DNA from: an uncultured Eubacteriales bacterium
GTDB taxonomy: Bacteria > Bacillota > Clostridia > Oscillospirales > Ruminococcaceae
Length of the DNA: 42,794 bases
Reading direction: 5' to 3'
Assembly (NCBI GenBank): GCA_900319075.1
Contig: ONMZ01000014.1
Span: 1 to 42,794 of the forward strand
Positions 1 to 42,794 of this stretch are shown one piece after another (within the stretch, counting starts at the first letter, position 1; each line of letters begins with the position of its first letter). A program made the position numbers and the translations under genes. Below the pieces are notes generated by a model. That model worked only from the letters and a program-made list of their open reading frames with translations, was not told the DNA's origin and did not search any database.

Positions 1-154
1 GAAATCCCCCTACATCGTGCGCTCCGCAAGGGGTGAATTTCAAAACAGTCCGGTGGACTGTTTTGAAAGAGGGGACGCCCTGCAAGAGAGGGCGTGCCCT
101 TTTGGAAAGCGCAAAACTCTTTTCCCTCAAGCCGCCTGCAAAAAGGCGGCTTGA
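1..154. repeat. Cluster of adjacent inverted repeats (hairpins)
   Basis: Three strong hairpins lie side by side: 38-51 with 55-68 (14-bp perfect arms, 3-base loop), 75-81 with 89-95 (7 bp), and 127-136 with 145-154 (10 bp). A fourth, imperfect pairing is possible between 1-10 and 30-41. No reading frame is evident. The hairpins lack T-runs typical of terminators, so a dispersed palindromic repeat or small non-coding element is more likely than an ordinary terminator. The remaining stretch to 283 shows nothing recognisable. Confidence 0.7.
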
Positions 155-283
155 ATCTCATATAATGAGCACCTATGACCTCCTTCGGATAAACACTATT
201 ACACAGTGCTAAATTAAATTCCGATTTATATTATACAATGAAATGTGCATAAAATCAAGGGTGAAAATTTGTTTATAGTGTAC

Positions 284-312
284 TTGAAAAATATAGGGGA
301 TTATGGTATAAT
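284..312 (+). promoter_or_regulatory. SigA-type promoter of paaK
   Basis: TTGAAA at 284-289, 17-base spacer, perfect TATAAT at 307-312. It lies 38 bases upstream of the paaK start, with AAGGAG at 335-340 as ribosome site. Confidence 0.85.
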
Positions 313-350
313 AATTAGGTGCTTTAAAACTTTAAAGGAGAGTAGCAATT

Positions 351-1661
351 ATGTTTTTTCAAAAAGAACTTGAAACCATGTCAAGGGCGCAGATCGAGGA
401 GATCCAGCTCAAAAAGCTTAAACACCTTGTAAAATACTGTATGGATAACGTGCCCTTTTACAACAAAAGGCTCACCGAGGCAGGGGTGAACGAGGACAAG
501 ATCAAGCAGCTTTCGGACATTCAGTATATACCTTACACCACAAAGGCGGATATGCGGGACACTTATCCTTTCGGGCTGTTTGCTCAGCCCCTTAAAAATA
601 TAACACGTATACACGCATCATCGGGCACCACAGGCAAGCCGACAGTTGTTGGCTACACCAAGGCTGACCTTGATATGTGGAGCGACTGCATGGCAAGGCT
701 TGTAATGGCAGCGGGTGCGAGCGATGAGAGCATTGTGCAGATATGCTTTGGCTACGGACTTTTCACAGGCGCTCTGGGGCTTCACTACGCCCTTGAAAAA
801 ATAGGCGCAACGGTCATTCCCTCATCAAGCGGAAATACCGAAAAGCAGATAATGCTGATGCAGGATTTCGGCACAAACACGCTGGTTTCCACTCCGTCGT
901 ATGCACAGTACATAGGCGAGCTTGCAAAGGAGAAGGGCGTGCTTGACAAGATAAATCTCAAACTGGGACTGCTGGGTTCAGAGGGCTGCACAGTTGAGAT
1001 GAGAGATCAGATCGAAAAGACGCTGGGTATGTTCGTTACGGACAACTACGGCATGAGTGAGCTTATGGGACCGGGCGTTTCGGGCGAGTGCGAACAGCGC
1101 TGCGGAATGCACATTAACGAGGATCACTTCCTTGCGGAGATAATCGACCCAAAGACAGGCGATGTTCTTGACAAGGGCAGCGAGGGAGAGCTTGTTGTAA
1201 CGACCCTTTCCAAGGAGGGCATACCGGTCCTTCGTTACAGAACAAAGGATATCACGCAGATAGATTACGAGCCGTGCAAGTGCGGAAGAACCTTTGCAAG
1301 AATGGCAAAGCCCAGAGGGCGCTCGGACGATATGCTGAAAATAAGGGGAGTAAACGTGTTCCCGTCGCAGATAGAGTCGGTGCTTATGGGATTTGACGAG
1401 GTAGCGCCCCACTATCAGCTTATACTTACAAGGTCTAATTTTGCAGATCATCTTGAAATAAAGGTGGAGCTTTCAAACACCCTCAGCCACGAGATGATAG
1501 AGAATTATCCAAAGCTTGAAGAGCTGCATGACCGCATCACCCACGACATGAAAACGGTGCTTGGAATACAGACCAAGATAACTCTTGTGGATTTCAACTC
1601 GCTGGAGAGATTTGCAGGCAAGGCAAAGAGAATTGTCGACCTGAGAGATCAGGGGAAATAA
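351..1661 (+). CDS. paaK: Phenylacetate-CoA ligase (aryl-acetate:CoA ligase)
   Basis: An AMP-forming ligase of the PaaK family, expected to activate phenylacetate or related aryl acetates (indoleacetate is also possible) to the CoA thioester in the cytoplasm. The 436-aa length is normal for the family. The P-loop-like motif SSGTTGKPT is near residue 90, the adenylate-binding DNYGMSE near 230, and the hinge region RYRTKDIT near 300, followed by the small mobile C-terminal domain. The ATG follows AAGGAG by ten bases and a near-perfect promoter. No ferredoxin oxidoreductase or degradation genes are next to it, so its pathway is inferred: in anaerobes such enzymes often feed reductive carboxylation of aryl acetates to aromatic amino acids. 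The family call is firm; the exact substrate is not. Confidence 0.93.
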   Translation: MFFQKELETMSRAQIEEIQLKKLKHLVKYCMDNVPFYNKRLTEAGVNEDKIKQLSDIQYIPYTTKADMRDTYPFGLFAQPLKNITRIHASSGTTGKPTVVGYTKADLDMWSDCMARLVMAAGASDESIVQICFGYGLFTGALGLHYALEKIGATVIPSSSGNTEKQIMLMQDFGTNTLVSTPSYAQYIGELAKEKGVLDKINLKLGLLGSEGCTVEMRDQIEKTLGMFVTDNYGMSELMGPGVSGECEQRCGMHINEDHFLAEIIDPKTGDVLDKGSEGELVVTTLSKEGIPVLRYRTKDITQIDYEPCKCGRTFARMAKPRGRSDDMLKIRGVNVFPSQIESVLMGFDEVAPHYQLILTRSNFADHLEIKVELSNTLSHEMIENYPKLEELHDRITHDMKTVLGIQTKITLVDFNSLERFAGKAKRIVDLRDQGK

Positions 1662-1672
1662 GAGTACAAAAA

Positions 1673-1703
1673 AGAGGACAGTTGTTAGCTGTCCTCTGAT
1701 TTT
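1673..1703. terminator. Bidirectional terminator between paaK and lysS
   Basis: AGAGGACAG at 1673-1681 pairs perfectly with CTGTCCTCT at 1689-1697 across a 7-base loop. It is followed by TTTTTT on the plus strand and preceded by an A-run that gives a U-tract on the minus strand, serving both convergent genes. Confidence 0.88.
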
Positions 1704-1719
1704 TTATATGCTGTATTGT

Positions 1720-3297
1720 TTACTTGTCAAGGCTCTTCATCGTCGGGAAGAGCAGTACATCTCTGATAGCGGGGGAGTTGGTCAGCAGCATTACAAGTCT
1801 GTCTATGCCGTAGCCGATACCGCCCGTTGGAGGCATACCTATCTCAAGCGCACGCAGGAAGTCCTCGTCTGTATGGTTTGCCTCTTCGTCACCTGCGGCG
1901 AACTGCTCTTCCTGCTGGGCAAATCTCTCACGCTGGTCGATAGGATCGTTCAGCTCTGAATAAGCGTTGCACATCTCTCTGCTGGTGATGAACAGCTCGA
2001 ATCTCTCAACGTAGTCGGGAGCGTCGGGCTTTCTCTTTGTCAGCGGCGAGATCTCAACAGGGTGATCCATAATAAATGTAGGCTGGATAAGGTGCTCTTC
2101 AACAAACTGTTCAAAGAACAAGTTGAGGATATCGCCCTTTGTATGTCTGTCCTCAAACTCAACATGGTGCTGTTTTGCGAGCGCCTTTGCCTCGTCGGTA
2201 TCCTTTACCTTTGCAAAGTCGACGCCGGAATATTTCTTTACAGCCTCGATCATTGTCAGCCTTTCAAAGGGCTTGCCCAGGTCGATCTCATACTCGCCGT
2301 AAGGTACGCAGGTCTTTCCGCACACCTCCATAGCCACGTGTCTGAACATATTTTCCGTCAGATCCATCATTCCGTGGTAGTCGGTATAAGCCTGATAAAG
2401 CTCCATCAAAGTGAACTCAGGGTTATGTCTTGCGTCGACACCCTCGTTTCTGAAAACTCTGCCGATCTCGTAAACCTTTTCAAGTCCGCCCACGATAAGC
2501 CTTTTAAGGTAAAGCTCAAGGCTGATACGCAGCTTAACGTCCTCATTGAGTGCGTTATAATGGGTCTCAAAGGGTCTTGCGGCTGCTCCGCCGGCATTGG
2601 ACACCAGCATAGGAGTTTCGACCTCCATAAAGCCAAGACCGTCAAGATATCTTCTTATGGAAGATATGATCTTTGAACGCTTGATAAAGGTCTCCTTGAC
2701 CTCTGGGTTACAGATAAGGTCGGTATATCTTTGTCTGTAACGGACATCGGTATTTGTGAGACCGTGCCACTTTTCGGGCAGGGGCAGCAGGGACTTGGAC
2801 AGCAGTGTGATCTGCTGTGCATGGACAGAGACCTCTCCCATTTTAGTTCTGAACAAATAGCCCTTTATGCCTATGATATCACCGATATCGCCTTTTTTAT
2901 AGTCCTGGAAAGAGTCGGTGCCTACATCGTCACGTCTTACGTAAGACTGGAGCTTTCCGGATTTATCACGAAGATCGAGAAAGCCTGCTTTTCCCATAAG
3001 TCTGCGGGACATTACACGGCCTGCGAGGCTGACGGTGATACGGTTGCTTTCCAAAAGCTCTTTGAGCTTTTCCTCATCGTCGCCTGCCTGTGCTTTAAGC
3101 CGGGCTTCCAATTCTTCATACTCATTTTTTGCTTCAAGGCAGCTTGCGCTCACATCAAACTTTGTGATCTGAAACGGATCTTTGCCCGCAGCTTTAAGCT
3201 CGTCAAGCTTACCTATCCTTACCTGACGCAGGCTGCTGACCTGCTCGGCGGTAAGCTCTTCCTGCTCGGGGGCGTTGTTTATAATTTCCTCGCTCAT
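1720..3297 (-). CDS. lysS: Lysyl-tRNA synthetase, class II
   Basis: Charges tRNA-Lys with lysine in the cytoplasm. The 525-aa protein has an N-terminal helical extension, an OB-fold anticodon-binding domain (about residues 88-170) and a class II catalytic domain. Motif 2 contains YEIGRVFRNEG (residues 276-286), and motif 3 near the C-terminus contains GIGYGIDRL. The N-terminal ~30 residues are acidic and slightly longer than in E. coli LysRS. The ATG is preceded by AAAGGAAA. It is the second gene of a greA-lysS operon (26-base gap), an arrangement also common in other bacteria. No frameshift or missing motif is visible. Confidence 0.97.
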   Translation of the reverse strand: MSEEIINNAPEQEELTAEQVSSLRQVRIGKLDELKAAGKDPFQITKFDVSASCLEAKNEYEELEARLKAQAGDDEEKLKELLESNRITVSLAGRVMSRRLMGKAGFLDLRDKSGKLQSYVRRDDVGTDSFQDYKKGDIGDIIGIKGYLFRTKMGEVSVHAQQITLLSKSLLPLPEKWHGLTNTDVRYRQRYTDLICNPEVKETFIKRSKIISSIRRYLDGLGFMEVETPMLVSNAGGAAARPFETHYNALNEDVKLRISLELYLKRLIVGGLEKVYEIGRVFRNEGVDARHNPEFTLMELYQAYTDYHGMMDLTENMFRHVAMEVCGKTCVPYGEYEIDLGKPFERLTMIEAVKKYSGVDFAKVKDTDEAKALAKQHHVEFEDRHTKGDILNLFFEQFVEEHLIQPTFIMDHPVEISPLTKRKPDAPDYVERFELFITSREMCNAYSELNDPIDQRERFAQQEEQFAAGDEEANHTDEDFLRALEIGMPPTGGIGYGIDRLVMLLTNSPAIRDVLLFPTMKSLDK

Positions 3298-3323
3298 TTG
3301 GATTTTCCTTTCCTATCAGCTTT

Positions 3324-3800
3324 TTACTGTCTTGTGATCTCAAGCACCTCGAACTTTATAAGTCCTGCAGGAGCTTCAACTTCAAATACATCGCCCACCT
3401 TTTTTCTCAAAGCGGCTTTACCGATAGGGGATTCGTCAGATATCTTTCCGTTGTCAGGGTCCGACTCGGTGGAACCTACGATCTGGAGAGTTTCGATCTC
3501 ATCAAATTCAAGATCCTTGATCTTTACGATAGAACCTACGCCGATCTCGTCGGTGGAGACTTCATGATCCTCAACTACGATGGCATTGGCGATGAGCAAT
3601 TCAAGCTCGTTAATACGTGACTCAAGGATCGCCTGTTCGTTCTTTGCCTCGTCATACTCGGCGTTCTCGGAAAGGTCGCCGAATGAACGGGCTTCTTTCA
3701 GCTTCTGTGCGACCTCTTTACGCTTGACGGTAACAAGGTACTCTCTTTCCTCCTGAAGTTTCTCGTAGCCGGCTCTTGAAACTGTCTTGGCATTTGCCAT
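3324..3800 (-). CDS. greA: Transcription elongation factor GreA
   Basis: Rescues backtracked RNA polymerase by stimulating its transcript-cleavage activity through the secondary channel. The 158 aa match the family length. The N-terminal coiled coil (about residues 10-75) carries the tip motif GDLSENAEYDEAKNEQ with the conserved acidic residues, and the C-terminal half has the FKBP-like fold with GSIVKIKDLE and the SPIGKAALRKKVGD segment. The start has TAGGAGTGA eight bases upstream. First gene of the greA-lysS operon, transcribed from a consensus promoter just upstream. Confidence 0.97.
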   Translation of the reverse strand: MANAKTVSRAGYEKLQEEREYLVTVKRKEVAQKLKEARSFGDLSENAEYDEAKNEQAILESRINELELLIANAIVVEDHEVSTDEIGVGSIVKIKDLEFDEIETLQIVGSTESDPDNGKISDESPIGKAALRKKVGDVFEVEAPAGLIKFEVLEITRQ

Positions 3801-3869
3801 GATATATCACTCCTAAATCTAAAAAAACTTTTAACGTTACGTTTGAAACAGGGATACTGTCAAAACATT

Positions 3870-3898
3870 ATTATACATTATTCCCCCCCATTTGTCAA
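3870..3898 (-). promoter_or_regulatory. SigA-type promoter of greA-lysS
   Basis: On the minus strand, TTGACA (3893-3898) and TATAAT (3870-3875) with a 17-base spacer, perfect at both hexamers. It lies about 70 bases upstream of the greA start. Confidence 0.87.
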
Positions 3899-3964
3899 GG
3901 CTTTGCAGGCGGTGGAGGACAAAAAGAAGGGGACAAAAAAGCACTAAATTTGTCGTATTTCCTA

Positions 3965-3993
3965 TTGACGAATTCCTATTAACGTGGTATACT
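3965..3993 (+). promoter_or_regulatory. SigA-type promoter of the smsCB-like operon
   Basis: TTGACG (3965-3970), 17-base spacer, TATACT (3988-3993). The longest open frame begins at 3984, inside this promoter, which rules out that upstream start. Confidence 0.82.
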
Positions 3994-4055
3994 ATACAAG
4001 GAGCAGTCCGAAAGTGGCTGCAAAAGGTATATTTAAGGAGATGGAAGGTAAAAAG

Positions 4056-4778
4056 ATGCTCAGACTTGAAAATATAAACTGGAGCCTTGAGGACGGCAGA
4101 GAGATACTCAACAATGTCAGCCTTGAGATCCCGGACAACAAGCTTATAGTTATTACAGGTCCCAACGGCGGCGGAAAGACGACCCTTGCAAAGGTGGTGG
4201 CAGGTCTTATTTCACCGGAGTCGGGAAAAATATTCTTTGACGGACAGGACATCACCGGTAAAGACATTACCGAAAGGGCAAAGCTTGGCATAAGCTATGC
4301 TTTTCAGCAGCCGGTAAGGTTCAAGGGGCTTACTGTGCGTGATCTGCTTGAACTTGCAGCAGGAAGAGAGCTGAAGCAGCCGGAGATATGCGAGCTTCTT
4401 GGCAAGGTAGGGCTTTGCAAGAACGATTATATCGACCGTGAGGTGAACGCATCACTTTCCGGGGGCGAGATAAAGCGCATCGAGATCGCAACTGTCCTTG
4501 CAAGAAACACCAAGCTTTCAATATTTGATGAGCCTGAGGCGGGCATAGATCTTTGGAGCTTTGCAGGTCTTGTTGACGTGTTCAAGGAAGTAAAGGACAA
4601 GGTCAACGGCACCCTTATGATAATCTCACATCAGGAGAGGATACTTGAGATCGCCGATGAGATAATCGTAATATCCAAAGGACAGCTTGAGGACAGCGGC
4701 TCGGCACAGGACATTCTTCCTAAGCTTATTTCGGGCAGCAGGACTCCAAGACCTTGTGAAAGGGGTGCACAGGCATGA
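4056..4778 (+). CDS. smsC: SufC/SmsC-like ABC ATPase for Fe-S cluster assembly
   Basis: The ATPase subunit of a SUF-type iron-sulfur cluster scaffold, a soluble ABC protein with no membrane partner. With the ATG at 4056 (GGAAGG seven bases upstream) it has 240 aa. Seen: Walker A GPNGGGKT (35-42), Q-loop glutamines at 84-85, signature LSGGE (134-138), and Walker B with FDEPEAGIDLW (157-167), followed by the switch His in ISHQE. Transcribed from a promoter at 3965-3993, it overlaps the next gene by four bases (ATGA). The pair with one SufB/D-like protein, and no SufS or SufU beside it, fits the minimal SMS system. The start at 4041 is possible but directly abuts its ribosome site. Confidence 0.88.
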   Translation: MLRLENINWSLEDGREILNNVSLEIPDNKLIVITGPNGGGKTTLAKVVAGLISPESGKIFFDGQDITGKDITERAKLGISYAFQQPVRFKGLTVRDLLELAAGRELKQPEICELLGKVGLCKNDYIDREVNASLSGGEIKRIEIATVLARNTKLSIFDEPEAGIDLWSFAGLVDVFKEVKDKVNGTLMIISHQERILEIADEIIVISKGQLEDSGSAQDILPKLISGSRTPRPCERGAQA

Positions 4779-5692
4779 ATGAAACAACAAAAGAGCTTTT
4801 GAAGATCATCTCTGATTTTGACGGAGAATTCAAGGGGGCATACAATATCCGTGAGGACGGTCAGTGCGCTGCAAGGGAGTCTACGGAGAATATAAAGATC
4901 GAGTCCAAAAAGGACGCTCCCGGACTTGTTATCCACATCAAACCCCATACCAAAGGGGAAAAGGTCTATATTCCTGCCTGTGTTACAAAAAGCGGGATAG
5001 ACGATCTTGTTTACAATGATTTCTATGTTGGCGAGGGTGCGGACGTAACCATAATCGCAGGATGCGGAGTGCATACGACAGGCGTGGAGGAAGCACGGCA
5101 CAACGGTATTCACCGTTTTATTCTGCAAAAGGATTCAAAGGTGCTGTATCAGGAAAAGCATATTGGTACAGGCAAACAGGAGGGTATCCGCAGGATCGAC
5201 CCGGTAACCGATGTGGAGCTTGGTGAGAACTCAAAGCTGACAATGGATACCGTACAGCTCAGCGGAGTTGATTTTACCACAAGAACCACAAGGGGCGTAC
5301 TTGGGGAAGGCGCAAGGCTCATTATTAAGGAAAGGATAATGACCGACGGCAAGGAACAGGCAAAGACCGATTTTTATGTTGAGCTTAAAGGGGAAAACAG
5401 CGGCGTTGATCTTATGTCAAGGTCGGTGGCAAGGGACGAGTCATATCAGGAGTATCACAGCGTGATAAAGGGCATGAATGTGTGCACGGGTCATTCCGAG
5501 TGCGATGCGATACTTGTGGGCAACGGCAAGGTCTCGGCATCGCCGCAGCTTGACGCAGAGCACCCGGACGCTGCGCTTATCCACGAGGCGGCTATCGGAA
5601 AGATAGCAGGGGAGCAGATCTTGAAGCTGCGTACCCTGGGACTTACCGAGGAGGAAGCGGAGCAGAAGATAATCTCGGGATTTTTGAAATAA
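4775..5692 (+). CDS. smsB: SufB/SufD-family scaffold protein, SmsB-like
   Basis: Scaffold partner of the preceding ATPase, expected to assemble Fe-S clusters on a right-handed beta-helix core. At 305 aa it is shorter than SufB (about 470-495). The C-terminal core is conserved: HSECDAILVG places Cys243 where SufB has its cluster-relevant Cys405, and IHEAAIGKIAGEQ places Glu271 where SufB has Glu434. A further Cys-His segment, GCGVHTTG, lies near residue 97. The ending, EEEAEQKIISGFL, is typical of the family. The translational overlap with smsC suggests coupled synthesis. A SufD-only role is unlikely because it is the only SufB/D-type gene in the operon; that it is a full SMS system is inference. 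Confidence 0.87.
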   Translation: MNETTKELLKIISDFDGEFKGAYNIREDGQCAARESTENIKIESKKDAPGLVIHIKPHTKGEKVYIPACVTKSGIDDLVYNDFYVGEGADVTIIAGCGVHTTGVEEARHNGIHRFILQKDSKVLYQEKHIGTGKQEGIRRIDPVTDVELGENSKLTMDTVQLSGVDFTTRTTRGVLGEGARLIIKERIMTDGKEQAKTDFYVELKGENSGVDLMSRSVARDESYQEYHSVIKGMNVCTGHSECDAILVGNGKVSASPQLDAEHPDAALIHEAAIGKIAGEQILKLRTLGLTEEEAEQKIISGFLK

Positions 5693-5703
5693 GGCATAAT
5701 AAA

Positions 5704-5733
5704 AAGAGGGCAGTGCTAACTGTCCTCTTTTTT
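5704..5733. terminator. Terminator after smsCB, shared with the convergent gene
   Basis: AAGAGGGCAG (5704-5713) pairs with CTGTCCTCTT (5720-5729, one G-U), followed by a T-run. It resembles the paaK/lysS terminator. The A-run on the left gives a U-tract in the other direction too. Confidence 0.85.
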
Positions 5734-5745
5734 GTACATTTATAT

Positions 5746-5943
5746 TCAATTATCCTTTATCTCGCAGTTTTCTATTCCAAATTCAAGTATAATGTTAATA
5801 AGCTCGTTGCGTGAGCGGTTTGTTGCTTTTGATAGATTTTCAAGCTGTTCAACGGTCTCGTCTTTAATACGCACCGAAAAAACCTTGTAGCCGTCATCGC
5901 CTTTAATACCGCTTTTTTTCGTAATTTCCAGTTTTTTCGCCAT
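5746..5943 (-). CDS. Ribbon-helix-helix DNA-binding protein (CopG/Arc type)
   Basis: A 65-aa protein. The lysine-rich N-terminus is followed by a beta-strand (KVFSVRIKDETV, about 21-32) and two helices (QLENLSKATN, SRNELINIILEFGIEN), the standard RHH fold that binds DNA as a dimer. The ATG at 5943 has AGAGGTGA upstream; the frame stays open further upstream, but only through the AT-rich operator region. Divergent from the membrane-protein gene at 6050. The shared 100-base gap contains regularly spaced TATGTTA heptamers, so autoregulation and control of the neighbour are likely (inference). No toxin gene lies downstream, so an antitoxin role is not supported. Confidence 0.8.
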   Translation of the reverse strand: MAKKLEITKKSGIKGDDGYKVFSVRIKDETVEQLENLSKATNRSRNELINIILEFGIENCEIKDN

Positions 5944-5954
5944 ATGATCACCTC

Positions 5955-6019
5955 TAACATATATTATAACTTGACAAACGCAAAAATATATGTTAAACTT
6001 TATGTTATAAAATATGTTA
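5955..6019. promoter_or_regulatory. Candidate RHH operator: array of TATGTTA heptamers
   Basis: The heptamer TATGTTA occurs at 5989-5995, 6001-6007 and 6013-6019, exactly 12 bases apart. Its inverse TAACATA is at 5955-5961; with flanking bases it forms a 9-bp inverted repeat with 5987-5995. The array overlaps the -10 box of the plus-strand promoter. Direct repeats of short sites at regular spacing are typical of RHH repressor operators. Confidence 0.6.
5971..5999 (+). promoter_or_regulatory. Promoter of the 6050 membrane-protein gene
   Basis: TTGACA (5971-5976), 17-base spacer, TAAACT (5994-5999), embedded in the heptamer array. A minus-strand TATAAT at 5963-5968 could serve the divergent regulator, but no matching -35 was found at normal spacing. 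Confidence 0.65.
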
Positions 6020-6049
6020 GCGAATAGCTGACACATAGGAGGTATATCT

Positions 6050-6610
6050 ATGGAGGATAATGTTGTTTATGAATCGACCACAGTTCATAATAGAAAAATG
6101 GGATATATCATATTCATTTTGTTGCCTATTATTGGCGTCGTTATCATAGTGCTATCTATGATACCAGTAAGCACTGTAAATGGCAAACATTTTATTGACC
6201 ACAATAATATATTTGGAGAATGGGTTACTTCTGAGCATATCGGCTATAGTCAATTAGGAACGCTGAAATCTTCTTTGCATAAACGAACAAGCGGTTTGAT
6301 AGGTATAGGATTAGTGCTTTTTGCTCCGTTTTCAATTCATTTATTTGTTTGCAGAAAAAACGCATTAAACTCCAAATTGCAGATAAGCAATGACTCGGTT
6401 TGGATTAAGCTGTCAGGTTCGTTTAGTGATAAAAAAGAAGTAATACCCTTGAAAAGTGATATTGATATAGCAATTGAAAAGGGCAAAATAGATAAGATAA
6501 TTGGAGGAGAAAAAATAATAGTTACTTATGCAATGAATAAGTATGTATTTAGGTGCATAGATAACGCAGATGAATTTGTTAAAGTATTTAGGAAAGCAAA
6601 ACAAGAATAA
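6050..6610 (+). CDS. Hypothetical membrane protein with two TM segments
   Basis: Not recognised. The 186-aa protein has two hydrophobic segments (about residues 19-41 and 83-101). The ~40-residue loop between them is polar and probably extracellular. The cytoplasmic C-terminal half (about 108-186) is a mixed alpha/beta region with alternating strands, possibly a PH-like membrane-associated domain (inference). The start has AGGAGG upstream. The gene is AT-rich compared with its neighbours (many AAA/ATA/TTA codons), which with the divergent RHH gene suggests a small acquired unit. A plus-strand promoter and a heptamer operator precede it, so it is probably under repression by the divergent RHH protein. 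Confidence 0.7.
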   Translation: MEDNVVYESTTVHNRKMGYIIFILLPIIGVVIIVLSMIPVSTVNGKHFIDHNNIFGEWVTSEHIGYSQLGTLKSSLHKRTSGLIGIGLVLFAPFSIHLFVCRKNALNSKLQISNDSVWIKLSGSFSDKKEVIPLKSDIDIAIEKGKIDKIIGGEKIIVTYAMNKYVFRCIDNADEFVKVFRKAKQE

Positions 6611-6618
6611 GAAAAAAC

Positions 6619-6655
6619 ACCTCTCACAGTTGAAAAACCGTGAGAGGTAATTTTT
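6619..6655. terminator. Bidirectional terminator between the 6050 gene and galE
   Basis: ACCTCTCAC (6619-6627) pairs perfectly with GTGAGAGGT (6640-6648), with an A-run before and TTTTT after. Confidence 0.87.
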
Positions 6656-6656
6656 G

Positions 6657-7667
6657 TTATAAGCCGTTGGGGTTCTTGCTGATAAAGTTCCAGCTGTCTG
6701 CGGTCATCTGATCGAGGTCGTACTTTGCCTCCCAGCCGAAAAGCTCCTTTGCCTTGTCGGTTTTTGCATAGTATGCAGGCAGGTCGCCGGGTCTGCGTGG
6801 GAGCACCTTATAGGGCAGCTGCTTTCCGCACGCCTTTTCAAAGCTATGCAGCACGTCAAACACGCTTGAGCCTTTGCCTGTGCCAAGATTCACCGCTTCA
6901 ACGCCCTTATGCTCAAGCACATATTTAACGGCGCACAGATGCCCTTTTGCCAGGTCGCAGACGTGGATATAATCCCTTACGCCCGTACCGTCGGGGGTAT
7001 CATAATCGTCGCCGAAAACCCCCAGTCTTTCAAGCTTGCCCACAGCCACCTGACAGATATAAGGCAGCAGATTGTTGGGTATCCCGTTGGGATCCTCGCC
7101 GATAAGCCCTGACGGGTGCGCCCCGATAGGATTGAAATATCTAAGCAGGGAAACTGCCCATTCGTTGTCCGAGGTGTAGACATCTTTAAGTATCTGCTCG
7201 ATAAAAAGCTTTGTATAGCCGTATGGATTTGTGGCGGAGGTGGGCATATCTTCAACATAGGGGATGGGATTCACAGGTCCGTAGACTGTTGCAGAGGAAG
7301 AGAAAACGATCCTTTTGCAGCCGTATTTCTGCATGGCTTTGATAAGCATGAGCGTGCCTGTGATGTTGTTGTGATAATATTTTACCGGCTGAGCAACAGA
7401 TTCGCCCACCGCTTTATAGCCTGCAAAATGGATGACCGCATCCACGTGGTTTTCTTCAAAGATCTTTTCCAGCTTTTCAAGGTCAAGCAGATCGACTTCA
7501 TAAAAACCGAAATCCTTGCCGGTGATAGTTTTTATCCTGTTCAGCGCCTCGGGCTTTGAATTTGAAAAGTTGTCGGCAATTATGATGTCGTAGCCTGCTT
7601 GGAGAAGCTCAACACAGGTGTGGCTGCCGATAAAGCCTGCACCGCCTGTTACGAGTATATTTGGCAT
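6657..7667 (-). CDS. galE: UDP-glucose 4-epimerase
   Basis: Interconverts UDP-glucose and UDP-galactose for the Leloir pathway and for cell-surface polysaccharide precursors; an NAD-dependent extended SDR. Seen: the Rossmann motif TGGAGFIG (residues 7-14), the catalytic YGYTK with preceding SSSATVYG, and the sugar-binding RYFNPIGAHPSG and YIHVCDLAKGH segments. The ATG at 7667 gives 336 aa and a ten-base spacing from AAAGGA; the ATG at 7676 sits one base from that site and is less likely. A TTGAAA/TATAAT promoter lies at the stop of the upstream gene, so it is probably transcribed on its own as well as by read-through. Confidence 0.95.
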   Translation of the reverse strand: MPNILVTGGAGFIGSHTCVELLQAGYDIIIADNFSNSKPEALNRIKTITGKDFGFYEVDLLDLEKLEKIFEENHVDAVIHFAGYKAVGESVAQPVKYYHNNITGTLMLIKAMQKYGCKRIVFSSSATVYGPVNPIPYVEDMPTSATNPYGYTKLFIEQILKDVYTSDNEWAVSLLRYFNPIGAHPSGLIGEDPNGIPNNLLPYICQVAVGKLERLGVFGDDYDTPDGTGVRDYIHVCDLAKGHLCAVKYVLEHKGVEAVNLGTGKGSSVFDVLHSFEKACGKQLPYKVLPRRPGDLPAYYAKTDKAKELFGWEAKYDLDQMTADSWNFISKNPNGL

Positions 7668-7701
7668 AATGCTCATATCCTTTCTTTTTTATGACAAAGA
7701 C

Positions 7702-7731
7702 ATTATACCACATTGAGCGGGAAGATTTCAA
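7702..7731 (-). promoter_or_regulatory. Promoter of galE overlapping the end of the SpoIID gene
   Basis: Minus strand: TTGAAA (7726-7731), 18-base spacer, TATAAT (7702-7707). The -35 box spans the stop codon of the upstream gene. Confidence 0.75.
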
Positions 7732-8750
7732 GTCCCCTGAGAAGATATTTGCGTAAGTTTCGTTCCGGGAAAGTAGTGGGTAAGTATATCATCGCAGCTT
7801 TTGCCCTGTTTTGCCATTTCGTTTGCGCCGAACTGGCTCATACCTACCATATGTCCCACGCCTTTGGTTTTGAAGATAAACTTGCCTTGTGAATGTTCCA
7901 CGGTAAAGACCGGGGAGTTAAGCCCCAAAATCTCGCACAGGCGCATGCCGGTAAGGGTCTGTGTGAATACCCTGGCGCAGAGCACATAGCCGTGGCTGTT
8001 CATCTGGGTTATTTCCAGCCACTTATCAGAGGGAGAGTCTGTTTTTATGTCCTTATAGGCACCGGTGATCTTTTCTTTGAACTGATCCTCCGTCAAGGTC
8101 AGCTCGCTTCCGGAGATCTCAAGGGTCTCATCGCTTTTGCTTTCCACCGATGAAAGATAGGGGATATCCTGTCCCCAGGCATCCTTTGCAGAGGCGGTAT
8201 AGCCGCAGGAAACTGCGTGGAAGGCGATAAGCACAGGTTCGTCTGCGTAGGAAAGGTACTTATCATGGGTGGCTTTCACCGCATCGAGGATCTTTGTGCG
8301 GGCTTGTTCATAGTTTTCTTTATAGAATTCCTTTGCCTGGTCGGGGGTGAAAAAAGCCTGGTACAGATTTGTATCGTCGCTCATCACTGCACCTTTGAGC
8401 TCGGGTGTGGGATTGGCGCTTTCGGATTTTGTGCGGTGCAGGGCATATGTTCTTGCAAGTACCGCCTGAGCCTGCAGGGCGGCAGGTTCAAAATCCGACG
8501 GCATCTGAGCCATGACTGCGCCCAGGACATAGTCATCCATTGTATATTCGTTTATTTCGCCGCTTTTTGCGGACAATATCTTTACCTTTTCCCCTGTGGG
8601 TATTATCTCACGGGGCGGCTGAGAACTCTGCGTGGCAGAGGAGCCTTCCTCACGGTCCGGGACAGGCTTGCCTGCACCGAGAAAGACCACGCAGGGGATC
8701 ACCAGCAGCATTATAGCAAAAACTACCGTTGATTGTATGTATTCTTTCAT
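7728..8750 (-). CDS. spoIID: SpoIID/LytB-family protein (stage II sporulation protein D-like)
   Basis: SpoIID is a membrane-anchored lytic transglycosylase that trims peptidoglycan during engulfment; related proteins modify amidases. Here 340 aa with one N-terminal TM segment (about 7-26) and a Ser/Pro-rich linker (36-50). The SpoIID domain runs from about residue 55, with YVLGAVMAQMP (74-84), LQAQAVLARTYALH, SCGYTASAKDAWG and the C-terminal GVGHMVGMSQFGA. The Glu of the usual EMP motif, catalytic in characterised SpoIID, reads as Gln82 here (codon at 8505-8507), so activity may be lost or altered. RBS AAGGAGG precedes the ATG. Whether it acts in sporulation or is a divergent paralogue cannot be decided from one locus. 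Confidence 0.88.
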   Translation of the reverse strand: MKEYIQSTVVFAIMLLVIPCVVFLGAGKPVPDREEGSSATQSSQPPREIIPTGEKVKILSAKSGEINEYTMDDYVLGAVMAQMPSDFEPAALQAQAVLARTYALHRTKSESANPTPELKGAVMSDDTNLYQAFFTPDQAKEFYKENYEQARTKILDAVKATHDKYLSYADEPVLIAFHAVSCGYTASAKDAWGQDIPYLSSVESKSDETLEISGSELTLTEDQFKEKITGAYKDIKTDSPSDKWLEITQMNSHGYVLCARVFTQTLTGMRLCEILGLNSPVFTVEHSQGKFIFKTKGVGHMVGMSQFGANEMAKQGKSCDDILTHYFPGTKLTQISSQGT

Positions 8751-8880
8751 ATTTATCCTCCTTTTTTGCTTGTCCTTGTATTGACAGTTCCTTTCTGACT
8801 ATATGTATATTCAGCTTTGTCCGTGATTATTCCGGATCTTTGCTCAAACAATGCACAGGGTCCGCAAAAAGGCACCATAC

Positions 8881-8909
8881 TTGACAAAAAAGCTAAAATA
8901 TTGTAAAAT
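8881..8909 (+). promoter_or_regulatory. SigA-type promoter of the citrate synthase gene
   Basis: Perfect TTGACA (8881-8886), 17-base spacer, TAAAAT (8904-8909). The leader of about 90 bases contains a small GC-rich hairpin near 8954-8972 but no recognised riboswitch. Confidence 0.8.
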
Positions 8910-9004
8910 GAATATTCAAGGTTTAGATGCCTTAAAAAATAAAACGAGTGCTTGCTGCCGGCTTTTAACGGCAGATACAGAACAAATTGACAGGAGTGGA
9001 GAAA

Positions 9005-10351
9005 ATGCAGAACGAAACAGCACGCTCGATTTTTTATAAACAGTTCAGGGATAACAATACCATTGCGCCTTCATTTTACGACAAGTATGTCGTAAAAAGA
9101 GGTCTGAGAAACGCTGACGGGACAGGCGTTATCGCCGGTCTTACCAATATATGCAACGTTCACGGATACGTTATCAACGAGGGCGAAAAGGCTCCTATCG
9201 AGGGTCAGCTCATTTACCGTGGTTACAACATCAATGATCTGGTGGAAAACGCAAGGAAAGAGAACCGTTTTGCCTACGAAGAAGTGGTCTATCTTCTGCT
9301 TATGGGTGATCTTCCCACAAAGACGGAGCTGGACGCATTCAGGCATATGATCGCAGACAACAGACCTTTGCCGGAGGATTTCTTTGAGGATATGATCTCA
9401 AAGGCGCCTTCAAAGAACATTATGAACAAGATGGAAAGGTCTATCCTTGCCCTTTATTCATACGATTCAAACCCGGAGGAGCGTTCTCCGGAGTTTGAGA
9501 TGGCTACGGCTATCTCCATAATCTCAAAGCTGCCAAATATCATGGTATCGGCTTATCAGGTCAAAAGACGTTCTTTTGACGGGGAAAGTATGTTCATGCA
9601 CCCGCTTATCCCCAAACAGACAACGGCAGAGATGATCCTTTCGGCTTTGCGCCCGGACAGAAAATTCACAGACGAGGAGGCAAAGCTCCTTGACCTTCTG
9701 ATGGTGCTTCACGCCGAGCACGGCGGCGGCAACAACTCAACATTTGCGTGCAGGGTGCTTACCTCATCGGGAACAGACCCATACTCGGCTTATGCAGCTG
9801 CTGTGGGTGCGCTCAAGGGTACACGTCACGGCGGCGCCAACATAAAGGTGTCGGCAATGCACAAGTTTATCGAGGAAAATGTTGATAACTGGGCGGACGA
9901 GAAGAAGGTCGGGGACATACTTCGCAGGATAGTGCGCAAGGAAGCCTTTGACAAGTCCGGTCTTATCTACGGTATGGGCCATGCGGTATACACCCTTTCC
10001 GACCCCAGAGCCAAGATACTCAAAGCCAATGCAAGGAGCCTTGCGGAGGGTACGGAGTTTGAAAAAGAGTTCAGGCTGCTGGAGACCATAGAAAAGCTTA
10101 CCCCGGAGATCGTAAGAGAGGAAAAGGGCATCGACAAGACCATGTGCGCCAATGTGGATATGTACTCGGGTCTGGTTTATAAGATGCTTGGCATTCCGGA
10201 CGACCTTTTCACACCTATGTTTGCAGTTTCAAGAATGGCAGGCTGGTGCGCTCACAGATTTGAGGAGCTGGTAACGGGCAAACGTATAATCAGACCGGCT
10301 TATAAGGCTGTTATGAAGGAAAGAGAGTATATTCCTCTGGACGAGAGATAA
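9005..10351 (+). CDS. gltA: Citrate synthase
   Basis: Condenses acetyl-CoA and oxaloacetate to citrate, the first step toward 2-oxoglutarate and glutamate in anaerobes with an incomplete TCA cycle. With the ATG at 9005 (AGGAGTGG eight bases upstream) it is 448 aa. The family signature is clear: LHAEHGGGNNSTFACRV contains a catalytic His and substrate contacts, GALKGTRHGGANIKV follows, and GLIYGMGHAVYTLSDPRA carries the second catalytic His; an Asp and Arg follow near the C-terminus (RMAGWCAHRFEE). It is the typical si-type GltA family, not the Re-citrate synthase of some clostridia. It stands alone on its own promoter, with no aconitase or isocitrate dehydrogenase adjacent. Confidence 0.95.
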   Translation: MQNETARSIFYKQFRDNNTIAPSFYDKYVVKRGLRNADGTGVIAGLTNICNVHGYVINEGEKAPIEGQLIYRGYNINDLVENARKENRFAYEEVVYLLLMGDLPTKTELDAFRHMIADNRPLPEDFFEDMISKAPSKNIMNKMERSILALYSYDSNPEERSPEFEMATAISIISKLPNIMVSAYQVKRRSFDGESMFMHPLIPKQTTAEMILSALRPDRKFTDEEAKLLDLLMVLHAEHGGGNNSTFACRVLTSSGTDPYSAYAAAVGALKGTRHGGANIKVSAMHKFIEENVDNWADEKKVGDILRRIVRKEAFDKSGLIYGMGHAVYTLSDPRAKILKANARSLAEGTEFEKEFRLLETIEKLTPEIVREEKGIDKTMCANVDMYSGLVYKMLGIPDDLFTPMFAVSRMAGWCAHRFEELVTGKRIIRPAYKAVMKEREYIPLDER

Positions 10352-10365
10352 TTTGTACAGGGTAC

Positions 10366-10394
10366 TTGAAAAAAAGAGAGTAATGTGGTATAAT
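10366..10394 (+). promoter_or_regulatory. SigA-type promoter of the lipoprotein/two-component cluster
   Basis: TTGAAA (10366-10371), 17-base spacer, perfect TATAAT (10389-10394), placed 15 bases after the citrate synthase stop. Confidence 0.85.
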
Positions 10395-10473
10395 AAGGTC
10401 GGGTATGTGCGCCCGGCCTTATTTTTGGTTTTATGGGCATGAAAACAGGTAAAAAAGGGAAAGGAGTGGTCAC

Positions 10474-11805
10474 TTGAACAAGCTGAAAACAGCGGTATTA
10501 TGCCTTATCAGTCTGGTGCTTACAGGGTGTACGTCGCCGAACTTTTCGGTGGAAGGGCTTGTGGACGCTCCGAAGCTCACAGAGGAGCAGTCGCAGATCC
10601 ATGAGGCGCTGACAAAAAGCGTGGGCAGCAACATTACCCTTAAATATCCAAGAAACGGTGATTACAGAAGCGCATATGTTATTGCCAACATTGATGATGA
10701 GCCGGATAACGAGGCTATCGTTTTTTACGAATATAAAGAAACAAACAAAGAAAAAGGCATGAAGATCAACATTCTTGACACGGACGAGGACGGAGAATGG
10801 TTCTCGGTCAAGGAGGTATCCGGTGCGGGAACCGACGTTGACAAGGTAATAGTTTCTCAGCTTGGTTCGGGCAGCGATATAAATGTTGTGATCGGGTACA
10901 TGAATCAGTCCGCTGACGAAAAGACTATGGAGGTCTATTCTTACAAGGACGATGATTTCAAAAAAATAGGCACAGACACATATTCTGTGCTTGAGGCTAT
11001 GGATTTTGACAACAACGGCAGAAACGATCTTGTTGCAATACAAAAGACAGTGAACGCAGAGACGGAAAAGATCACTGCAAAGGCATCCCTTCTGAAGCTT
11101 GAAAAGGGCGAGATAAAGCGTGAGATGACCATAGATATGCTTGACAATGTGGAGAGCTATGTGAAGGTCACAAGAGGTCTTCTTGCAGACGGAAGACACG
11201 CTTTGTTTATCGACGGTTCCACAAGCGACGGGAATATCCAGACGGAGCTGCTGTATTACAGGTATTCCACTCTTCAAAACCCGGTACAGCAGAGAAAGGA
11301 AAAGCTGCTTTCCGCCTGTACGAGAAATATGGACTTCAGAGGGACATGTATGGATATCGACGGGGACGGCGTGGTGGAGATACCTTCCGTTAAGCCAATG
11401 CCGGGATATGAAAACGTTGAGACGCCACAGCAAAAGTACCTTGTGACCTGGAACACGTATAAGGATTTTTACGTTCTGGAGGAAAAATACAGCGGCTATC
11501 AGTCCAACAGTTCGTTTATCGCTTTCCCAAAACGCTGGGAGGGCAAGGTAACGGTCAAGACGGACATTGACACGGGAGAGGTCATTTTCTATAAATACAC
11601 CGGAGATGTGAACACCTCTACCACTGAGCTTGTAAGATATTGTTCGGGTCTTAAAGAGGATGACGAAAAGCTTACCGCAGCGGGTTACGAGCTTATCACC
11701 TCAAAGGGACAGTTAAACTACTATGTCAAGATACCAAAGGATAAGACAGAGCAGTTGGTGCTCACCATTGACGAGGTAAAGAATAATTTTTATCCTACAG
11801 AATAA
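10474..11805 (+). CDS. Putative lipoprotein of unknown function
   Basis: Not recognised at family level. The 443-aa protein starts with TTG seven bases after AAGGAG. Residues 1-19 form a lipoprotein signal with lipobox LTGC (Cys19), so it should be tethered to the outer membrane face. The mature protein has acidic, calcium-binding-like segments recurring along its length (DTDEDGEW, DFDNNGRND, DIDGDGVVE), reminiscent of FG-GAP/VCBS-type repeats, suggesting a beta-propeller-like fold (inference). It directly precedes a response regulator and sensor kinase, with only about 47 bases between, so a role as a sensory accessory protein or envelope target is plausible but unproven. Confidence 0.75.
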   Translation: MNKLKTAVLCLISLVLTGCTSPNFSVEGLVDAPKLTEEQSQIHEALTKSVGSNITLKYPRNGDYRSAYVIANIDDEPDNEAIVFYEYKETNKEKGMKINILDTDEDGEWFSVKEVSGAGTDVDKVIVSQLGSGSDINVVIGYMNQSADEKTMEVYSYKDDDFKKIGTDTYSVLEAMDFDNNGRNDLVAIQKTVNAETEKITAKASLLKLEKGEIKREMTIDMLDNVESYVKVTRGLLADGRHALFIDGSTSDGNIQTELLYYRYSTLQNPVQQRKEKLLSACTRNMDFRGTCMDIDGDGVVEIPSVKPMPGYENVETPQQKYLVTWNTYKDFYVLEEKYSGYQSNSSFIAFPKRWEGKVTVKTDIDTGEVIFYKYTGDVNTSTTELVRYCSGLKEDDEKLTAAGYELITSKGQLNYYVKIPKDKTEQLVLTIDEVKNNFYPTE

Positions 11806-11852
11806 AGCTTTTAGCAAAACCAAAATTTTTATTTTTGAGAGGAGAGATAATA

Positions 11853-12557
11853 ATGAAAAAAGTTCTTGTTTGCGAAGATGAAGATTCCATAAGGGAGTTT
11901 GTGGTGATAAACCTTGTAAGAAGCGGATATGAGGTCGTTGACGTGAACTGCGGAGAGGACGCTCTCAAGGCGTTCGACGAGAATTCGGGACAGTTCGATG
12001 TGGCGCTTTTGGATATAATGATGCCGGGCATCGACGGGATGCAGGTGTGTAAAAAAATAAGAGAGCACAGCGACTCTATCGGAATAATAATGCTTTCTGC
12101 AAAGTCTCAGGAAATGGACAAGATATCCTGTCTTATGAGCGGTGCGGATGACTATATCACAAAGCCGTTCTCAATAAGCGAGCTTATCGCAAGGGTAGAT
12201 GCGGTTTGCAGGAGAGTTTCAAGGTCAAGCGCAAAGCCGGAGGAGGCTTCGGTAATAACCTCAGGACCTTTCACACTCAACCTTAAAAGCAGGACCGTTT
12301 TCAAAAACGGCGAGCAGATCGACCTGACTCAGGTAGAGTACCAGATAATGGAGTATTTCTTCCGCAACCAGAACACGGCTCTTGACAGGACCAGCATACT
12401 CAACCACATCTGGGGCGACAGCTATTACGGGGACGACAAGATCGTTGACGTTAATATCAGAAGAATAAGAATGAAGATCGAGGACGAGCCTTCAAACCCT
12501 AAGTTTATCCTAACAATATGGGGCTTTGGGTATAAATGGTCGGCAGGAAATCAGTAA
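11853..12557 (+). CDS. OmpR/PhoB-family response regulator
   Basis: DNA-binding output of a two-component system; 234 aa from the ATG at 11853, which follows GAGAGGAGAG. The receiver domain (1-118) has acidic residues in CEDED, the phospho-acceptor Asp54 in LLDIMMPG, and Lys104 in YITKPF. The C-terminal winged helix (about 137-234) has the OmpR signature LTQVEYQIMEYF, DRTSILNHIWGD and VDVNIRRIRMKIE. It is followed after 29 bases by its likely cognate sensor kinase, and both are probably in one operon with the upstream lipoprotein. The stimulus is unknown; the arrangement resembles PhoP/PhoR or ResD/ResE systems without identifying one. Confidence 0.93.
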   Translation: MKKVLVCEDEDSIREFVVINLVRSGYEVVDVNCGEDALKAFDENSGQFDVALLDIMMPGIDGMQVCKKIREHSDSIGIIMLSAKSQEMDKISCLMSGADDYITKPFSISELIARVDAVCRRVSRSSAKPEEASVITSGPFTLNLKSRTVFKNGEQIDLTQVEYQIMEYFFRNQNTALDRTSILNHIWGDSYYGDDKIVDVNIRRIRMKIEDEPSNPKFILTIWGFGYKWSAGNQ

Positions 12558-12586
12558 AAAATCTTGAATGATCGGAGCGCTGGAAG

Positions 12587-14110
12587 TTGAAAAAGCCGGA
12601 AATCAAATATGGCAAGCACAGCATTACCATGCACTGGCTGAAAAACAGCTTCGGCGTTATGGTGGCTATACTGCTGATTATAGTGCTGCTGCTTATCCTT
12701 CTTGTCAGGGCGTATTATTACAGCTCGGCAAAGGAATATGTCAGCTCTAAAATGAATATTGTTTATACCGCCGTAAAAAGCAACCTTAACACCGGCAAAG
12801 CCAATCTCAACGCCTCGATACGTGCATATGTTGAGGGCTACGAGGATAAGAACAGGATAGAGCTTATGGCTATCAACAACAGCGGCAGGGCAGAGGTCAC
12901 CTCATCGGGATTTTCTCCTTCGGCAGAAAGCTCAATGCCGGATCTGGAGGAGGCGAAAAAGTCCGATGACGGGTTTGCGGTGCAGATATATGAGCTTTCC
13001 ACGGGAGAAAAGGTAGTCGCCGCAACGATGATGATAAGCGCAAGGGACAGCCAGTTCAGCGCACTGCGTATGCTGTCCTCCATGAAGAAGGTAGATAACC
13101 AGATACTGATCATCGGCGCAACCACCCTTGTGGTCAGCCTTGCGATCATGATACTTATTTTCTTCTCGGGTATGTTCTTTATCCGCTCTATCGTTTACCC
13201 CATAAGAAATATGGGCGAGATGACAAGAAAGTTTGCAAAGGGCGATTTCTCCGAAAGGCTCCAAAAGGAGTCCGACGACGAGCTGGGTGAGCTTTGCGAT
13301 TCCATAAACTATATGGCAGACGAGCTTTCAAACACCGAGCAGATGAAAAACGAGTTCATTTCATCGGTATCCCACGAGCTGAGAACGCCTCTTACGGCTA
13401 TAAAGGGCTGGACGGAAACTGTCACATCAATGTATGAGGACAGGGAAACGTTCAAAAAAGGCATGAGGGTAATAACCAGCGAGACGGAAAGGCTTTCTCA
13501 GATGGTGGAGGAGCTTTTGGACTTTTCAAGGATCCAGGACAACAGGCTTACCCTTATCATGGACACCATAGACATTCTTGCAGAGCTTGGGGAAACGGTG
13601 CTTATATACCAGGAAAGGGCAAGAGCCCTGGGAATTACCCTGAATTATTACGAGCCGGAAATGCTTTCATTCGTTTACGGCGACAAAAACAGATTAAGAC
13701 AGGTGTTTATCAACATTGTTGATAATGCCATTAAATACTCAGACAAGGGCGATACCGTTTCGGTGGAGGCATACGAGGAGCACGGGGAGATATGTATATC
13801 TGTTTCCGACACGGGAATGGGCATATCCAAAGATGATCTTCCCAAGGTCAAGACTAAATTCTTTAAGGCAAATCATACACGCAGAGGTTCGGGTATAGGT
13901 CTTGCGGTGGCTGACGAGATAATACAGCGCCACGGAGGTACCCTTACCCTTAACAGCGAGGAGGGCGTGGGCACAACGGTGCTTATCACTTTGCCCTGTA
14001 TCGAAAGCAAGAAGGAGCCTACCATAGTTTCAGCAGAGACTACCAGCGATGTTCAGCTTATAACGTCAAAGCCTGAACCAGAAAGGACAGAACCGGAAAA
14101 TGAGCAGTAA
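12587..14110 (+). CDS. Membrane sensor histidine kinase
   Basis: Partner of the preceding regulator; 507 aa with a TTG start nine bases after GGAG. TM1 (about 23-41) and TM2 (about 173-198) enclose a ~130-residue extracellular sensor domain, followed by HAMP (about 199-252), the dimerisation/phospho-acceptor helix with SVSHELRTPL (His263), and a HATPase domain with the N-box INIVDNAIKYS, G1 VSDTGMGI and G2 GSGIGLAVA. The C-terminal ~35 residues are a charged, Thr/Glu-rich tail. It overlaps the next gene by 11 bases. All kinase motifs are intact. The sensed signal is not predictable from sequence. Confidence 0.94.
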   Translation: MKKPEIKYGKHSITMHWLKNSFGVMVAILLIIVLLLILLVRAYYYSSAKEYVSSKMNIVYTAVKSNLNTGKANLNASIRAYVEGYEDKNRIELMAINNSGRAEVTSSGFSPSAESSMPDLEEAKKSDDGFAVQIYELSTGEKVVAATMMISARDSQFSALRMLSSMKKVDNQILIIGATTLVVSLAIMILIFFSGMFFIRSIVYPIRNMGEMTRKFAKGDFSERLQKESDDELGELCDSINYMADELSNTEQMKNEFISSVSHELRTPLTAIKGWTETVTSMYEDRETFKKGMRVITSETERLSQMVEELLDFSRIQDNRLTLIMDTIDILAELGETVLIYQERARALGITLNYYEPEMLSFVYGDKNRLRQVFINIVDNAIKYSDKGDTVSVEAYEEHGEICISVSDTGMGISKDDLPKVKTKFFKANHTRRGSGIGLAVADEIIQRHGGTLTLNSEEGVGTTVLITLPCIESKKEPTIVSAETTSDVQLITSKPEPERTEPENEQ

Positions 14111-15068
14111 GCAGACCCAGTCAAAGGAAAAATTCAAATCCAAAATAGGCGGACAGGCTGTTATCGAGGGTGTCATGATGCGGGGCATTGACAGGGCTGC
14201 TATGGCGTGCCGCCTGCCAAACGGTGAGATAGACCTTGAAAAGTGGGGTATAAGGGGCGGAAAGAACGCTCCTTTTTACCGGAAGATACCCTTTGTAAGG
14301 GGTGTATTTGTGTTTATCTCCTCTATGATAGACGGGTACAAATGCCTTTCACGATCGGCGGACAAACAGATGACCGACGACGGGGATGAGGAGCAGACAA
14401 AGTTTGAAAAATGGGTGGATGAAAAGCTGGGCGACAAGCTTATGCCGGTGATAACCACTATTTCTATAATACTTGGACTGGGGCTGGCTATCGCACTTTT
14501 TATGCTGCTCCCAAGCGGGCTTTCAAAGCTTATTGACAGATATATCGTTGAGCTGCCGGCTACGGTGAAAAATATTATCGAGGGACTGCTCAAGATCGCT
14601 ATTTTTGTAGGCTATACCTCTCTTACGGCGCTTATGAAGGATATACGCAGGACGTATGAGTATCACGGGGCGGAGCACAAGACCATAACCTGTTACGAGC
14701 ACGGGGACGAGCTTACACCGGAGAATGTAAAAAAGCATTGCAGGTTCCACCCACGCTGCGGCACCAGCTTTATTTTTCTTGTGCTTTTTATAAGCATCTT
14801 TGTGAACACCGTTTTTCAGGTGTCCTGGGGAAATCTTCTTGTGAGAACGCTGATAAAGCTTTGCCTGCTTCCGGTGGTCATGGGTATATCCTATGAAGTG
14901 ATAAGGCTTGCAGGCAGGTACGATAATCCGGTTACAAGGGTGGTTTCCGCACCGGGACTTTGGATACAAAGGATAACCACAAGGGAACCTGATACCAGCG
15001 AGATAGAATGTGCAATAAAGGCGCTTGAGGCTTGTATCCCCGACGACCCCCGGGAGGACAGGCTGTGA
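14100..15068 (+). CDS. DUF1385 (YqhQ-like) membrane protein
   Basis: Belongs to the DUF1385 family (YqhQ in Bacillus), a conserved Firmicute membrane protein without an established role that I can state with confidence. The 322 aa start with SKIGGQAVIEGVMMRG (16-30), the family hallmark. About four hydrophobic segments follow (near 118-138, 155-180, 225-243, 250-270). A conserved polar region lies between them with YEYHGAEHKTI and CRFHPRCGTSF, whose His/Cys residues could bind metal (inference). It overlaps the kinase upstream by 11 bases and prmC downstream by four, so the three are probably co-translated. The same yqhQ-prmC neighbourhood is common in clostridia. Confidence 0.88.
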   Translation: MSSKQTQSKEKFKSKIGGQAVIEGVMMRGIDRAAMACRLPNGEIDLEKWGIRGGKNAPFYRKIPFVRGVFVFISSMIDGYKCLSRSADKQMTDDGDEEQTKFEKWVDEKLGDKLMPVITTISIILGLGLAIALFMLLPSGLSKLIDRYIVELPATVKNIIEGLLKIAIFVGYTSLTALMKDIRRTYEYHGAEHKTITCYEHGDELTPENVKKHCRFHPRCGTSFIFLVLFISIFVNTVFQVSWGNLLVRTLIKLCLLPVVMGISYEVIRLAGRYDNPVTRVVSAPGLWIQRITTREPDTSEIECAIKALEACIPDDPREDRL

Positions 15069-15919
15069 CAGATTACGCAGGATTGCTTAAACAGGGGACA
15101 GCCGGATTGGAAAAAGCCGGAGTGGAGGACATTGAACTTAACGCCCGTGAGCTGCTTGGAAAGGCGCTGGGAATAAACTGCCGCAGCAGGGATTTTGACG
15201 CTGCCCTGAGCCGGCAGATCGACCCACAGGTGCAAATGGAGTTTGAAAATCTGTGCAAAAGGCGCACAGAGGGCGAACCTTTACAGTATTTAGTGGGCGA
15301 GTGGGAATTTTACGGGCTTACATTCAAAGTCGGAGAGGGCGTTCTTATACCACGCCAGGACACGGAAACAGTTGTGGATACGGTTTTGAAAAAAGCACCC
15401 AAGGACAGAAAGCTGACGGTGGCTGACCTTTGCACCGGAAGCGGCTGTATAGCTATGGCGCTGGAAAAGCATCTTGATTGCCGGCAGCTGATAGGAGTAG
15501 AGCTTTCGGACAAGGCACTTGGTTTTTTACAGCACAACATTAAGCTCAACGACAGCAAAATGCAGGTGCTGAAGGGCGACGTTACCTTGAAACAAACAGC
15601 GCAGCAGCTGCCCGTGTGCGACGTTATAACCGCTAATCCCCCTTATCTTACACGCAGGGACATGGAAAACTTGCAAAAAGAGGTAACGTTTGAACCCCGG
15701 AGCGCTTTGTACGGGGGCGACGACGGCTTGGACTTTTACAGGCATATCGTTATAAATTTTAAGGACAGGATAAAGCCGGGCGGTTTTTTTGCCTTTGAGA
15801 TCGGTGCAGGTATGGAGGAGGATGTCATGACCATTTTGGTGCGCCACGGATTTGAAAACGTGCGTGCAAGCAGGGACGCCTGCGGGATATTCAGATGCGT
15901 GACGGGCTATAAAAAGTAA
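15065..15919 (+). CDS. prmC: Release factor glutamine methyltransferase
   Basis: Methylates the GGQ glutamine of peptide release factors RF1/RF2 using S-adenosylmethionine. I chose the GTG at 15065, which overlaps the previous stop (GTGA) and gives 284 aa, the usual family length; the longer upstream frame lies inside the preceding gene. Seen: the N-terminal helical substrate-binding domain (1-90), LIPRQDTE (94-101), the SAM-binding motif DLCTGSGC (121-128), and the diagnostic NPPY (191-194) that positions the target amide. No prfA lies next to it in this window, unlike in many Firmicutes. Confidence 0.94.
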   Translation: MTDYAGLLKQGTAGLEKAGVEDIELNARELLGKALGINCRSRDFDAALSRQIDPQVQMEFENLCKRRTEGEPLQYLVGEWEFYGLTFKVGEGVLIPRQDTETVVDTVLKKAPKDRKLTVADLCTGSGCIAMALEKHLDCRQLIGVELSDKALGFLQHNIKLNDSKMQVLKGDVTLKQTAQQLPVCDVITANPPYLTRRDMENLQKEVTFEPRSALYGGDDGLDFYRHIVINFKDRIKPGGFFAFEIGAGMEEDVMTILVRHGFENVRASRDACGIFRCVTGYKK

Positions 15920-16026
15920 AAAGTCCAAAATTTTGTACTTGTATATTTTGAACACGAACAGTCCAGACAAACGGACAGTTAGTGTGTTATTATAAAGACA
16001 CAGAAAAAATATCGGAGGAATGTACA

Positions 16027-17247
16027 ATGGCGATGGATAAGAAAAAAAAGGCTGCCGGTTCGCCGGTGACCAACATTACAGACAAGGAAGAAAGAAAAAA
16101 AGCCCTTGACACGGCGATCGCTTATATCGAGCACCAGTTTGGAAAGGGCGCTATAATGAAGCTTGGCGAGGCTAAGGCTATGGACGTGGAGGCAATATCC
16201 ACAGGTTCGCTTACCCTTGACACGGCTCTTGGCATAGGGGGAGTTCCAAGGGGAAGGATCATCGAGATCTATGGTCCCGAATCTTCCGGTAAGACCACAG
16301 TTGCTCTTCATGTTATCGCCCAGACCCAGAAGCTTGGGGGAGATGTGGCGTTTATCGACGTTGAGCACGCTCTTGACCCTGTTTATGCGGCGGCGCTGGG
16401 CGTTGACATTGACAATATGCTCGTTTCACAGCCGGATTCCGGAGAACAGGCTCTGGAGATCGCCGAGGCACTGGCAAGGTCCGGAGCGATAGATTGTATC
16501 GTTATCGACTCGGTGGCTGCCATGACAACAAGGGCGGAGATCGAAGGAGAAATGGGCGACAGCCATGTGGGACAGCTGGCAAGGCTTATGTCACAGGGTC
16601 TGAGAAAGCTCACATCGGTCATTGCAAAATCAAACACTACGGCTATTTTCATAAACCAGATAAGAGAGAAGATCGGGGTCATGTACGGCAATCCCGAAAC
16701 TACTCCGGGGGGCAGGGCGCTGAAATTCTATGCGTCGGTGAGAATTGAGGTAAGACGAGGAGAACAGCTCAAGGACGGGGCAAGCGTTGTGGGTAACAGG
16801 ACACGCTGCAAGGTGGTCAAGAACAAGGTGGCTCCGCCGTTCAAGGAAGCAGAGTTCGACATTATGTACGGCAAGGGTATTTCCAAGGTCGGCGAGATAC
16901 TTGATATCGGCGTTGAGTTCGGCATAGTCAAGAAAGGCGGCGCATGGTTCAGCTACAACGATATGAAGCTTGGACAGGGCAGAGATAACTCCAAGCAGTT
17001 CCTGCTTGACAACCCTGAGATAATGAACGAGATAGAGGGACTTATCAGAGATAAGTTTGCGCAGATGAACGCAGAGGCTCTGCATCCGCCCAAGAAGCAG
17101 GAAAGCTCCAAACTGGAGAAAATGGCTAATGCCAGCGCAGGCATAAAGCCCGCAGCTAAGGCTGAAAGCAAGCCTGATGTTCTGGCGGACCCGGAGGAGG
17201 ATTTTGAGGAATTCGCTCCTGTGGACATTGCAGATCTTGGTAACTAA
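16027..17247 (+). CDS. recA: Recombinase RecA
   Basis: Forms ATP-dependent filaments on single-stranded DNA for homologous recombination and SOS signalling. The ATG at 16027 follows CGGAGGAA and yields 406 aa. Seen: Walker [10 protein letters not shown] (near residue 80), Walker B LIVIDSV-type [10 protein letters not shown], the L2-region segment [14 protein letters not shown] with [10 protein letters not shown], and the conserved core throughout. The C-terminal tail (about 345-406) is long, Lys/Ala-rich and then acidic, somewhat longer than in E. coli RecA (353 aa). It is followed three bases later by recX. I looked for a GAAC-N4-GTTC LexA box upstream and found none convincing. Confidence 0.97.
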
Positions 17248-17250
17248 GGC

Positions 17251-17868
17251 ATGAAAATAACGGGGATAGAAAAGTACAAAGGCTCTACCTACAAGGTCGA
17301 ATTTGAACAGCAGGAGCCTTGCTATCTCAATATTGAGATAATCAATAAGTTCAATTTAAAGGCAGGCATTGACCTGCCTTTGTCTGCGTGGGAGCAGGTA
17401 AAGGAGGAAAGCGATTTCCGCAGGGCAAGAGAGAGGGCTTTGTACCTTCTGGACTACAAGGACTACTCGTATGTTGATATGTTCAAAAAGCTGCGGCAGA
17501 ATTACGACGAGGAGCTTTGCTACCGTGTCATGCAAAAGCTGGTGGACCTGGGAGTGATAAACGACAGGCGGTATGCCCAGGGGCTTGCACGGCATTACAT
17601 GGAGGTCAAGCTGTTCGGAAGACGCAGGGCTTTTCAGGAGATGCGGCTCAAGGGGTTGACCAAAGAGGTCATCGACCTTGCTCTTGAAGAATATGAGCAG
17701 GGCACCGGGGAGCGTCTGCGCAGGCTTATAGAAAAAAAGCATCTTAGGTATATGACCGATGAAAAGGGGATAAACCGTGCGAAAAACTCCCTTATTCGCT
17801 ATGGCTACGATTACGGCGATATAAAAGAGGCACTCAGGGAGATACAAATCGATTCGGAGGACGAATGA
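17251..17868 (+). CDS. recX: Regulatory protein RecX
   Basis: RecX binds RecA filaments and limits their extension; its gene commonly follows recA, as here with a three-base gap. The 205 aa contain three tandem helical RecX modules: about 50-100 (ARERALYLLDYKDYS), 100-150 (LVDLGVINDRRYAQGLARH, the family signature) and 150-200. The N-terminal ~48 residues are a separate basic segment. The ribosome site is weak (AAGG), so translation is probably coupled to recA. The ATGA overlap with the next acetyltransferase extends the operon. Confidence 0.93.
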   Translation: MKITGIEKYKGSTYKVEFEQQEPCYLNIEIINKFNLKAGIDLPLSAWEQVKEESDFRRARERALYLLDYKDYSYVDMFKKLRQNYDEELCYRVMQKLVDLGVINDRRYAQGLARHYMEVKLFGRRRAFQEMRLKGLTKEVIDLALEEYEQGTGERLRRLIEKKHLRYMTDEKGINRAKNSLIRYGYDYGDIKEALREIQIDSEDE

Positions 17869-18338
17869 ATTATTCTATAAGTAAAATGACAAGGAACGAA
17901 TACGGCTTGCTGGAGGACTTTCTCTACGAGGCGATATTTATCCCAAAGGGTGTGCAGGCACCTCCGAGGGAGATCATAAGCCGCCCGGAGCTTCAGGTGT
18001 ATATTGCAGGCTTTGGGAGCAAAAAGTCGGATATTGCCTTTGCTGCACGCTGCGAGGGAAAGATAGTGGGCGCAGTATGGGTCCGGATAATGGATGATTA
18101 CGGGCACATTGACGATGAAACTCCCTCGTTTGCAATATCTCTTTATAAGCAGTACAGAGGCATGGGAATAGGAACGGCTCTTATGAAGACTATGCTGGGG
18201 GAGCTGAAAAAGCAGGGATATAAGCAGGCTTCTCTGGCAGTGCAAAAGGAAAACTATGCGGTGAAAATGTATAAAAATGTCGGATTTTGTATCGTTGATG
18301 AAAATGAAGAGGAATATATAATGCTGTGCAAGCTTTGA
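17865..18338 (+). CDS. GNAT-family N-acetyltransferase
   Basis: A 157-aa acetyl-CoA-dependent acetyltransferase of unknown substrate. The GNAT fold is shown by the acetyl-CoA pyrophosphate-binding loop QYRGMGIGTALMKTML (near 105-120), followed by the C-terminal AVQKENYAVKMYKNVGFC segment typical of small-molecule or peptide N-acetyltransferases. The start overlaps the recX stop (ATGA) with GGAGGACG upstream, so it is the third gene of the recA operon. A RimI-like role on ribosomal protein cannot be argued from sequence alone. Confidence 0.87.
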   Translation: MNYSISKMTRNEYGLLEDFLYEAIFIPKGVQAPPREIISRPELQVYIAGFGSKKSDIAFAARCEGKIVGAVWVRIMDDYGHIDDETPSFAISLYKQYRGMGIGTALMKTMLGELKKQGYKQASLAVQKENYAVKMYKNVGFCIVDENEEEYIMLCKL

Positions 18339-18412
18339 AAGCCTTTAAAACAGGCGGATAGACCCTTGCAGGTGGGCTTTTGGAAACACTTTGGCAAAGT
18401 TAGCGGAAAAGC

Positions 18413-18441
18413 TTGACAAAAAACTTAAAACGTGAGATAAT
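18413..18441 (+). promoter_or_regulatory. SigA-type promoter of rimO-pgsA
   Basis: TTGACA (18413-18418), 17-base spacer, GATAAT (18436-18441), about 43 bases upstream of rimO. Confidence 0.82.
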
Positions 18442-18483
18442 ATATTTTATACTTATGATGTGTTTCAGACAGGAGATTAGGTT

Positions 18484-19812
18484 ATGTTAACAAGAGTGGG
18501 TATGGTATCCCTGGGATGTCCGAAAAATCAGGTAGATGCCGAGCATATGCTTTACGACCTTAAACAGCAGGGATTTGAGCTTGTTACAGATGCGGCACTT
18601 TCCGATGTGGTGATAGTGAATACCTGCGGGTTTATCGAGTCGGCAAAACAGGAGGCTATCGACACTATCCTTGAGTTCTGTGAGCTGAAAAAAGAGGGCA
18701 GGATAAAGGCTGTTATCGCAACGGGTTGTCTTTCGGAAAGATACCGTGACGAGATGATGAAGGAAATGCCCGAGCTTGATGCGGTCGTAGGACTCGGATC
18801 AAACAGCAGACTTTGCGACATTATAAGAGATGTACTCATTGACAAAAAGACAGTTTGCGCATACGGCGAGAACACGGAGCTTTCTATGGAGGGCGGAAGG
18901 ATAATATCCACAGAGCCGTTTTTTGCATATATTAAAATTGCCGAGGGTTGCAGCAACTGCTGTACCTACTGCGCTATACCCTCAATAAGGGGCAGATTCA
19001 GGAGCCGCAGGCAAGAGGATATTATTGCAGAGGCAAAGTGGCTGGCTGAACACGGTGTTACCGAGCTTGTGGTGGTGGCACAGGATACCACACGCTACGG
19101 CGAGGATATTTACGGAAAAAGTCAGCTGCCGGAGCTTTTGAAAGAGCTTTGCAGGATAGACGGACTTAAATGGATAAGAACCCTTTACTGCTATCCCGAA
19201 AGGATAACCGACGAGCTGCTTGAGACTATTGCAAGCGAGGATAAGCTGGTAAAGTATATAGATATGCCGCTGCAGCACTGTAACGGTGAGATCCTTAAAA
19301 GGATGAACCGTCACGGGGACAGACAGCAGCTTGAAAAGCTTGTGGAGCATATCCGTGAGAAGGTGCCGGGAATAGTGCTTCGCACCACGCTTATCACAGG
19401 GTTCCCGGGAGAGAGCGAAGAACAGTTTGAGGAGCTTTGCGAGTTTGTGAAAAAGACAAAGTTTGAAAGACTGGGATGCTTTGCCTTTTCACCGGAGGAG
19501 GGGACTGCGGCTTTTGATATGCCCGATCAGGTCCACCTTAAAACACGTGAACGCCGTGCGGAAGTTATAATGGAACAGCAGATGATAATTTCCGACGAGT
19601 TTAACGAAAAGTGCTGCGGCAAGACCCTTGAGGTGGTTTGCGAGGGCTTTGACAGATATGCTGAATGTTACTACGGACGCAGCGTATACGATGCCCCGGA
19701 GATCGACGGAAAGATATTTTTCATGAGTGATAAAAAGGTGGGCGTGGGTGAGTACGTCAATGTGCTTATTGACGAGCCGCTTGACTATGACCTTATCGGT
19801 ACGAGAGTTTAG
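18484..19812 (+). CDS. rimO: Ribosomal protein S12 methylthiotransferase RimO
   Basis: A radical-SAM enzyme that methylthiolates an aspartate of ribosomal protein S12. The 442 aa have the three domains of the MTTase family. The N-terminal UPF0004 domain carries the second-cluster cysteines Cys12 (SLGCPKNQVD), Cys48 (NTCGF) and Cys82 (TGCLSERY). The radical-SAM core has the CxxxCxxC triad Cys156/160/163 (CSNCCTYC), and a C-terminal TRAM domain binds the substrate. The SLGCPKN opening and the absence of tRNA-type insertions favour RimO over MiaB. RBS AGGAG precedes the ATG. pgsA follows after 22 bases. Confidence 0.95.
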   Translation: MLTRVGMVSLGCPKNQVDAEHMLYDLKQQGFELVTDAALSDVVIVNTCGFIESAKQEAIDTILEFCELKKEGRIKAVIATGCLSERYRDEMMKEMPELDAVVGLGSNSRLCDIIRDVLIDKKTVCAYGENTELSMEGGRIISTEPFFAYIKIAEGCSNCCTYCAIPSIRGRFRSRRQEDIIAEAKWLAEHGVTELVVVAQDTTRYGEDIYGKSQLPELLKELCRIDGLKWIRTLYCYPERITDELLETIASEDKLVKYIDMPLQHCNGEILKRMNRHGDRQQLEKLVEHIREKVPGIVLRTTLITGFPGESEEQFEELCEFVKKTKFERLGCFAFSPEEGTAAFDMPDQVHLKTRERRAEVIMEQQMIISDEFNEKCCGKTLEVVCEGFDRYAECYYGRSVYDAPEIDGKIFFMSDKKVGVGEYVNVLIDEPLDYDLIGTRV

Positions 19813-19834
19813 CGTTGAAAGTGGGATAATATAG

Positions 19835-20410
19835 ATGAATTTGCCAAATAAGCTTACAGTATTAAGAGTTGTACTTATACCTTTTTTTCTCATATCGGTG
19901 CTTTGGTTCTTTAACGGGCATATGATAGTTGCGCTGGTGTTTTTTGCTCTGGCATCTATCACGGATTTCCTTGACGGACGAATCGCAAGGAAAAACAACC
20001 TTGTTACCACATTTGGAAAGTTCCTTGATCCGCTGGCGGATAAGCTGCTGGTCATGACAGCTCTGATAACCTTTGCTTTTGAAAGATGGATAGATCCGAT
20101 TGCGGTGGTGCTCATTCTTTCAAGAGAGTTTATGGTCACGGGACTCAGGCTGGTGGTAGCAAACGAAGGAGTCGTGGTGGCAGCCGGGATATGGGGAAAG
20201 CTTAAAACAGCGTTTACCATGATAGCGCTTCTGGTCATAATGCTGCTTCAGATCATTTACCCCGACGAAAAGGGAAGCCCTGATCTTAACTGGGGCGCAC
20301 CGTTATTTCTTGTGAACGAGGGGCTGATATGGGTGGCTGTTATACTTACCCTTGTTTCGGGAGCGATCTATCTCAAAGCTTACTGGAAGTACATAGATTC
20401 AAGCAAATAA
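19835..20410 (+). CDS. pgsA: CDP-diacylglycerol-glycerol-3-phosphate 3-phosphatidyltransferase
   Basis: Makes phosphatidylglycerophosphate, the committed precursor of phosphatidylglycerol and cardiolipin, in the cytoplasmic membrane. The 191 aa contain several TM segments and the CDP-alcohol phosphotransferase signature DGRIAR...FGKFLDPLADK (residues 47-70), with the four metal-binding aspartates in the usual spacing. N-terminal LPNKLTVLRV is the standard opening of PgsA. The ribosome site is weak. It lies in one operon with rimO, a common clostridial arrangement. Immediately downstream is an AT-rich stretch leading into the T-box leader. Confidence 0.94.
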   Translation: MNLPNKLTVLRVVLIPFFLISVLWFFNGHMIVALVFFALASITDFLDGRIARKNNLVTTFGKFLDPLADKLLVMTALITFAFERWIDPIAVVLILSREFMVTGLRLVVANEGVVVAAGIWGKLKTAFTMIALLVIMLLQIIYPDEKGSPDLNWGAPLFLVNEGLIWVAVILTLVSGAIYLKAYWKYIDSSK

Positions 20411-20431
20411 TATATAAATATAATATTATAA

Positions 20432-20683
20432 ATGCGTATCAGCAAGAGTAGCTTTTGATTCTGCGTTACAGAGAGGACATGACGGTGAGAATGTCTGCAA
20501 GGAACATCGGTGAAGTGCGGCTGACAGCAGGGGAGCAACAACGGCGGCAAGCTCAGTATTCTCCTTCGCAGGTCTGCGTTAAAGACTAAAGAGCCGTGAA
20601 AACGGGAAAACGAAGTGGGACCGTAGGTCGATGATGACTTGCCTTCGCAGATGACAAAGTGTTGTCTGTGATGGCATTTTTTG
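20432..20683 (+). promoter_or_regulatory. T-box riboswitch leader specific for tRNA-Cys (UGC specifier)
   Basis: A leader RNA that reads uncharged tRNA and permits read-through. Seen: the loop-E-type AGTA near 20444, an apical stem GACAT/ATGTC (20476-20494) with loop GACGGTGAGA, a TGC specifier at 20516-20518 preceded by GAA, the T-box core AAGTGGGACCG (20613-20623) whose TGGG can pair with the tRNA 3' end, and a terminator (stem 20641-20675, T-run 20677-20682). The UGC codon fits the downstream cysE and cysS. The tRNA 3'-end pairing would include one G-U with a U73 discriminator. Confidence 0.85.
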
Positions 20684-20702
20684 TTTGGTGAGGTGTTTTT
20701 GT

Positions 20703-21380
20703 ATGGGCTGGATAAATGAGATCAAAAAAGATATACACTCGATAATGGAGCGTGACCCTGCTGCAAGCAGCGCTATGGAGGTGCTGCTTACCTATTCGGG
20801 AGTTCATGCTGTTATCGTGCACAGGCTTGCACACTGGTTTTATAAGCATGACCACAAGCTGATCGCAAGGATGATATCACAGATAATGAGGGGTATCACG
20901 GGTATAGAGATACACCCGGGAGCGAAGATCGGCAAGGGTCTGCTCATTGACCACGGAAGCGGTGTGGTCATAGGCGAGACCGCTGAGATAGGTGACTATT
21001 GTCTGCTTTATCAGGGCTGTACCCTGGGAGGTACGGGAAAGGATCACGGCAAGCGTCACCCCACACTGGGAAACAACGTTATGGTGGGCGCAGGAGCTAA
21101 GATACTGGGTCCGTTCAAGGTGGGGGATAATGCCAAGATCGCTGCAAATGCGGTGGTGCTGAAGGAAGTGCCCCCAAACTCCACGGCGGTGGGCGTGCCC
21201 GCAAGGATAGTTCGTCAAAACGGAAAGAGGACCCTTGACCTTGACCAGATACACATTCCCGACCCTGTGGCTCAGGAACTGGCGATCGACAGGATCAAGC
21301 TGGCAAAACTCGAAAAACGCATCGCTCAGCTTGAGGCGAAGCAAAGTATCAAGGAGGAAGGTAAAAATGCAGATCTATAA
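20703..21380 (+). CDS. cysE: Serine O-acetyltransferase
   Basis: Acetylates serine with acetyl-CoA to O-acetylserine, the first step of cysteine synthesis. The ATG at 20703 (GAGGTG upstream) gives 225 aa; the frame upstream lies in the T-box terminator. The N-terminal helical domain has [13 protein letters not shown]. The left-handed beta-helix of hexapeptide repeats includes [28 protein letters not shown] and [19 protein letters not shown], the catalytic and CoA-binding segment. The C-terminal ~40 residues are helical and charged. It is translationally overlapped by cysS and controlled by the Cys T-box, so both rise when tRNA-Cys is uncharged. Confidence 0.95.
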
Positions 21381-22782
21381 TACGCTTTCACACAAAAAAG
21401 AGGAGTTTGTTCCCAATGTACCCGGAAAGGTGGCAATGTATACCTGCGGTCCTACGGTATATCACTATGCCCACATCGGAAACCTTCGCAGCTATATAAT
21501 GGAGGACGTGCTTGAAAAGTATATGCGCTATGATGGGCTTGATGTTAAAAGGGTCATGAACATCACCGACGTGGGACACCTTACAAGCGACGGGGATACG
21601 GGCGACGATAAGATGCTCAAAGGTGCAAAAAGAGAGCACAAAACGGTCATGGAGATAGCCGATTTTTACACAAAGGCGTTTTTTGATGACTGCGCTAAGC
21701 TTAATATAAAAACACCCGATGTGGTACAGCCTGCAACGGGAATGATAGATGAGTTCATAAGGGTCATTCAGTCACTTCTGGAAAAGGGATATGCATACCA
21801 GGCCGGAGGAAACATTTATTTTGACACATCTAAGCTGAAACAGTACTACGTTTTCGGAGATTTCAGCGAGGACGACCTTGAAGTGGGAGTCCGTGAGGGT
21901 GTGGAGGAGGACGGAAACAAGCGCAATAAAGCCGATTTTGTCCTTTGGTTCACAAAATCTAAATTTGATGACCAGGAGCTTAAATGGGATTCCCCCTGGG
22001 GAGTGGGTTACCCCGGCTGGCACATCGAGTGCTCGTGCATTTCCATGAAAAACCTGGGAGAGCATCTTGATATACATTGCGGAGGTATCGACAACGCTTT
22101 TCCGCACCACACCAATGAGATCGCTCAGTCTGAGGCTTACCTCGGACACAAATGGTGCAACTACTGGTTCCATGTGCACCATCTTAACACAGCAGGCGGA
22201 AAGATGAGCAAGTCAAAGGGCGAGTTCCTTACGGTATCTTTGCTGGAAAGCAAGGGGTACGACCCGATCGTATACAGATTTTTCTGCTTGCAGTCCCATT
22301 ACAGAAAGAGCCTTGTGTTCTCTTATGAGAACCTTGATAACGCAAAGACAGCTTTTGACAAGCTTATTGCAAGGATAGCCCAGTTAAAAGCCGAAGGGGA
22401 CACTCAGGGCGTTGACAGGGCAAAGTTTGATGAGCTTAAAAAGGGTTTTAAGGACGCTCTTGACAATGACATAAACACTGCCCTTGGCATAACGGCAGTA
22501 TATGACGTTTTGAAGGCTGACACCAATGCGGCAACAAAGCTTGCCCTTGTTGATGACTTTGACAAGGTTTTGTCCCTTGGACTTTTACAGCACGCACAGG
22601 ATCTTTTAAAGTCCCGGCAGCAGGAGGATATCCCGGAGGATATAAAGGAACTTGTGGAGCAAAGAGCACAGGCGAGAAAAGCAAAGGATTTTGCAAAGGC
22701 AGATGCTTTGCGTGACGAGATAACCGCAAGGGGATATATTATCGAAGAAACAAGACAGGGTACAAAGATCAAGCGTAAGTAA
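21367..22782 (+). CDS. cysS: Cysteinyl-tRNA synthetase
   Basis: Charges tRNA-Cys; a class I enzyme of 471 aa from the ATG at 21367. I chose this start because AAGGAGGAAG lies directly upstream and the longer frame would lie inside cysE; the two genes overlap by 14 bases. Seen: [15 protein letters not shown] (the HIGH motif as HIGN, with the first zinc ligand Cys), HIECSCISM with the further zinc ligands, KMSKSKGEF (KMSKS loop), and a C-terminal helical anticodon-binding region with [15 protein letters not shown]. Shares the T-box regulation of cysE. Confidence 0.96.
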
Positions 22783-22793
22783 GGTGTATAAAT

Positions 22794-23588
22794 ATGAACA
22801 AGAATAAAAACAAGGTAGCGATGCAGCTGGGTGTCATGGTGGTATGTTTTCTGCTGATACTGGCTCTTGCGCTGTTTCTGGGCAGAATGAACAGAAAGAA
22901 CAAGCCCGATTACGACAACGCTCAGCTTCTTCAGACCCAGGTGCCGTCAGACAGTACGCCTGTGGCGGTTTTTGAGACCTCAATGGGTACATTTAAAGCG
23001 GTGATCTATGAGGACAAGGCTCCCGATCTGTGCAAATATTTCACCGGATTGGTAAACAAGGGATATTACGACGGTACATATGTTTTCAGCGTTGAAAAGG
23101 ACGCCTATTTTATCGGGGGGTCAAAGTCAAAGAGTGGCGAGGATACCTCTGACACGGACACAAAGACTATTACAAAAGAGACAAATGCCGAGCTTTGGCC
23201 GTTCAAGGGCTCGCTTATATCCTTTGGCGGCAGCGACGGAAAGTTTTTCAGCTCCAACGTTTCCGGCAGCAGGATAATGTTTGTAGGTTCAATTGAATTT
23301 ACCGATGAAATTGTCTCGGAAATGGACAAGCGGCCGGGCAATTCGGAGATAAACGAAGTATTCAAACGCTGGGGAGGCGTTCCGAATTTTTCCCAGCAGT
23401 ATACCATATTCGGACAGGTCTACGACGGATATGAAAGCTATGAGAAGATCTGCGCTCAGGGCAAGGGAGATTCAAGCGACACTACCCCCACCACCGAGAT
23501 AAAGATCAACAACGTTTATATGTCCACATACGGTGAGAACAAAAACGACAGTTTCTTCACCGAAATGCTGGGCAGCTCTTCAAAGTAA
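22794..23588 (+). CDS. Membrane-anchored cyclophilin-like protein, active-site residues replaced
   Basis: A 264-aa protein with an N-terminal TM anchor (about 11-30) and a cyclophilin-type domain from residue 55. The opening FETSMGTFKAVIYEDKAPD matches cyclophilin's first strands. In the usual FHRVIPGFMIQGG segment, however, this protein has YVFSVEKDAYFIGG, so the catalytic Arg and its Gln partner are absent. The SNAGPNTNGSQFF segment is also degraded to FGGSDGKFFSSN. It therefore probably folds as a cyclophilin but lacks normal prolyl isomerase activity (inference). It follows cysS by 11 bases and converges on a PrsA/SurA-like lipoprotein gene. Confidence 0.78.
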   Translation: MNKNKNKVAMQLGVMVVCFLLILALALFLGRMNRKNKPDYDNAQLLQTQVPSDSTPVAVFETSMGTFKAVIYEDKAPDLCKYFTGLVNKGYYDGTYVFSVEKDAYFIGGSKSKSGEDTSDTDTKTITKETNAELWPFKGSLISFGGSDGKFFSSNVSGSRIMFVGSIEFTDEIVSEMDKRPGNSEINEVFKRWGGVPNFSQQYTIFGQVYDGYESYEKICAQGKGDSSDTTPTTEIKINNVYMSTYGENKNDSFFTEMLGSSSK

Positions 23589-23600
23589 AGGCAACAAAAA

Positions 23601-23629
23601 AACCACCCGTTGATGGGTGGTTTTTTTAC
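23601..23629. terminator. Bidirectional terminator between the two folding-type genes
   Basis: AACCACCC (23601-23608) pairs with GGGTGGTT (23615-23622), with an A-run before and seven Ts after. Confidence 0.9.
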
Positions 23630-23633
23630 TGTG

Positions 23634-24959
23634 TTATACTGCTTGTTTATTGTTTTTGGAATAATCGCTGTACTTTTTATAGATATTCTTTGCGGAATAT
23701 TTTTTTATAGAGGCGTTGTCCACCTTTATTTTGATATCTTCCTCCCACTGTTCGATAAGCTTTTCAAAGCCGGGGTTTTTCATTTCTTTTATCACAGTGT
23801 CACGGGACTCGGAAGCATATTCCTTACTTCTTTGTGTTACATCGCCTTTGATAATGAGGTAATAAGCTGTGTCGTTGGAATACTTAGTGACTTTGTTCAG
23901 GGACATTCCCTTTATTTCGGTAAGCAGTTTGCCGTAATCGGATTTGAGTGTCTCTTCGTCGTAAGACGCATAATTTACCATTGTTTCGTTGGGGTACTTG
24001 TTCTCAGTCTGTTGGTTTGAGCTCTGCAAGGGAATGGAGCTTGAACTGTCCGAAGAAGAACTGCTGTCAGATGAAGAGCTGCTGTCTGTCTGGGAAGAAC
24101 TGTCTGTGTCGCCTACCTTACTGCTGGTGGAGTTGGACTCGGCTGCGGAACTTGATTCGGCAGCGGAAGAGCTTGACTCAGCAGCGGAAGAACTTGAGTC
24201 TGCTGTGGAGGAGCTTGAATCGGCAGATGAGGAGCTTGTTTGCGAAGCACCCTGAGTTTCCTTGTTATACTCTTCAATGACAGAGTCAAAGTCCTTAAAG
24301 CTCTTGCCCTCGGCTTTTTTCAGATACTCGTCGATCTTAGCCTCGTTTGCCTTATTCTCTTTATCCTTTTCGCTCTCATCGGTCTTGGTGCTCTTGGTTA
24401 TGGATATGACCTTATATCTGAGATAATTCTCGTTGATATACTTCACAAGATCATCGTCCGAAACAGCTTCTTTGCCGTCTTTTCCGTAATAGTACTCAAA
24501 AAGCTTATCTCTCATTTTGCTCTGTTTAATTATTTCGGAGATAGACTCCTTTGAGATGCCCATTTCCTCATACATTTCCTTTTGGGAATTGAAGGAATTT
24601 GTTGCAGAATCCTTTATAGTTTTATTCTCGTCGTCGGTGAGCTTCAATTCAAGCTCGTCAAACTTGGAAACTATCGCACAGTACGCCTTTGTGTTTTTCA
24701 TGGCGTTATCTTCAAGATAGACAGCCATTTCCTTGTCACCGACTTTTTTATCCATTACATTCTCGGTGGATCCGGTATAATAAGAAATGTACTGCTGGTT
24801 GATAAGTTCGCTGAGTATGTTGTAGATATATATTCCTGAGTTGACCTGTTTATCGTCACCGTAGCTCATGCAATATCTGCCGGCGGAACAGCTTGTCAGC
24901 ATTACCGCTGCAAGTGCTACGCTGACTGCTGCACTTGCCAGTCTTTTCAGCCTTGCCAT
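23634..24959 (-). CDS. PrsA/SurA-like lipoprotein with a Ser-rich insert
   Basis: A 441-aa lipoprotein: signal with lipobox LTSC (Cys24), then an all-helical SurA-N-like region (about 40-180) with the LVKYINENYLRYKVISI turn that starts a parvulin-type domain. The parvulin-like part is interrupted by a low-complexity Ser/Ala/Asp/Glu stretch (about 239-315) and resumes with TMVNYASYDEETLKSDYG. The C-terminal KYSNDTAYYLIIKGDVT resembles the end of PrsA-type isomerases. It is likely an extracytoplasmic folding factor, but isomerase activity is uncertain because the core is broken by the insert. Own promoter; convergent with the cyclophilin-like gene. Confidence 0.8.
   Translation of the reverse strand: MARLKRLASAAVSVALAAVMLTSCSAGRYCMSYGDDKQVNSGIYIYNILSELINQQYISYYTGSTENVMDKKVGDKEMAVYLEDNAMKNTKAYCAIVSKFDELELKLTDDENKTIKDSATNSFNSQKEMYEEMGISKESISEIIKQSKMRDKLFEYYYGKDGKEAVSDDDLVKYINENYLRYKVISITKSTKTDESEKDKENKANEAKIDEYLKKAEGKSFKDFDSVIEEYNKETQGASQTSSSSADSSSSTADSSSSAAESSSSAAESSSAAESNSTSSKVGDTDSSSQTDSSSSSDSSSSSDSSSSIPLQSSNQQTENKYPNETMVNYASYDEETLKSDYGKLLTEIKGMSLNKVTKYSNDTAYYLIIKGDVTQRSKEYASESRDTVIKEMKNPGFEKLIEQWEEDIKIKVDNASIKKYSAKNIYKKYSDYSKNNKQAV
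24015..24245 (-). repeat. Low-complexity Ser-rich coding repeat
   Basis: About 230 bases encoding DSSSS/AAESSSS units (residues 239-315). Repetition is imperfect at DNA level. Such tracts are prone to slippage, so length variation between strains is expected. Confidence 0.85.
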
Positions 24960-25012
24960 ATACTATTCATTTCCTTTCGTAATAACGTGATTTGACTGCA
25001 CTTAACCTGTTT

Positions 25013-25041
25013 ATTATACACCAAAACTTTCTGTAAGTCAA
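25013..25041 (-). promoter_or_regulatory. Promoter of the PrsA/SurA-like gene
   Basis: Minus strand TTGACT (25036-25041), 17-base spacer, TATAAT (25013-25018). It lies about 54 bases before the start. Confidence 0.82.
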
Positions 25042-25101
25042 TACCGCAGCTTGATTTGCCCTATGGACACAACAAGCTGCAAATATTTTACATCAAAGGG
25101 G

Positions 25102-26190
25102 TTAACCCTTTAACGGGTCAAAACCTTTTGCCATAATGCAGTTTTGAAGATCATAGGCTCCGCATGGGGGGACAGGGGTCACGGCTCTCAGGCTGTCCGG
25201 CTCGCACAGGCATGAGGCAGGGAATATCATCCGGGCTGTCGTCTGTTTGCCAAGGGGGGAGGAAAACTCCAGATGTGCCCCCATTGAATTACAGTAACAA
25301 GCTGCAACGGCGATCCCCAAAGATTCTCCGGGACCAAAGCTTTTGAAGGCGCCAAAGGGAACCTTATATTCTTCAAGGGCCTTTATATCGGCGTCTGTTC
25401 CGTTGTCGGCAACGCTTATGACCACCGAATCCGGGGTCTTTTCAACACAAAGAGTACACTCCTTCTTTTCGGCGTTACAATACATATAAGCATTCACAAG
25501 CAGGTTGCACACCGCTGCTCTGAGCCTGTCTGAATTGGTTTTCATATAGATCGGTCCGTCGGTTAGCTTGCAGATAAAGCAGCAATCATTTTCCTCAAAG
25601 GCGTCGTCAAGATCCTGTGCAATGCTTTGTATTATCTTTGATACGTCCACAAGCTGGGTGGAGTACTGTCCGTTATAATACTTTGAGATCTCGTTGAGAT
25701 TTGCGGTGGAGGAAAAGACCTTTAAGATGCTGTATCTTATTTTTTTGTTGGCAGCCAGCCGTTCAAGGTCGCCCCTTTGCACAAGCTCCTGCCTTTCGTC
25801 CTCGATCGAGTATACCACCGAGGCAAGTTCGTTCCTTATATTGCCCAGGAAGTTGTTTTTGAACCGGATATGGTCGGAAAGGTCGGAAAGCTCCTCCACG
25901 TCGCTGCAGGAATAGAATTGCAGGATATATCCGCAGATGTCGCCGGCTTCTTCGATGGGTATGATGTCTGCGGCAGGTGATCTTCCGAAATCGGTGTGAT
26001 ACCTGACGGTGGCAGGGGCATCAAGGGGCAGAGAAAGCTCACAGTCCCCCCAGCTGCGAAGTTTGCTGCCGTCAAAGGCAGCGGGAACGCCTTTCCCGTT
26101 ATCCCACAGGGGAACGAGCCTGCTGTCGGTGACCATCACCGCTTTTGGGAAAGAAGAATAAATGTTTTTTAAAGTTTCAAGGCAATCCAT
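25102..26190 (-). CDS. Histidine-kinase-like protein with Asn replacing the phospho-acceptor His
   Basis: A 362-aa soluble protein. I chose the ATG at 26190 (GGAG seven bases upstream) because the ATG at 26217 would sit about 12 bases from the -10 box. Residues 10-95 form a PAS-like domain (VMVTDSRLVPLWDNG, GDICGYILQFYS). The following helix has FLGNIRNELASV (114-125), which aligns with FLANVSHELRTPL but has Asn120 at the His position. The HATPase domain is intact: N-box NLLVNAYMY (229-237), G1 VADNGTD (260-266), G2 GPGESLGIAVA. It should bind ATP but not autophosphorylate in the normal way. Monocistronic; no response regulator adjacent. Confidence 0.8.
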   Translation of the reverse strand: MDCLETLKNIYSSFPKAVMVTDSRLVPLWDNGKGVPAAFDGSKLRSWGDCELSLPLDAPATVRYHTDFGRSPAADIIPIEEAGDICGYILQFYSCSDVEELSDLSDHIRFKNNFLGNIRNELASVVYSIEDERQELVQRGDLERLAANKKIRYSILKVFSSTANLNEISKYYNGQYSTQLVDVSKIIQSIAQDLDDAFEENDCCFICKLTDGPIYMKTNSDRLRAAVCNLLVNAYMYCNAEKKECTLCVEKTPDSVVISVADNGTDADIKALEEYKVPFGAFKSFGPGESLGIAVAACYCNSMGAHLEFSSPLGKQTTARMIFPASCLCEPDSLRAVTPVPPCGAYDLQNCIMAKGFDPLKG

Positions 26191-26229
26191 GGGTACGCTC
26201 CATTCAATTATAATCATACTTTATTACAC

Positions 26230-26258
26230 ATTATACCCACTATGAGCCTTTTTGTCAA
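26230..26258 (-). promoter_or_regulatory. Promoter of the kinase-like gene
   Basis: Minus strand TTGACA (26253-26258), 17-base spacer, TATAAT (26230-26235), perfect at both boxes; it decides the downstream start at 26190. Confidence 0.87.
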
Positions 26259-26348
26259 TAAAAGCCTTTTATATTTGCCCTTTTTGACCTTGCAAAGGCG
26301 ATCTTACAAAAAGTTGGCACAAAGTTAGCATAAAATTTGCAAAAACAC

Positions 26349-26377
26349 TTGAAATGTAAATGAAAATGTAGTATAAT
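26349..26377 (+). promoter_or_regulatory. Strong SigA-type promoter of gapA
   Basis: TTGAAA (26349-26354), 17-base spacer, perfect TATAAT (26372-26377), with AT-rich upstream sequence. The ribosome site TTAGGAGG (26393-26400) is near-perfect. Confidence 0.88.
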
Positions 26378-26410
26378 AATTACAGAATTTTTTTAGGAGG
26401 TATATCAATT

Positions 26411-27448
26411 ATGGCAGTTAAAGTTGCAATCAATGGTTTTGGACGTATTGGACGTCTCGCATTCAGACAGATGTTCGGTGCAGAGGGTTACGATGTTGTT
26501 GCTATCAACGACCTGACTAAGCCTTCAATGCTCGCAAATCTTCTCAAGTATGACACCGCTCAGGGTGGATACTGCGGAAAGATCGGTGAGAACGTTCACA
26601 CTGTAACAGCTGATGACGAGGCTAACACCATCACAGTTGACGGCAAGACACTTACTATTTACAAAGAGGCTGACGCAAGCAAGCTTCCTTGGGGCGAGAT
26701 CGGCGTAGACGTTGTTCTGGAGTGCACAGGTTTCTACTGCTCAAAGGATAAGTCTATGGCTCACATCAATGCAGGCGCTAAGAAGGTAGTTATTTCCGCT
26801 CCTGCAGGAAAGGATCTGAAGACTATCGTATTCTCCGTAAACGAGAAGACACTTACAAGTGAGGATCAGATCATTTCTGCTGCATCCTGCACAACCAACT
26901 GCCTGGCACCTATGGCAGATACACTTAACAAGTATGCTCCTATCCAGAGCGGTATCATGAGCACGATCCACGCTTACACAGGCGACCAGATGATCCTTGA
27001 CGGTCCTCACAGAAAGGGCGACCTGAGAAGAGCAAGAGCCGGTGCTGCAAACATCGTTCCTAACTCAACAGGTGCTGCAAAGGCTATCGGACTTGTTATC
27101 CCTGAGCTCAACGGCAAGCTTATCGGTTCTGCACAGAGAGTTCCTGTTCCAACAGGTTCCACAACTATCCTTACCGCTGTTGTTAAGGGCACAGACGTTA
27201 CAGCTGAGGGCATCAACGCTGCTATGAAGGCTGCTGCTTCCGAGAGCTTTGGCTACAACGAGGATCCTATCGTTTCTTCCGATGTTATCGGCATGAAGTT
27301 CGGTTCTCTGTTCGATGCTACACAGACAATGGTAAGCAAGATAGCTGATGATCTCTACGAGGTACAGGTTGTTTCCTGGTACGACAACGAGAACAGCTAC
27401 ACAAGCCAGATGGTAAGAACTATCAAGTATTTCGCTGAGAACTGCTGA
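26411..27448 (+). CDS. gapA: Glyceraldehyde-3-phosphate dehydrogenase
   Basis: The glycolytic enzyme that oxidises glyceraldehyde-3-phosphate to 1,3-bisphosphoglycerate with NAD. The 345 aa contain the NAD fold INGFGRIGR (8-16), Asp34 favouring NAD over NADP, the catalytic Cys160 in SAASCTTNC, and the conserved [15 protein letters not shown] and [15 protein letters not shown] segments. Codon choice is markedly biased to GCT, GTT, ATC, TCC and AAG compared with neighbours, and promoter and ribosome site are near-consensus, consistent with very high expression. It is monocistronic, followed by a clear terminator, and not next to pgk or tpi in this window. Confidence 0.98.
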
Positions 27449-27473
27449 TAGATATTCTTAAAGCTATAATTAG

Positions 27474-27503
27474 GGCTGCTGCGTTTTTTGCAGCAGCCTT
27501 TTT
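27474..27503 (+). terminator. Terminator after gapA
   Basis: GGCTGCTGC (27474-27482) pairs perfectly with GCAGCAGCC (27490-27498), followed by TTTTT. Confidence 0.92.
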
Positions 27504-27523
27504 GTATACGGAGGTGAGCGTTC

Positions 27524-28111
27524 ATGCTTATTGATATTTCACAGGAAGTTTTTAACTGCACGGTTTTTCCGGGGGACCCCCAGCCTCAGAACATACGGGC
27601 TCAGAGCATCAAAAACGGGGATATATGCAATCTGACGGAGATACATATGTGCGCCCACAACGGCACTCACGTGGATTCACCGTATCATTTTATCGACAGC
27701 GGCAAAACTATTGACCGGATGCCCCTTGAAAGCTACATCGGGGATTGTTTCGTCACCCATGACAGGGGGGATATCACCGGGGAGAAGGCTGAAAAGATAC
27801 TTGAAAAGGCAAGGGCTGCAGGGGCAGAAAAGAGGATCCTTATTGGCGGAAAGGTGGTCGTTACCGAGGCTGCGGCGCAGGTGTTCGCAGACGCAGGGAT
27901 CATACTTATCGGCAACGAGAGCCAGACGGTGGGGCCGGAGGATTCTCCCCGAAACGTTCACCTTATCCTGCTTGGCAGGGAAGTTACTCTTCTTGAAGGG
28001 GTAAGGCTTGGGGGCGTTGAGGAAGGAAAATATTTTCTTATGGCACAGCCTTTGAATCTGGGCGGAAGCGACGGCTCTCCATGCAGAGCGGTGCTTATGA
28101 AAAGCGAGTAA
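27524..28111 (+). CDS. Cyclase-family metal hydrolase (kynurenine formamidase-like)
   Basis: A 195-aa member of the cyclase family, metal-dependent amide hydrolases that include kynurenine formamidase. The diagnostic HNGTHVDSPYHF (residues 45-56) supplies the metal-binding His/His/Asp set. Upstream are MLIDISQEVFNCTVFPGDP at the N-terminus, and downstream GIILIGNESQTV and HLILLGREVTLLEGV, as in the family. No tryptophan-degradation genes are near, so the substrate is open. GGAGGTGA lies seven bases before the ATG, close behind the gapA terminator; no promoter was identified, so limited read-through from gapA is possible. Confidence 0.87.
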   Translation: MLIDISQEVFNCTVFPGDPQPQNIRAQSIKNGDICNLTEIHMCAHNGTHVDSPYHFIDSGKTIDRMPLESYIGDCFVTHDRGDITGEKAEKILEKARAAGAEKRILIGGKVVVTEAAAQVFADAGIILIGNESQTVGPEDSPRNVHLILLGREVTLLEGVRLGGVEEGKYFLMAQPLNLGGSDGSPCRAVLMKSE

Positions 28112-28128
28112 AATTCAAAATGGCAGTA

Positions 28129-28159
28129 AAAAGCTCCCGATGACAGGTCGGGAGCTTTT
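28129..28159. terminator. Bidirectional terminator between the cyclase gene and the first zinc-ribbon gene
   Basis: AAAAGCTCCCGA (28129-28140) pairs perfectly with TCGGGAGCTTTT (28148-28159). Confidence 0.92.
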
Positions 28160-28162
28160 GTG

Positions 28163-28549
28163 TTAATTCATTTTGTTTCCGCAGCCGGCACAGAAAGTTG
28201 AACCCGGTGCGTTCATCATTCCGCAGCTCTGACAGCGGACGCCCTGTGGCTGCATATATGGCTGCTGCGGCTGGTATGGCTGTCCATACTGCTGATTTGG
28301 ATACTGACCATTGTTGTACGGCGGCATCTGCTTTGTTTTGTCTTGCATAACAAGACAGATGACAAGGCCGATAACGCCGAGGAACAAACCGCAGCAGAAC
28401 CACGCAGCAGGCATATCATAGCCTTTTTTCTTCATGATGCTCATACACACAAAGCCGAGAACAAACGTAAGGATAAAACCAAATATAACAAATATCCAGG
28501 CGATTATTGCGAATTCGCCGAAGGCTTCACCGAAATTATATGCGAACAT
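28163..28549 (-). CDS. Small membrane protein with C-terminal zinc ribbon (copy 1)
   Basis: Family not identified. The 128-aa protein starts at 28549 with GGAGG upstream; the frame upstream of it overlaps the promoter. TM1 is about 9-35 and TM2 about 48-68 (AWFCCGLFLGVIGLVI). A Gln/Pro/Tyr-rich linker (about 75-103) follows, and the C-terminus is a zinc ribbon of the CxxCG...CxxCGNK type (CQSCGMMNAPGSTFCAGCGNK), likely cytoplasmic. It is clearly paralogous to the gene at 28672: same TM core FCCGxFLGxIGLVI, linker style and zinc ribbon. Own promoter and terminator, so the copies are separate units, not an operon. Role unknown. Confidence 0.82.
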   Translation of the reverse strand: MFAYNFGEAFGEFAIIAWIFVIFGFILTFVLGFVCMSIMKKKGYDMPAAWFCCGLFLGVIGLVICLVMQDKTKQMPPYNNGQYPNQQYGQPYQPQQPYMQPQGVRCQSCGMMNAPGSTFCAGCGNKMN

Positions 28550-28582
28550 AATAGATCCTCCAATGTTCAAATTTACGTATAC

Positions 28583-28610
28583 ATTATAATCACTTTTTTG
28601 CAAATGTCAA
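28583..28610 (-). promoter_or_regulatory. Promoter of zinc-ribbon copy 1
   Basis: Minus strand TTGACA (28605-28610), 16-base spacer, TATAAT (28583-28588). Confidence 0.82.
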
Positions 28611-28631
28611 GCACTTTTTCACATTTTGCGC

Positions 28632-28659
28632 AAAAAAACAAGCTCCCGTTCCCGAGAGC
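28632..28659 (-). terminator. Terminator after zinc-ribbon copy 2
   Basis: GCTCTCG (minus, 28659-28653) pairs with CGGGAGC (28648-28642) across a GGAA tetraloop with one G-U, followed by a U-tract (plus-strand A-run 28632-28638). Confidence 0.82.
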
Positions 28660-28671
28660 CTGCTGTAATTG

Positions 28672-29151
28672 TTATCTGATCTTGTTGCCGCACTGCTGGC
28701 AATAGGTCGTATCGGGGTGGTTTATCATTCCGCATGAGTTGCAGCGGATACCCTGAGGCTGCTGATTCATCATCGGCTGACCCATCGGTGGCTGACCCAT
28801 TGGCGGCTGACCCATTGGCGGCTGACCGTAGGGCTGACCCTGCATTGGCTGACCGTAAGGCTGCATTGGCTGACCATATGGGTTTGCGTAGGGATTGCCG
28901 TATGGGCTGCCGTAAGGATTGCCGTTCTGGAAGGGCTGATTTCTGAGGTCGGGACGGGTGATAGCGATCACAAGACCGATAATCCCCAGGAAAAATCCGC
29001 AGCAGAACCATGCCCCGAGATTCTGATAACCCTTGTTTTTCATAACATAACGCACCACAAAGCCCCAGACCGTACAGCCGATAAGACAGCCGATCAGAAT
29101 GCCCACCCAGAAGGAAGTGTCATAGTAATCATAAATCGAAGCCAAACACAT
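28672..29151 (-). CDS. Small membrane protein with C-terminal zinc ribbon (copy 2)
   Basis: Paralogue of the 28163 gene, 159 aa. TM1 (about 13-34) and TM2 (about 46-64, AWFCCGFFLGIIGLVI) are followed by a longer linker (about 72-133) built of GNPYGSPYGNPY and GQPPM units, then the zinc ribbon CNSCGMINHPDTTYCQQCGNK at the very end. GGGGAGAG lies upstream of the ATG. The TM cores and ribbons are much more alike than the linkers, so linker length differs by in-frame repeat change. Function unknown; a zinc-ribbon membrane adaptor is only a guess. A ZIP metal transporter gene lies divergently next to the group. Confidence 0.82.
   Translation of the reverse strand: MCLASIYDYYDTSFWVGILIGCLIGCTVWGFVVRYVMKNKGYQNLGAWFCCGFFLGIIGLVIAITRPDLRNQPFQNGNPYGSPYGNPYANPYGQPMQPYGQPMQGQPYGQPPMGQPPMGQPPMGQPMMNQQPQGIRCNSCGMINHPDTTYCQQCGNKIR
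28775..28819 (-). repeat. 15-bp tandem repeat encoding GQPPM
   Basis: The 15-base unit GGCTGACCCATTGGC (plus-strand reading) recurs in phase from 28775 to 28819, with decayed copies to 28860. It encodes the repeating GQPPM of copy 2. Confidence 0.85.
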
Positions 29152-29184
29152 AAAAAATCTCTCCCCTTAATAAACTTCAACATT

Positions 29185-29213
29185 ATAATACAATTTTCCA
29201 AGCAAAAAGTCAA
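29185..29213 (-). promoter_or_regulatory. Promoter of zinc-ribbon copy 2
   Basis: Minus strand TTGACT (29208-29213), 17-base spacer, TATTAT (29185-29190). The -35 box overlaps the foot of the preceding terminator hairpin. Confidence 0.72.
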
Positions 29214-29232
29214 GCCCTCGGGGGAGGGCTTG
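29204..29232 (-). terminator. Terminator of the decayed zinc-ribbon copy
   Basis: Minus strand CAAGCCCT (29232-29225) pairs with AGGGCTTG (29218-29211), then a T-rich tract. It sits ten bases after the stop of the decayed third copy, in the same position as terminators of the two intact copies. Confidence 0.75.
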
Positions 29233-29241
29233 TTGATAATA

Positions 29242-29307
29242 CTATTTTAGTTTGTTTCCACAAGATATGCAAAACATTGAGTAGCATATGAATCCAAATG
29301 CTGTACA
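29242..29307 (-). pseudogene. Decayed third copy of the zinc-ribbon membrane protein (C-terminal remnant)
   Basis: On the minus strand the last 21 codons before the TAG at 29242-29244 read as a degraded zinc ribbon ending MFCISCGNKLK, matching CAGCGNK and CQQCGNK of the intact copies. The first CxxC is CTAF: the second Cys is Phe, and the spacing is two residues shorter. No start, TM segments or linker are found upstream; the frame runs into a plus-strand terminator-like hairpin. It retains a terminator, so it is best read as the remains of a third tandem paralogue. Too short for any automatic call, hence moderate confidence. Confidence 0.6.
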
Positions 29308-29344
29308 GGGTGATGGTTTTATTCGCCTTTGTACAGCCTTTTTT
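29300..29344 (+). terminator. Terminator-like hairpin upstream of the ZIP transporter gene
   Basis: GCTGTAC (29300-29306) pairs with GTACAGC (29331-29337), with an inner stem GGTGA/TCGCC, followed by TTTTTT (29339-29344). No plus-strand gene precedes it. It could be an attenuator or the end of a small RNA; 29345-29444 shows nothing else recognisable. Confidence 0.6.
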
Positions 29345-29444
29345 GTTTTAACAAGTCTTTGTTCATGTGCATAGATTGTATCAGGCAGGTGTGGTCATCA
29401 GTACAAAATATTGTACACTTGCAAATACATGAAAGGACTTTGAC

Positions 29445-30230
29445 ATGAACGGTTTTATTTATGCCCTGGGCGGCACCGGTTTCACTTTTTTAATGACTGT
29501 TCTCGGTGCGGCGGTGGTTTTTTTCTTTAAAAGCGATAGACACAGCGAAAAGGCGCAAAGTGTGTTTCTTGGCTTTGCATCGGGGGTGATGATAGCGGCT
29601 TCGGTGTGGTCGCTGCTTATCCCTGCAATAGATGAGGCGGAAAGGCTTGGAAAGAAAGGGTGGATACCTGCATCGTTCGGTTTTATGCTTGGGGTGGTGT
29701 TTTTAATGCTCCTTGACAAGCTTATTCCTTATTTCAGACCGGAGCCGGACAGGGAGGATTGCGTTAAAAACGGACTTAAACGCACCTCGATGCTTATATT
29801 TGCCATAACGCTGCACAATATTCCCGAGGGAATGGCGGTAGGACTTGCATTTGCTTTGGCAGCAAAAAACGATAGCAGCGTACTTCTTGCCTCTGCAATA
29901 GCTCTTGCGGTGGGCATGGGGATACAGAACTTTCCGGAAGGGGCGGCTATCTCTTTGCCCATACGACAAGCCGGACGTTCACGCAGCAGGGCGTTTGTAT
30001 GCGGTGCGGCATCGGGAGTCGTAGAGCCGGTCTTCGGACTTGTGACCGTGCTTATCGCAGGCACGGCGCAGCTGCTTTTGCCCTGGCTGCTCTCATTTGC
30101 GGCAGGGGCAATGCTTTATGTGGTGGTGGAGGAGCTTATCCCCGAAGCGCACCTTGGCAACTCCCACATAGGTACGCTGGGGGTCATGATCGGCTTTTTG
30201 CTGATGATGACGCTTGATGTTGCCCTTTAG
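29445..30230 (+). CDS. ZIP-family divalent metal transporter
   Basis: A 261-aa membrane permease of the ZIP family (ZupT type), importing zinc or other divalent metals. Eight hydrophobic segments are discernible. TM4 carries LHNIPEGMAVGLAFA and TM5 QNFPEGAAISLPI, the paired His/Asn/Pro-Glu-Gly motifs that form the binuclear metal site. The loop between TM3 and TM4 is short and lacks the His-rich stretch of many ZIPs. AAAGGA precedes the ATG. It is preceded by a long leader with a terminator-like hairpin and lies divergently from zinc-ribbon membrane proteins, hinting at a metal context (inference). Confidence 0.92.
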   Translation: MNGFIYALGGTGFTFLMTVLGAAVVFFFKSDRHSEKAQSVFLGFASGVMIAASVWSLLIPAIDEAERLGKKGWIPASFGFMLGVVFLMLLDKLIPYFRPEPDREDCVKNGLKRTSMLIFAITLHNIPEGMAVGLAFALAAKNDSSVLLASAIALAVGMGIQNFPEGAAISLPIRQAGRSRSRAFVCGAASGVVEPVFGLVTVLIAGTAQLLLPWLLSFAAGAMLYVVVEELIPEAHLGNSHIGTLGVMIGFLLMMTLDVAL

Positions 30231-30329
30231 AGGCGAGAGACAGCATTGAGTACAAAAGCGAGTTTTGTCGAAGGAATGGATTTGTGCAAGGTGCATAAAA
30301 AAGTTGATAAATATAATGTGAATTATCTA

Positions 30330-30358
30330 TTGATAAAAATGCGAAAATTTGTTATAAT
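30330..30358 (+). promoter_or_regulatory. Promoter of the GH13 gene
   Basis: TTGATA (30330-30335), 17-base spacer, perfect TATAAT (30353-30358). It excludes starts before about 30370. Confidence 0.83.
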
Positions 30359-30411
30359 GTATATTGGCGGGTTTTGAAAATACTGACCGCCGTGAAAGGA
30401 TGTTAATTACT

Positions 30412-31722
30412 ATGTGGGCAAATGAAAGTGTGTTTTATCAGATCTATCCTTTGGGTTTCTGCGGTGCGCCGTTTGAAAACGACGGACAGTGCGTTAACCG
30501 GATATCAAAAGTTTCCGACTGGATAGATCACATGACGAAGCTGGGGATAAATGCAATATACTTTTCCCCTGTTTTTGAGTCGGACACTCACGGATACAAC
30601 ACAAGGGACTTCAGAAAAATAGACTGCCGTCTGGGCACAAACGAGGATTTTGCCAAGGTTTGCAAAGATCTTCACAAGGCAGGGATCAAGGTGGTGCTTG
30701 ACGGTGTGTTCAACCATGTGGGCAGAGGTTTCTGGGCTTTTCAGGACGTGCTGAAAAACCGTGAGGGCTCGGCGTACAAAGACTGGTTTTATATCAACTT
30801 CGGGGGAAATTCCAACTACAATGATGGGCTTTGGTACGAAGGCTGGGAGGGTCACTTTGATCTTGTCAAGCTTAACCTGAATAATCCCCAGGTAGTGGAT
30901 CATATACTTGAATGTGTAAGCAAGTGGGTCAGTGAATTTGACATTGACGGACTGCGGCTTGATGTGGCGTACTGCCTTGACAGAAACTTTATGAAGCGTC
31001 TGCGTGCACATTGCAGCAGCATTAAGGAGGACTTTTTCCTTGTGGGCGAGATCATCCACGGGGACTATAAGCAGATCGTAAACGATGAGATGCTCCAGTC
31101 CTGCACCAATTACGAGTGCTATAAGGGTATGTATTCCAGCTTCAACTCCATGAATATGTTTGAGATATGCCACTCGGTGAAAAATATGTTCGGACCTGAG
31201 AACTGGTGCAGATGCAGAGGAATGGAGCTTTTGAACTTTGTGGACAATCACGATGTTACAAGGGTGGCAAGCATACTTACTAATCCCAAGCATCTGCCGC
31301 TCATATACGGCTTGCTGTTTGCAATAAAGGGTATACCTTGTATTTACTACGGTTCCGAGTGGGGAGCAAAGGCGGAGAAGTCACAGGGGGATCCTGCGCT
31401 CAGGGCTTGCTTTGAAAAGCCCGAATGGAACGAGCTGACGGATCTTATCGCTAAGCTGTGCGAGATAAGAAAAAGCAGCAAGGCACTTAGCTATGGAGAG
31501 ATATCCGTTCCGGTGCTGACAAACAAACAGTGCATCATAGAAAGAAAGTTTGAGGATGAGCGTGTGCTTATTGCGATAAATGCAGATGCTGAGCCGTATA
31601 CAGCGCACTTTGATGCCGGCTGCGGTCAGGCGCAGGAGCTTATCAGCGACACGATCCACGATTTCGGCGGTGGAAGTGAACTTAAACCGTACAGCGTTGA
31701 AGTGTGGAAAATGGAGAGGTAA
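30412..31722 (+). CDS. GH13 alpha-glucosidase/maltodextrin-degrading enzyme, intracellular
   Basis: A glycoside hydrolase family 13 enzyme acting on alpha-1,4 or alpha-1,6 glucans, probably cytoplasmic because no signal peptide is present. Starting at 30412 (GAAAGG about 12 bases upstream) it has 436 aa. The four GH13 regions are intact: DGVFNH (97-102), GLRLDVAY with nucleophile Asp184, GEIIHG with acid/base Glu213, and FVDNHD with Asp281. The C-terminal ~60 residues form a small beta domain. Its short length and CGSEWGA-type loop (YYGSEWGAK) favour cyclomaltodextrinase or oligo-glucosidase types. It is followed by an M15 peptidase gene after 18 bases. The precise specificity is not readable. 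Confidence 0.92.
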   Translation: MWANESVFYQIYPLGFCGAPFENDGQCVNRISKVSDWIDHMTKLGINAIYFSPVFESDTHGYNTRDFRKIDCRLGTNEDFAKVCKDLHKAGIKVVLDGVFNHVGRGFWAFQDVLKNREGSAYKDWFYINFGGNSNYNDGLWYEGWEGHFDLVKLNLNNPQVVDHILECVSKWVSEFDIDGLRLDVAYCLDRNFMKRLRAHCSSIKEDFFLVGEIIHGDYKQIVNDEMLQSCTNYECYKGMYSSFNSMNMFEICHSVKNMFGPENWCRCRGMELLNFVDNHDVTRVASILTNPKHLPLIYGLLFAIKGIPCIYYGSEWGAKAEKSQGDPALRACFEKPEWNELTDLIAKLCEIRKSSKALSYGEISVPVLTNKQCIIERKFEDERVLIAINADAEPYTAHFDAGCGQAQELISDTIHDFGGGSELKPYSVEVWKMER

Positions 31723-31740
31723 ACGCAAGGGGGCATTTAC

Positions 31741-32325
31741 TTGGAATTTATCACATACGAAGAGGGGTTCACAGCAGAGCCCCTGCCTGAGGAAATAAAA
31801 GAAATGATGATAGGCAAGTCCTTTCACGAAAACAAGGATGTGGGACTTGACGAGCTCGCATATCTTAAAATGAAACACGTGGGGTTTGACGGACAGACAA
31901 AACAGGGTGAGATGGTCGTGCATTATTCTCTTGCCCGTGAGGTTTTGGAGATATTCTGCGAGCTTTACAATGCCGGGTATCAGATAGAGAAAATGCACCT
32001 TGTTGACCGGTATGATGCAGATGATGAGCGCTCTATGGCGGATAACAACTCCTCAGCGTTCAACTACCGTGTGGTGGCAGATACGGATATAGTATCCATG
32101 CACGCCTACGGCAGGGCAATCGACATCAATCCTTTGATAAACCCTTACATAGTGGGCGAAAAGGTGATGCCTGCAAATGGTGCAGAGTACGCCAACAGAA
32201 AGGGAAAGTTCCCTCATAAGATCGACCACGACGATCTGTGCTACAAGCTTTTCAAAAGCAAGGGCTGGACCTGGGGAGGGGACTGGAAGACCCAGAAGGA
32301 TTATCAGCATTTTTACAAGACCTGA
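31741..32325 (+). CDS. M15-family peptidase (D-Ala-D-Ala carboxypeptidase/VanY-like fold)
   Basis: A 194-aa protein with a TTG start seven bases after AAGGGGG. The zinc site of the M15 family is clear: SMHAYGRAIDINP supplies His and Asp, and GGDWKTQKDYQHFY at the end supplies the catalytic Asp and third His. It should cleave peptidoglycan peptides. No signal peptide or TM segment is visible, unusual for a wall hydrolase; it could be exported by another route, released by lysis, or act inside on recycled muropeptides. It shares the transcript of the GH13 gene. Confidence 0.88.
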   Translation: MEFITYEEGFTAEPLPEEIKEMMIGKSFHENKDVGLDELAYLKMKHVGFDGQTKQGEMVVHYSLAREVLEIFCELYNAGYQIEKMHLVDRYDADDERSMADNNSSAFNYRVVADTDIVSMHAYGRAIDINPLINPYIVGEKVMPANGAEYANRKGKFPHKIDHDDLCYKLFKSKGWTWGGDWKTQKDYQHFYKT

Positions 32326-32362
32326 AAGAATTTCTCTCAAAGCTTAATGACTTGTTAATGTC

Positions 32363-33040
32363 TTGTGTGGTATTCTGTATATGGGATATGCAGATCATTT
32401 CGGCAGACCGGTGGAGATCATCGTAGTTTGCAACCGCTGCACCGATAAGACCATGGAGCTTGCACAGGCAAACGGTGCAAGGACACTGACCAACGAACAG
32501 CGGTGTATTGCTGCGGTGCGAAACACGGGGATAAAAGCTGCCCGGGGCAGGTACATATTGACCATTGACTGTGACAACCGCATGACAAAGGGGACTATCA
32601 AGGAAGCGTACCGTTTGCTCAAAAGCGGAAAATATATCGGCGGCGGTGCCCCCATAAGATTTGAAAGGTACTCGCTGCCCCTTTATCTGAACGACTATAT
32701 GTGCCGTGGTGCATTCGCCCTTACCGGTCTTTACTGCGGAATGTTCTGGGCTTCAAAGCAGTCCTTTGAGGCTGTGGGCGGCTTTGCGGACAAGCGGGCG
32801 ATGGAGGATGTGCAGACAGCCAGAAACCTTAAAGCCTACGGGAAAAAACTCGGAAAAAAGTACGGGTGTTTAAAAAGAAACTATCTTATAAATTCCACAC
32901 GCAAATGGGACGATATGGGAGACTGGCTGTATATAAGACTGCTGTTTGAAAACGCAGGCAGCATTATAAAAGCCGCCCTTGGCAACAGCAGGGAATATGA
33001 CAAGCTGGTGGATAAGCTTTTTTACGATTACAACGGCTAA
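32363..33040 (+). pseudogene. Family 2 glycosyltransferase, probably 5'-truncated
   Basis: About 225 codons of a GT-A fold transferase. The frame enters at the second strand, PVEIIVVCNRCTDKT, then has the NTGIKAARGRYI and LTIDCDNRM (DxD-like) segments, GMFWASKQSFEAVGGF and MEDVQTARNLKAYGKKLG. The expected first ~25 residues (VIIPALNEE and the first helix) are missing in this frame and I do not see them in the other two. The only start is a GTG with no ribosome site, and just 38 bases separate it from the M15 gene. I call it a truncated gene; a small functional protein cannot be excluded. Confidence 0.65.
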
Positions 33041-33048
33041 GGACATAA

Positions 33049-33091
33049 AAAGACCTTTCTTTGCATCGCTGCATTGAAAGGTCTTTGTTTT
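33049..33091. terminator. Bidirectional terminator between the GT2 remnant and the DHHW gene
   Basis: AAAGACCTTTC (33049-33059) pairs perfectly with GAAAGGTCTTT (33076-33086), with an A-run before and a T-run after. Confidence 0.9.
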
Positions 33092-34270
33092 TTATTTCAT
33101 AATGCCGTTAAGATATTCAGCACGGCTTATGGTGTAAAAGCTTGAGATGGAGGAGCCGAAAAGTATATCGGTTGCACCAACCTTTTCAAAGAAATCTTTG
33201 AGCTTTATGGTGGTGTATCTCATGTCGATAACGTAAATCTTTTCAAAGCTTCCCACAAAGTATGGAGCCATTGCGTTGCCGTAGCTGTCTTTTATAAGCA
33301 CAAGTGTCCTGCCGTTTTTAACGTCTGTTTTCATCTCACAGATGGTCATGTCCGTTCCAAGGATCGTGCAGTAGAGGTTTGACCCTTCGGCATACTCATG
33401 GAAAAGCTCAGACTTGACCGGGTTGGTGAAGTCACAGTCATAATAGGTGGTGGTGTACTGATTCTTCGGCTTGTAATAAATGTAGGTGTCGGGATATTTA
33501 AGAAACTCCTGACAGCCGCTGTAGGTGTACATTGAGCCGGTGAAGCCGGTTTTGGTCACCTTTTCCATTTTATCAAGTTCGGTGAAGGGGACATCTGCTG
33601 CCTTTGCAAATTCCTTGGTTGCGTAATAAGCAGCAAGGGTGGTCCAGTGGTGGTCGGTGCGGTAGTAGATATACTCGTTTGTGTGCTTTGCAAGAGCAGA
33701 ATATGCATCAATATTCTTTATACTCGGATCAAGGGTTTTGGAAAGAGCGGTGGTAGCAGCGTGCTGGTCGCTTGTAACTCCGTCCATTCCCTTGGGGGTA
33801 TAGTATGCCGAGGAAACAGGTGCAGGAAGCGTATAAACGTTGACCTTGTCACCGACCATTTTCTTTACGTTATTTACCATGGTTGTGAATACCTTTGCGC
33901 TGCTTTCGTCTGCGCCGAATCCCAGAAGTCCTCTTATCTTGGAGCCTTTATTCTGGTCGCAGACCACAACGTTGTTGGTCCAGTAGCCGGATTCGGGAAT
34001 GCTTGCATAATCGGCAGCAGGGTCTGCTGTGCCCGTTTCATCAAGCTTTGTGGTAGTCGTGGCAGAAGTGGTAGTAGCCTCTGTGGCAGCGGTCGTGACC
34101 TTTTCTTTGTCGGATGTATCACCGGAAGGTGTTACAGCAGAGCTGTCTGAGTTGGGCACCGAAGCTTTTGCAGCCTGAGGATCGGAATTTTTTATCTCCT
34201 GTCCGCAGGAAGCCATGGAAACAGCCATTATAAGCGACAAAAGCAAAGCGGTAAACTTGGTTCTTTTCAT
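33092..34270 (-). CDS. DHHW-motif lipoprotein (AlgX/SGNH-like)
   Basis: A 392-aa lipoprotein with lipobox MASC (Cys about 22) and a Ser/Thr/Ala-rich linker (about 28-90) before the folded domain. The DHHW family signature YYRTDHHWTTLAAYY is present, as is LVLIKDSYGNAMAPYFVG, the SGNH-hydrolase-like Ser/Asn motif. DHHW proteins usually accompany MBOAT acyltransferases and help to O-acetylate exopolysaccharide. No MBOAT gene is in this window. The ATG at 34270 is preferred over 34276 because it has nine rather than three bases to AAAGGA. Own promoter. Confidence 0.85.
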   Translation of the reverse strand: MKRTKFTALLLSLIMAVSMASCGQEIKNSDPQAAKASVPNSDSSAVTPSGDTSDKEKVTTAATEATTTSATTTTKLDETGTADPAADYASIPESGYWTNNVVVCDQNKGSKIRGLLGFGADESSAKVFTTMVNNVKKMVGDKVNVYTLPAPVSSAYYTPKGMDGVTSDQHAATTALSKTLDPSIKNIDAYSALAKHTNEYIYYRTDHHWTTLAAYYATKEFAKAADVPFTELDKMEKVTKTGFTGSMYTYSGCQEFLKYPDTYIYYKPKNQYTTTYYDCDFTNPVKSELFHEYAEGSNLYCTILGTDMTICEMKTDVKNGRTLVLIKDSYGNAMAPYFVGSFEKIYVIDMRYTTIKLKDFFEKVGATDILFGSSISSFYTISRAEYLNGIMK

Positions 34271-34333
34271 TGCCATTTTCCTTTCCTTTTTTGTTTATAG
34301 TACGAAAATTTGGACATACATTTTGCTCATAAC

Positions 34334-34362
34334 ATTATACAATTATTTTAATCAAATGTCAA
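34334..34362 (-). promoter_or_regulatory. Promoter of the DHHW lipoprotein gene
   Basis: Minus strand perfect TTGACA (34357-34362), 17-base spacer, perfect TATAAT (34334-34339). Confidence 0.88.
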
Positions 34363-34401
34363 GGGGGATACAGATGCTTTTATGTAATAGCATAAATATG
34401 C

Positions 34402-34430
34402 TTTACATTAAGAAAAAAATATGTTATACT
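34402..34430 (+). promoter_or_regulatory. Promoter of nagA
   Basis: TTTACA (34402-34407), 17-base spacer, TATACT (34425-34430), about 76 bases before nagA and divergent from the DHHW promoter. Confidence 0.78.
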
Positions 34431-34506
34431 CCTACAAAAGGACATAATTCCGCCCGGATATGAGGCGGGATATCCATAAGGACCAATAAGGACAGGAAGT
34501 AAAGCA

Positions 34507-35634
34507 ATGGGTGCAACTGTACTAAAAAACGGACTTGTTTTTGCCGATGGGGAAAGCTTCAGACGGCTTGATGTGAAATACGAAAACGGCGTTATTATCG
34601 CCCTGGGAGAGGATATTACAGACGGCGAGAGCACCGTTGAGTGCAGGGACTGCCTTGTGCTGCCGGGGCTTGTTGATGTACATATGCACGGCGCCTGTGG
34701 GAAAGACGTTTGCAGTACAGACGAAAGTTCCCTTGACAGGATAGCACAGTACGAATTCAGCCGTGGGGTAACTCTTTTCTGCCCGGCTGTAATGACATTT
34801 CCACCGGAGAAAATTAGCAGTATAGTCGGGTGTATCTCCCGCTACGCCTCTGAACGCAGGGAAAGGGGCAGGGCGCAGATTGCGGGGATACATCTTGAGG
34901 GGCCTTTTCTAAATGGAAAAAAGTGCGGCGCCCAGAAAAAGGAATATATACAGCTTCCGGATACAGACAAGATCAAAAAATGGCAGCAGGAGGCAAGGGG
35001 CATGATAAAACTCATCACAATAGCTCCGGAGCTGCCGGGTGCACTGGATTGTATAAGAACTTTGGGGGACAGCATACATTTTTCCCTGGGGCACACCTGT
35101 GCAGATCACACTGAGGCAAAGGCTGCCCTTGATGCGGGAGCTGACCATATAACCCATATTTTTAACGCTATGACGCCCTTTCATCACCGTGATACGGGAG
35201 TTGTGGGGGCAGCTGCGGACAATGAGGATTGTTTTGTGGAGCTGATATGCGACGGTGTACACCTTTCGCCTACGGCGGTAAGAACGGCTTTCAAGATATT
35301 CGGTGACCGCAGGATAGTGCTTGTGAGCGACAGCATGGAGGCGGCAGGAATGCCTGACGGTGAGTATTTTCTCGGGGGACAGAAGGTGTTTAAAAAAGGC
35401 AGCAGCGCTCGTCTTGAGGACGGCACCCTTGCAGGCAGCGTTACAGACCTTTACGAATGTATGATAAATGCCGTGAAAATGGGTATACCTCTTGAAAGTG
35501 CAGTGCGCTGTGCCACATTGAACCCATGCAGGAGCATCGGAATTTCCGAAAGCTTCGGAAGTATAAGTCCGGGCAAAGGGGCGCACTTCCTGATACTGGG
35601 AAAAAATGACCTTTCCGTGAAAAAGGTGATATGA
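34507..35634 (+). CDS. nagA: N-acetylglucosamine-6-phosphate deacetylase
   Basis: Removes acetate from GlcNAc-6-phosphate, giving glucosamine-6-phosphate for glycolysis or wall recycling. The 375 aa carry the amidohydrolase motifs: VDVHMHGACGKD near residue 58, HLEGPFLNGKKCGA with the metal-binding Glu, SLGHTCAD and HITHIFNAMTPFHHR with metal-binding His residues, and LVSDSMEAAG with the catalytic Asp. AGGAAG precedes the ATG. nagB is not adjacent, so it is not in a classical nag operon. The next gene is an MBL hydrolase with its own promoter. Confidence 0.95.
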   Translation: MGATVLKNGLVFADGESFRRLDVKYENGVIIALGEDITDGESTVECRDCLVLPGLVDVHMHGACGKDVCSTDESSLDRIAQYEFSRGVTLFCPAVMTFPPEKISSIVGCISRYASERRERGRAQIAGIHLEGPFLNGKKCGAQKKEYIQLPDTDKIKKWQQEARGMIKLITIAPELPGALDCIRTLGDSIHFSLGHTCADHTEAKAALDAGADHITHIFNAMTPFHHRDTGVVGAAADNEDCFVELICDGVHLSPTAVRTAFKIFGDRRIVLVSDSMEAAGMPDGEYFLGGQKVFKKGSSARLEDGTLAGSVTDLYECMINAVKMGIPLESAVRCATLNPCRSIGISESFGSISPGKGAHFLILGKNDLSVKKVI

Positions 35635-35665
35635 TCCTGCCGGGGGATAAAAGCAGGGCAGGCTA

Positions 35666-35694
35666 TTGAAAAATCAACGGAAATATGTTATAGT
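35666..35694 (+). promoter_or_regulatory. Promoter of the MBL-DGC pair
   Basis: TTGAAA (35666-35671), 17-base spacer, TATAGT (35689-35694). Confidence 0.75.
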
Positions 35695-35731
35695 TATCAA
35701 AACAAATTAGTGAAAAAAGAGGTGAGGTGTA

Positions 35732-36445
35732 TTGCTGAAGTTTTTAGGAAGAGGGTCTGCTTTCCATTCACAGAACAACTGCGGTTTTTTTGTAAAGGAC
35801 CGGGAGCTTGTGCTTATGGATTGTCCCATGTCAGCCTTTCACAGGATAAGGGAGATCGGCTTTGAAAAACTTGTTGACGGCGGACCAAAATGTGTTACGG
35901 TTTTTGTGACCCATACCCATTCGGATCATGTAGGCGGCATAGGAATGATGATCCATTACTGTTACTATATCCTGCATTTGCCGGTGAGGGTCATAACCGC
36001 AAACGAAAAAACGGCACAAAACGTTGAGTATCTTTTGAGTGTGCTTGAAGGCTGCTGTGAAGAGGGTTACAGTCTTATGACCGAACAGCAGGCAAAAAAG
36101 GAGTACCCGTGGATCGTCGGGGCTGTGGAAACTGTACACACGCCGCAGCTTGAAGGCAGATGCTTCGGCTGGGTGATACAGCCCGAGGGAACGAGGATCG
36201 TTTTTACAGGCGATACGACCACACTTGAACCTTTTATGCCGTACCTTGAAAAGGGTACATATCTTTATACGGACGCATCGGCGCATGATTGTGTGGTGCA
36301 TATGCATATCAAAGATCTTGAGCAGATCATCCCCGAGCTGAGGCGCAAGGGCGTGCAGGTGTATTTTATGCACCTTGACGATGAACAGCTCCTTGGCGAG
36401 GCCGCAAGAAAAACAGGGGTACAGCTTGCTCCGCTTCACACATAA
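35732..36445 (+). CDS. MBL-fold metallo-hydrolase
   Basis: A 237-aa metallo-beta-lactamase-fold hydrolase starting with TTG after GAGGTGAGGTG. The dinuclear metal motif THTHSDHVGG (near residues 70-79) is complete, with FTGDTT supplying the bridging Asp and a late HLDDEQ. N-terminal FLGRGSAFHSQNNCGFFV resembles ribonuclease Z-like members, but the signature and exosite arm of true RNase Z are not seen. The substrate is open. Its stop is 27 bases before a diguanylate cyclase gene, so the two are probably cotranscribed and might both relate to nucleotide signalling (inference). Confidence 0.88.
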   Translation: MLKFLGRGSAFHSQNNCGFFVKDRELVLMDCPMSAFHRIREIGFEKLVDGGPKCVTVFVTHTHSDHVGGIGMMIHYCYYILHLPVRVITANEKTAQNVEYLLSVLEGCCEEGYSLMTEQQAKKEYPWIVGAVETVHTPQLEGRCFGWVIQPEGTRIVFTGDTTTLEPFMPYLEKGTYLYTDASAHDCVVHMHIKDLEQIIPELRRKGVQVYFMHLDDEQLLGEAARKTGVQLAPLHT

Positions 36446-36472
36446 AAATATTATTATCGGGAGGGTCATATT

Positions 36473-37528
36473 ATGGATATGGATTATCAGATCGAGATAC
36501 TTAATGAGATTTATGACATCGGTGAGAAGCTCTATGCCAACATGGGCAGCAGAAGCGAAGAGGGTCACGGAAGTGTTTTCAACCTTCTTACCGATCTTGG
36601 AAGAATACTTGTTGGCGCAGACAGAGCAAGCTTCTGGAAATGGGATAAGGCAAATCATCAGCTGTGGACAACGTCCGCCACTAAGGTGGATAAGATCGTT
36701 ATACCTGACGATTCCGGACTTGTGGGAAAGGCTTTGAAGGAAAAGAGGGTCATCGTTACAAACGACCCTTACAGCGAGCCTGAGTTCAATTCCGATGTTG
36801 ACAAACAGACAGGATATATTACCTTCTCTGTGCTGGTAATGCCTGTTGCAGACATAAACGGAGAATATATCGGGGCATTCCAGATCATCAACAAGCTGGG
36901 TGAAGATGGCTTTGATGAGGTAGAGGATGTAAAGAAGCTTTCTCTTGCAGCTTTTGCCTGCGGTATTACCCTTGAATCGGAAACCTTCTTTACCGACTCG
37001 CAGTATGACACACTCACAGGTCTTAAAAACCGCAAGGGTCTTTATCATGATTTTATGCACAAGTATGCCGAGTATCTCCAGGTGGGAATGAAAAGCCCGT
37101 TTGCTGTATTCATCTGCGATATAGACAGGTTCAAGCGCATAAATGACAACTACGGACACAACATCGGTGATCTCATCATAAAGAACGTAGCAGGCATTCT
37201 TTCAAAGCATTGTCCGGAGCACGCAACTGCATATCGCTGGGGCGGAGACGAGTTTGTTGTGGTCATGCCGGGAACCGAGCTTGAGGAGTGTAAAAGGATC
37301 GCTGAGGAAGTAAGGGTCGAGGTCAAGGACAGCCAGGTCAAGGCTTCCGTACTGCCTATAAAGGCAACTATGAGCTTTGGATGCTCACTTTACGATCGTG
37401 CAAAGTCAATCGAGGAAAATTTTGCCCAAGCCGATGACAACCTTTATACTGCAAAGGATAACGGAAAAATCAGGTTTACGGATAAACTCAAAAGCGGGAT
37501 AAAACAAGCCTGCGATGCTGTGAGGTAA
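36473..37528 (+). CDS. GAF-GGDEF diguanylate cyclase
   Basis: A soluble 351-aa protein that should make cyclic di-GMP from two GTP. Residues 35-170 are a GAF sensor domain (FNLLTDLGRILVGADRASFW, GYIGAFQIINKLG-like EYIGAFQIINKLGEDGF). The catalytic GGDEF domain runs from about 175 with DTLTGLKNRKGL, DIDRFKRINDNYGHNIGD and the active loop WGGDEF (256-261). There is no RxxD inhibitory site five residues before the loop, so product inhibition by that route is not expected. GGGAGGG precedes the ATG. A perfect terminator begins inside the last codons. No PilZ or EAL domain gene is nearby. Confidence 0.94.
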   Translation: MDMDYQIEILNEIYDIGEKLYANMGSRSEEGHGSVFNLLTDLGRILVGADRASFWKWDKANHQLWTTSATKVDKIVIPDDSGLVGKALKEKRVIVTNDPYSEPEFNSDVDKQTGYITFSVLVMPVADINGEYIGAFQIINKLGEDGFDEVEDVKKLSLAAFACGITLESETFFTDSQYDTLTGLKNRKGLYHDFMHKYAEYLQVGMKSPFAVFICDIDRFKRINDNYGHNIGDLIIKNVAGILSKHCPEHATAYRWGGDEFVVVMPGTELEECKRIAEEVRVEVKDSQVKASVLPIKATMSFGCSLYDRAKSIEENFAQADDNLYTAKDNGKIRFTDKLKSGIKQACDAVR

Positions 37529-37550
37529 AACACAGCACCGCAGGTTTTTT
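37509..37550 (+). terminator. Terminator overlapping the end of the diguanylate cyclase gene
   Basis: CCTGCG (37509-37514) plus GCTGTG (37517-37522) pair with CACAGC (37531-37536) plus CGCAGG (37539-37544), then TTTTTT. The stop codon (37526-37528) lies in the loop. Confidence 0.9.
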
Positions 37551-37655
37551 GTTTTAAACTTCTTATTTCAATAATCGCAGACGGATGTGAATATTTTGGA
37601 TTTTGCAGCAGAAAATAAAGATACAAAAATAAGATAGCTGAAAGGAATAAGATAT

Positions 37656-37829
37656 ATGAAAGCAACAGGAATCGTAAGACGTATCGACGACCTTGGCAGG
37701 GTCGTTATACCTAAGGAGATAAGACGCACCATGCGTATAAGAGAGGGCGACCCATTACTGACAGTGTTGACACAAGAGCATCGATTCTACGCCGCGATGA
37801 GTGCTTTGGCACAGAGGCTACATATCTGA
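37656..37829 (+). pseudogene. Truncated SpoVT/AbrB-family regulator
   Basis: The frame opens ATGAAAGCAACAGG after AAAGGA, and the first ~33 residues are a textbook SpoVT-AbrB DNA-binding domain: MKATGIVRRIDDLGRVVIPK, then EIRRTMRIREGDP. At about 37,750 the similarity stops and ~24 unrelated residues lead to a TGA (57 aa in all). In SpoVT the domain should be followed by a long helix and a GAF-like sensor domain; neither is found later in the window. The break coincides with the start of the accessory region, so recombination or deletion is the likely cause. The shortened peptide could still dimerise poorly on DNA. Confidence 0.8.
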
Positions 37830-37876
37830 TGGAAAGTAAAAGTGCTGTTTATTATTGCGATAAAGCTTCTGCTTGA
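37754..37876 (+). pseudogene. C-terminal fragment of an unrecognised protein, fused behind the SpoVT break
   Basis: In another plus-strand frame, starting right at the SpoVT breakpoint, 40 codons read as ordinary protein-like sequence ending YLMESKSAVYYCDKASA. It has no start and no ribosome site. It looks like the tail of a gene whose front was lost in the same event that removed the SpoVT rear. I cannot name the family. It ends at the first arm of an inverted repeat. Confidence 0.45.
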
Positions 37877-37923
37877 AATGACAATAATAGACGTATTTTA
37901 TATTACGTGCTCATCAAGCAGAA
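37867..37923. repeat. Inverted repeat with nested palindrome at the accessory-region edge
   Basis: TTCTGCTTGA (37867-37876) and TCAAGCAGAA (37914-37923) are perfect 10-bp arms. Between them, ACGTAT...ATTACGT-like arms (37891-37907) form an inner imperfect palindrome. It spans the end of the ATPase gene; it could be that gene's terminator or a recombination site. Confidence 0.55.
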
Positions 37924-39187
37924 AATCTACAAGCCCTACATTAAGCACTCCATTATCATCATACCAACGTTTGCGTATATCTTTGCGTACGACGATCTTG
38001 GGGAAAGAATCAATTGTGAGTGAGAACGGCTTTAGTTCTTGCTCGGCCTTTTCCTCGTCAGGTAAGGCAAACGCCGACTGGATATACACCTTTTTCCCGC
38101 CTTTAGTAGCGACAAAGTCTATCTCACGTGCAACTTTGGAATAGCTGCCGCTGGCATTTCTTTCGTTTGAAAAAACCACTCCCACATCTACTGCAAATCC
38201 ACGAATGATGAGCTCATTATAGATGATGTTCTCCATGATATGAGTCATCTCCTGCTGGCGAAAACCAATACGAGCGTTGCGCAAACCGATGTCCTCACAG
38301 TAATACTTGTAAGGGTACTCAAAATACTTGCGTCCCTTGACATCGTAACGTTTGGCTTCGCTGAATAAGAAAGCGTCCTCCAGGTGTGCGATGTATGCGG
38401 AGATGGTGTTCTGTGCAATATTCTCGCCTGTTTTTGAACGCAGAGTATCTGCGATCTTCTTCGGGTTGGTCAGTGAGCCTACTGATGAACAAAGCAGATC
38501 AAGCAGCAGACCGAGGATATCTTCACGCTCGATCTTTTTACGCTCAACGATGTCTTTGATATACACCTCTGAAAACAGCGATGACAAATAGTTCGCTTTT
38601 GCAGTATCGTTAGGGCGAGACAACACCAGAGGCATACCACCATAAAAAGCATAATCCTCAAATGCGTCTTCCTTGTCACCGCCGACCGCTGAGTAATACT
38701 CCGCAAAGTTCAGAGGGTGGACTTGTATCTCATCGCTGCGTCCACGGAATTCTGTAAGTATATCTTTTGACAGCATCTTTGAGTTGCTGCCCGTTACATA
38801 CACATCGAGATTTGGCAGCGATCGCAGGTCGTTGAGTGCATCGTAGAAAGTGATCTTCTTGCCATCAGGATTATAGGGGTTCTTCACCTCGTCCGACATC
38901 TGAATCTCATCAACGAACAGATAGAACTTTCCGTCCTGTCCCTCGACCCTGCTGCGGACATACTCAGCCAGCACAAGCGGATCACGGTACTTGATATCCT
39001 TAGTTAGGTCAAGCTCTATTGATATGATATTGTCTGCCGGAACGCCCTGCTCCAACAGATATTTCTTGAACAAGGTATTCAGCAGAAAAGACTTTCCGCA
39101 GCGGCGGATACCTGTGATCACCTTGACTTGTCCGTCCCACATATAGTCGATCACCTGCTGCAAATATCTGTCTCTTTTGATCTCCAT
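37898..39187 (-). CDS. AAA_14/DUF4143-family ATPase
   Basis: A 429-aa protein of the widespread ATP-binding family with an N-terminal AAA_14 domain and a C-terminal DUF4143 domain. The start at 39187 has GGGGTGAT upstream. Seen: Walker A GIRRCGKS (26-33), Walker B FYLFVDEIQM (near 100), sensor-type VYVTGSNSKML and a conserved LTEFRGRSDEIQVHPLNFAEY. The C-terminal half has the DUF4143 features NTISAYIAHLEDAFLFSEAKRYD and EIDFVATKGGKKVYIQ, a nuclease-like strand pattern. These genes are mobile, often patchy between strains, with unclear function. It directly abuts the SpoVT break and has its own promoter. Confidence 0.9.
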   Translation of the reverse strand: MEIKRDRYLQQVIDYMWDGQVKVITGIRRCGKSFLLNTLFKKYLLEQGVPADNIISIELDLTKDIKYRDPLVLAEYVRSRVEGQDGKFYLFVDEIQMSDEVKNPYNPDGKKITFYDALNDLRSLPNLDVYVTGSNSKMLSKDILTEFRGRSDEIQVHPLNFAEYYSAVGGDKEDAFEDYAFYGGMPLVLSRPNDTAKANYLSSLFSEVYIKDIVERKKIEREDILGLLLDLLCSSVGSLTNPKKIADTLRSKTGENIAQNTISAYIAHLEDAFLFSEAKRYDVKGRKYFEYPYKYYCEDIGLRNARIGFRQQEMTHIMENIIYNELIIRGFAVDVGVVFSNERNASGSYSKVAREIDFVATKGGKKVYIQSAFALPDEEKAEQELKPFSLTIDSFPKIVVRKDIRKRWYDDNGVLNVGLVDFLLDEHVI

Positions 39188-39236
39188 TTTATCACCCCAT
39201 TGAAAACTACGGCGAGATTTTGTACAAGTTTTCATT

Positions 39237-39266
39237 ATTATACCACAAGAGCAGAGGATTAGTCAA
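39237..39266 (-). promoter_or_regulatory. Promoter of the DUF4143 ATPase gene
   Basis: Minus strand TTGACT (39261-39266), 18-base spacer, perfect TATAAT (39237-39242). Confidence 0.82.
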
Positions 39267-39411
39267 GCATTATAATGATTATTTTTTGGTTTTTTTGCAA
39301 TACGATATATCTCGGCAAAGACAGTATTGTTGAAACCAAAGAATAGTACATTTGCATTCCACCGTATATCACGATTTGCTTGCTTTACCAATTATATAAT
39401 ATGTAATAGAT

Positions 39412-39450
39412 ATCTCCCTGTCTGAGAGGTTCCGGACAGGGAGATTTTTT
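39412..39450 (+). terminator. Plus-strand terminator without an upstream gene
   Basis: ATCTCCCTGTC (39412-39422) pairs perfectly with GACAGGGAGAT (39435-39445), then TTTTT. The nearest genes on both sides are on the minus strand. It may end a small RNA, be a relic, or act as the terminator of the minus-strand gene at 39484 despite a poor U-tract that way. The rest of 39267-39411 shows no frame. Confidence 0.7.
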
Positions 39451-39483
39451 CGTGATTCGTTTGAGTTGCTTTTGTTTTTGGTA

Positions 39484-39975
39484 TTAATCATCTTTTTTAT
39501 CATTTCTATCAACGGCGGATGGCAGCATGGCGATTAAACTGTCTTGTTCCTCCGGAGGAAGATCCAACAAACGCTTGTATATATCATAGCTGTGCAGCAC
39601 AAGTGAAGTAAGTGAAATCCTTTTGTCAGAAGCTATCTGCTTCATTTCTTCATGAATATATTTGGGAAGACGCAAAGAAAGCGAACTGGTAGTGCTATTT
39701 CTATGATCATTGTTTTTTTTGATGCTCATTTTTCGGGAACACATACGACAAATGGTCTGTGAACCTGATGCGTTAAACCTTTTGCCGCATTCCTTGCATT
39801 TTCTGAACGGAAGCTCTGATTTAAGGTTTCCACCGTTGAATTTGCGCTTTTCGTAATACACTCGTTTTGATATGGCTGTATTTTGTGCTTTGCAGTCATT
39901 GCATAAGCCTTCTCTGTTAACTCTGGCAACATATGTTTTGCCGCATTTACTGCATTTTACTAAATATTCTGGCAA
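39484..39975 (-). CDS. Zinc-ribbon and ribbon-helix-helix regulator-like protein
   Basis: A 163-aa protein; I chose the TTG at 39975 because GGAGGTGA sits just upstream, giving MPEYLVKCSKCGKTYV. Two zinc ribbons occupy residues 8-27 (CSKC...CNDC) and about 59-80 (CKEC...CRMC). A basic linker follows, then a C-terminal ribbon-helix-helix or Arc-like domain (SLRLPKYIHEEMKQIASDKR, SLTSLVLHSYDIYKRLLD). It is divergent from the ClpX-like operon with ~337 bases between, containing a perfect palindrome. A DNA-binding regulator of itself and the operon is a reasonable inference. No toxin partner overlaps it. Confidence 0.78.
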   Translation of the reverse strand: MPEYLVKCSKCGKTYVARVNREGLCNDCKAQNTAISKRVYYEKRKFNGGNLKSELPFRKCKECGKRFNASGSQTICRMCSRKMSIKKNNDHRNSTTSSLSLRLPKYIHEEMKQIASDKRISLTSLVLHSYDIYKRLLDLPPEEQDSLIAMLPSAVDRNDKKDD

Positions 39976-40119
39976 ATCATCACCTCCAGCCTTTGATAAC
40001 ATAATAGCACAGATAAACGCAAAAATCAATGGGAAAGAAAAATATTAAAAAAGTGTTTCTAAAAGAACAGGTATAATCTCAAAAATTTACAAATTGATTG
40101 GTGATTATTTATATTATTT

Positions 40120-40133
40120 CAGTTTGCAAACTG
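40120..40133. promoter_or_regulatory. Perfect 14-bp palindrome, candidate operator
   Basis: CAGTTTGCAAACTG equals its own reverse complement, flanked by an outer weaker inverted pair (GTGATT at 40101-40106, AATCAC at 40147-40152). It lies in the divergent intergenic region between the zinc-ribbon/RHH gene and the ClpX-like operon. Confidence 0.6.
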
Positions 40134-40185
40134 TGCAATATTCACAAATCACTATTTGAATTAGCACGTTTTTCAGAAAAAAGAC

Positions 40186-40214
40186 TTGACTATTTATCGA
40201 TAGTAAGCAATAAT
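40186..40214 (+). promoter_or_regulatory. Promoter of the ClpX-like operon
   Basis: TTGACT (40186-40191), 17-base spacer, AATAAT (40209-40214), about 100 bases before the gene and ~50 bases after the palindrome. Apart from these two sites the 39976-40312 interval is AT-rich with no frame. Confidence 0.6.
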
Positions 40215-40312
40215 CATTATAAAGAAAAAAGGCCTTGTTTTTCTAAAGCACCAGAACGACTGTGATAGTATTTATACAGAAGTGAAATACCGGATGATGA
40301 AAGGCGGATAAA

Positions 40313-41404
40313 ATGAGCACACCTAAAATGACAGAAGAACATATAAAGGAACGCAAAGAGGAGATACGTCGTGCAATGGAAAAAATCACACCTCGGATAA
40401 TGCTAGATTATTTTGAAAAGAGAATAATCGGGCAGCACAAGGAACTTATGATGATAGTATATATGCTATATACGTATTTGCAACTGGCTTGTAAAGAAGT
40501 CATAACCGATGTGCCAAGCTGGGTACTGACAGCACCAAGTGGATGCGGAAAGACCGAGGTATATCGTACATTAAAGGCATTTTGTGCTGATCAAGGAATA
40601 CCCATTCCAATAATCCACGTAGATCTTAGTCAGATTACTGAGGCTGGATTTCAAGGAAAGGAAGCTAACAGCATAATACAATCACTTGCTCTTGAGGATA
40701 GTGTTCTCGATGGGATAGGTATATGTTTTCTTGATGAGGCTGACAAAAAATTCTCTCCTTCGCACAACTCAGATGGAGAGGACATCAATGCTAAGACACA
40801 GTCAAATCTGCTGACGATGATCGAGGGAAGTGTAGAGAATATTCCGCTTAAAAATGGCGGAGCAAGACGAATGGATTCCAACCAGACAATGTTTGTGCTT
40901 ATGGGAGCATTTCAGGATTTGCGTAACAGCAAGCAGAAACGTATTCAAACAACATATCGGGGCATTGGATTTATATGCCGGGATGTGGAGCCAAGCACGG
41001 AGGATGTATTCTACGGGGATATAACTCTTGAGGATATGATAGAGTTCGGAATGCTTGAAGAGATCGCCGGAAGAATGCAGATGGTAGTCAATTTTCATAA
41101 GCTGTCAATAAAGGATATGACAGATCTTATACTTTCAAAGATCCATATACTCGAGCAGGAACTTCAAATCTCGATAGTGTTCGACGATAATACAATCAAC
41201 TCGCTTTTAGATATAAGCTATACGAATTTGGGCGTGCGCCATGTTACTAACTGTCTCAGGACGCTTGCATTCAGAGCAATATCAGAAGTGTTTTACGACA
41301 AAGCCATCGACAGTAACTGTTGCCTCGTGATAGAGAATTCAAACAGTGCATACATAGAATTTGCTGGTGAGCAAGAGGTGCAAAAAACACATAGATGCGG
41401 CTGA
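40313..41404 (+). CDS. ClpX-like AAA+ unfoldase without the N-terminal zinc domain
   Basis: A 363-aa AAA+ protein of the ClpX subfamily, lacking ClpX's N-terminal zinc-binding domain. Seen: Walker A PSGCGKT (75-81), pore-loop AGFQG (111-115, ClpX has AGYVG), Walker B ICFLDEAD (137-144), TMIEGSVENIP (168-178, matching LIEGTV of ClpX), MGAF in the sensor-1 strand, RGIGF (216-220) where ClpX has its ClpP-docking IGF loop, EIAGRM with the Arg finger (R254), and sensor-2 GVRHVTNCLRT (307-317). It should form a hexameric protein unfoldase. AAGGCGG precedes the ATG. It heads an operon with unknown partners, suggesting a dedicated accessory role. Confidence 0.85.
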   Translation: MSTPKMTEEHIKERKEEIRRAMEKITPRIMLDYFEKRIIGQHKELMMIVYMLYTYLQLACKEVITDVPSWVLTAPSGCGKTEVYRTLKAFCADQGIPIPIIHVDLSQITEAGFQGKEANSIIQSLALEDSVLDGIGICFLDEADKKFSPSHNSDGEDINAKTQSNLLTMIEGSVENIPLKNGGARRMDSNQTMFVLMGAFQDLRNSKQKRIQTTYRGIGFICRDVEPSTEDVFYGDITLEDMIEFGMLEEIAGRMQMVVNFHKLSIKDMTDLILSKIHILEQELQISIVFDDNTINSLLDISYTNLGVRHVTNCLRTLAFRAISEVFYDKAIDSNCCLVIENSNSAYIEFAGEQEVQKTHRCG

Positions 41405-41438
41405 GCAATCATCTTAGTCGGATACTGGAGGAATTATT

Positions 41439-41732
41439 ATGAATACTATATTTGAAGATCGCCCAAAAAGTGATAAAGAGATCAACATCATACTTGTCAA
41501 AAGAGATGTAGCCATTGAGTGCGCCGCAGCGGTCACCGGATTCATTTTCCGCAACTACGACCTCAAGCATATTCCCTACCCTAAGGACATCAAAGAGATA
41601 TACGAGCGCAATACTTATTACGAGCAAAACGCTTTTATGTGCGACTCCGAAAAGGAGCTTGACAGGATACTTGCTGAAATAAAAAAGGACAACGAGTATG
41701 TCAAAGCGCATACTCCTCTGCCGCACAAGTGA
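41439..41732 (+). CDS. Hypothetical 97-aa protein of the ClpX-like operon
   Basis: Not recognised. GGAGG lies seven bases before the ATG, 34 bases after the ClpX-like stop. The protein is soluble, with a strand-rich start (KEINIILVKRDVAIECAAAV), a central YPKDIKEIYERNTYYEQN segment and a charged C-terminal helix (SEKELDRILAEIKKDNEYVK). It has only two cysteines and no TM or signal. Codon use is richer in GC than the neighbouring frames, so the operon may be a mosaic. Position between the unfoldase and the repeat protein suggests an adaptor or substrate, which is only an inference. Confidence 0.65.
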   Translation: MNTIFEDRPKSDKEINIILVKRDVAIECAAAVTGFIFRNYDLKHIPYPKDIKEIYERNTYYEQNAFMCDSEKELDRILAEIKKDNEYVKAHTPLPHK

Positions 41733-41741
41733 GGAGACTAT

Positions 41742-42686
41742 ATGGACACGCTATACAGGATCGAGATACTCCTTGAAAGAAATATTATTATGGAAAAGAT
41801 GCTGAAGCTTCTAGACGACACATTTCAGCCTGATAAAAACGGATTTGAGAAAGAGCAGCTACCTCAGACCGTACGCTACGGCTCAAACAAGACAGAAGAC
41901 GTGCAAACACTGAAAGATGCAGCGAATCAGATATTTGATGCATTGCTTTACCCATGTGTCAGTATATTCTGGTATGAGACAGAAAACAATGTTTTTGAAG
42001 ATCTGACTATCCCGTGGTGGAGTACTTTAAAAGACAATAAACGTGACGAATTCGAATTTGCCGTATCATTTACTTTAAAAAGTGATGTTGATCGATTATG
42101 GTTTGCAGAACGTTTTGATAGGATACTTAATGTCAACGGAGTAAAGTGCAAGCTAAGGATCAATGGGCAGACAGTCGAATTCGGAACGAATGTACACGAC
42201 CACTATGCGAGAATGTGGTCAGCAATCCTAGATGTGCTTGACAGCGATCTTGTAACTCTGTTTATCGGGATCATGTGGCTTCACTACAATGAAGACAGTT
42301 GTGAAGATATACTGTCTCAGCATCTGGAGGAACACCCCGAGGCAATCAAACGTACGATAAACGATCCACCACTGTTCAAAATAATGATCACCGTGAAGCA
42401 AACAGTTGATCCTGATAAGTTTGCTAACACTATTGATAAAATGCTTGCTTGCTATCGTACAATTTGTAGGATAGCAACATACGGCTCTATGATCGAGTTC
42501 AGTTCATCAAATCCGGATCACTACAAAGGTATGCGTGGAGTGATCTCAGATGCACTTGATAGCAAACTGCTCAAATACATAGACGGTGTTTTGTGGATAG
42601 ACTGCAAAACAGGTGAGACAGAAGATGTGCTGATCCAATTCTTAGAAGAGCTTGAAAAGGAGTCTGACAATGGAGACAAACAATAA
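41742..42686 (+). CDS. Protein with two copies of an unrecognised ~95-residue domain
   Basis: Not recognised. The 314-aa protein, nine bases after the previous gene with GAGGAG upstream, contains two divergent copies of the same domain: residues about 103-198 and 210-306. Shared pattern: a beta-strand and helix (FxxxIDxML-like), then a DHYxxM segment, xDxLDSxLxxxIxGxxW, and a final EDxLxQxLEE helix. The N-terminal ~100 residues are not repeated and include a helical RIEILLERNIIMEKMLKLL stretch. No catalytic motif, TM or signal is visible. The next gene begins with another copy of the domain, so the family is expanded in tandem. Confidence 0.72.
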   Translation: MDTLYRIEILLERNIIMEKMLKLLDDTFQPDKNGFEKEQLPQTVRYGSNKTEDVQTLKDAANQIFDALLYPCVSIFWYETENNVFEDLTIPWWSTLKDNKRDEFEFAVSFTLKSDVDRLWFAERFDRILNVNGVKCKLRINGQTVEFGTNVHDHYARMWSAILDVLDSDLVTLFIGIMWLHYNEDSCEDILSQHLEEHPEAIKRTINDPPLFKIMITVKQTVDPDKFANTIDKMLACYRTICRIATYGSMIEFSSSNPDHYKGMRGVISDALDSKLLKYIDGVLWIDCKTGETEDVLIQFLEELEKESDNGDKQ

Positions 42687-42794
42687 ACCACTATTCAAAA
42701 TGGTTTTTACATTAAAGGATAATGCTGATCCTGTTAAGTTCGCTGAAATCATAGATGAAATGCTTGCTTGTTATAAGACCTACTGCTCAAAGGA
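42670..42794 (+). CDS. Start of a gene with a third copy of the repeat domain (cut by the window end)
   Basis: An open frame from the ATG at 42670, overlapping the previous stop by 17 bases, runs to the window end. Its first residues (PLFKMVFTLKDNADPVKFAE, then IIDEMLACYKTYC) align closely with the second domain of the preceding protein (PLFKIMITVKQTVDPDKFAN, then TIDKMLACYRTIC). A GGAG-type site (AAAAGGAG) lies at 42655-42662. It is therefore another member of the same domain family, cut off after about 41 codons; whether it holds one or several domains is unknown. Confidence 0.7.
   Translation, partial: METNNKPLFKMVFTLKDNADPVKFAEIIDEMLACYKTYCSK

What the first reader, a model, noticed from the sequence alone, without database searches (positions are those of the whole stretch)
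39484..42794. Accessory module: ClpX-like unfoldase operon with a family of unknown repeat-domain proteins and a zinc-ribbon/RHH regulator
A dedicated ClpX paralogue without the adaptor-binding N-domain heads an operon of uncharacterised proteins; two consecutive genes carry copies of one unknown domain. A divergent DNA-binding regulator and a perfect palindrome lie upstream, and the module sits behind a recombination scar. This is the layout of a self-contained, mobile protein-remodelling or defence-like system. The family assignments come from motifs; the system idea is inference.
Basis: partly seen in the sequence, partly recalled or inferred. Interest (0 to 1): 0.82.

Follow-up and report, generated by a model that had tools for sequence, protein, structure and literature searches.

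The report
Accessory ClpX-like unfoldase, exchangeable block
A Ruminococcus-like bacterium carries, besides its normal protein-unfolding motor ClpX, a rare second version in a stretch of DNA that looks recently swapped between species, and some relatives of this second version sit beside an unusual set of ClpP-protease genes.

Summary
The 363-aa protein (40313-41404) is real: a ClpX-derived AAA+ unfoldase, split from housekeeping ClpX with 100/100 support, keeping Walker A/B, arginine finger, sensor-2 arginine, an aromatic pore loop and the ClpP-docking IGF motif, but lacking the zinc-finger N-terminus seen in 19 of 33 loci. It is accessory: 6 of 297 family genomes.

The 97-aa and 314-aa genes accompany it in only one other genome found, G010. 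In the shared block (40261-42683) the ClpX-like and 314-aa genes have dS 0.15 and 0.10, against 0.69-1.35 for eight nearby core genes: recent exchange. The unknown domain is real (two copies and a partial third) and models confidently.

The zinc-ribbon/RHH gene and the palindrome lie outside the shared block. "Defence" is unsupported.

Unexpectedly, relatives lie beside an HTH protein (9 of 33 loci) or a dedicated ClpP plus soluble VirD4/TraG-like ATPase (4 of 33); 21 have neither. HTH- or macro-ClpP-VirD4 cassettes recur without this ClpX. Seven literature searches found none described.

Best reading: an exchangeable, specialised ClpXP motor. New variant of a known kind; the ClpP-VirD4 link is the boldest lead.

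The parts
40313..41404 (+). ClpX-like AAA+ unfoldase, 363 aa, no N-terminal zinc domain
   Evidence: separate from housekeeping ClpX
40532..40558 (+). Walker A (APSGCGKTE, residues 74-82)
   Evidence: A74 P75 S76 G77 G79 K80 T81 E82 invariant over 20 aligned members
40646..40657 (+). pore-1 loop GFQG (residues 112-115; GYVG in ClpX)
   Evidence: alignments
40724..40747 (+). Walker B (CFLDEADK, residues 138-145)
   Evidence: invariant over 20 members
40964..40972 (+). IGF ClpP-docking motif (residues 218-220)
   Evidence: aligned with IGF of solved ClpX; [ILV]GF in 23 of 31 family ORFs scored
41072..41074 (+). Arg254 (AGR box), taken as the arginine finger
   Evidence: invariant; the role is recalled from ClpX
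41237..41239 (+). Arg309 (GVR), taken as the sensor-2 arginine
   Evidence: invariant; the role is recalled from ClpX
41439..41732 (+). 97-aa protein of unknown family
   Evidence: 84% identical in G010, otherwise one E 0.008 hit in 110 genomes
41742..42686 (+). 314-aa protein with two copies of an unknown alpha/beta domain (residues about 101-200 and 205-308)
42670..42794 (+). start of a further ORF with a third copy of the domain, cut by the contig end
40261..42683 (.). block shared with G010 at 92.6% DNA identity; left flanks unrelated
39484..40029 (-). zinc-ribbon plus RHH-like protein, 181 aa; judged NOT part of the module
   Evidence: below-cut-off or weak matches; outside the block shared with G010
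40120..40133 (.). 14-base perfect palindrome CAGTTTGCAAACTG, outside the shared block
37656..37829 (+).

Best explanation
An exchangeable genomic block encodes a specialised second ClpX: a hexameric AAA+ unfoldase that docks through its IGF loops on ClpP (here presumably the housekeeping ClpP, the only full-scoring ClpP found in this genome) and threads a restricted set of substrates through its pore for degradation. Because it lacks the N-terminal zinc domain, it should ignore the adaptors of ordinary ClpX; substrates would be chosen by its own pore and by partner proteins, for which the neighbouring 97-aa and repeat-domain proteins are candidates as adaptors or substrates. Shown: ClpX ancestry, a separate clade, the motor residues, the IGF motif, the domain repeats, recent exchange of the block. 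Inferred: hexamer, ClpP use, degradation. Speculative: the role of the unknown proteins. Across the clade, links to an HTH protein, a dedicated ClpP and a soluble VirD4/TraG-like ATPase suggest that the family works in accessory ClpP systems.
For: Motor residues invariant over 20 members. IGF aligned on IGF of ClpX. [ILV]GF in 23 of 27 scored family ORFs without a ClpP beside them but 0 of 4 with one (Fisher p 0.0022; about two independent lineages only; as a control, 10 of 17 housekeeping ClpX have [ILV]GF and the other 7 MGF). Family against ClpX 100/100. Own ClpX and ClpP present. dS 0.15, 0.10 and 0.23 (ClpX-like, first 233 codons of the 314-aa gene, Fic) against 0.69-1.35 in 8 core genes. 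HTH beside the ClpX-like gene in 9 of 33 loci, ClpP and VirD4-like in 4 of 33; relatives of the HTH protein precede ClpP and VirD4-like genes in 6 of 7 loci of genomes without this ClpX at E 1e-50. The window's copy groups with L040 and L055 (92/80, not a starred branch), and L055 has ClpX-like, HTH, ClpP and VirD4-like in a row.
Against: No ClpP, HTH or VirD4-like gene lies near the window's copy, and its genome (87% complete) has no VirD4-like match. 21 of 33 loci have none of these partners in the DNA held; 9 have the HTH, 4 have ClpP and VirD4-like, one of these has both. IGF conservation does not prove ClpP binding. The 97-aa gene has dS 0.67, near the core value, so the block is a mosaic. 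The right flank (Rrf2-cysK) is the same region in both genomes, so exchange may have been by homologous recombination rather than by a mobile element; no integrase or transposase appeared among the five window proteins scanned.
Confidence: 0.6

Rival explanations
1. The protein is a remodelling chaperone without proteolysis: it unfolds or disassembles partners such as the repeat-domain proteins, and the IGF motif is a relic or little used.
For: No ClpP gene near the window's copy; [ILV]GF missing in 8 of 31 scored ORFs, 4 of them without a neighbouring ClpP, one of these four (L098) having FGF.
Against: [ILV]GF kept in 23 of 27 ORFs without their own ClpP although the best-matching stretches are mostly only 37-45% identical to the window's protein.
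Confidence: 0.2
2. A selfish or decaying cargo gene: a ClpX copy carried at a recombination-prone site with no coherent system around it.
For: Neighbourhoods differ from locus to locus; the G010 copy of the 314-aa gene is split between frames and L063 is in three pieces; sparse distribution.
Against: Purifying selection on the ClpX-like gene (dN 0.031, dS 0.151); motor residues invariant.
Confidence: 0.15
3. A stand-alone defence system.
For: Accessory, exchanged block; in L057 an AAA_5 gene (McrB-like by eye) and an MmeI_N-type gene lie a few genes upstream of the ClpX-like gene; the VirD4-like ATPase of L108 matches PADLOC mad8 at 41.7 bits, E 2e-11.
Against: The window's ClpX-like protein has only weak PADLOC matches (best 22.7 bits) and the 97-aa and 314-aa proteins none; no conserved effector with the window's copy.
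Confidence: 0.08

Closest known systems
ClpX (housekeeping, TIGR00382 / PRK05342)
   Same: AAA+ core with Walker A/B, the AGR and GVR arginines, aromatic pore-1 loop, IGF motif; E 1e-19 to PDB ClpX chains
   Different: 24-29% identity to most ClpX rows, separate side of the tree, no N-terminal zinc domain in the window copy, pore loop mostly G[FY]KG (GFQG in the window) instead of GYVG, 88-103 bits against cut-offs of 359-371
HslU
   Same: AAA+ unfoldase for a peptidase; NCBIfam hslU 55.9 bits
   Different: Far below the 362-bit cut-off and below ClpX; the window protein carries ClpX's IGF motif
Conjugative coupling protein VirD4/TraG (PF02534), for the ATPase beside some relatives
   Same: PF02534 and PF12696 matches
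   Different: Short form (398-540 aa ORFs) with a ClpP gene just upstream in 18 of 19 loci; long form (582-595 aa ORFs) in 0 of 11
ClpP with Asn in place of the triad Asp, as in Listeria ClpP1 (recalled)
   Same: The four neighbouring ClpPs keep Ser and His but have N or Q at the position aligned with Asp (which Asp is catalytic is recalled)
   Different: Paired with a VirD4-like ATPase and a ClpX-like protein; no second ClpP gene was sought there

Membership tests
ClpX (TIGR00382 / PRK05342 equivalog) | score over curated cut-off | tested here: not met
   88.1 against 370.75 and 102.7 against 359 bits
ClpX | groups with housekeeping ClpX in a tree | tested here: not met
   31 family rows and 17 ClpX rows lie on two sides of a 100/100 branch; the tool warns of long branches
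ClpX | Walker A/B, arginine finger, sensor-2 arginine | tested here: met
   residues invariant in 20 of 20; roles of the two arginines recalled
ClpX | IGF loop for ClpP docking | tested here: met
   RGIGF aligned with GIGF of ClpX
ClpX | N-terminal zinc-binding domain with two CxxC pairs | tested here: not met
   absent in the window copy; 17 of 36 family ORFs have C-x2-C-x(18-27)-C-x2-C in their first 90 residues, two more loci (L051, L063) by eye
ClpX | ATP-driven unfolding and ClpP-dependent degradation | not testable with these tools
   needs biochemistry
HslU | score over curated cut-off | tested here: not met
   55.9 against 362.45 bits
HslU | I-domain | not tested
   no separate test made
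Anti-phage defence system | matches a described system in PADLOC | tested here: not met
   ClpX-like protein best 22.7 bits (PDC-M37B), 97-aa and 314-aa proteins none; among nine partner and relative proteins the best is mad8, 41.7 bits, for a VirD4-like ATPase
Anti-phage defence system | protects against phage | not testable with these tools
   needs plaque assays
Mobile element | transfer visible between species | tested here: met
   dS 0.10-0.23 in three genes of the block against 0.69-1.35 in eight flanking core genes; the 97-aa gene, 0.67, does not show it
Mobile element | own integrase, transposase or defined ends | tested here: inconclusive
   none among the five window proteins scanned; the block's right part lies beyond the contig end; right flank is the same region in both genomes

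The most novel reading that the evidence does not exclude
The clade is one motor of an undescribed accessory proteolytic machine of gut Clostridia: a dedicated ClpP, a soluble VirD4/TraG-like ATPase (HerA-FtsK superfamily, recalled), an HTH or macro-domain sensor, and optionally this ClpX-like protein, so that a DNA-pump-type ATPase and a ClpX-type ATPase serve the same peptidase barrel. The window's copy would be a mobile satellite of that machine; its near-twin in G010 shares a genome with such a ClpP-VirD4 pair (C17).
Probability: 0.25. Interest if true: 0.85.

Novelty: new variant of a known kind. Interest (0 to 1): 0.55.

Why it matters
Bacteria are generally thought to rely on one ClpX (general knowledge), so an accessory, exchangeable ClpX clade raises the question of what needs its own unfoldase. 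The clade points to a recurring ClpP-VirD4-like gene pair that can be tested directly by purifying the two proteins: does a VirD4-type ATPase dock on ClpP? If so, a new motor class for a classic protease would be established. The exchange signal also shows an AAA+ machine being traded between related species.

Tried and rejected
Viral origin: the ClpX-like protein and its alignment found no relative in IMG/VR. Phage and plasmid searches found 76 and 66 records, each best place below 60% identity; the 20 rows listed for each are ClpX-type matches of at most 28.7% (the other rows were not seen). The domain found nothing in viral contigs, and its alignment was too variable to scan with. VirD4-like proteins in four viral contigs have no ClpP match in the DNA held. 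RNA families and tRNAs in the window: none.

Structural relatives of the repeat domain: AlphaFold2 gave a confident model, but no fold search could be run; a sequence search of solved structures gave nothing better than E 0.09. The clade's N-domain was not modelled; its profile hit eukaryotic zinc fingers and LIM proteins of many kinds, best E 1e-12 (PRDM9), which I take as generic zinc-finger matches.

Considered and dropped: the zinc-ribbon/RHH gene as module regulator (outside the block shared with G010); a shared C-terminal tag as a module feature (among the loci held it was found only in G016:C74).

Rows dropped before counts: three loci (G358, G331, G143) are the same contigs as L048, L050 and L055 and were not counted twice among the 33; L062, L063 and L064 (short, broken or cut) were not scored for the IGF motif; 24 of the 54 VirD4-like places came without DNA and were not checked for ClpP (some of them were fetched later).
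Full report

THE MOTOR. The protein matches AAA and AAA_2 above cut-off and ClpX best among NCBI families, but far below that family's cut-off. In alignment with solved ClpX it keeps the pore-1 loop (GFQG for GYVG) and the IGF motif. Walker A and B and the AGR and GVR arginines are invariant over 20 members. In a tree of 48 sequences the 31 family rows and 17 ClpX rows are split with 100/100 support, though the tool warns of long branches. The genome has its own ClpX with a ClpP close by; a second PF00574 match, at C17, scores 80 bits (over that family's cut-off) against 274 for the housekeeping ClpP and matches the dedicated-ClpP profile only at E 8e-7.

DISTRIBUTION. One scan of genome contigs gave 26 relatives, in records titled Ruminococcus, Ruminiclostridium, Oscillospiraceae, Lachnospiraceae, Clostridia or Clostridiales; where a title spells out an animal source it is a herbivore gut. 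At E 1e-50 or better, the window's genome counted: 6 of 297 family genomes, 2 of 394 order genomes, 3 of 391 class genomes; these draws overlap. In the genus, strong matches in 3 of 28 other genomes (G010, G016, G020). No relative was confirmed in viral contigs. Most relatives are longer (467-593 aa where complete) and carry an extra N-terminal region. Two CxxC pairs 18 to 27 residues apart stand in the first 90 residues of 17 of 36 family ORFs, and by eye in two more loci (L051, L063), so in 19 of 33 loci; the spacing resembles ClpX's own zinc domain (recalled). The window copy, its G010 twin, L043, L062 and one of the two L059 ORFs have no such extension.

IS IT MOBILE? The block 40261-42683 is 92.6% identical to G010:C2:86856-89274, while the left flanks are unrelated. 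Contig C21 of the window's genome continues the block: its end matches G010 89711-90155, then a Fic gene (named by eye), then an Rrf2-cysK-suf region (named by eye), which in G010 lies about 12 kb further on. C42-C21 adjacency is inferred from G010, not shown. Eight genes of that flank have dS 0.69-1.35 between the two species; the ClpX-like gene has 0.15, the first 233 codons of the 314-aa gene 0.10, Fic 0.23, but the 97-aa gene 0.67. So most of the block was exchanged recently, as a mosaic. No integrase was found among the window proteins scanned. The zinc-ribbon/RHH gene and the palindrome lie outside the block.

DO THE UNKNOWN PROTEINS BELONG? The 314-aa protein or its domain was found in 3 of 100 genomes (G000, G010, G016), the 97-aa protein in G000 and G010 plus one E 0.008 hit out of 110. 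They lie beside the ClpX-like gene in 2 of 33 loci. In G016 the domain is a single 102-aa protein in an array of small genes on another contig than the ClpX-like gene. The link is therefore not established.

THE WIDER LINK. Of 33 loci (window, 26, 6 new ones), 9 have an HTH protein next to the ClpX-like gene and 4 have a ClpP-like protease with a VirD4/TraG-like ATPase; one, L055, has all four genes in a row; 21 have none of these partners. Several contigs end close to the gene, and some loci are near-duplicates (L056/L057, L042/L045, L092/L093, L096/L097, window/L039), so these counts are rough. Searching the HTH protein gave 9 of 297 genomes, two of them seed rows; of the other seven loci, six have HTH, ClpP and VirD4-like genes in that order, and none of the seven genomes has the ClpX-like gene at E 1e-50. 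Searching the VirD4-like protein gave 41 of 297 genomes and 54 places; 30 came with DNA: of 19 short forms 18 have a ClpP gene just upstream (at most about 0.4 kb), of 11 long forms none. The seeds were ClpP neighbours, and one of the 18 (L115, the L055 place) is a seed. In 8 loci a gene of one cluster lies before ClpP, with a macro domain (PF01661) in the three scanned. None of the 25 loci fetched for these cassettes (L108-L114, L145-L162) shows the ClpX-like gene near the VirD4-like or HTH gene. G010 carries a ClpP-VirD4 pair on C17; the window's genome has no VirD4-like match. The window's copy groups with L040 and L055 (92/80). ORFs with their own ClpP beside them lack the [ILV]GF motif (0 of 4), those without mostly keep it (23 of 27; Fisher p 0.0022). 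The four come from about two lineages, and two relatives of L053 (L052, L061) have also lost it without a ClpP in view, so this is suggestive only. Of 17 housekeeping ClpX in the same one search have [ILV]GF and 7 have MGF; no family member has MGF.

MECHANISM. Best supported: a specialised ClpX that uses ClpP. Rivals: chaperone only; selfish or decaying cargo; defence. PADLOC gave only weak matches to the window's module proteins; among partners the best was mad8 to a VirD4-like ATPase, 41.7 bits.

LITERATURE. Seven searches (four of them with no paper) returned no paper whose listing describes this ClpX clade or a ClpP-VirD4 cassette; for two papers I read only the passages around the terms and found nothing relevant (PMC12419801, PMC6669625). 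The library holds open-licence papers only, and of the 21 papers I saw 15, so this is weak evidence of absence.

VERDICT. The recurring ClpP-VirD4 cassette is the most interesting lead.

Noticed in passing
L071 (G016:C74:31000-43356), ORFs 27-743, 1831-2424, 2634-3398, 3400-4053, 4423-4677, 5327-6835, 8315-8962, 10060-10473: Eight otherwise different proteins in one array end in the same tail, ELDLT-x(3-5)-R[GE]R(S), as if tagged for recruitment, secretion or degradation; one copy of the window's unknown domain lies in the array. The tail was seen in no other place among the loci held.
   Followed up: partly
L108-L112, L114, L145-L150, L152, L165, L166: Recurring cassette of ClpP-like protease and short soluble VirD4/TraG-like ATPase, with an HTH or macro-domain protein before it in many, seen without the ClpX-like gene nearby.
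   Followed up: partly
L053, L055, L056, L057 ClpP genes: The ClpP-like proteins keep Ser and His but have N or Q where the catalytic Asp is expected (position recalled).
   Followed up: partly
L096, L097, L056, L108, G010:C2:90199-90894: Metallophosphoesterase-like genes (named by eye) recur near ClpX-like or ClpP-VirD4 genes.
   Followed up: no
37898-39235: ATPase with AAA_14 and DUF4143 (PADLOC PDC-S01, E 1e-110) left of the block; a truncated relative lies right of the block in G010 (92357-92818).
   Followed up: partly
39412-39445: Strong terminator-like hairpin on the + strand with no evident + strand gene directly upstream.
   Followed up: no
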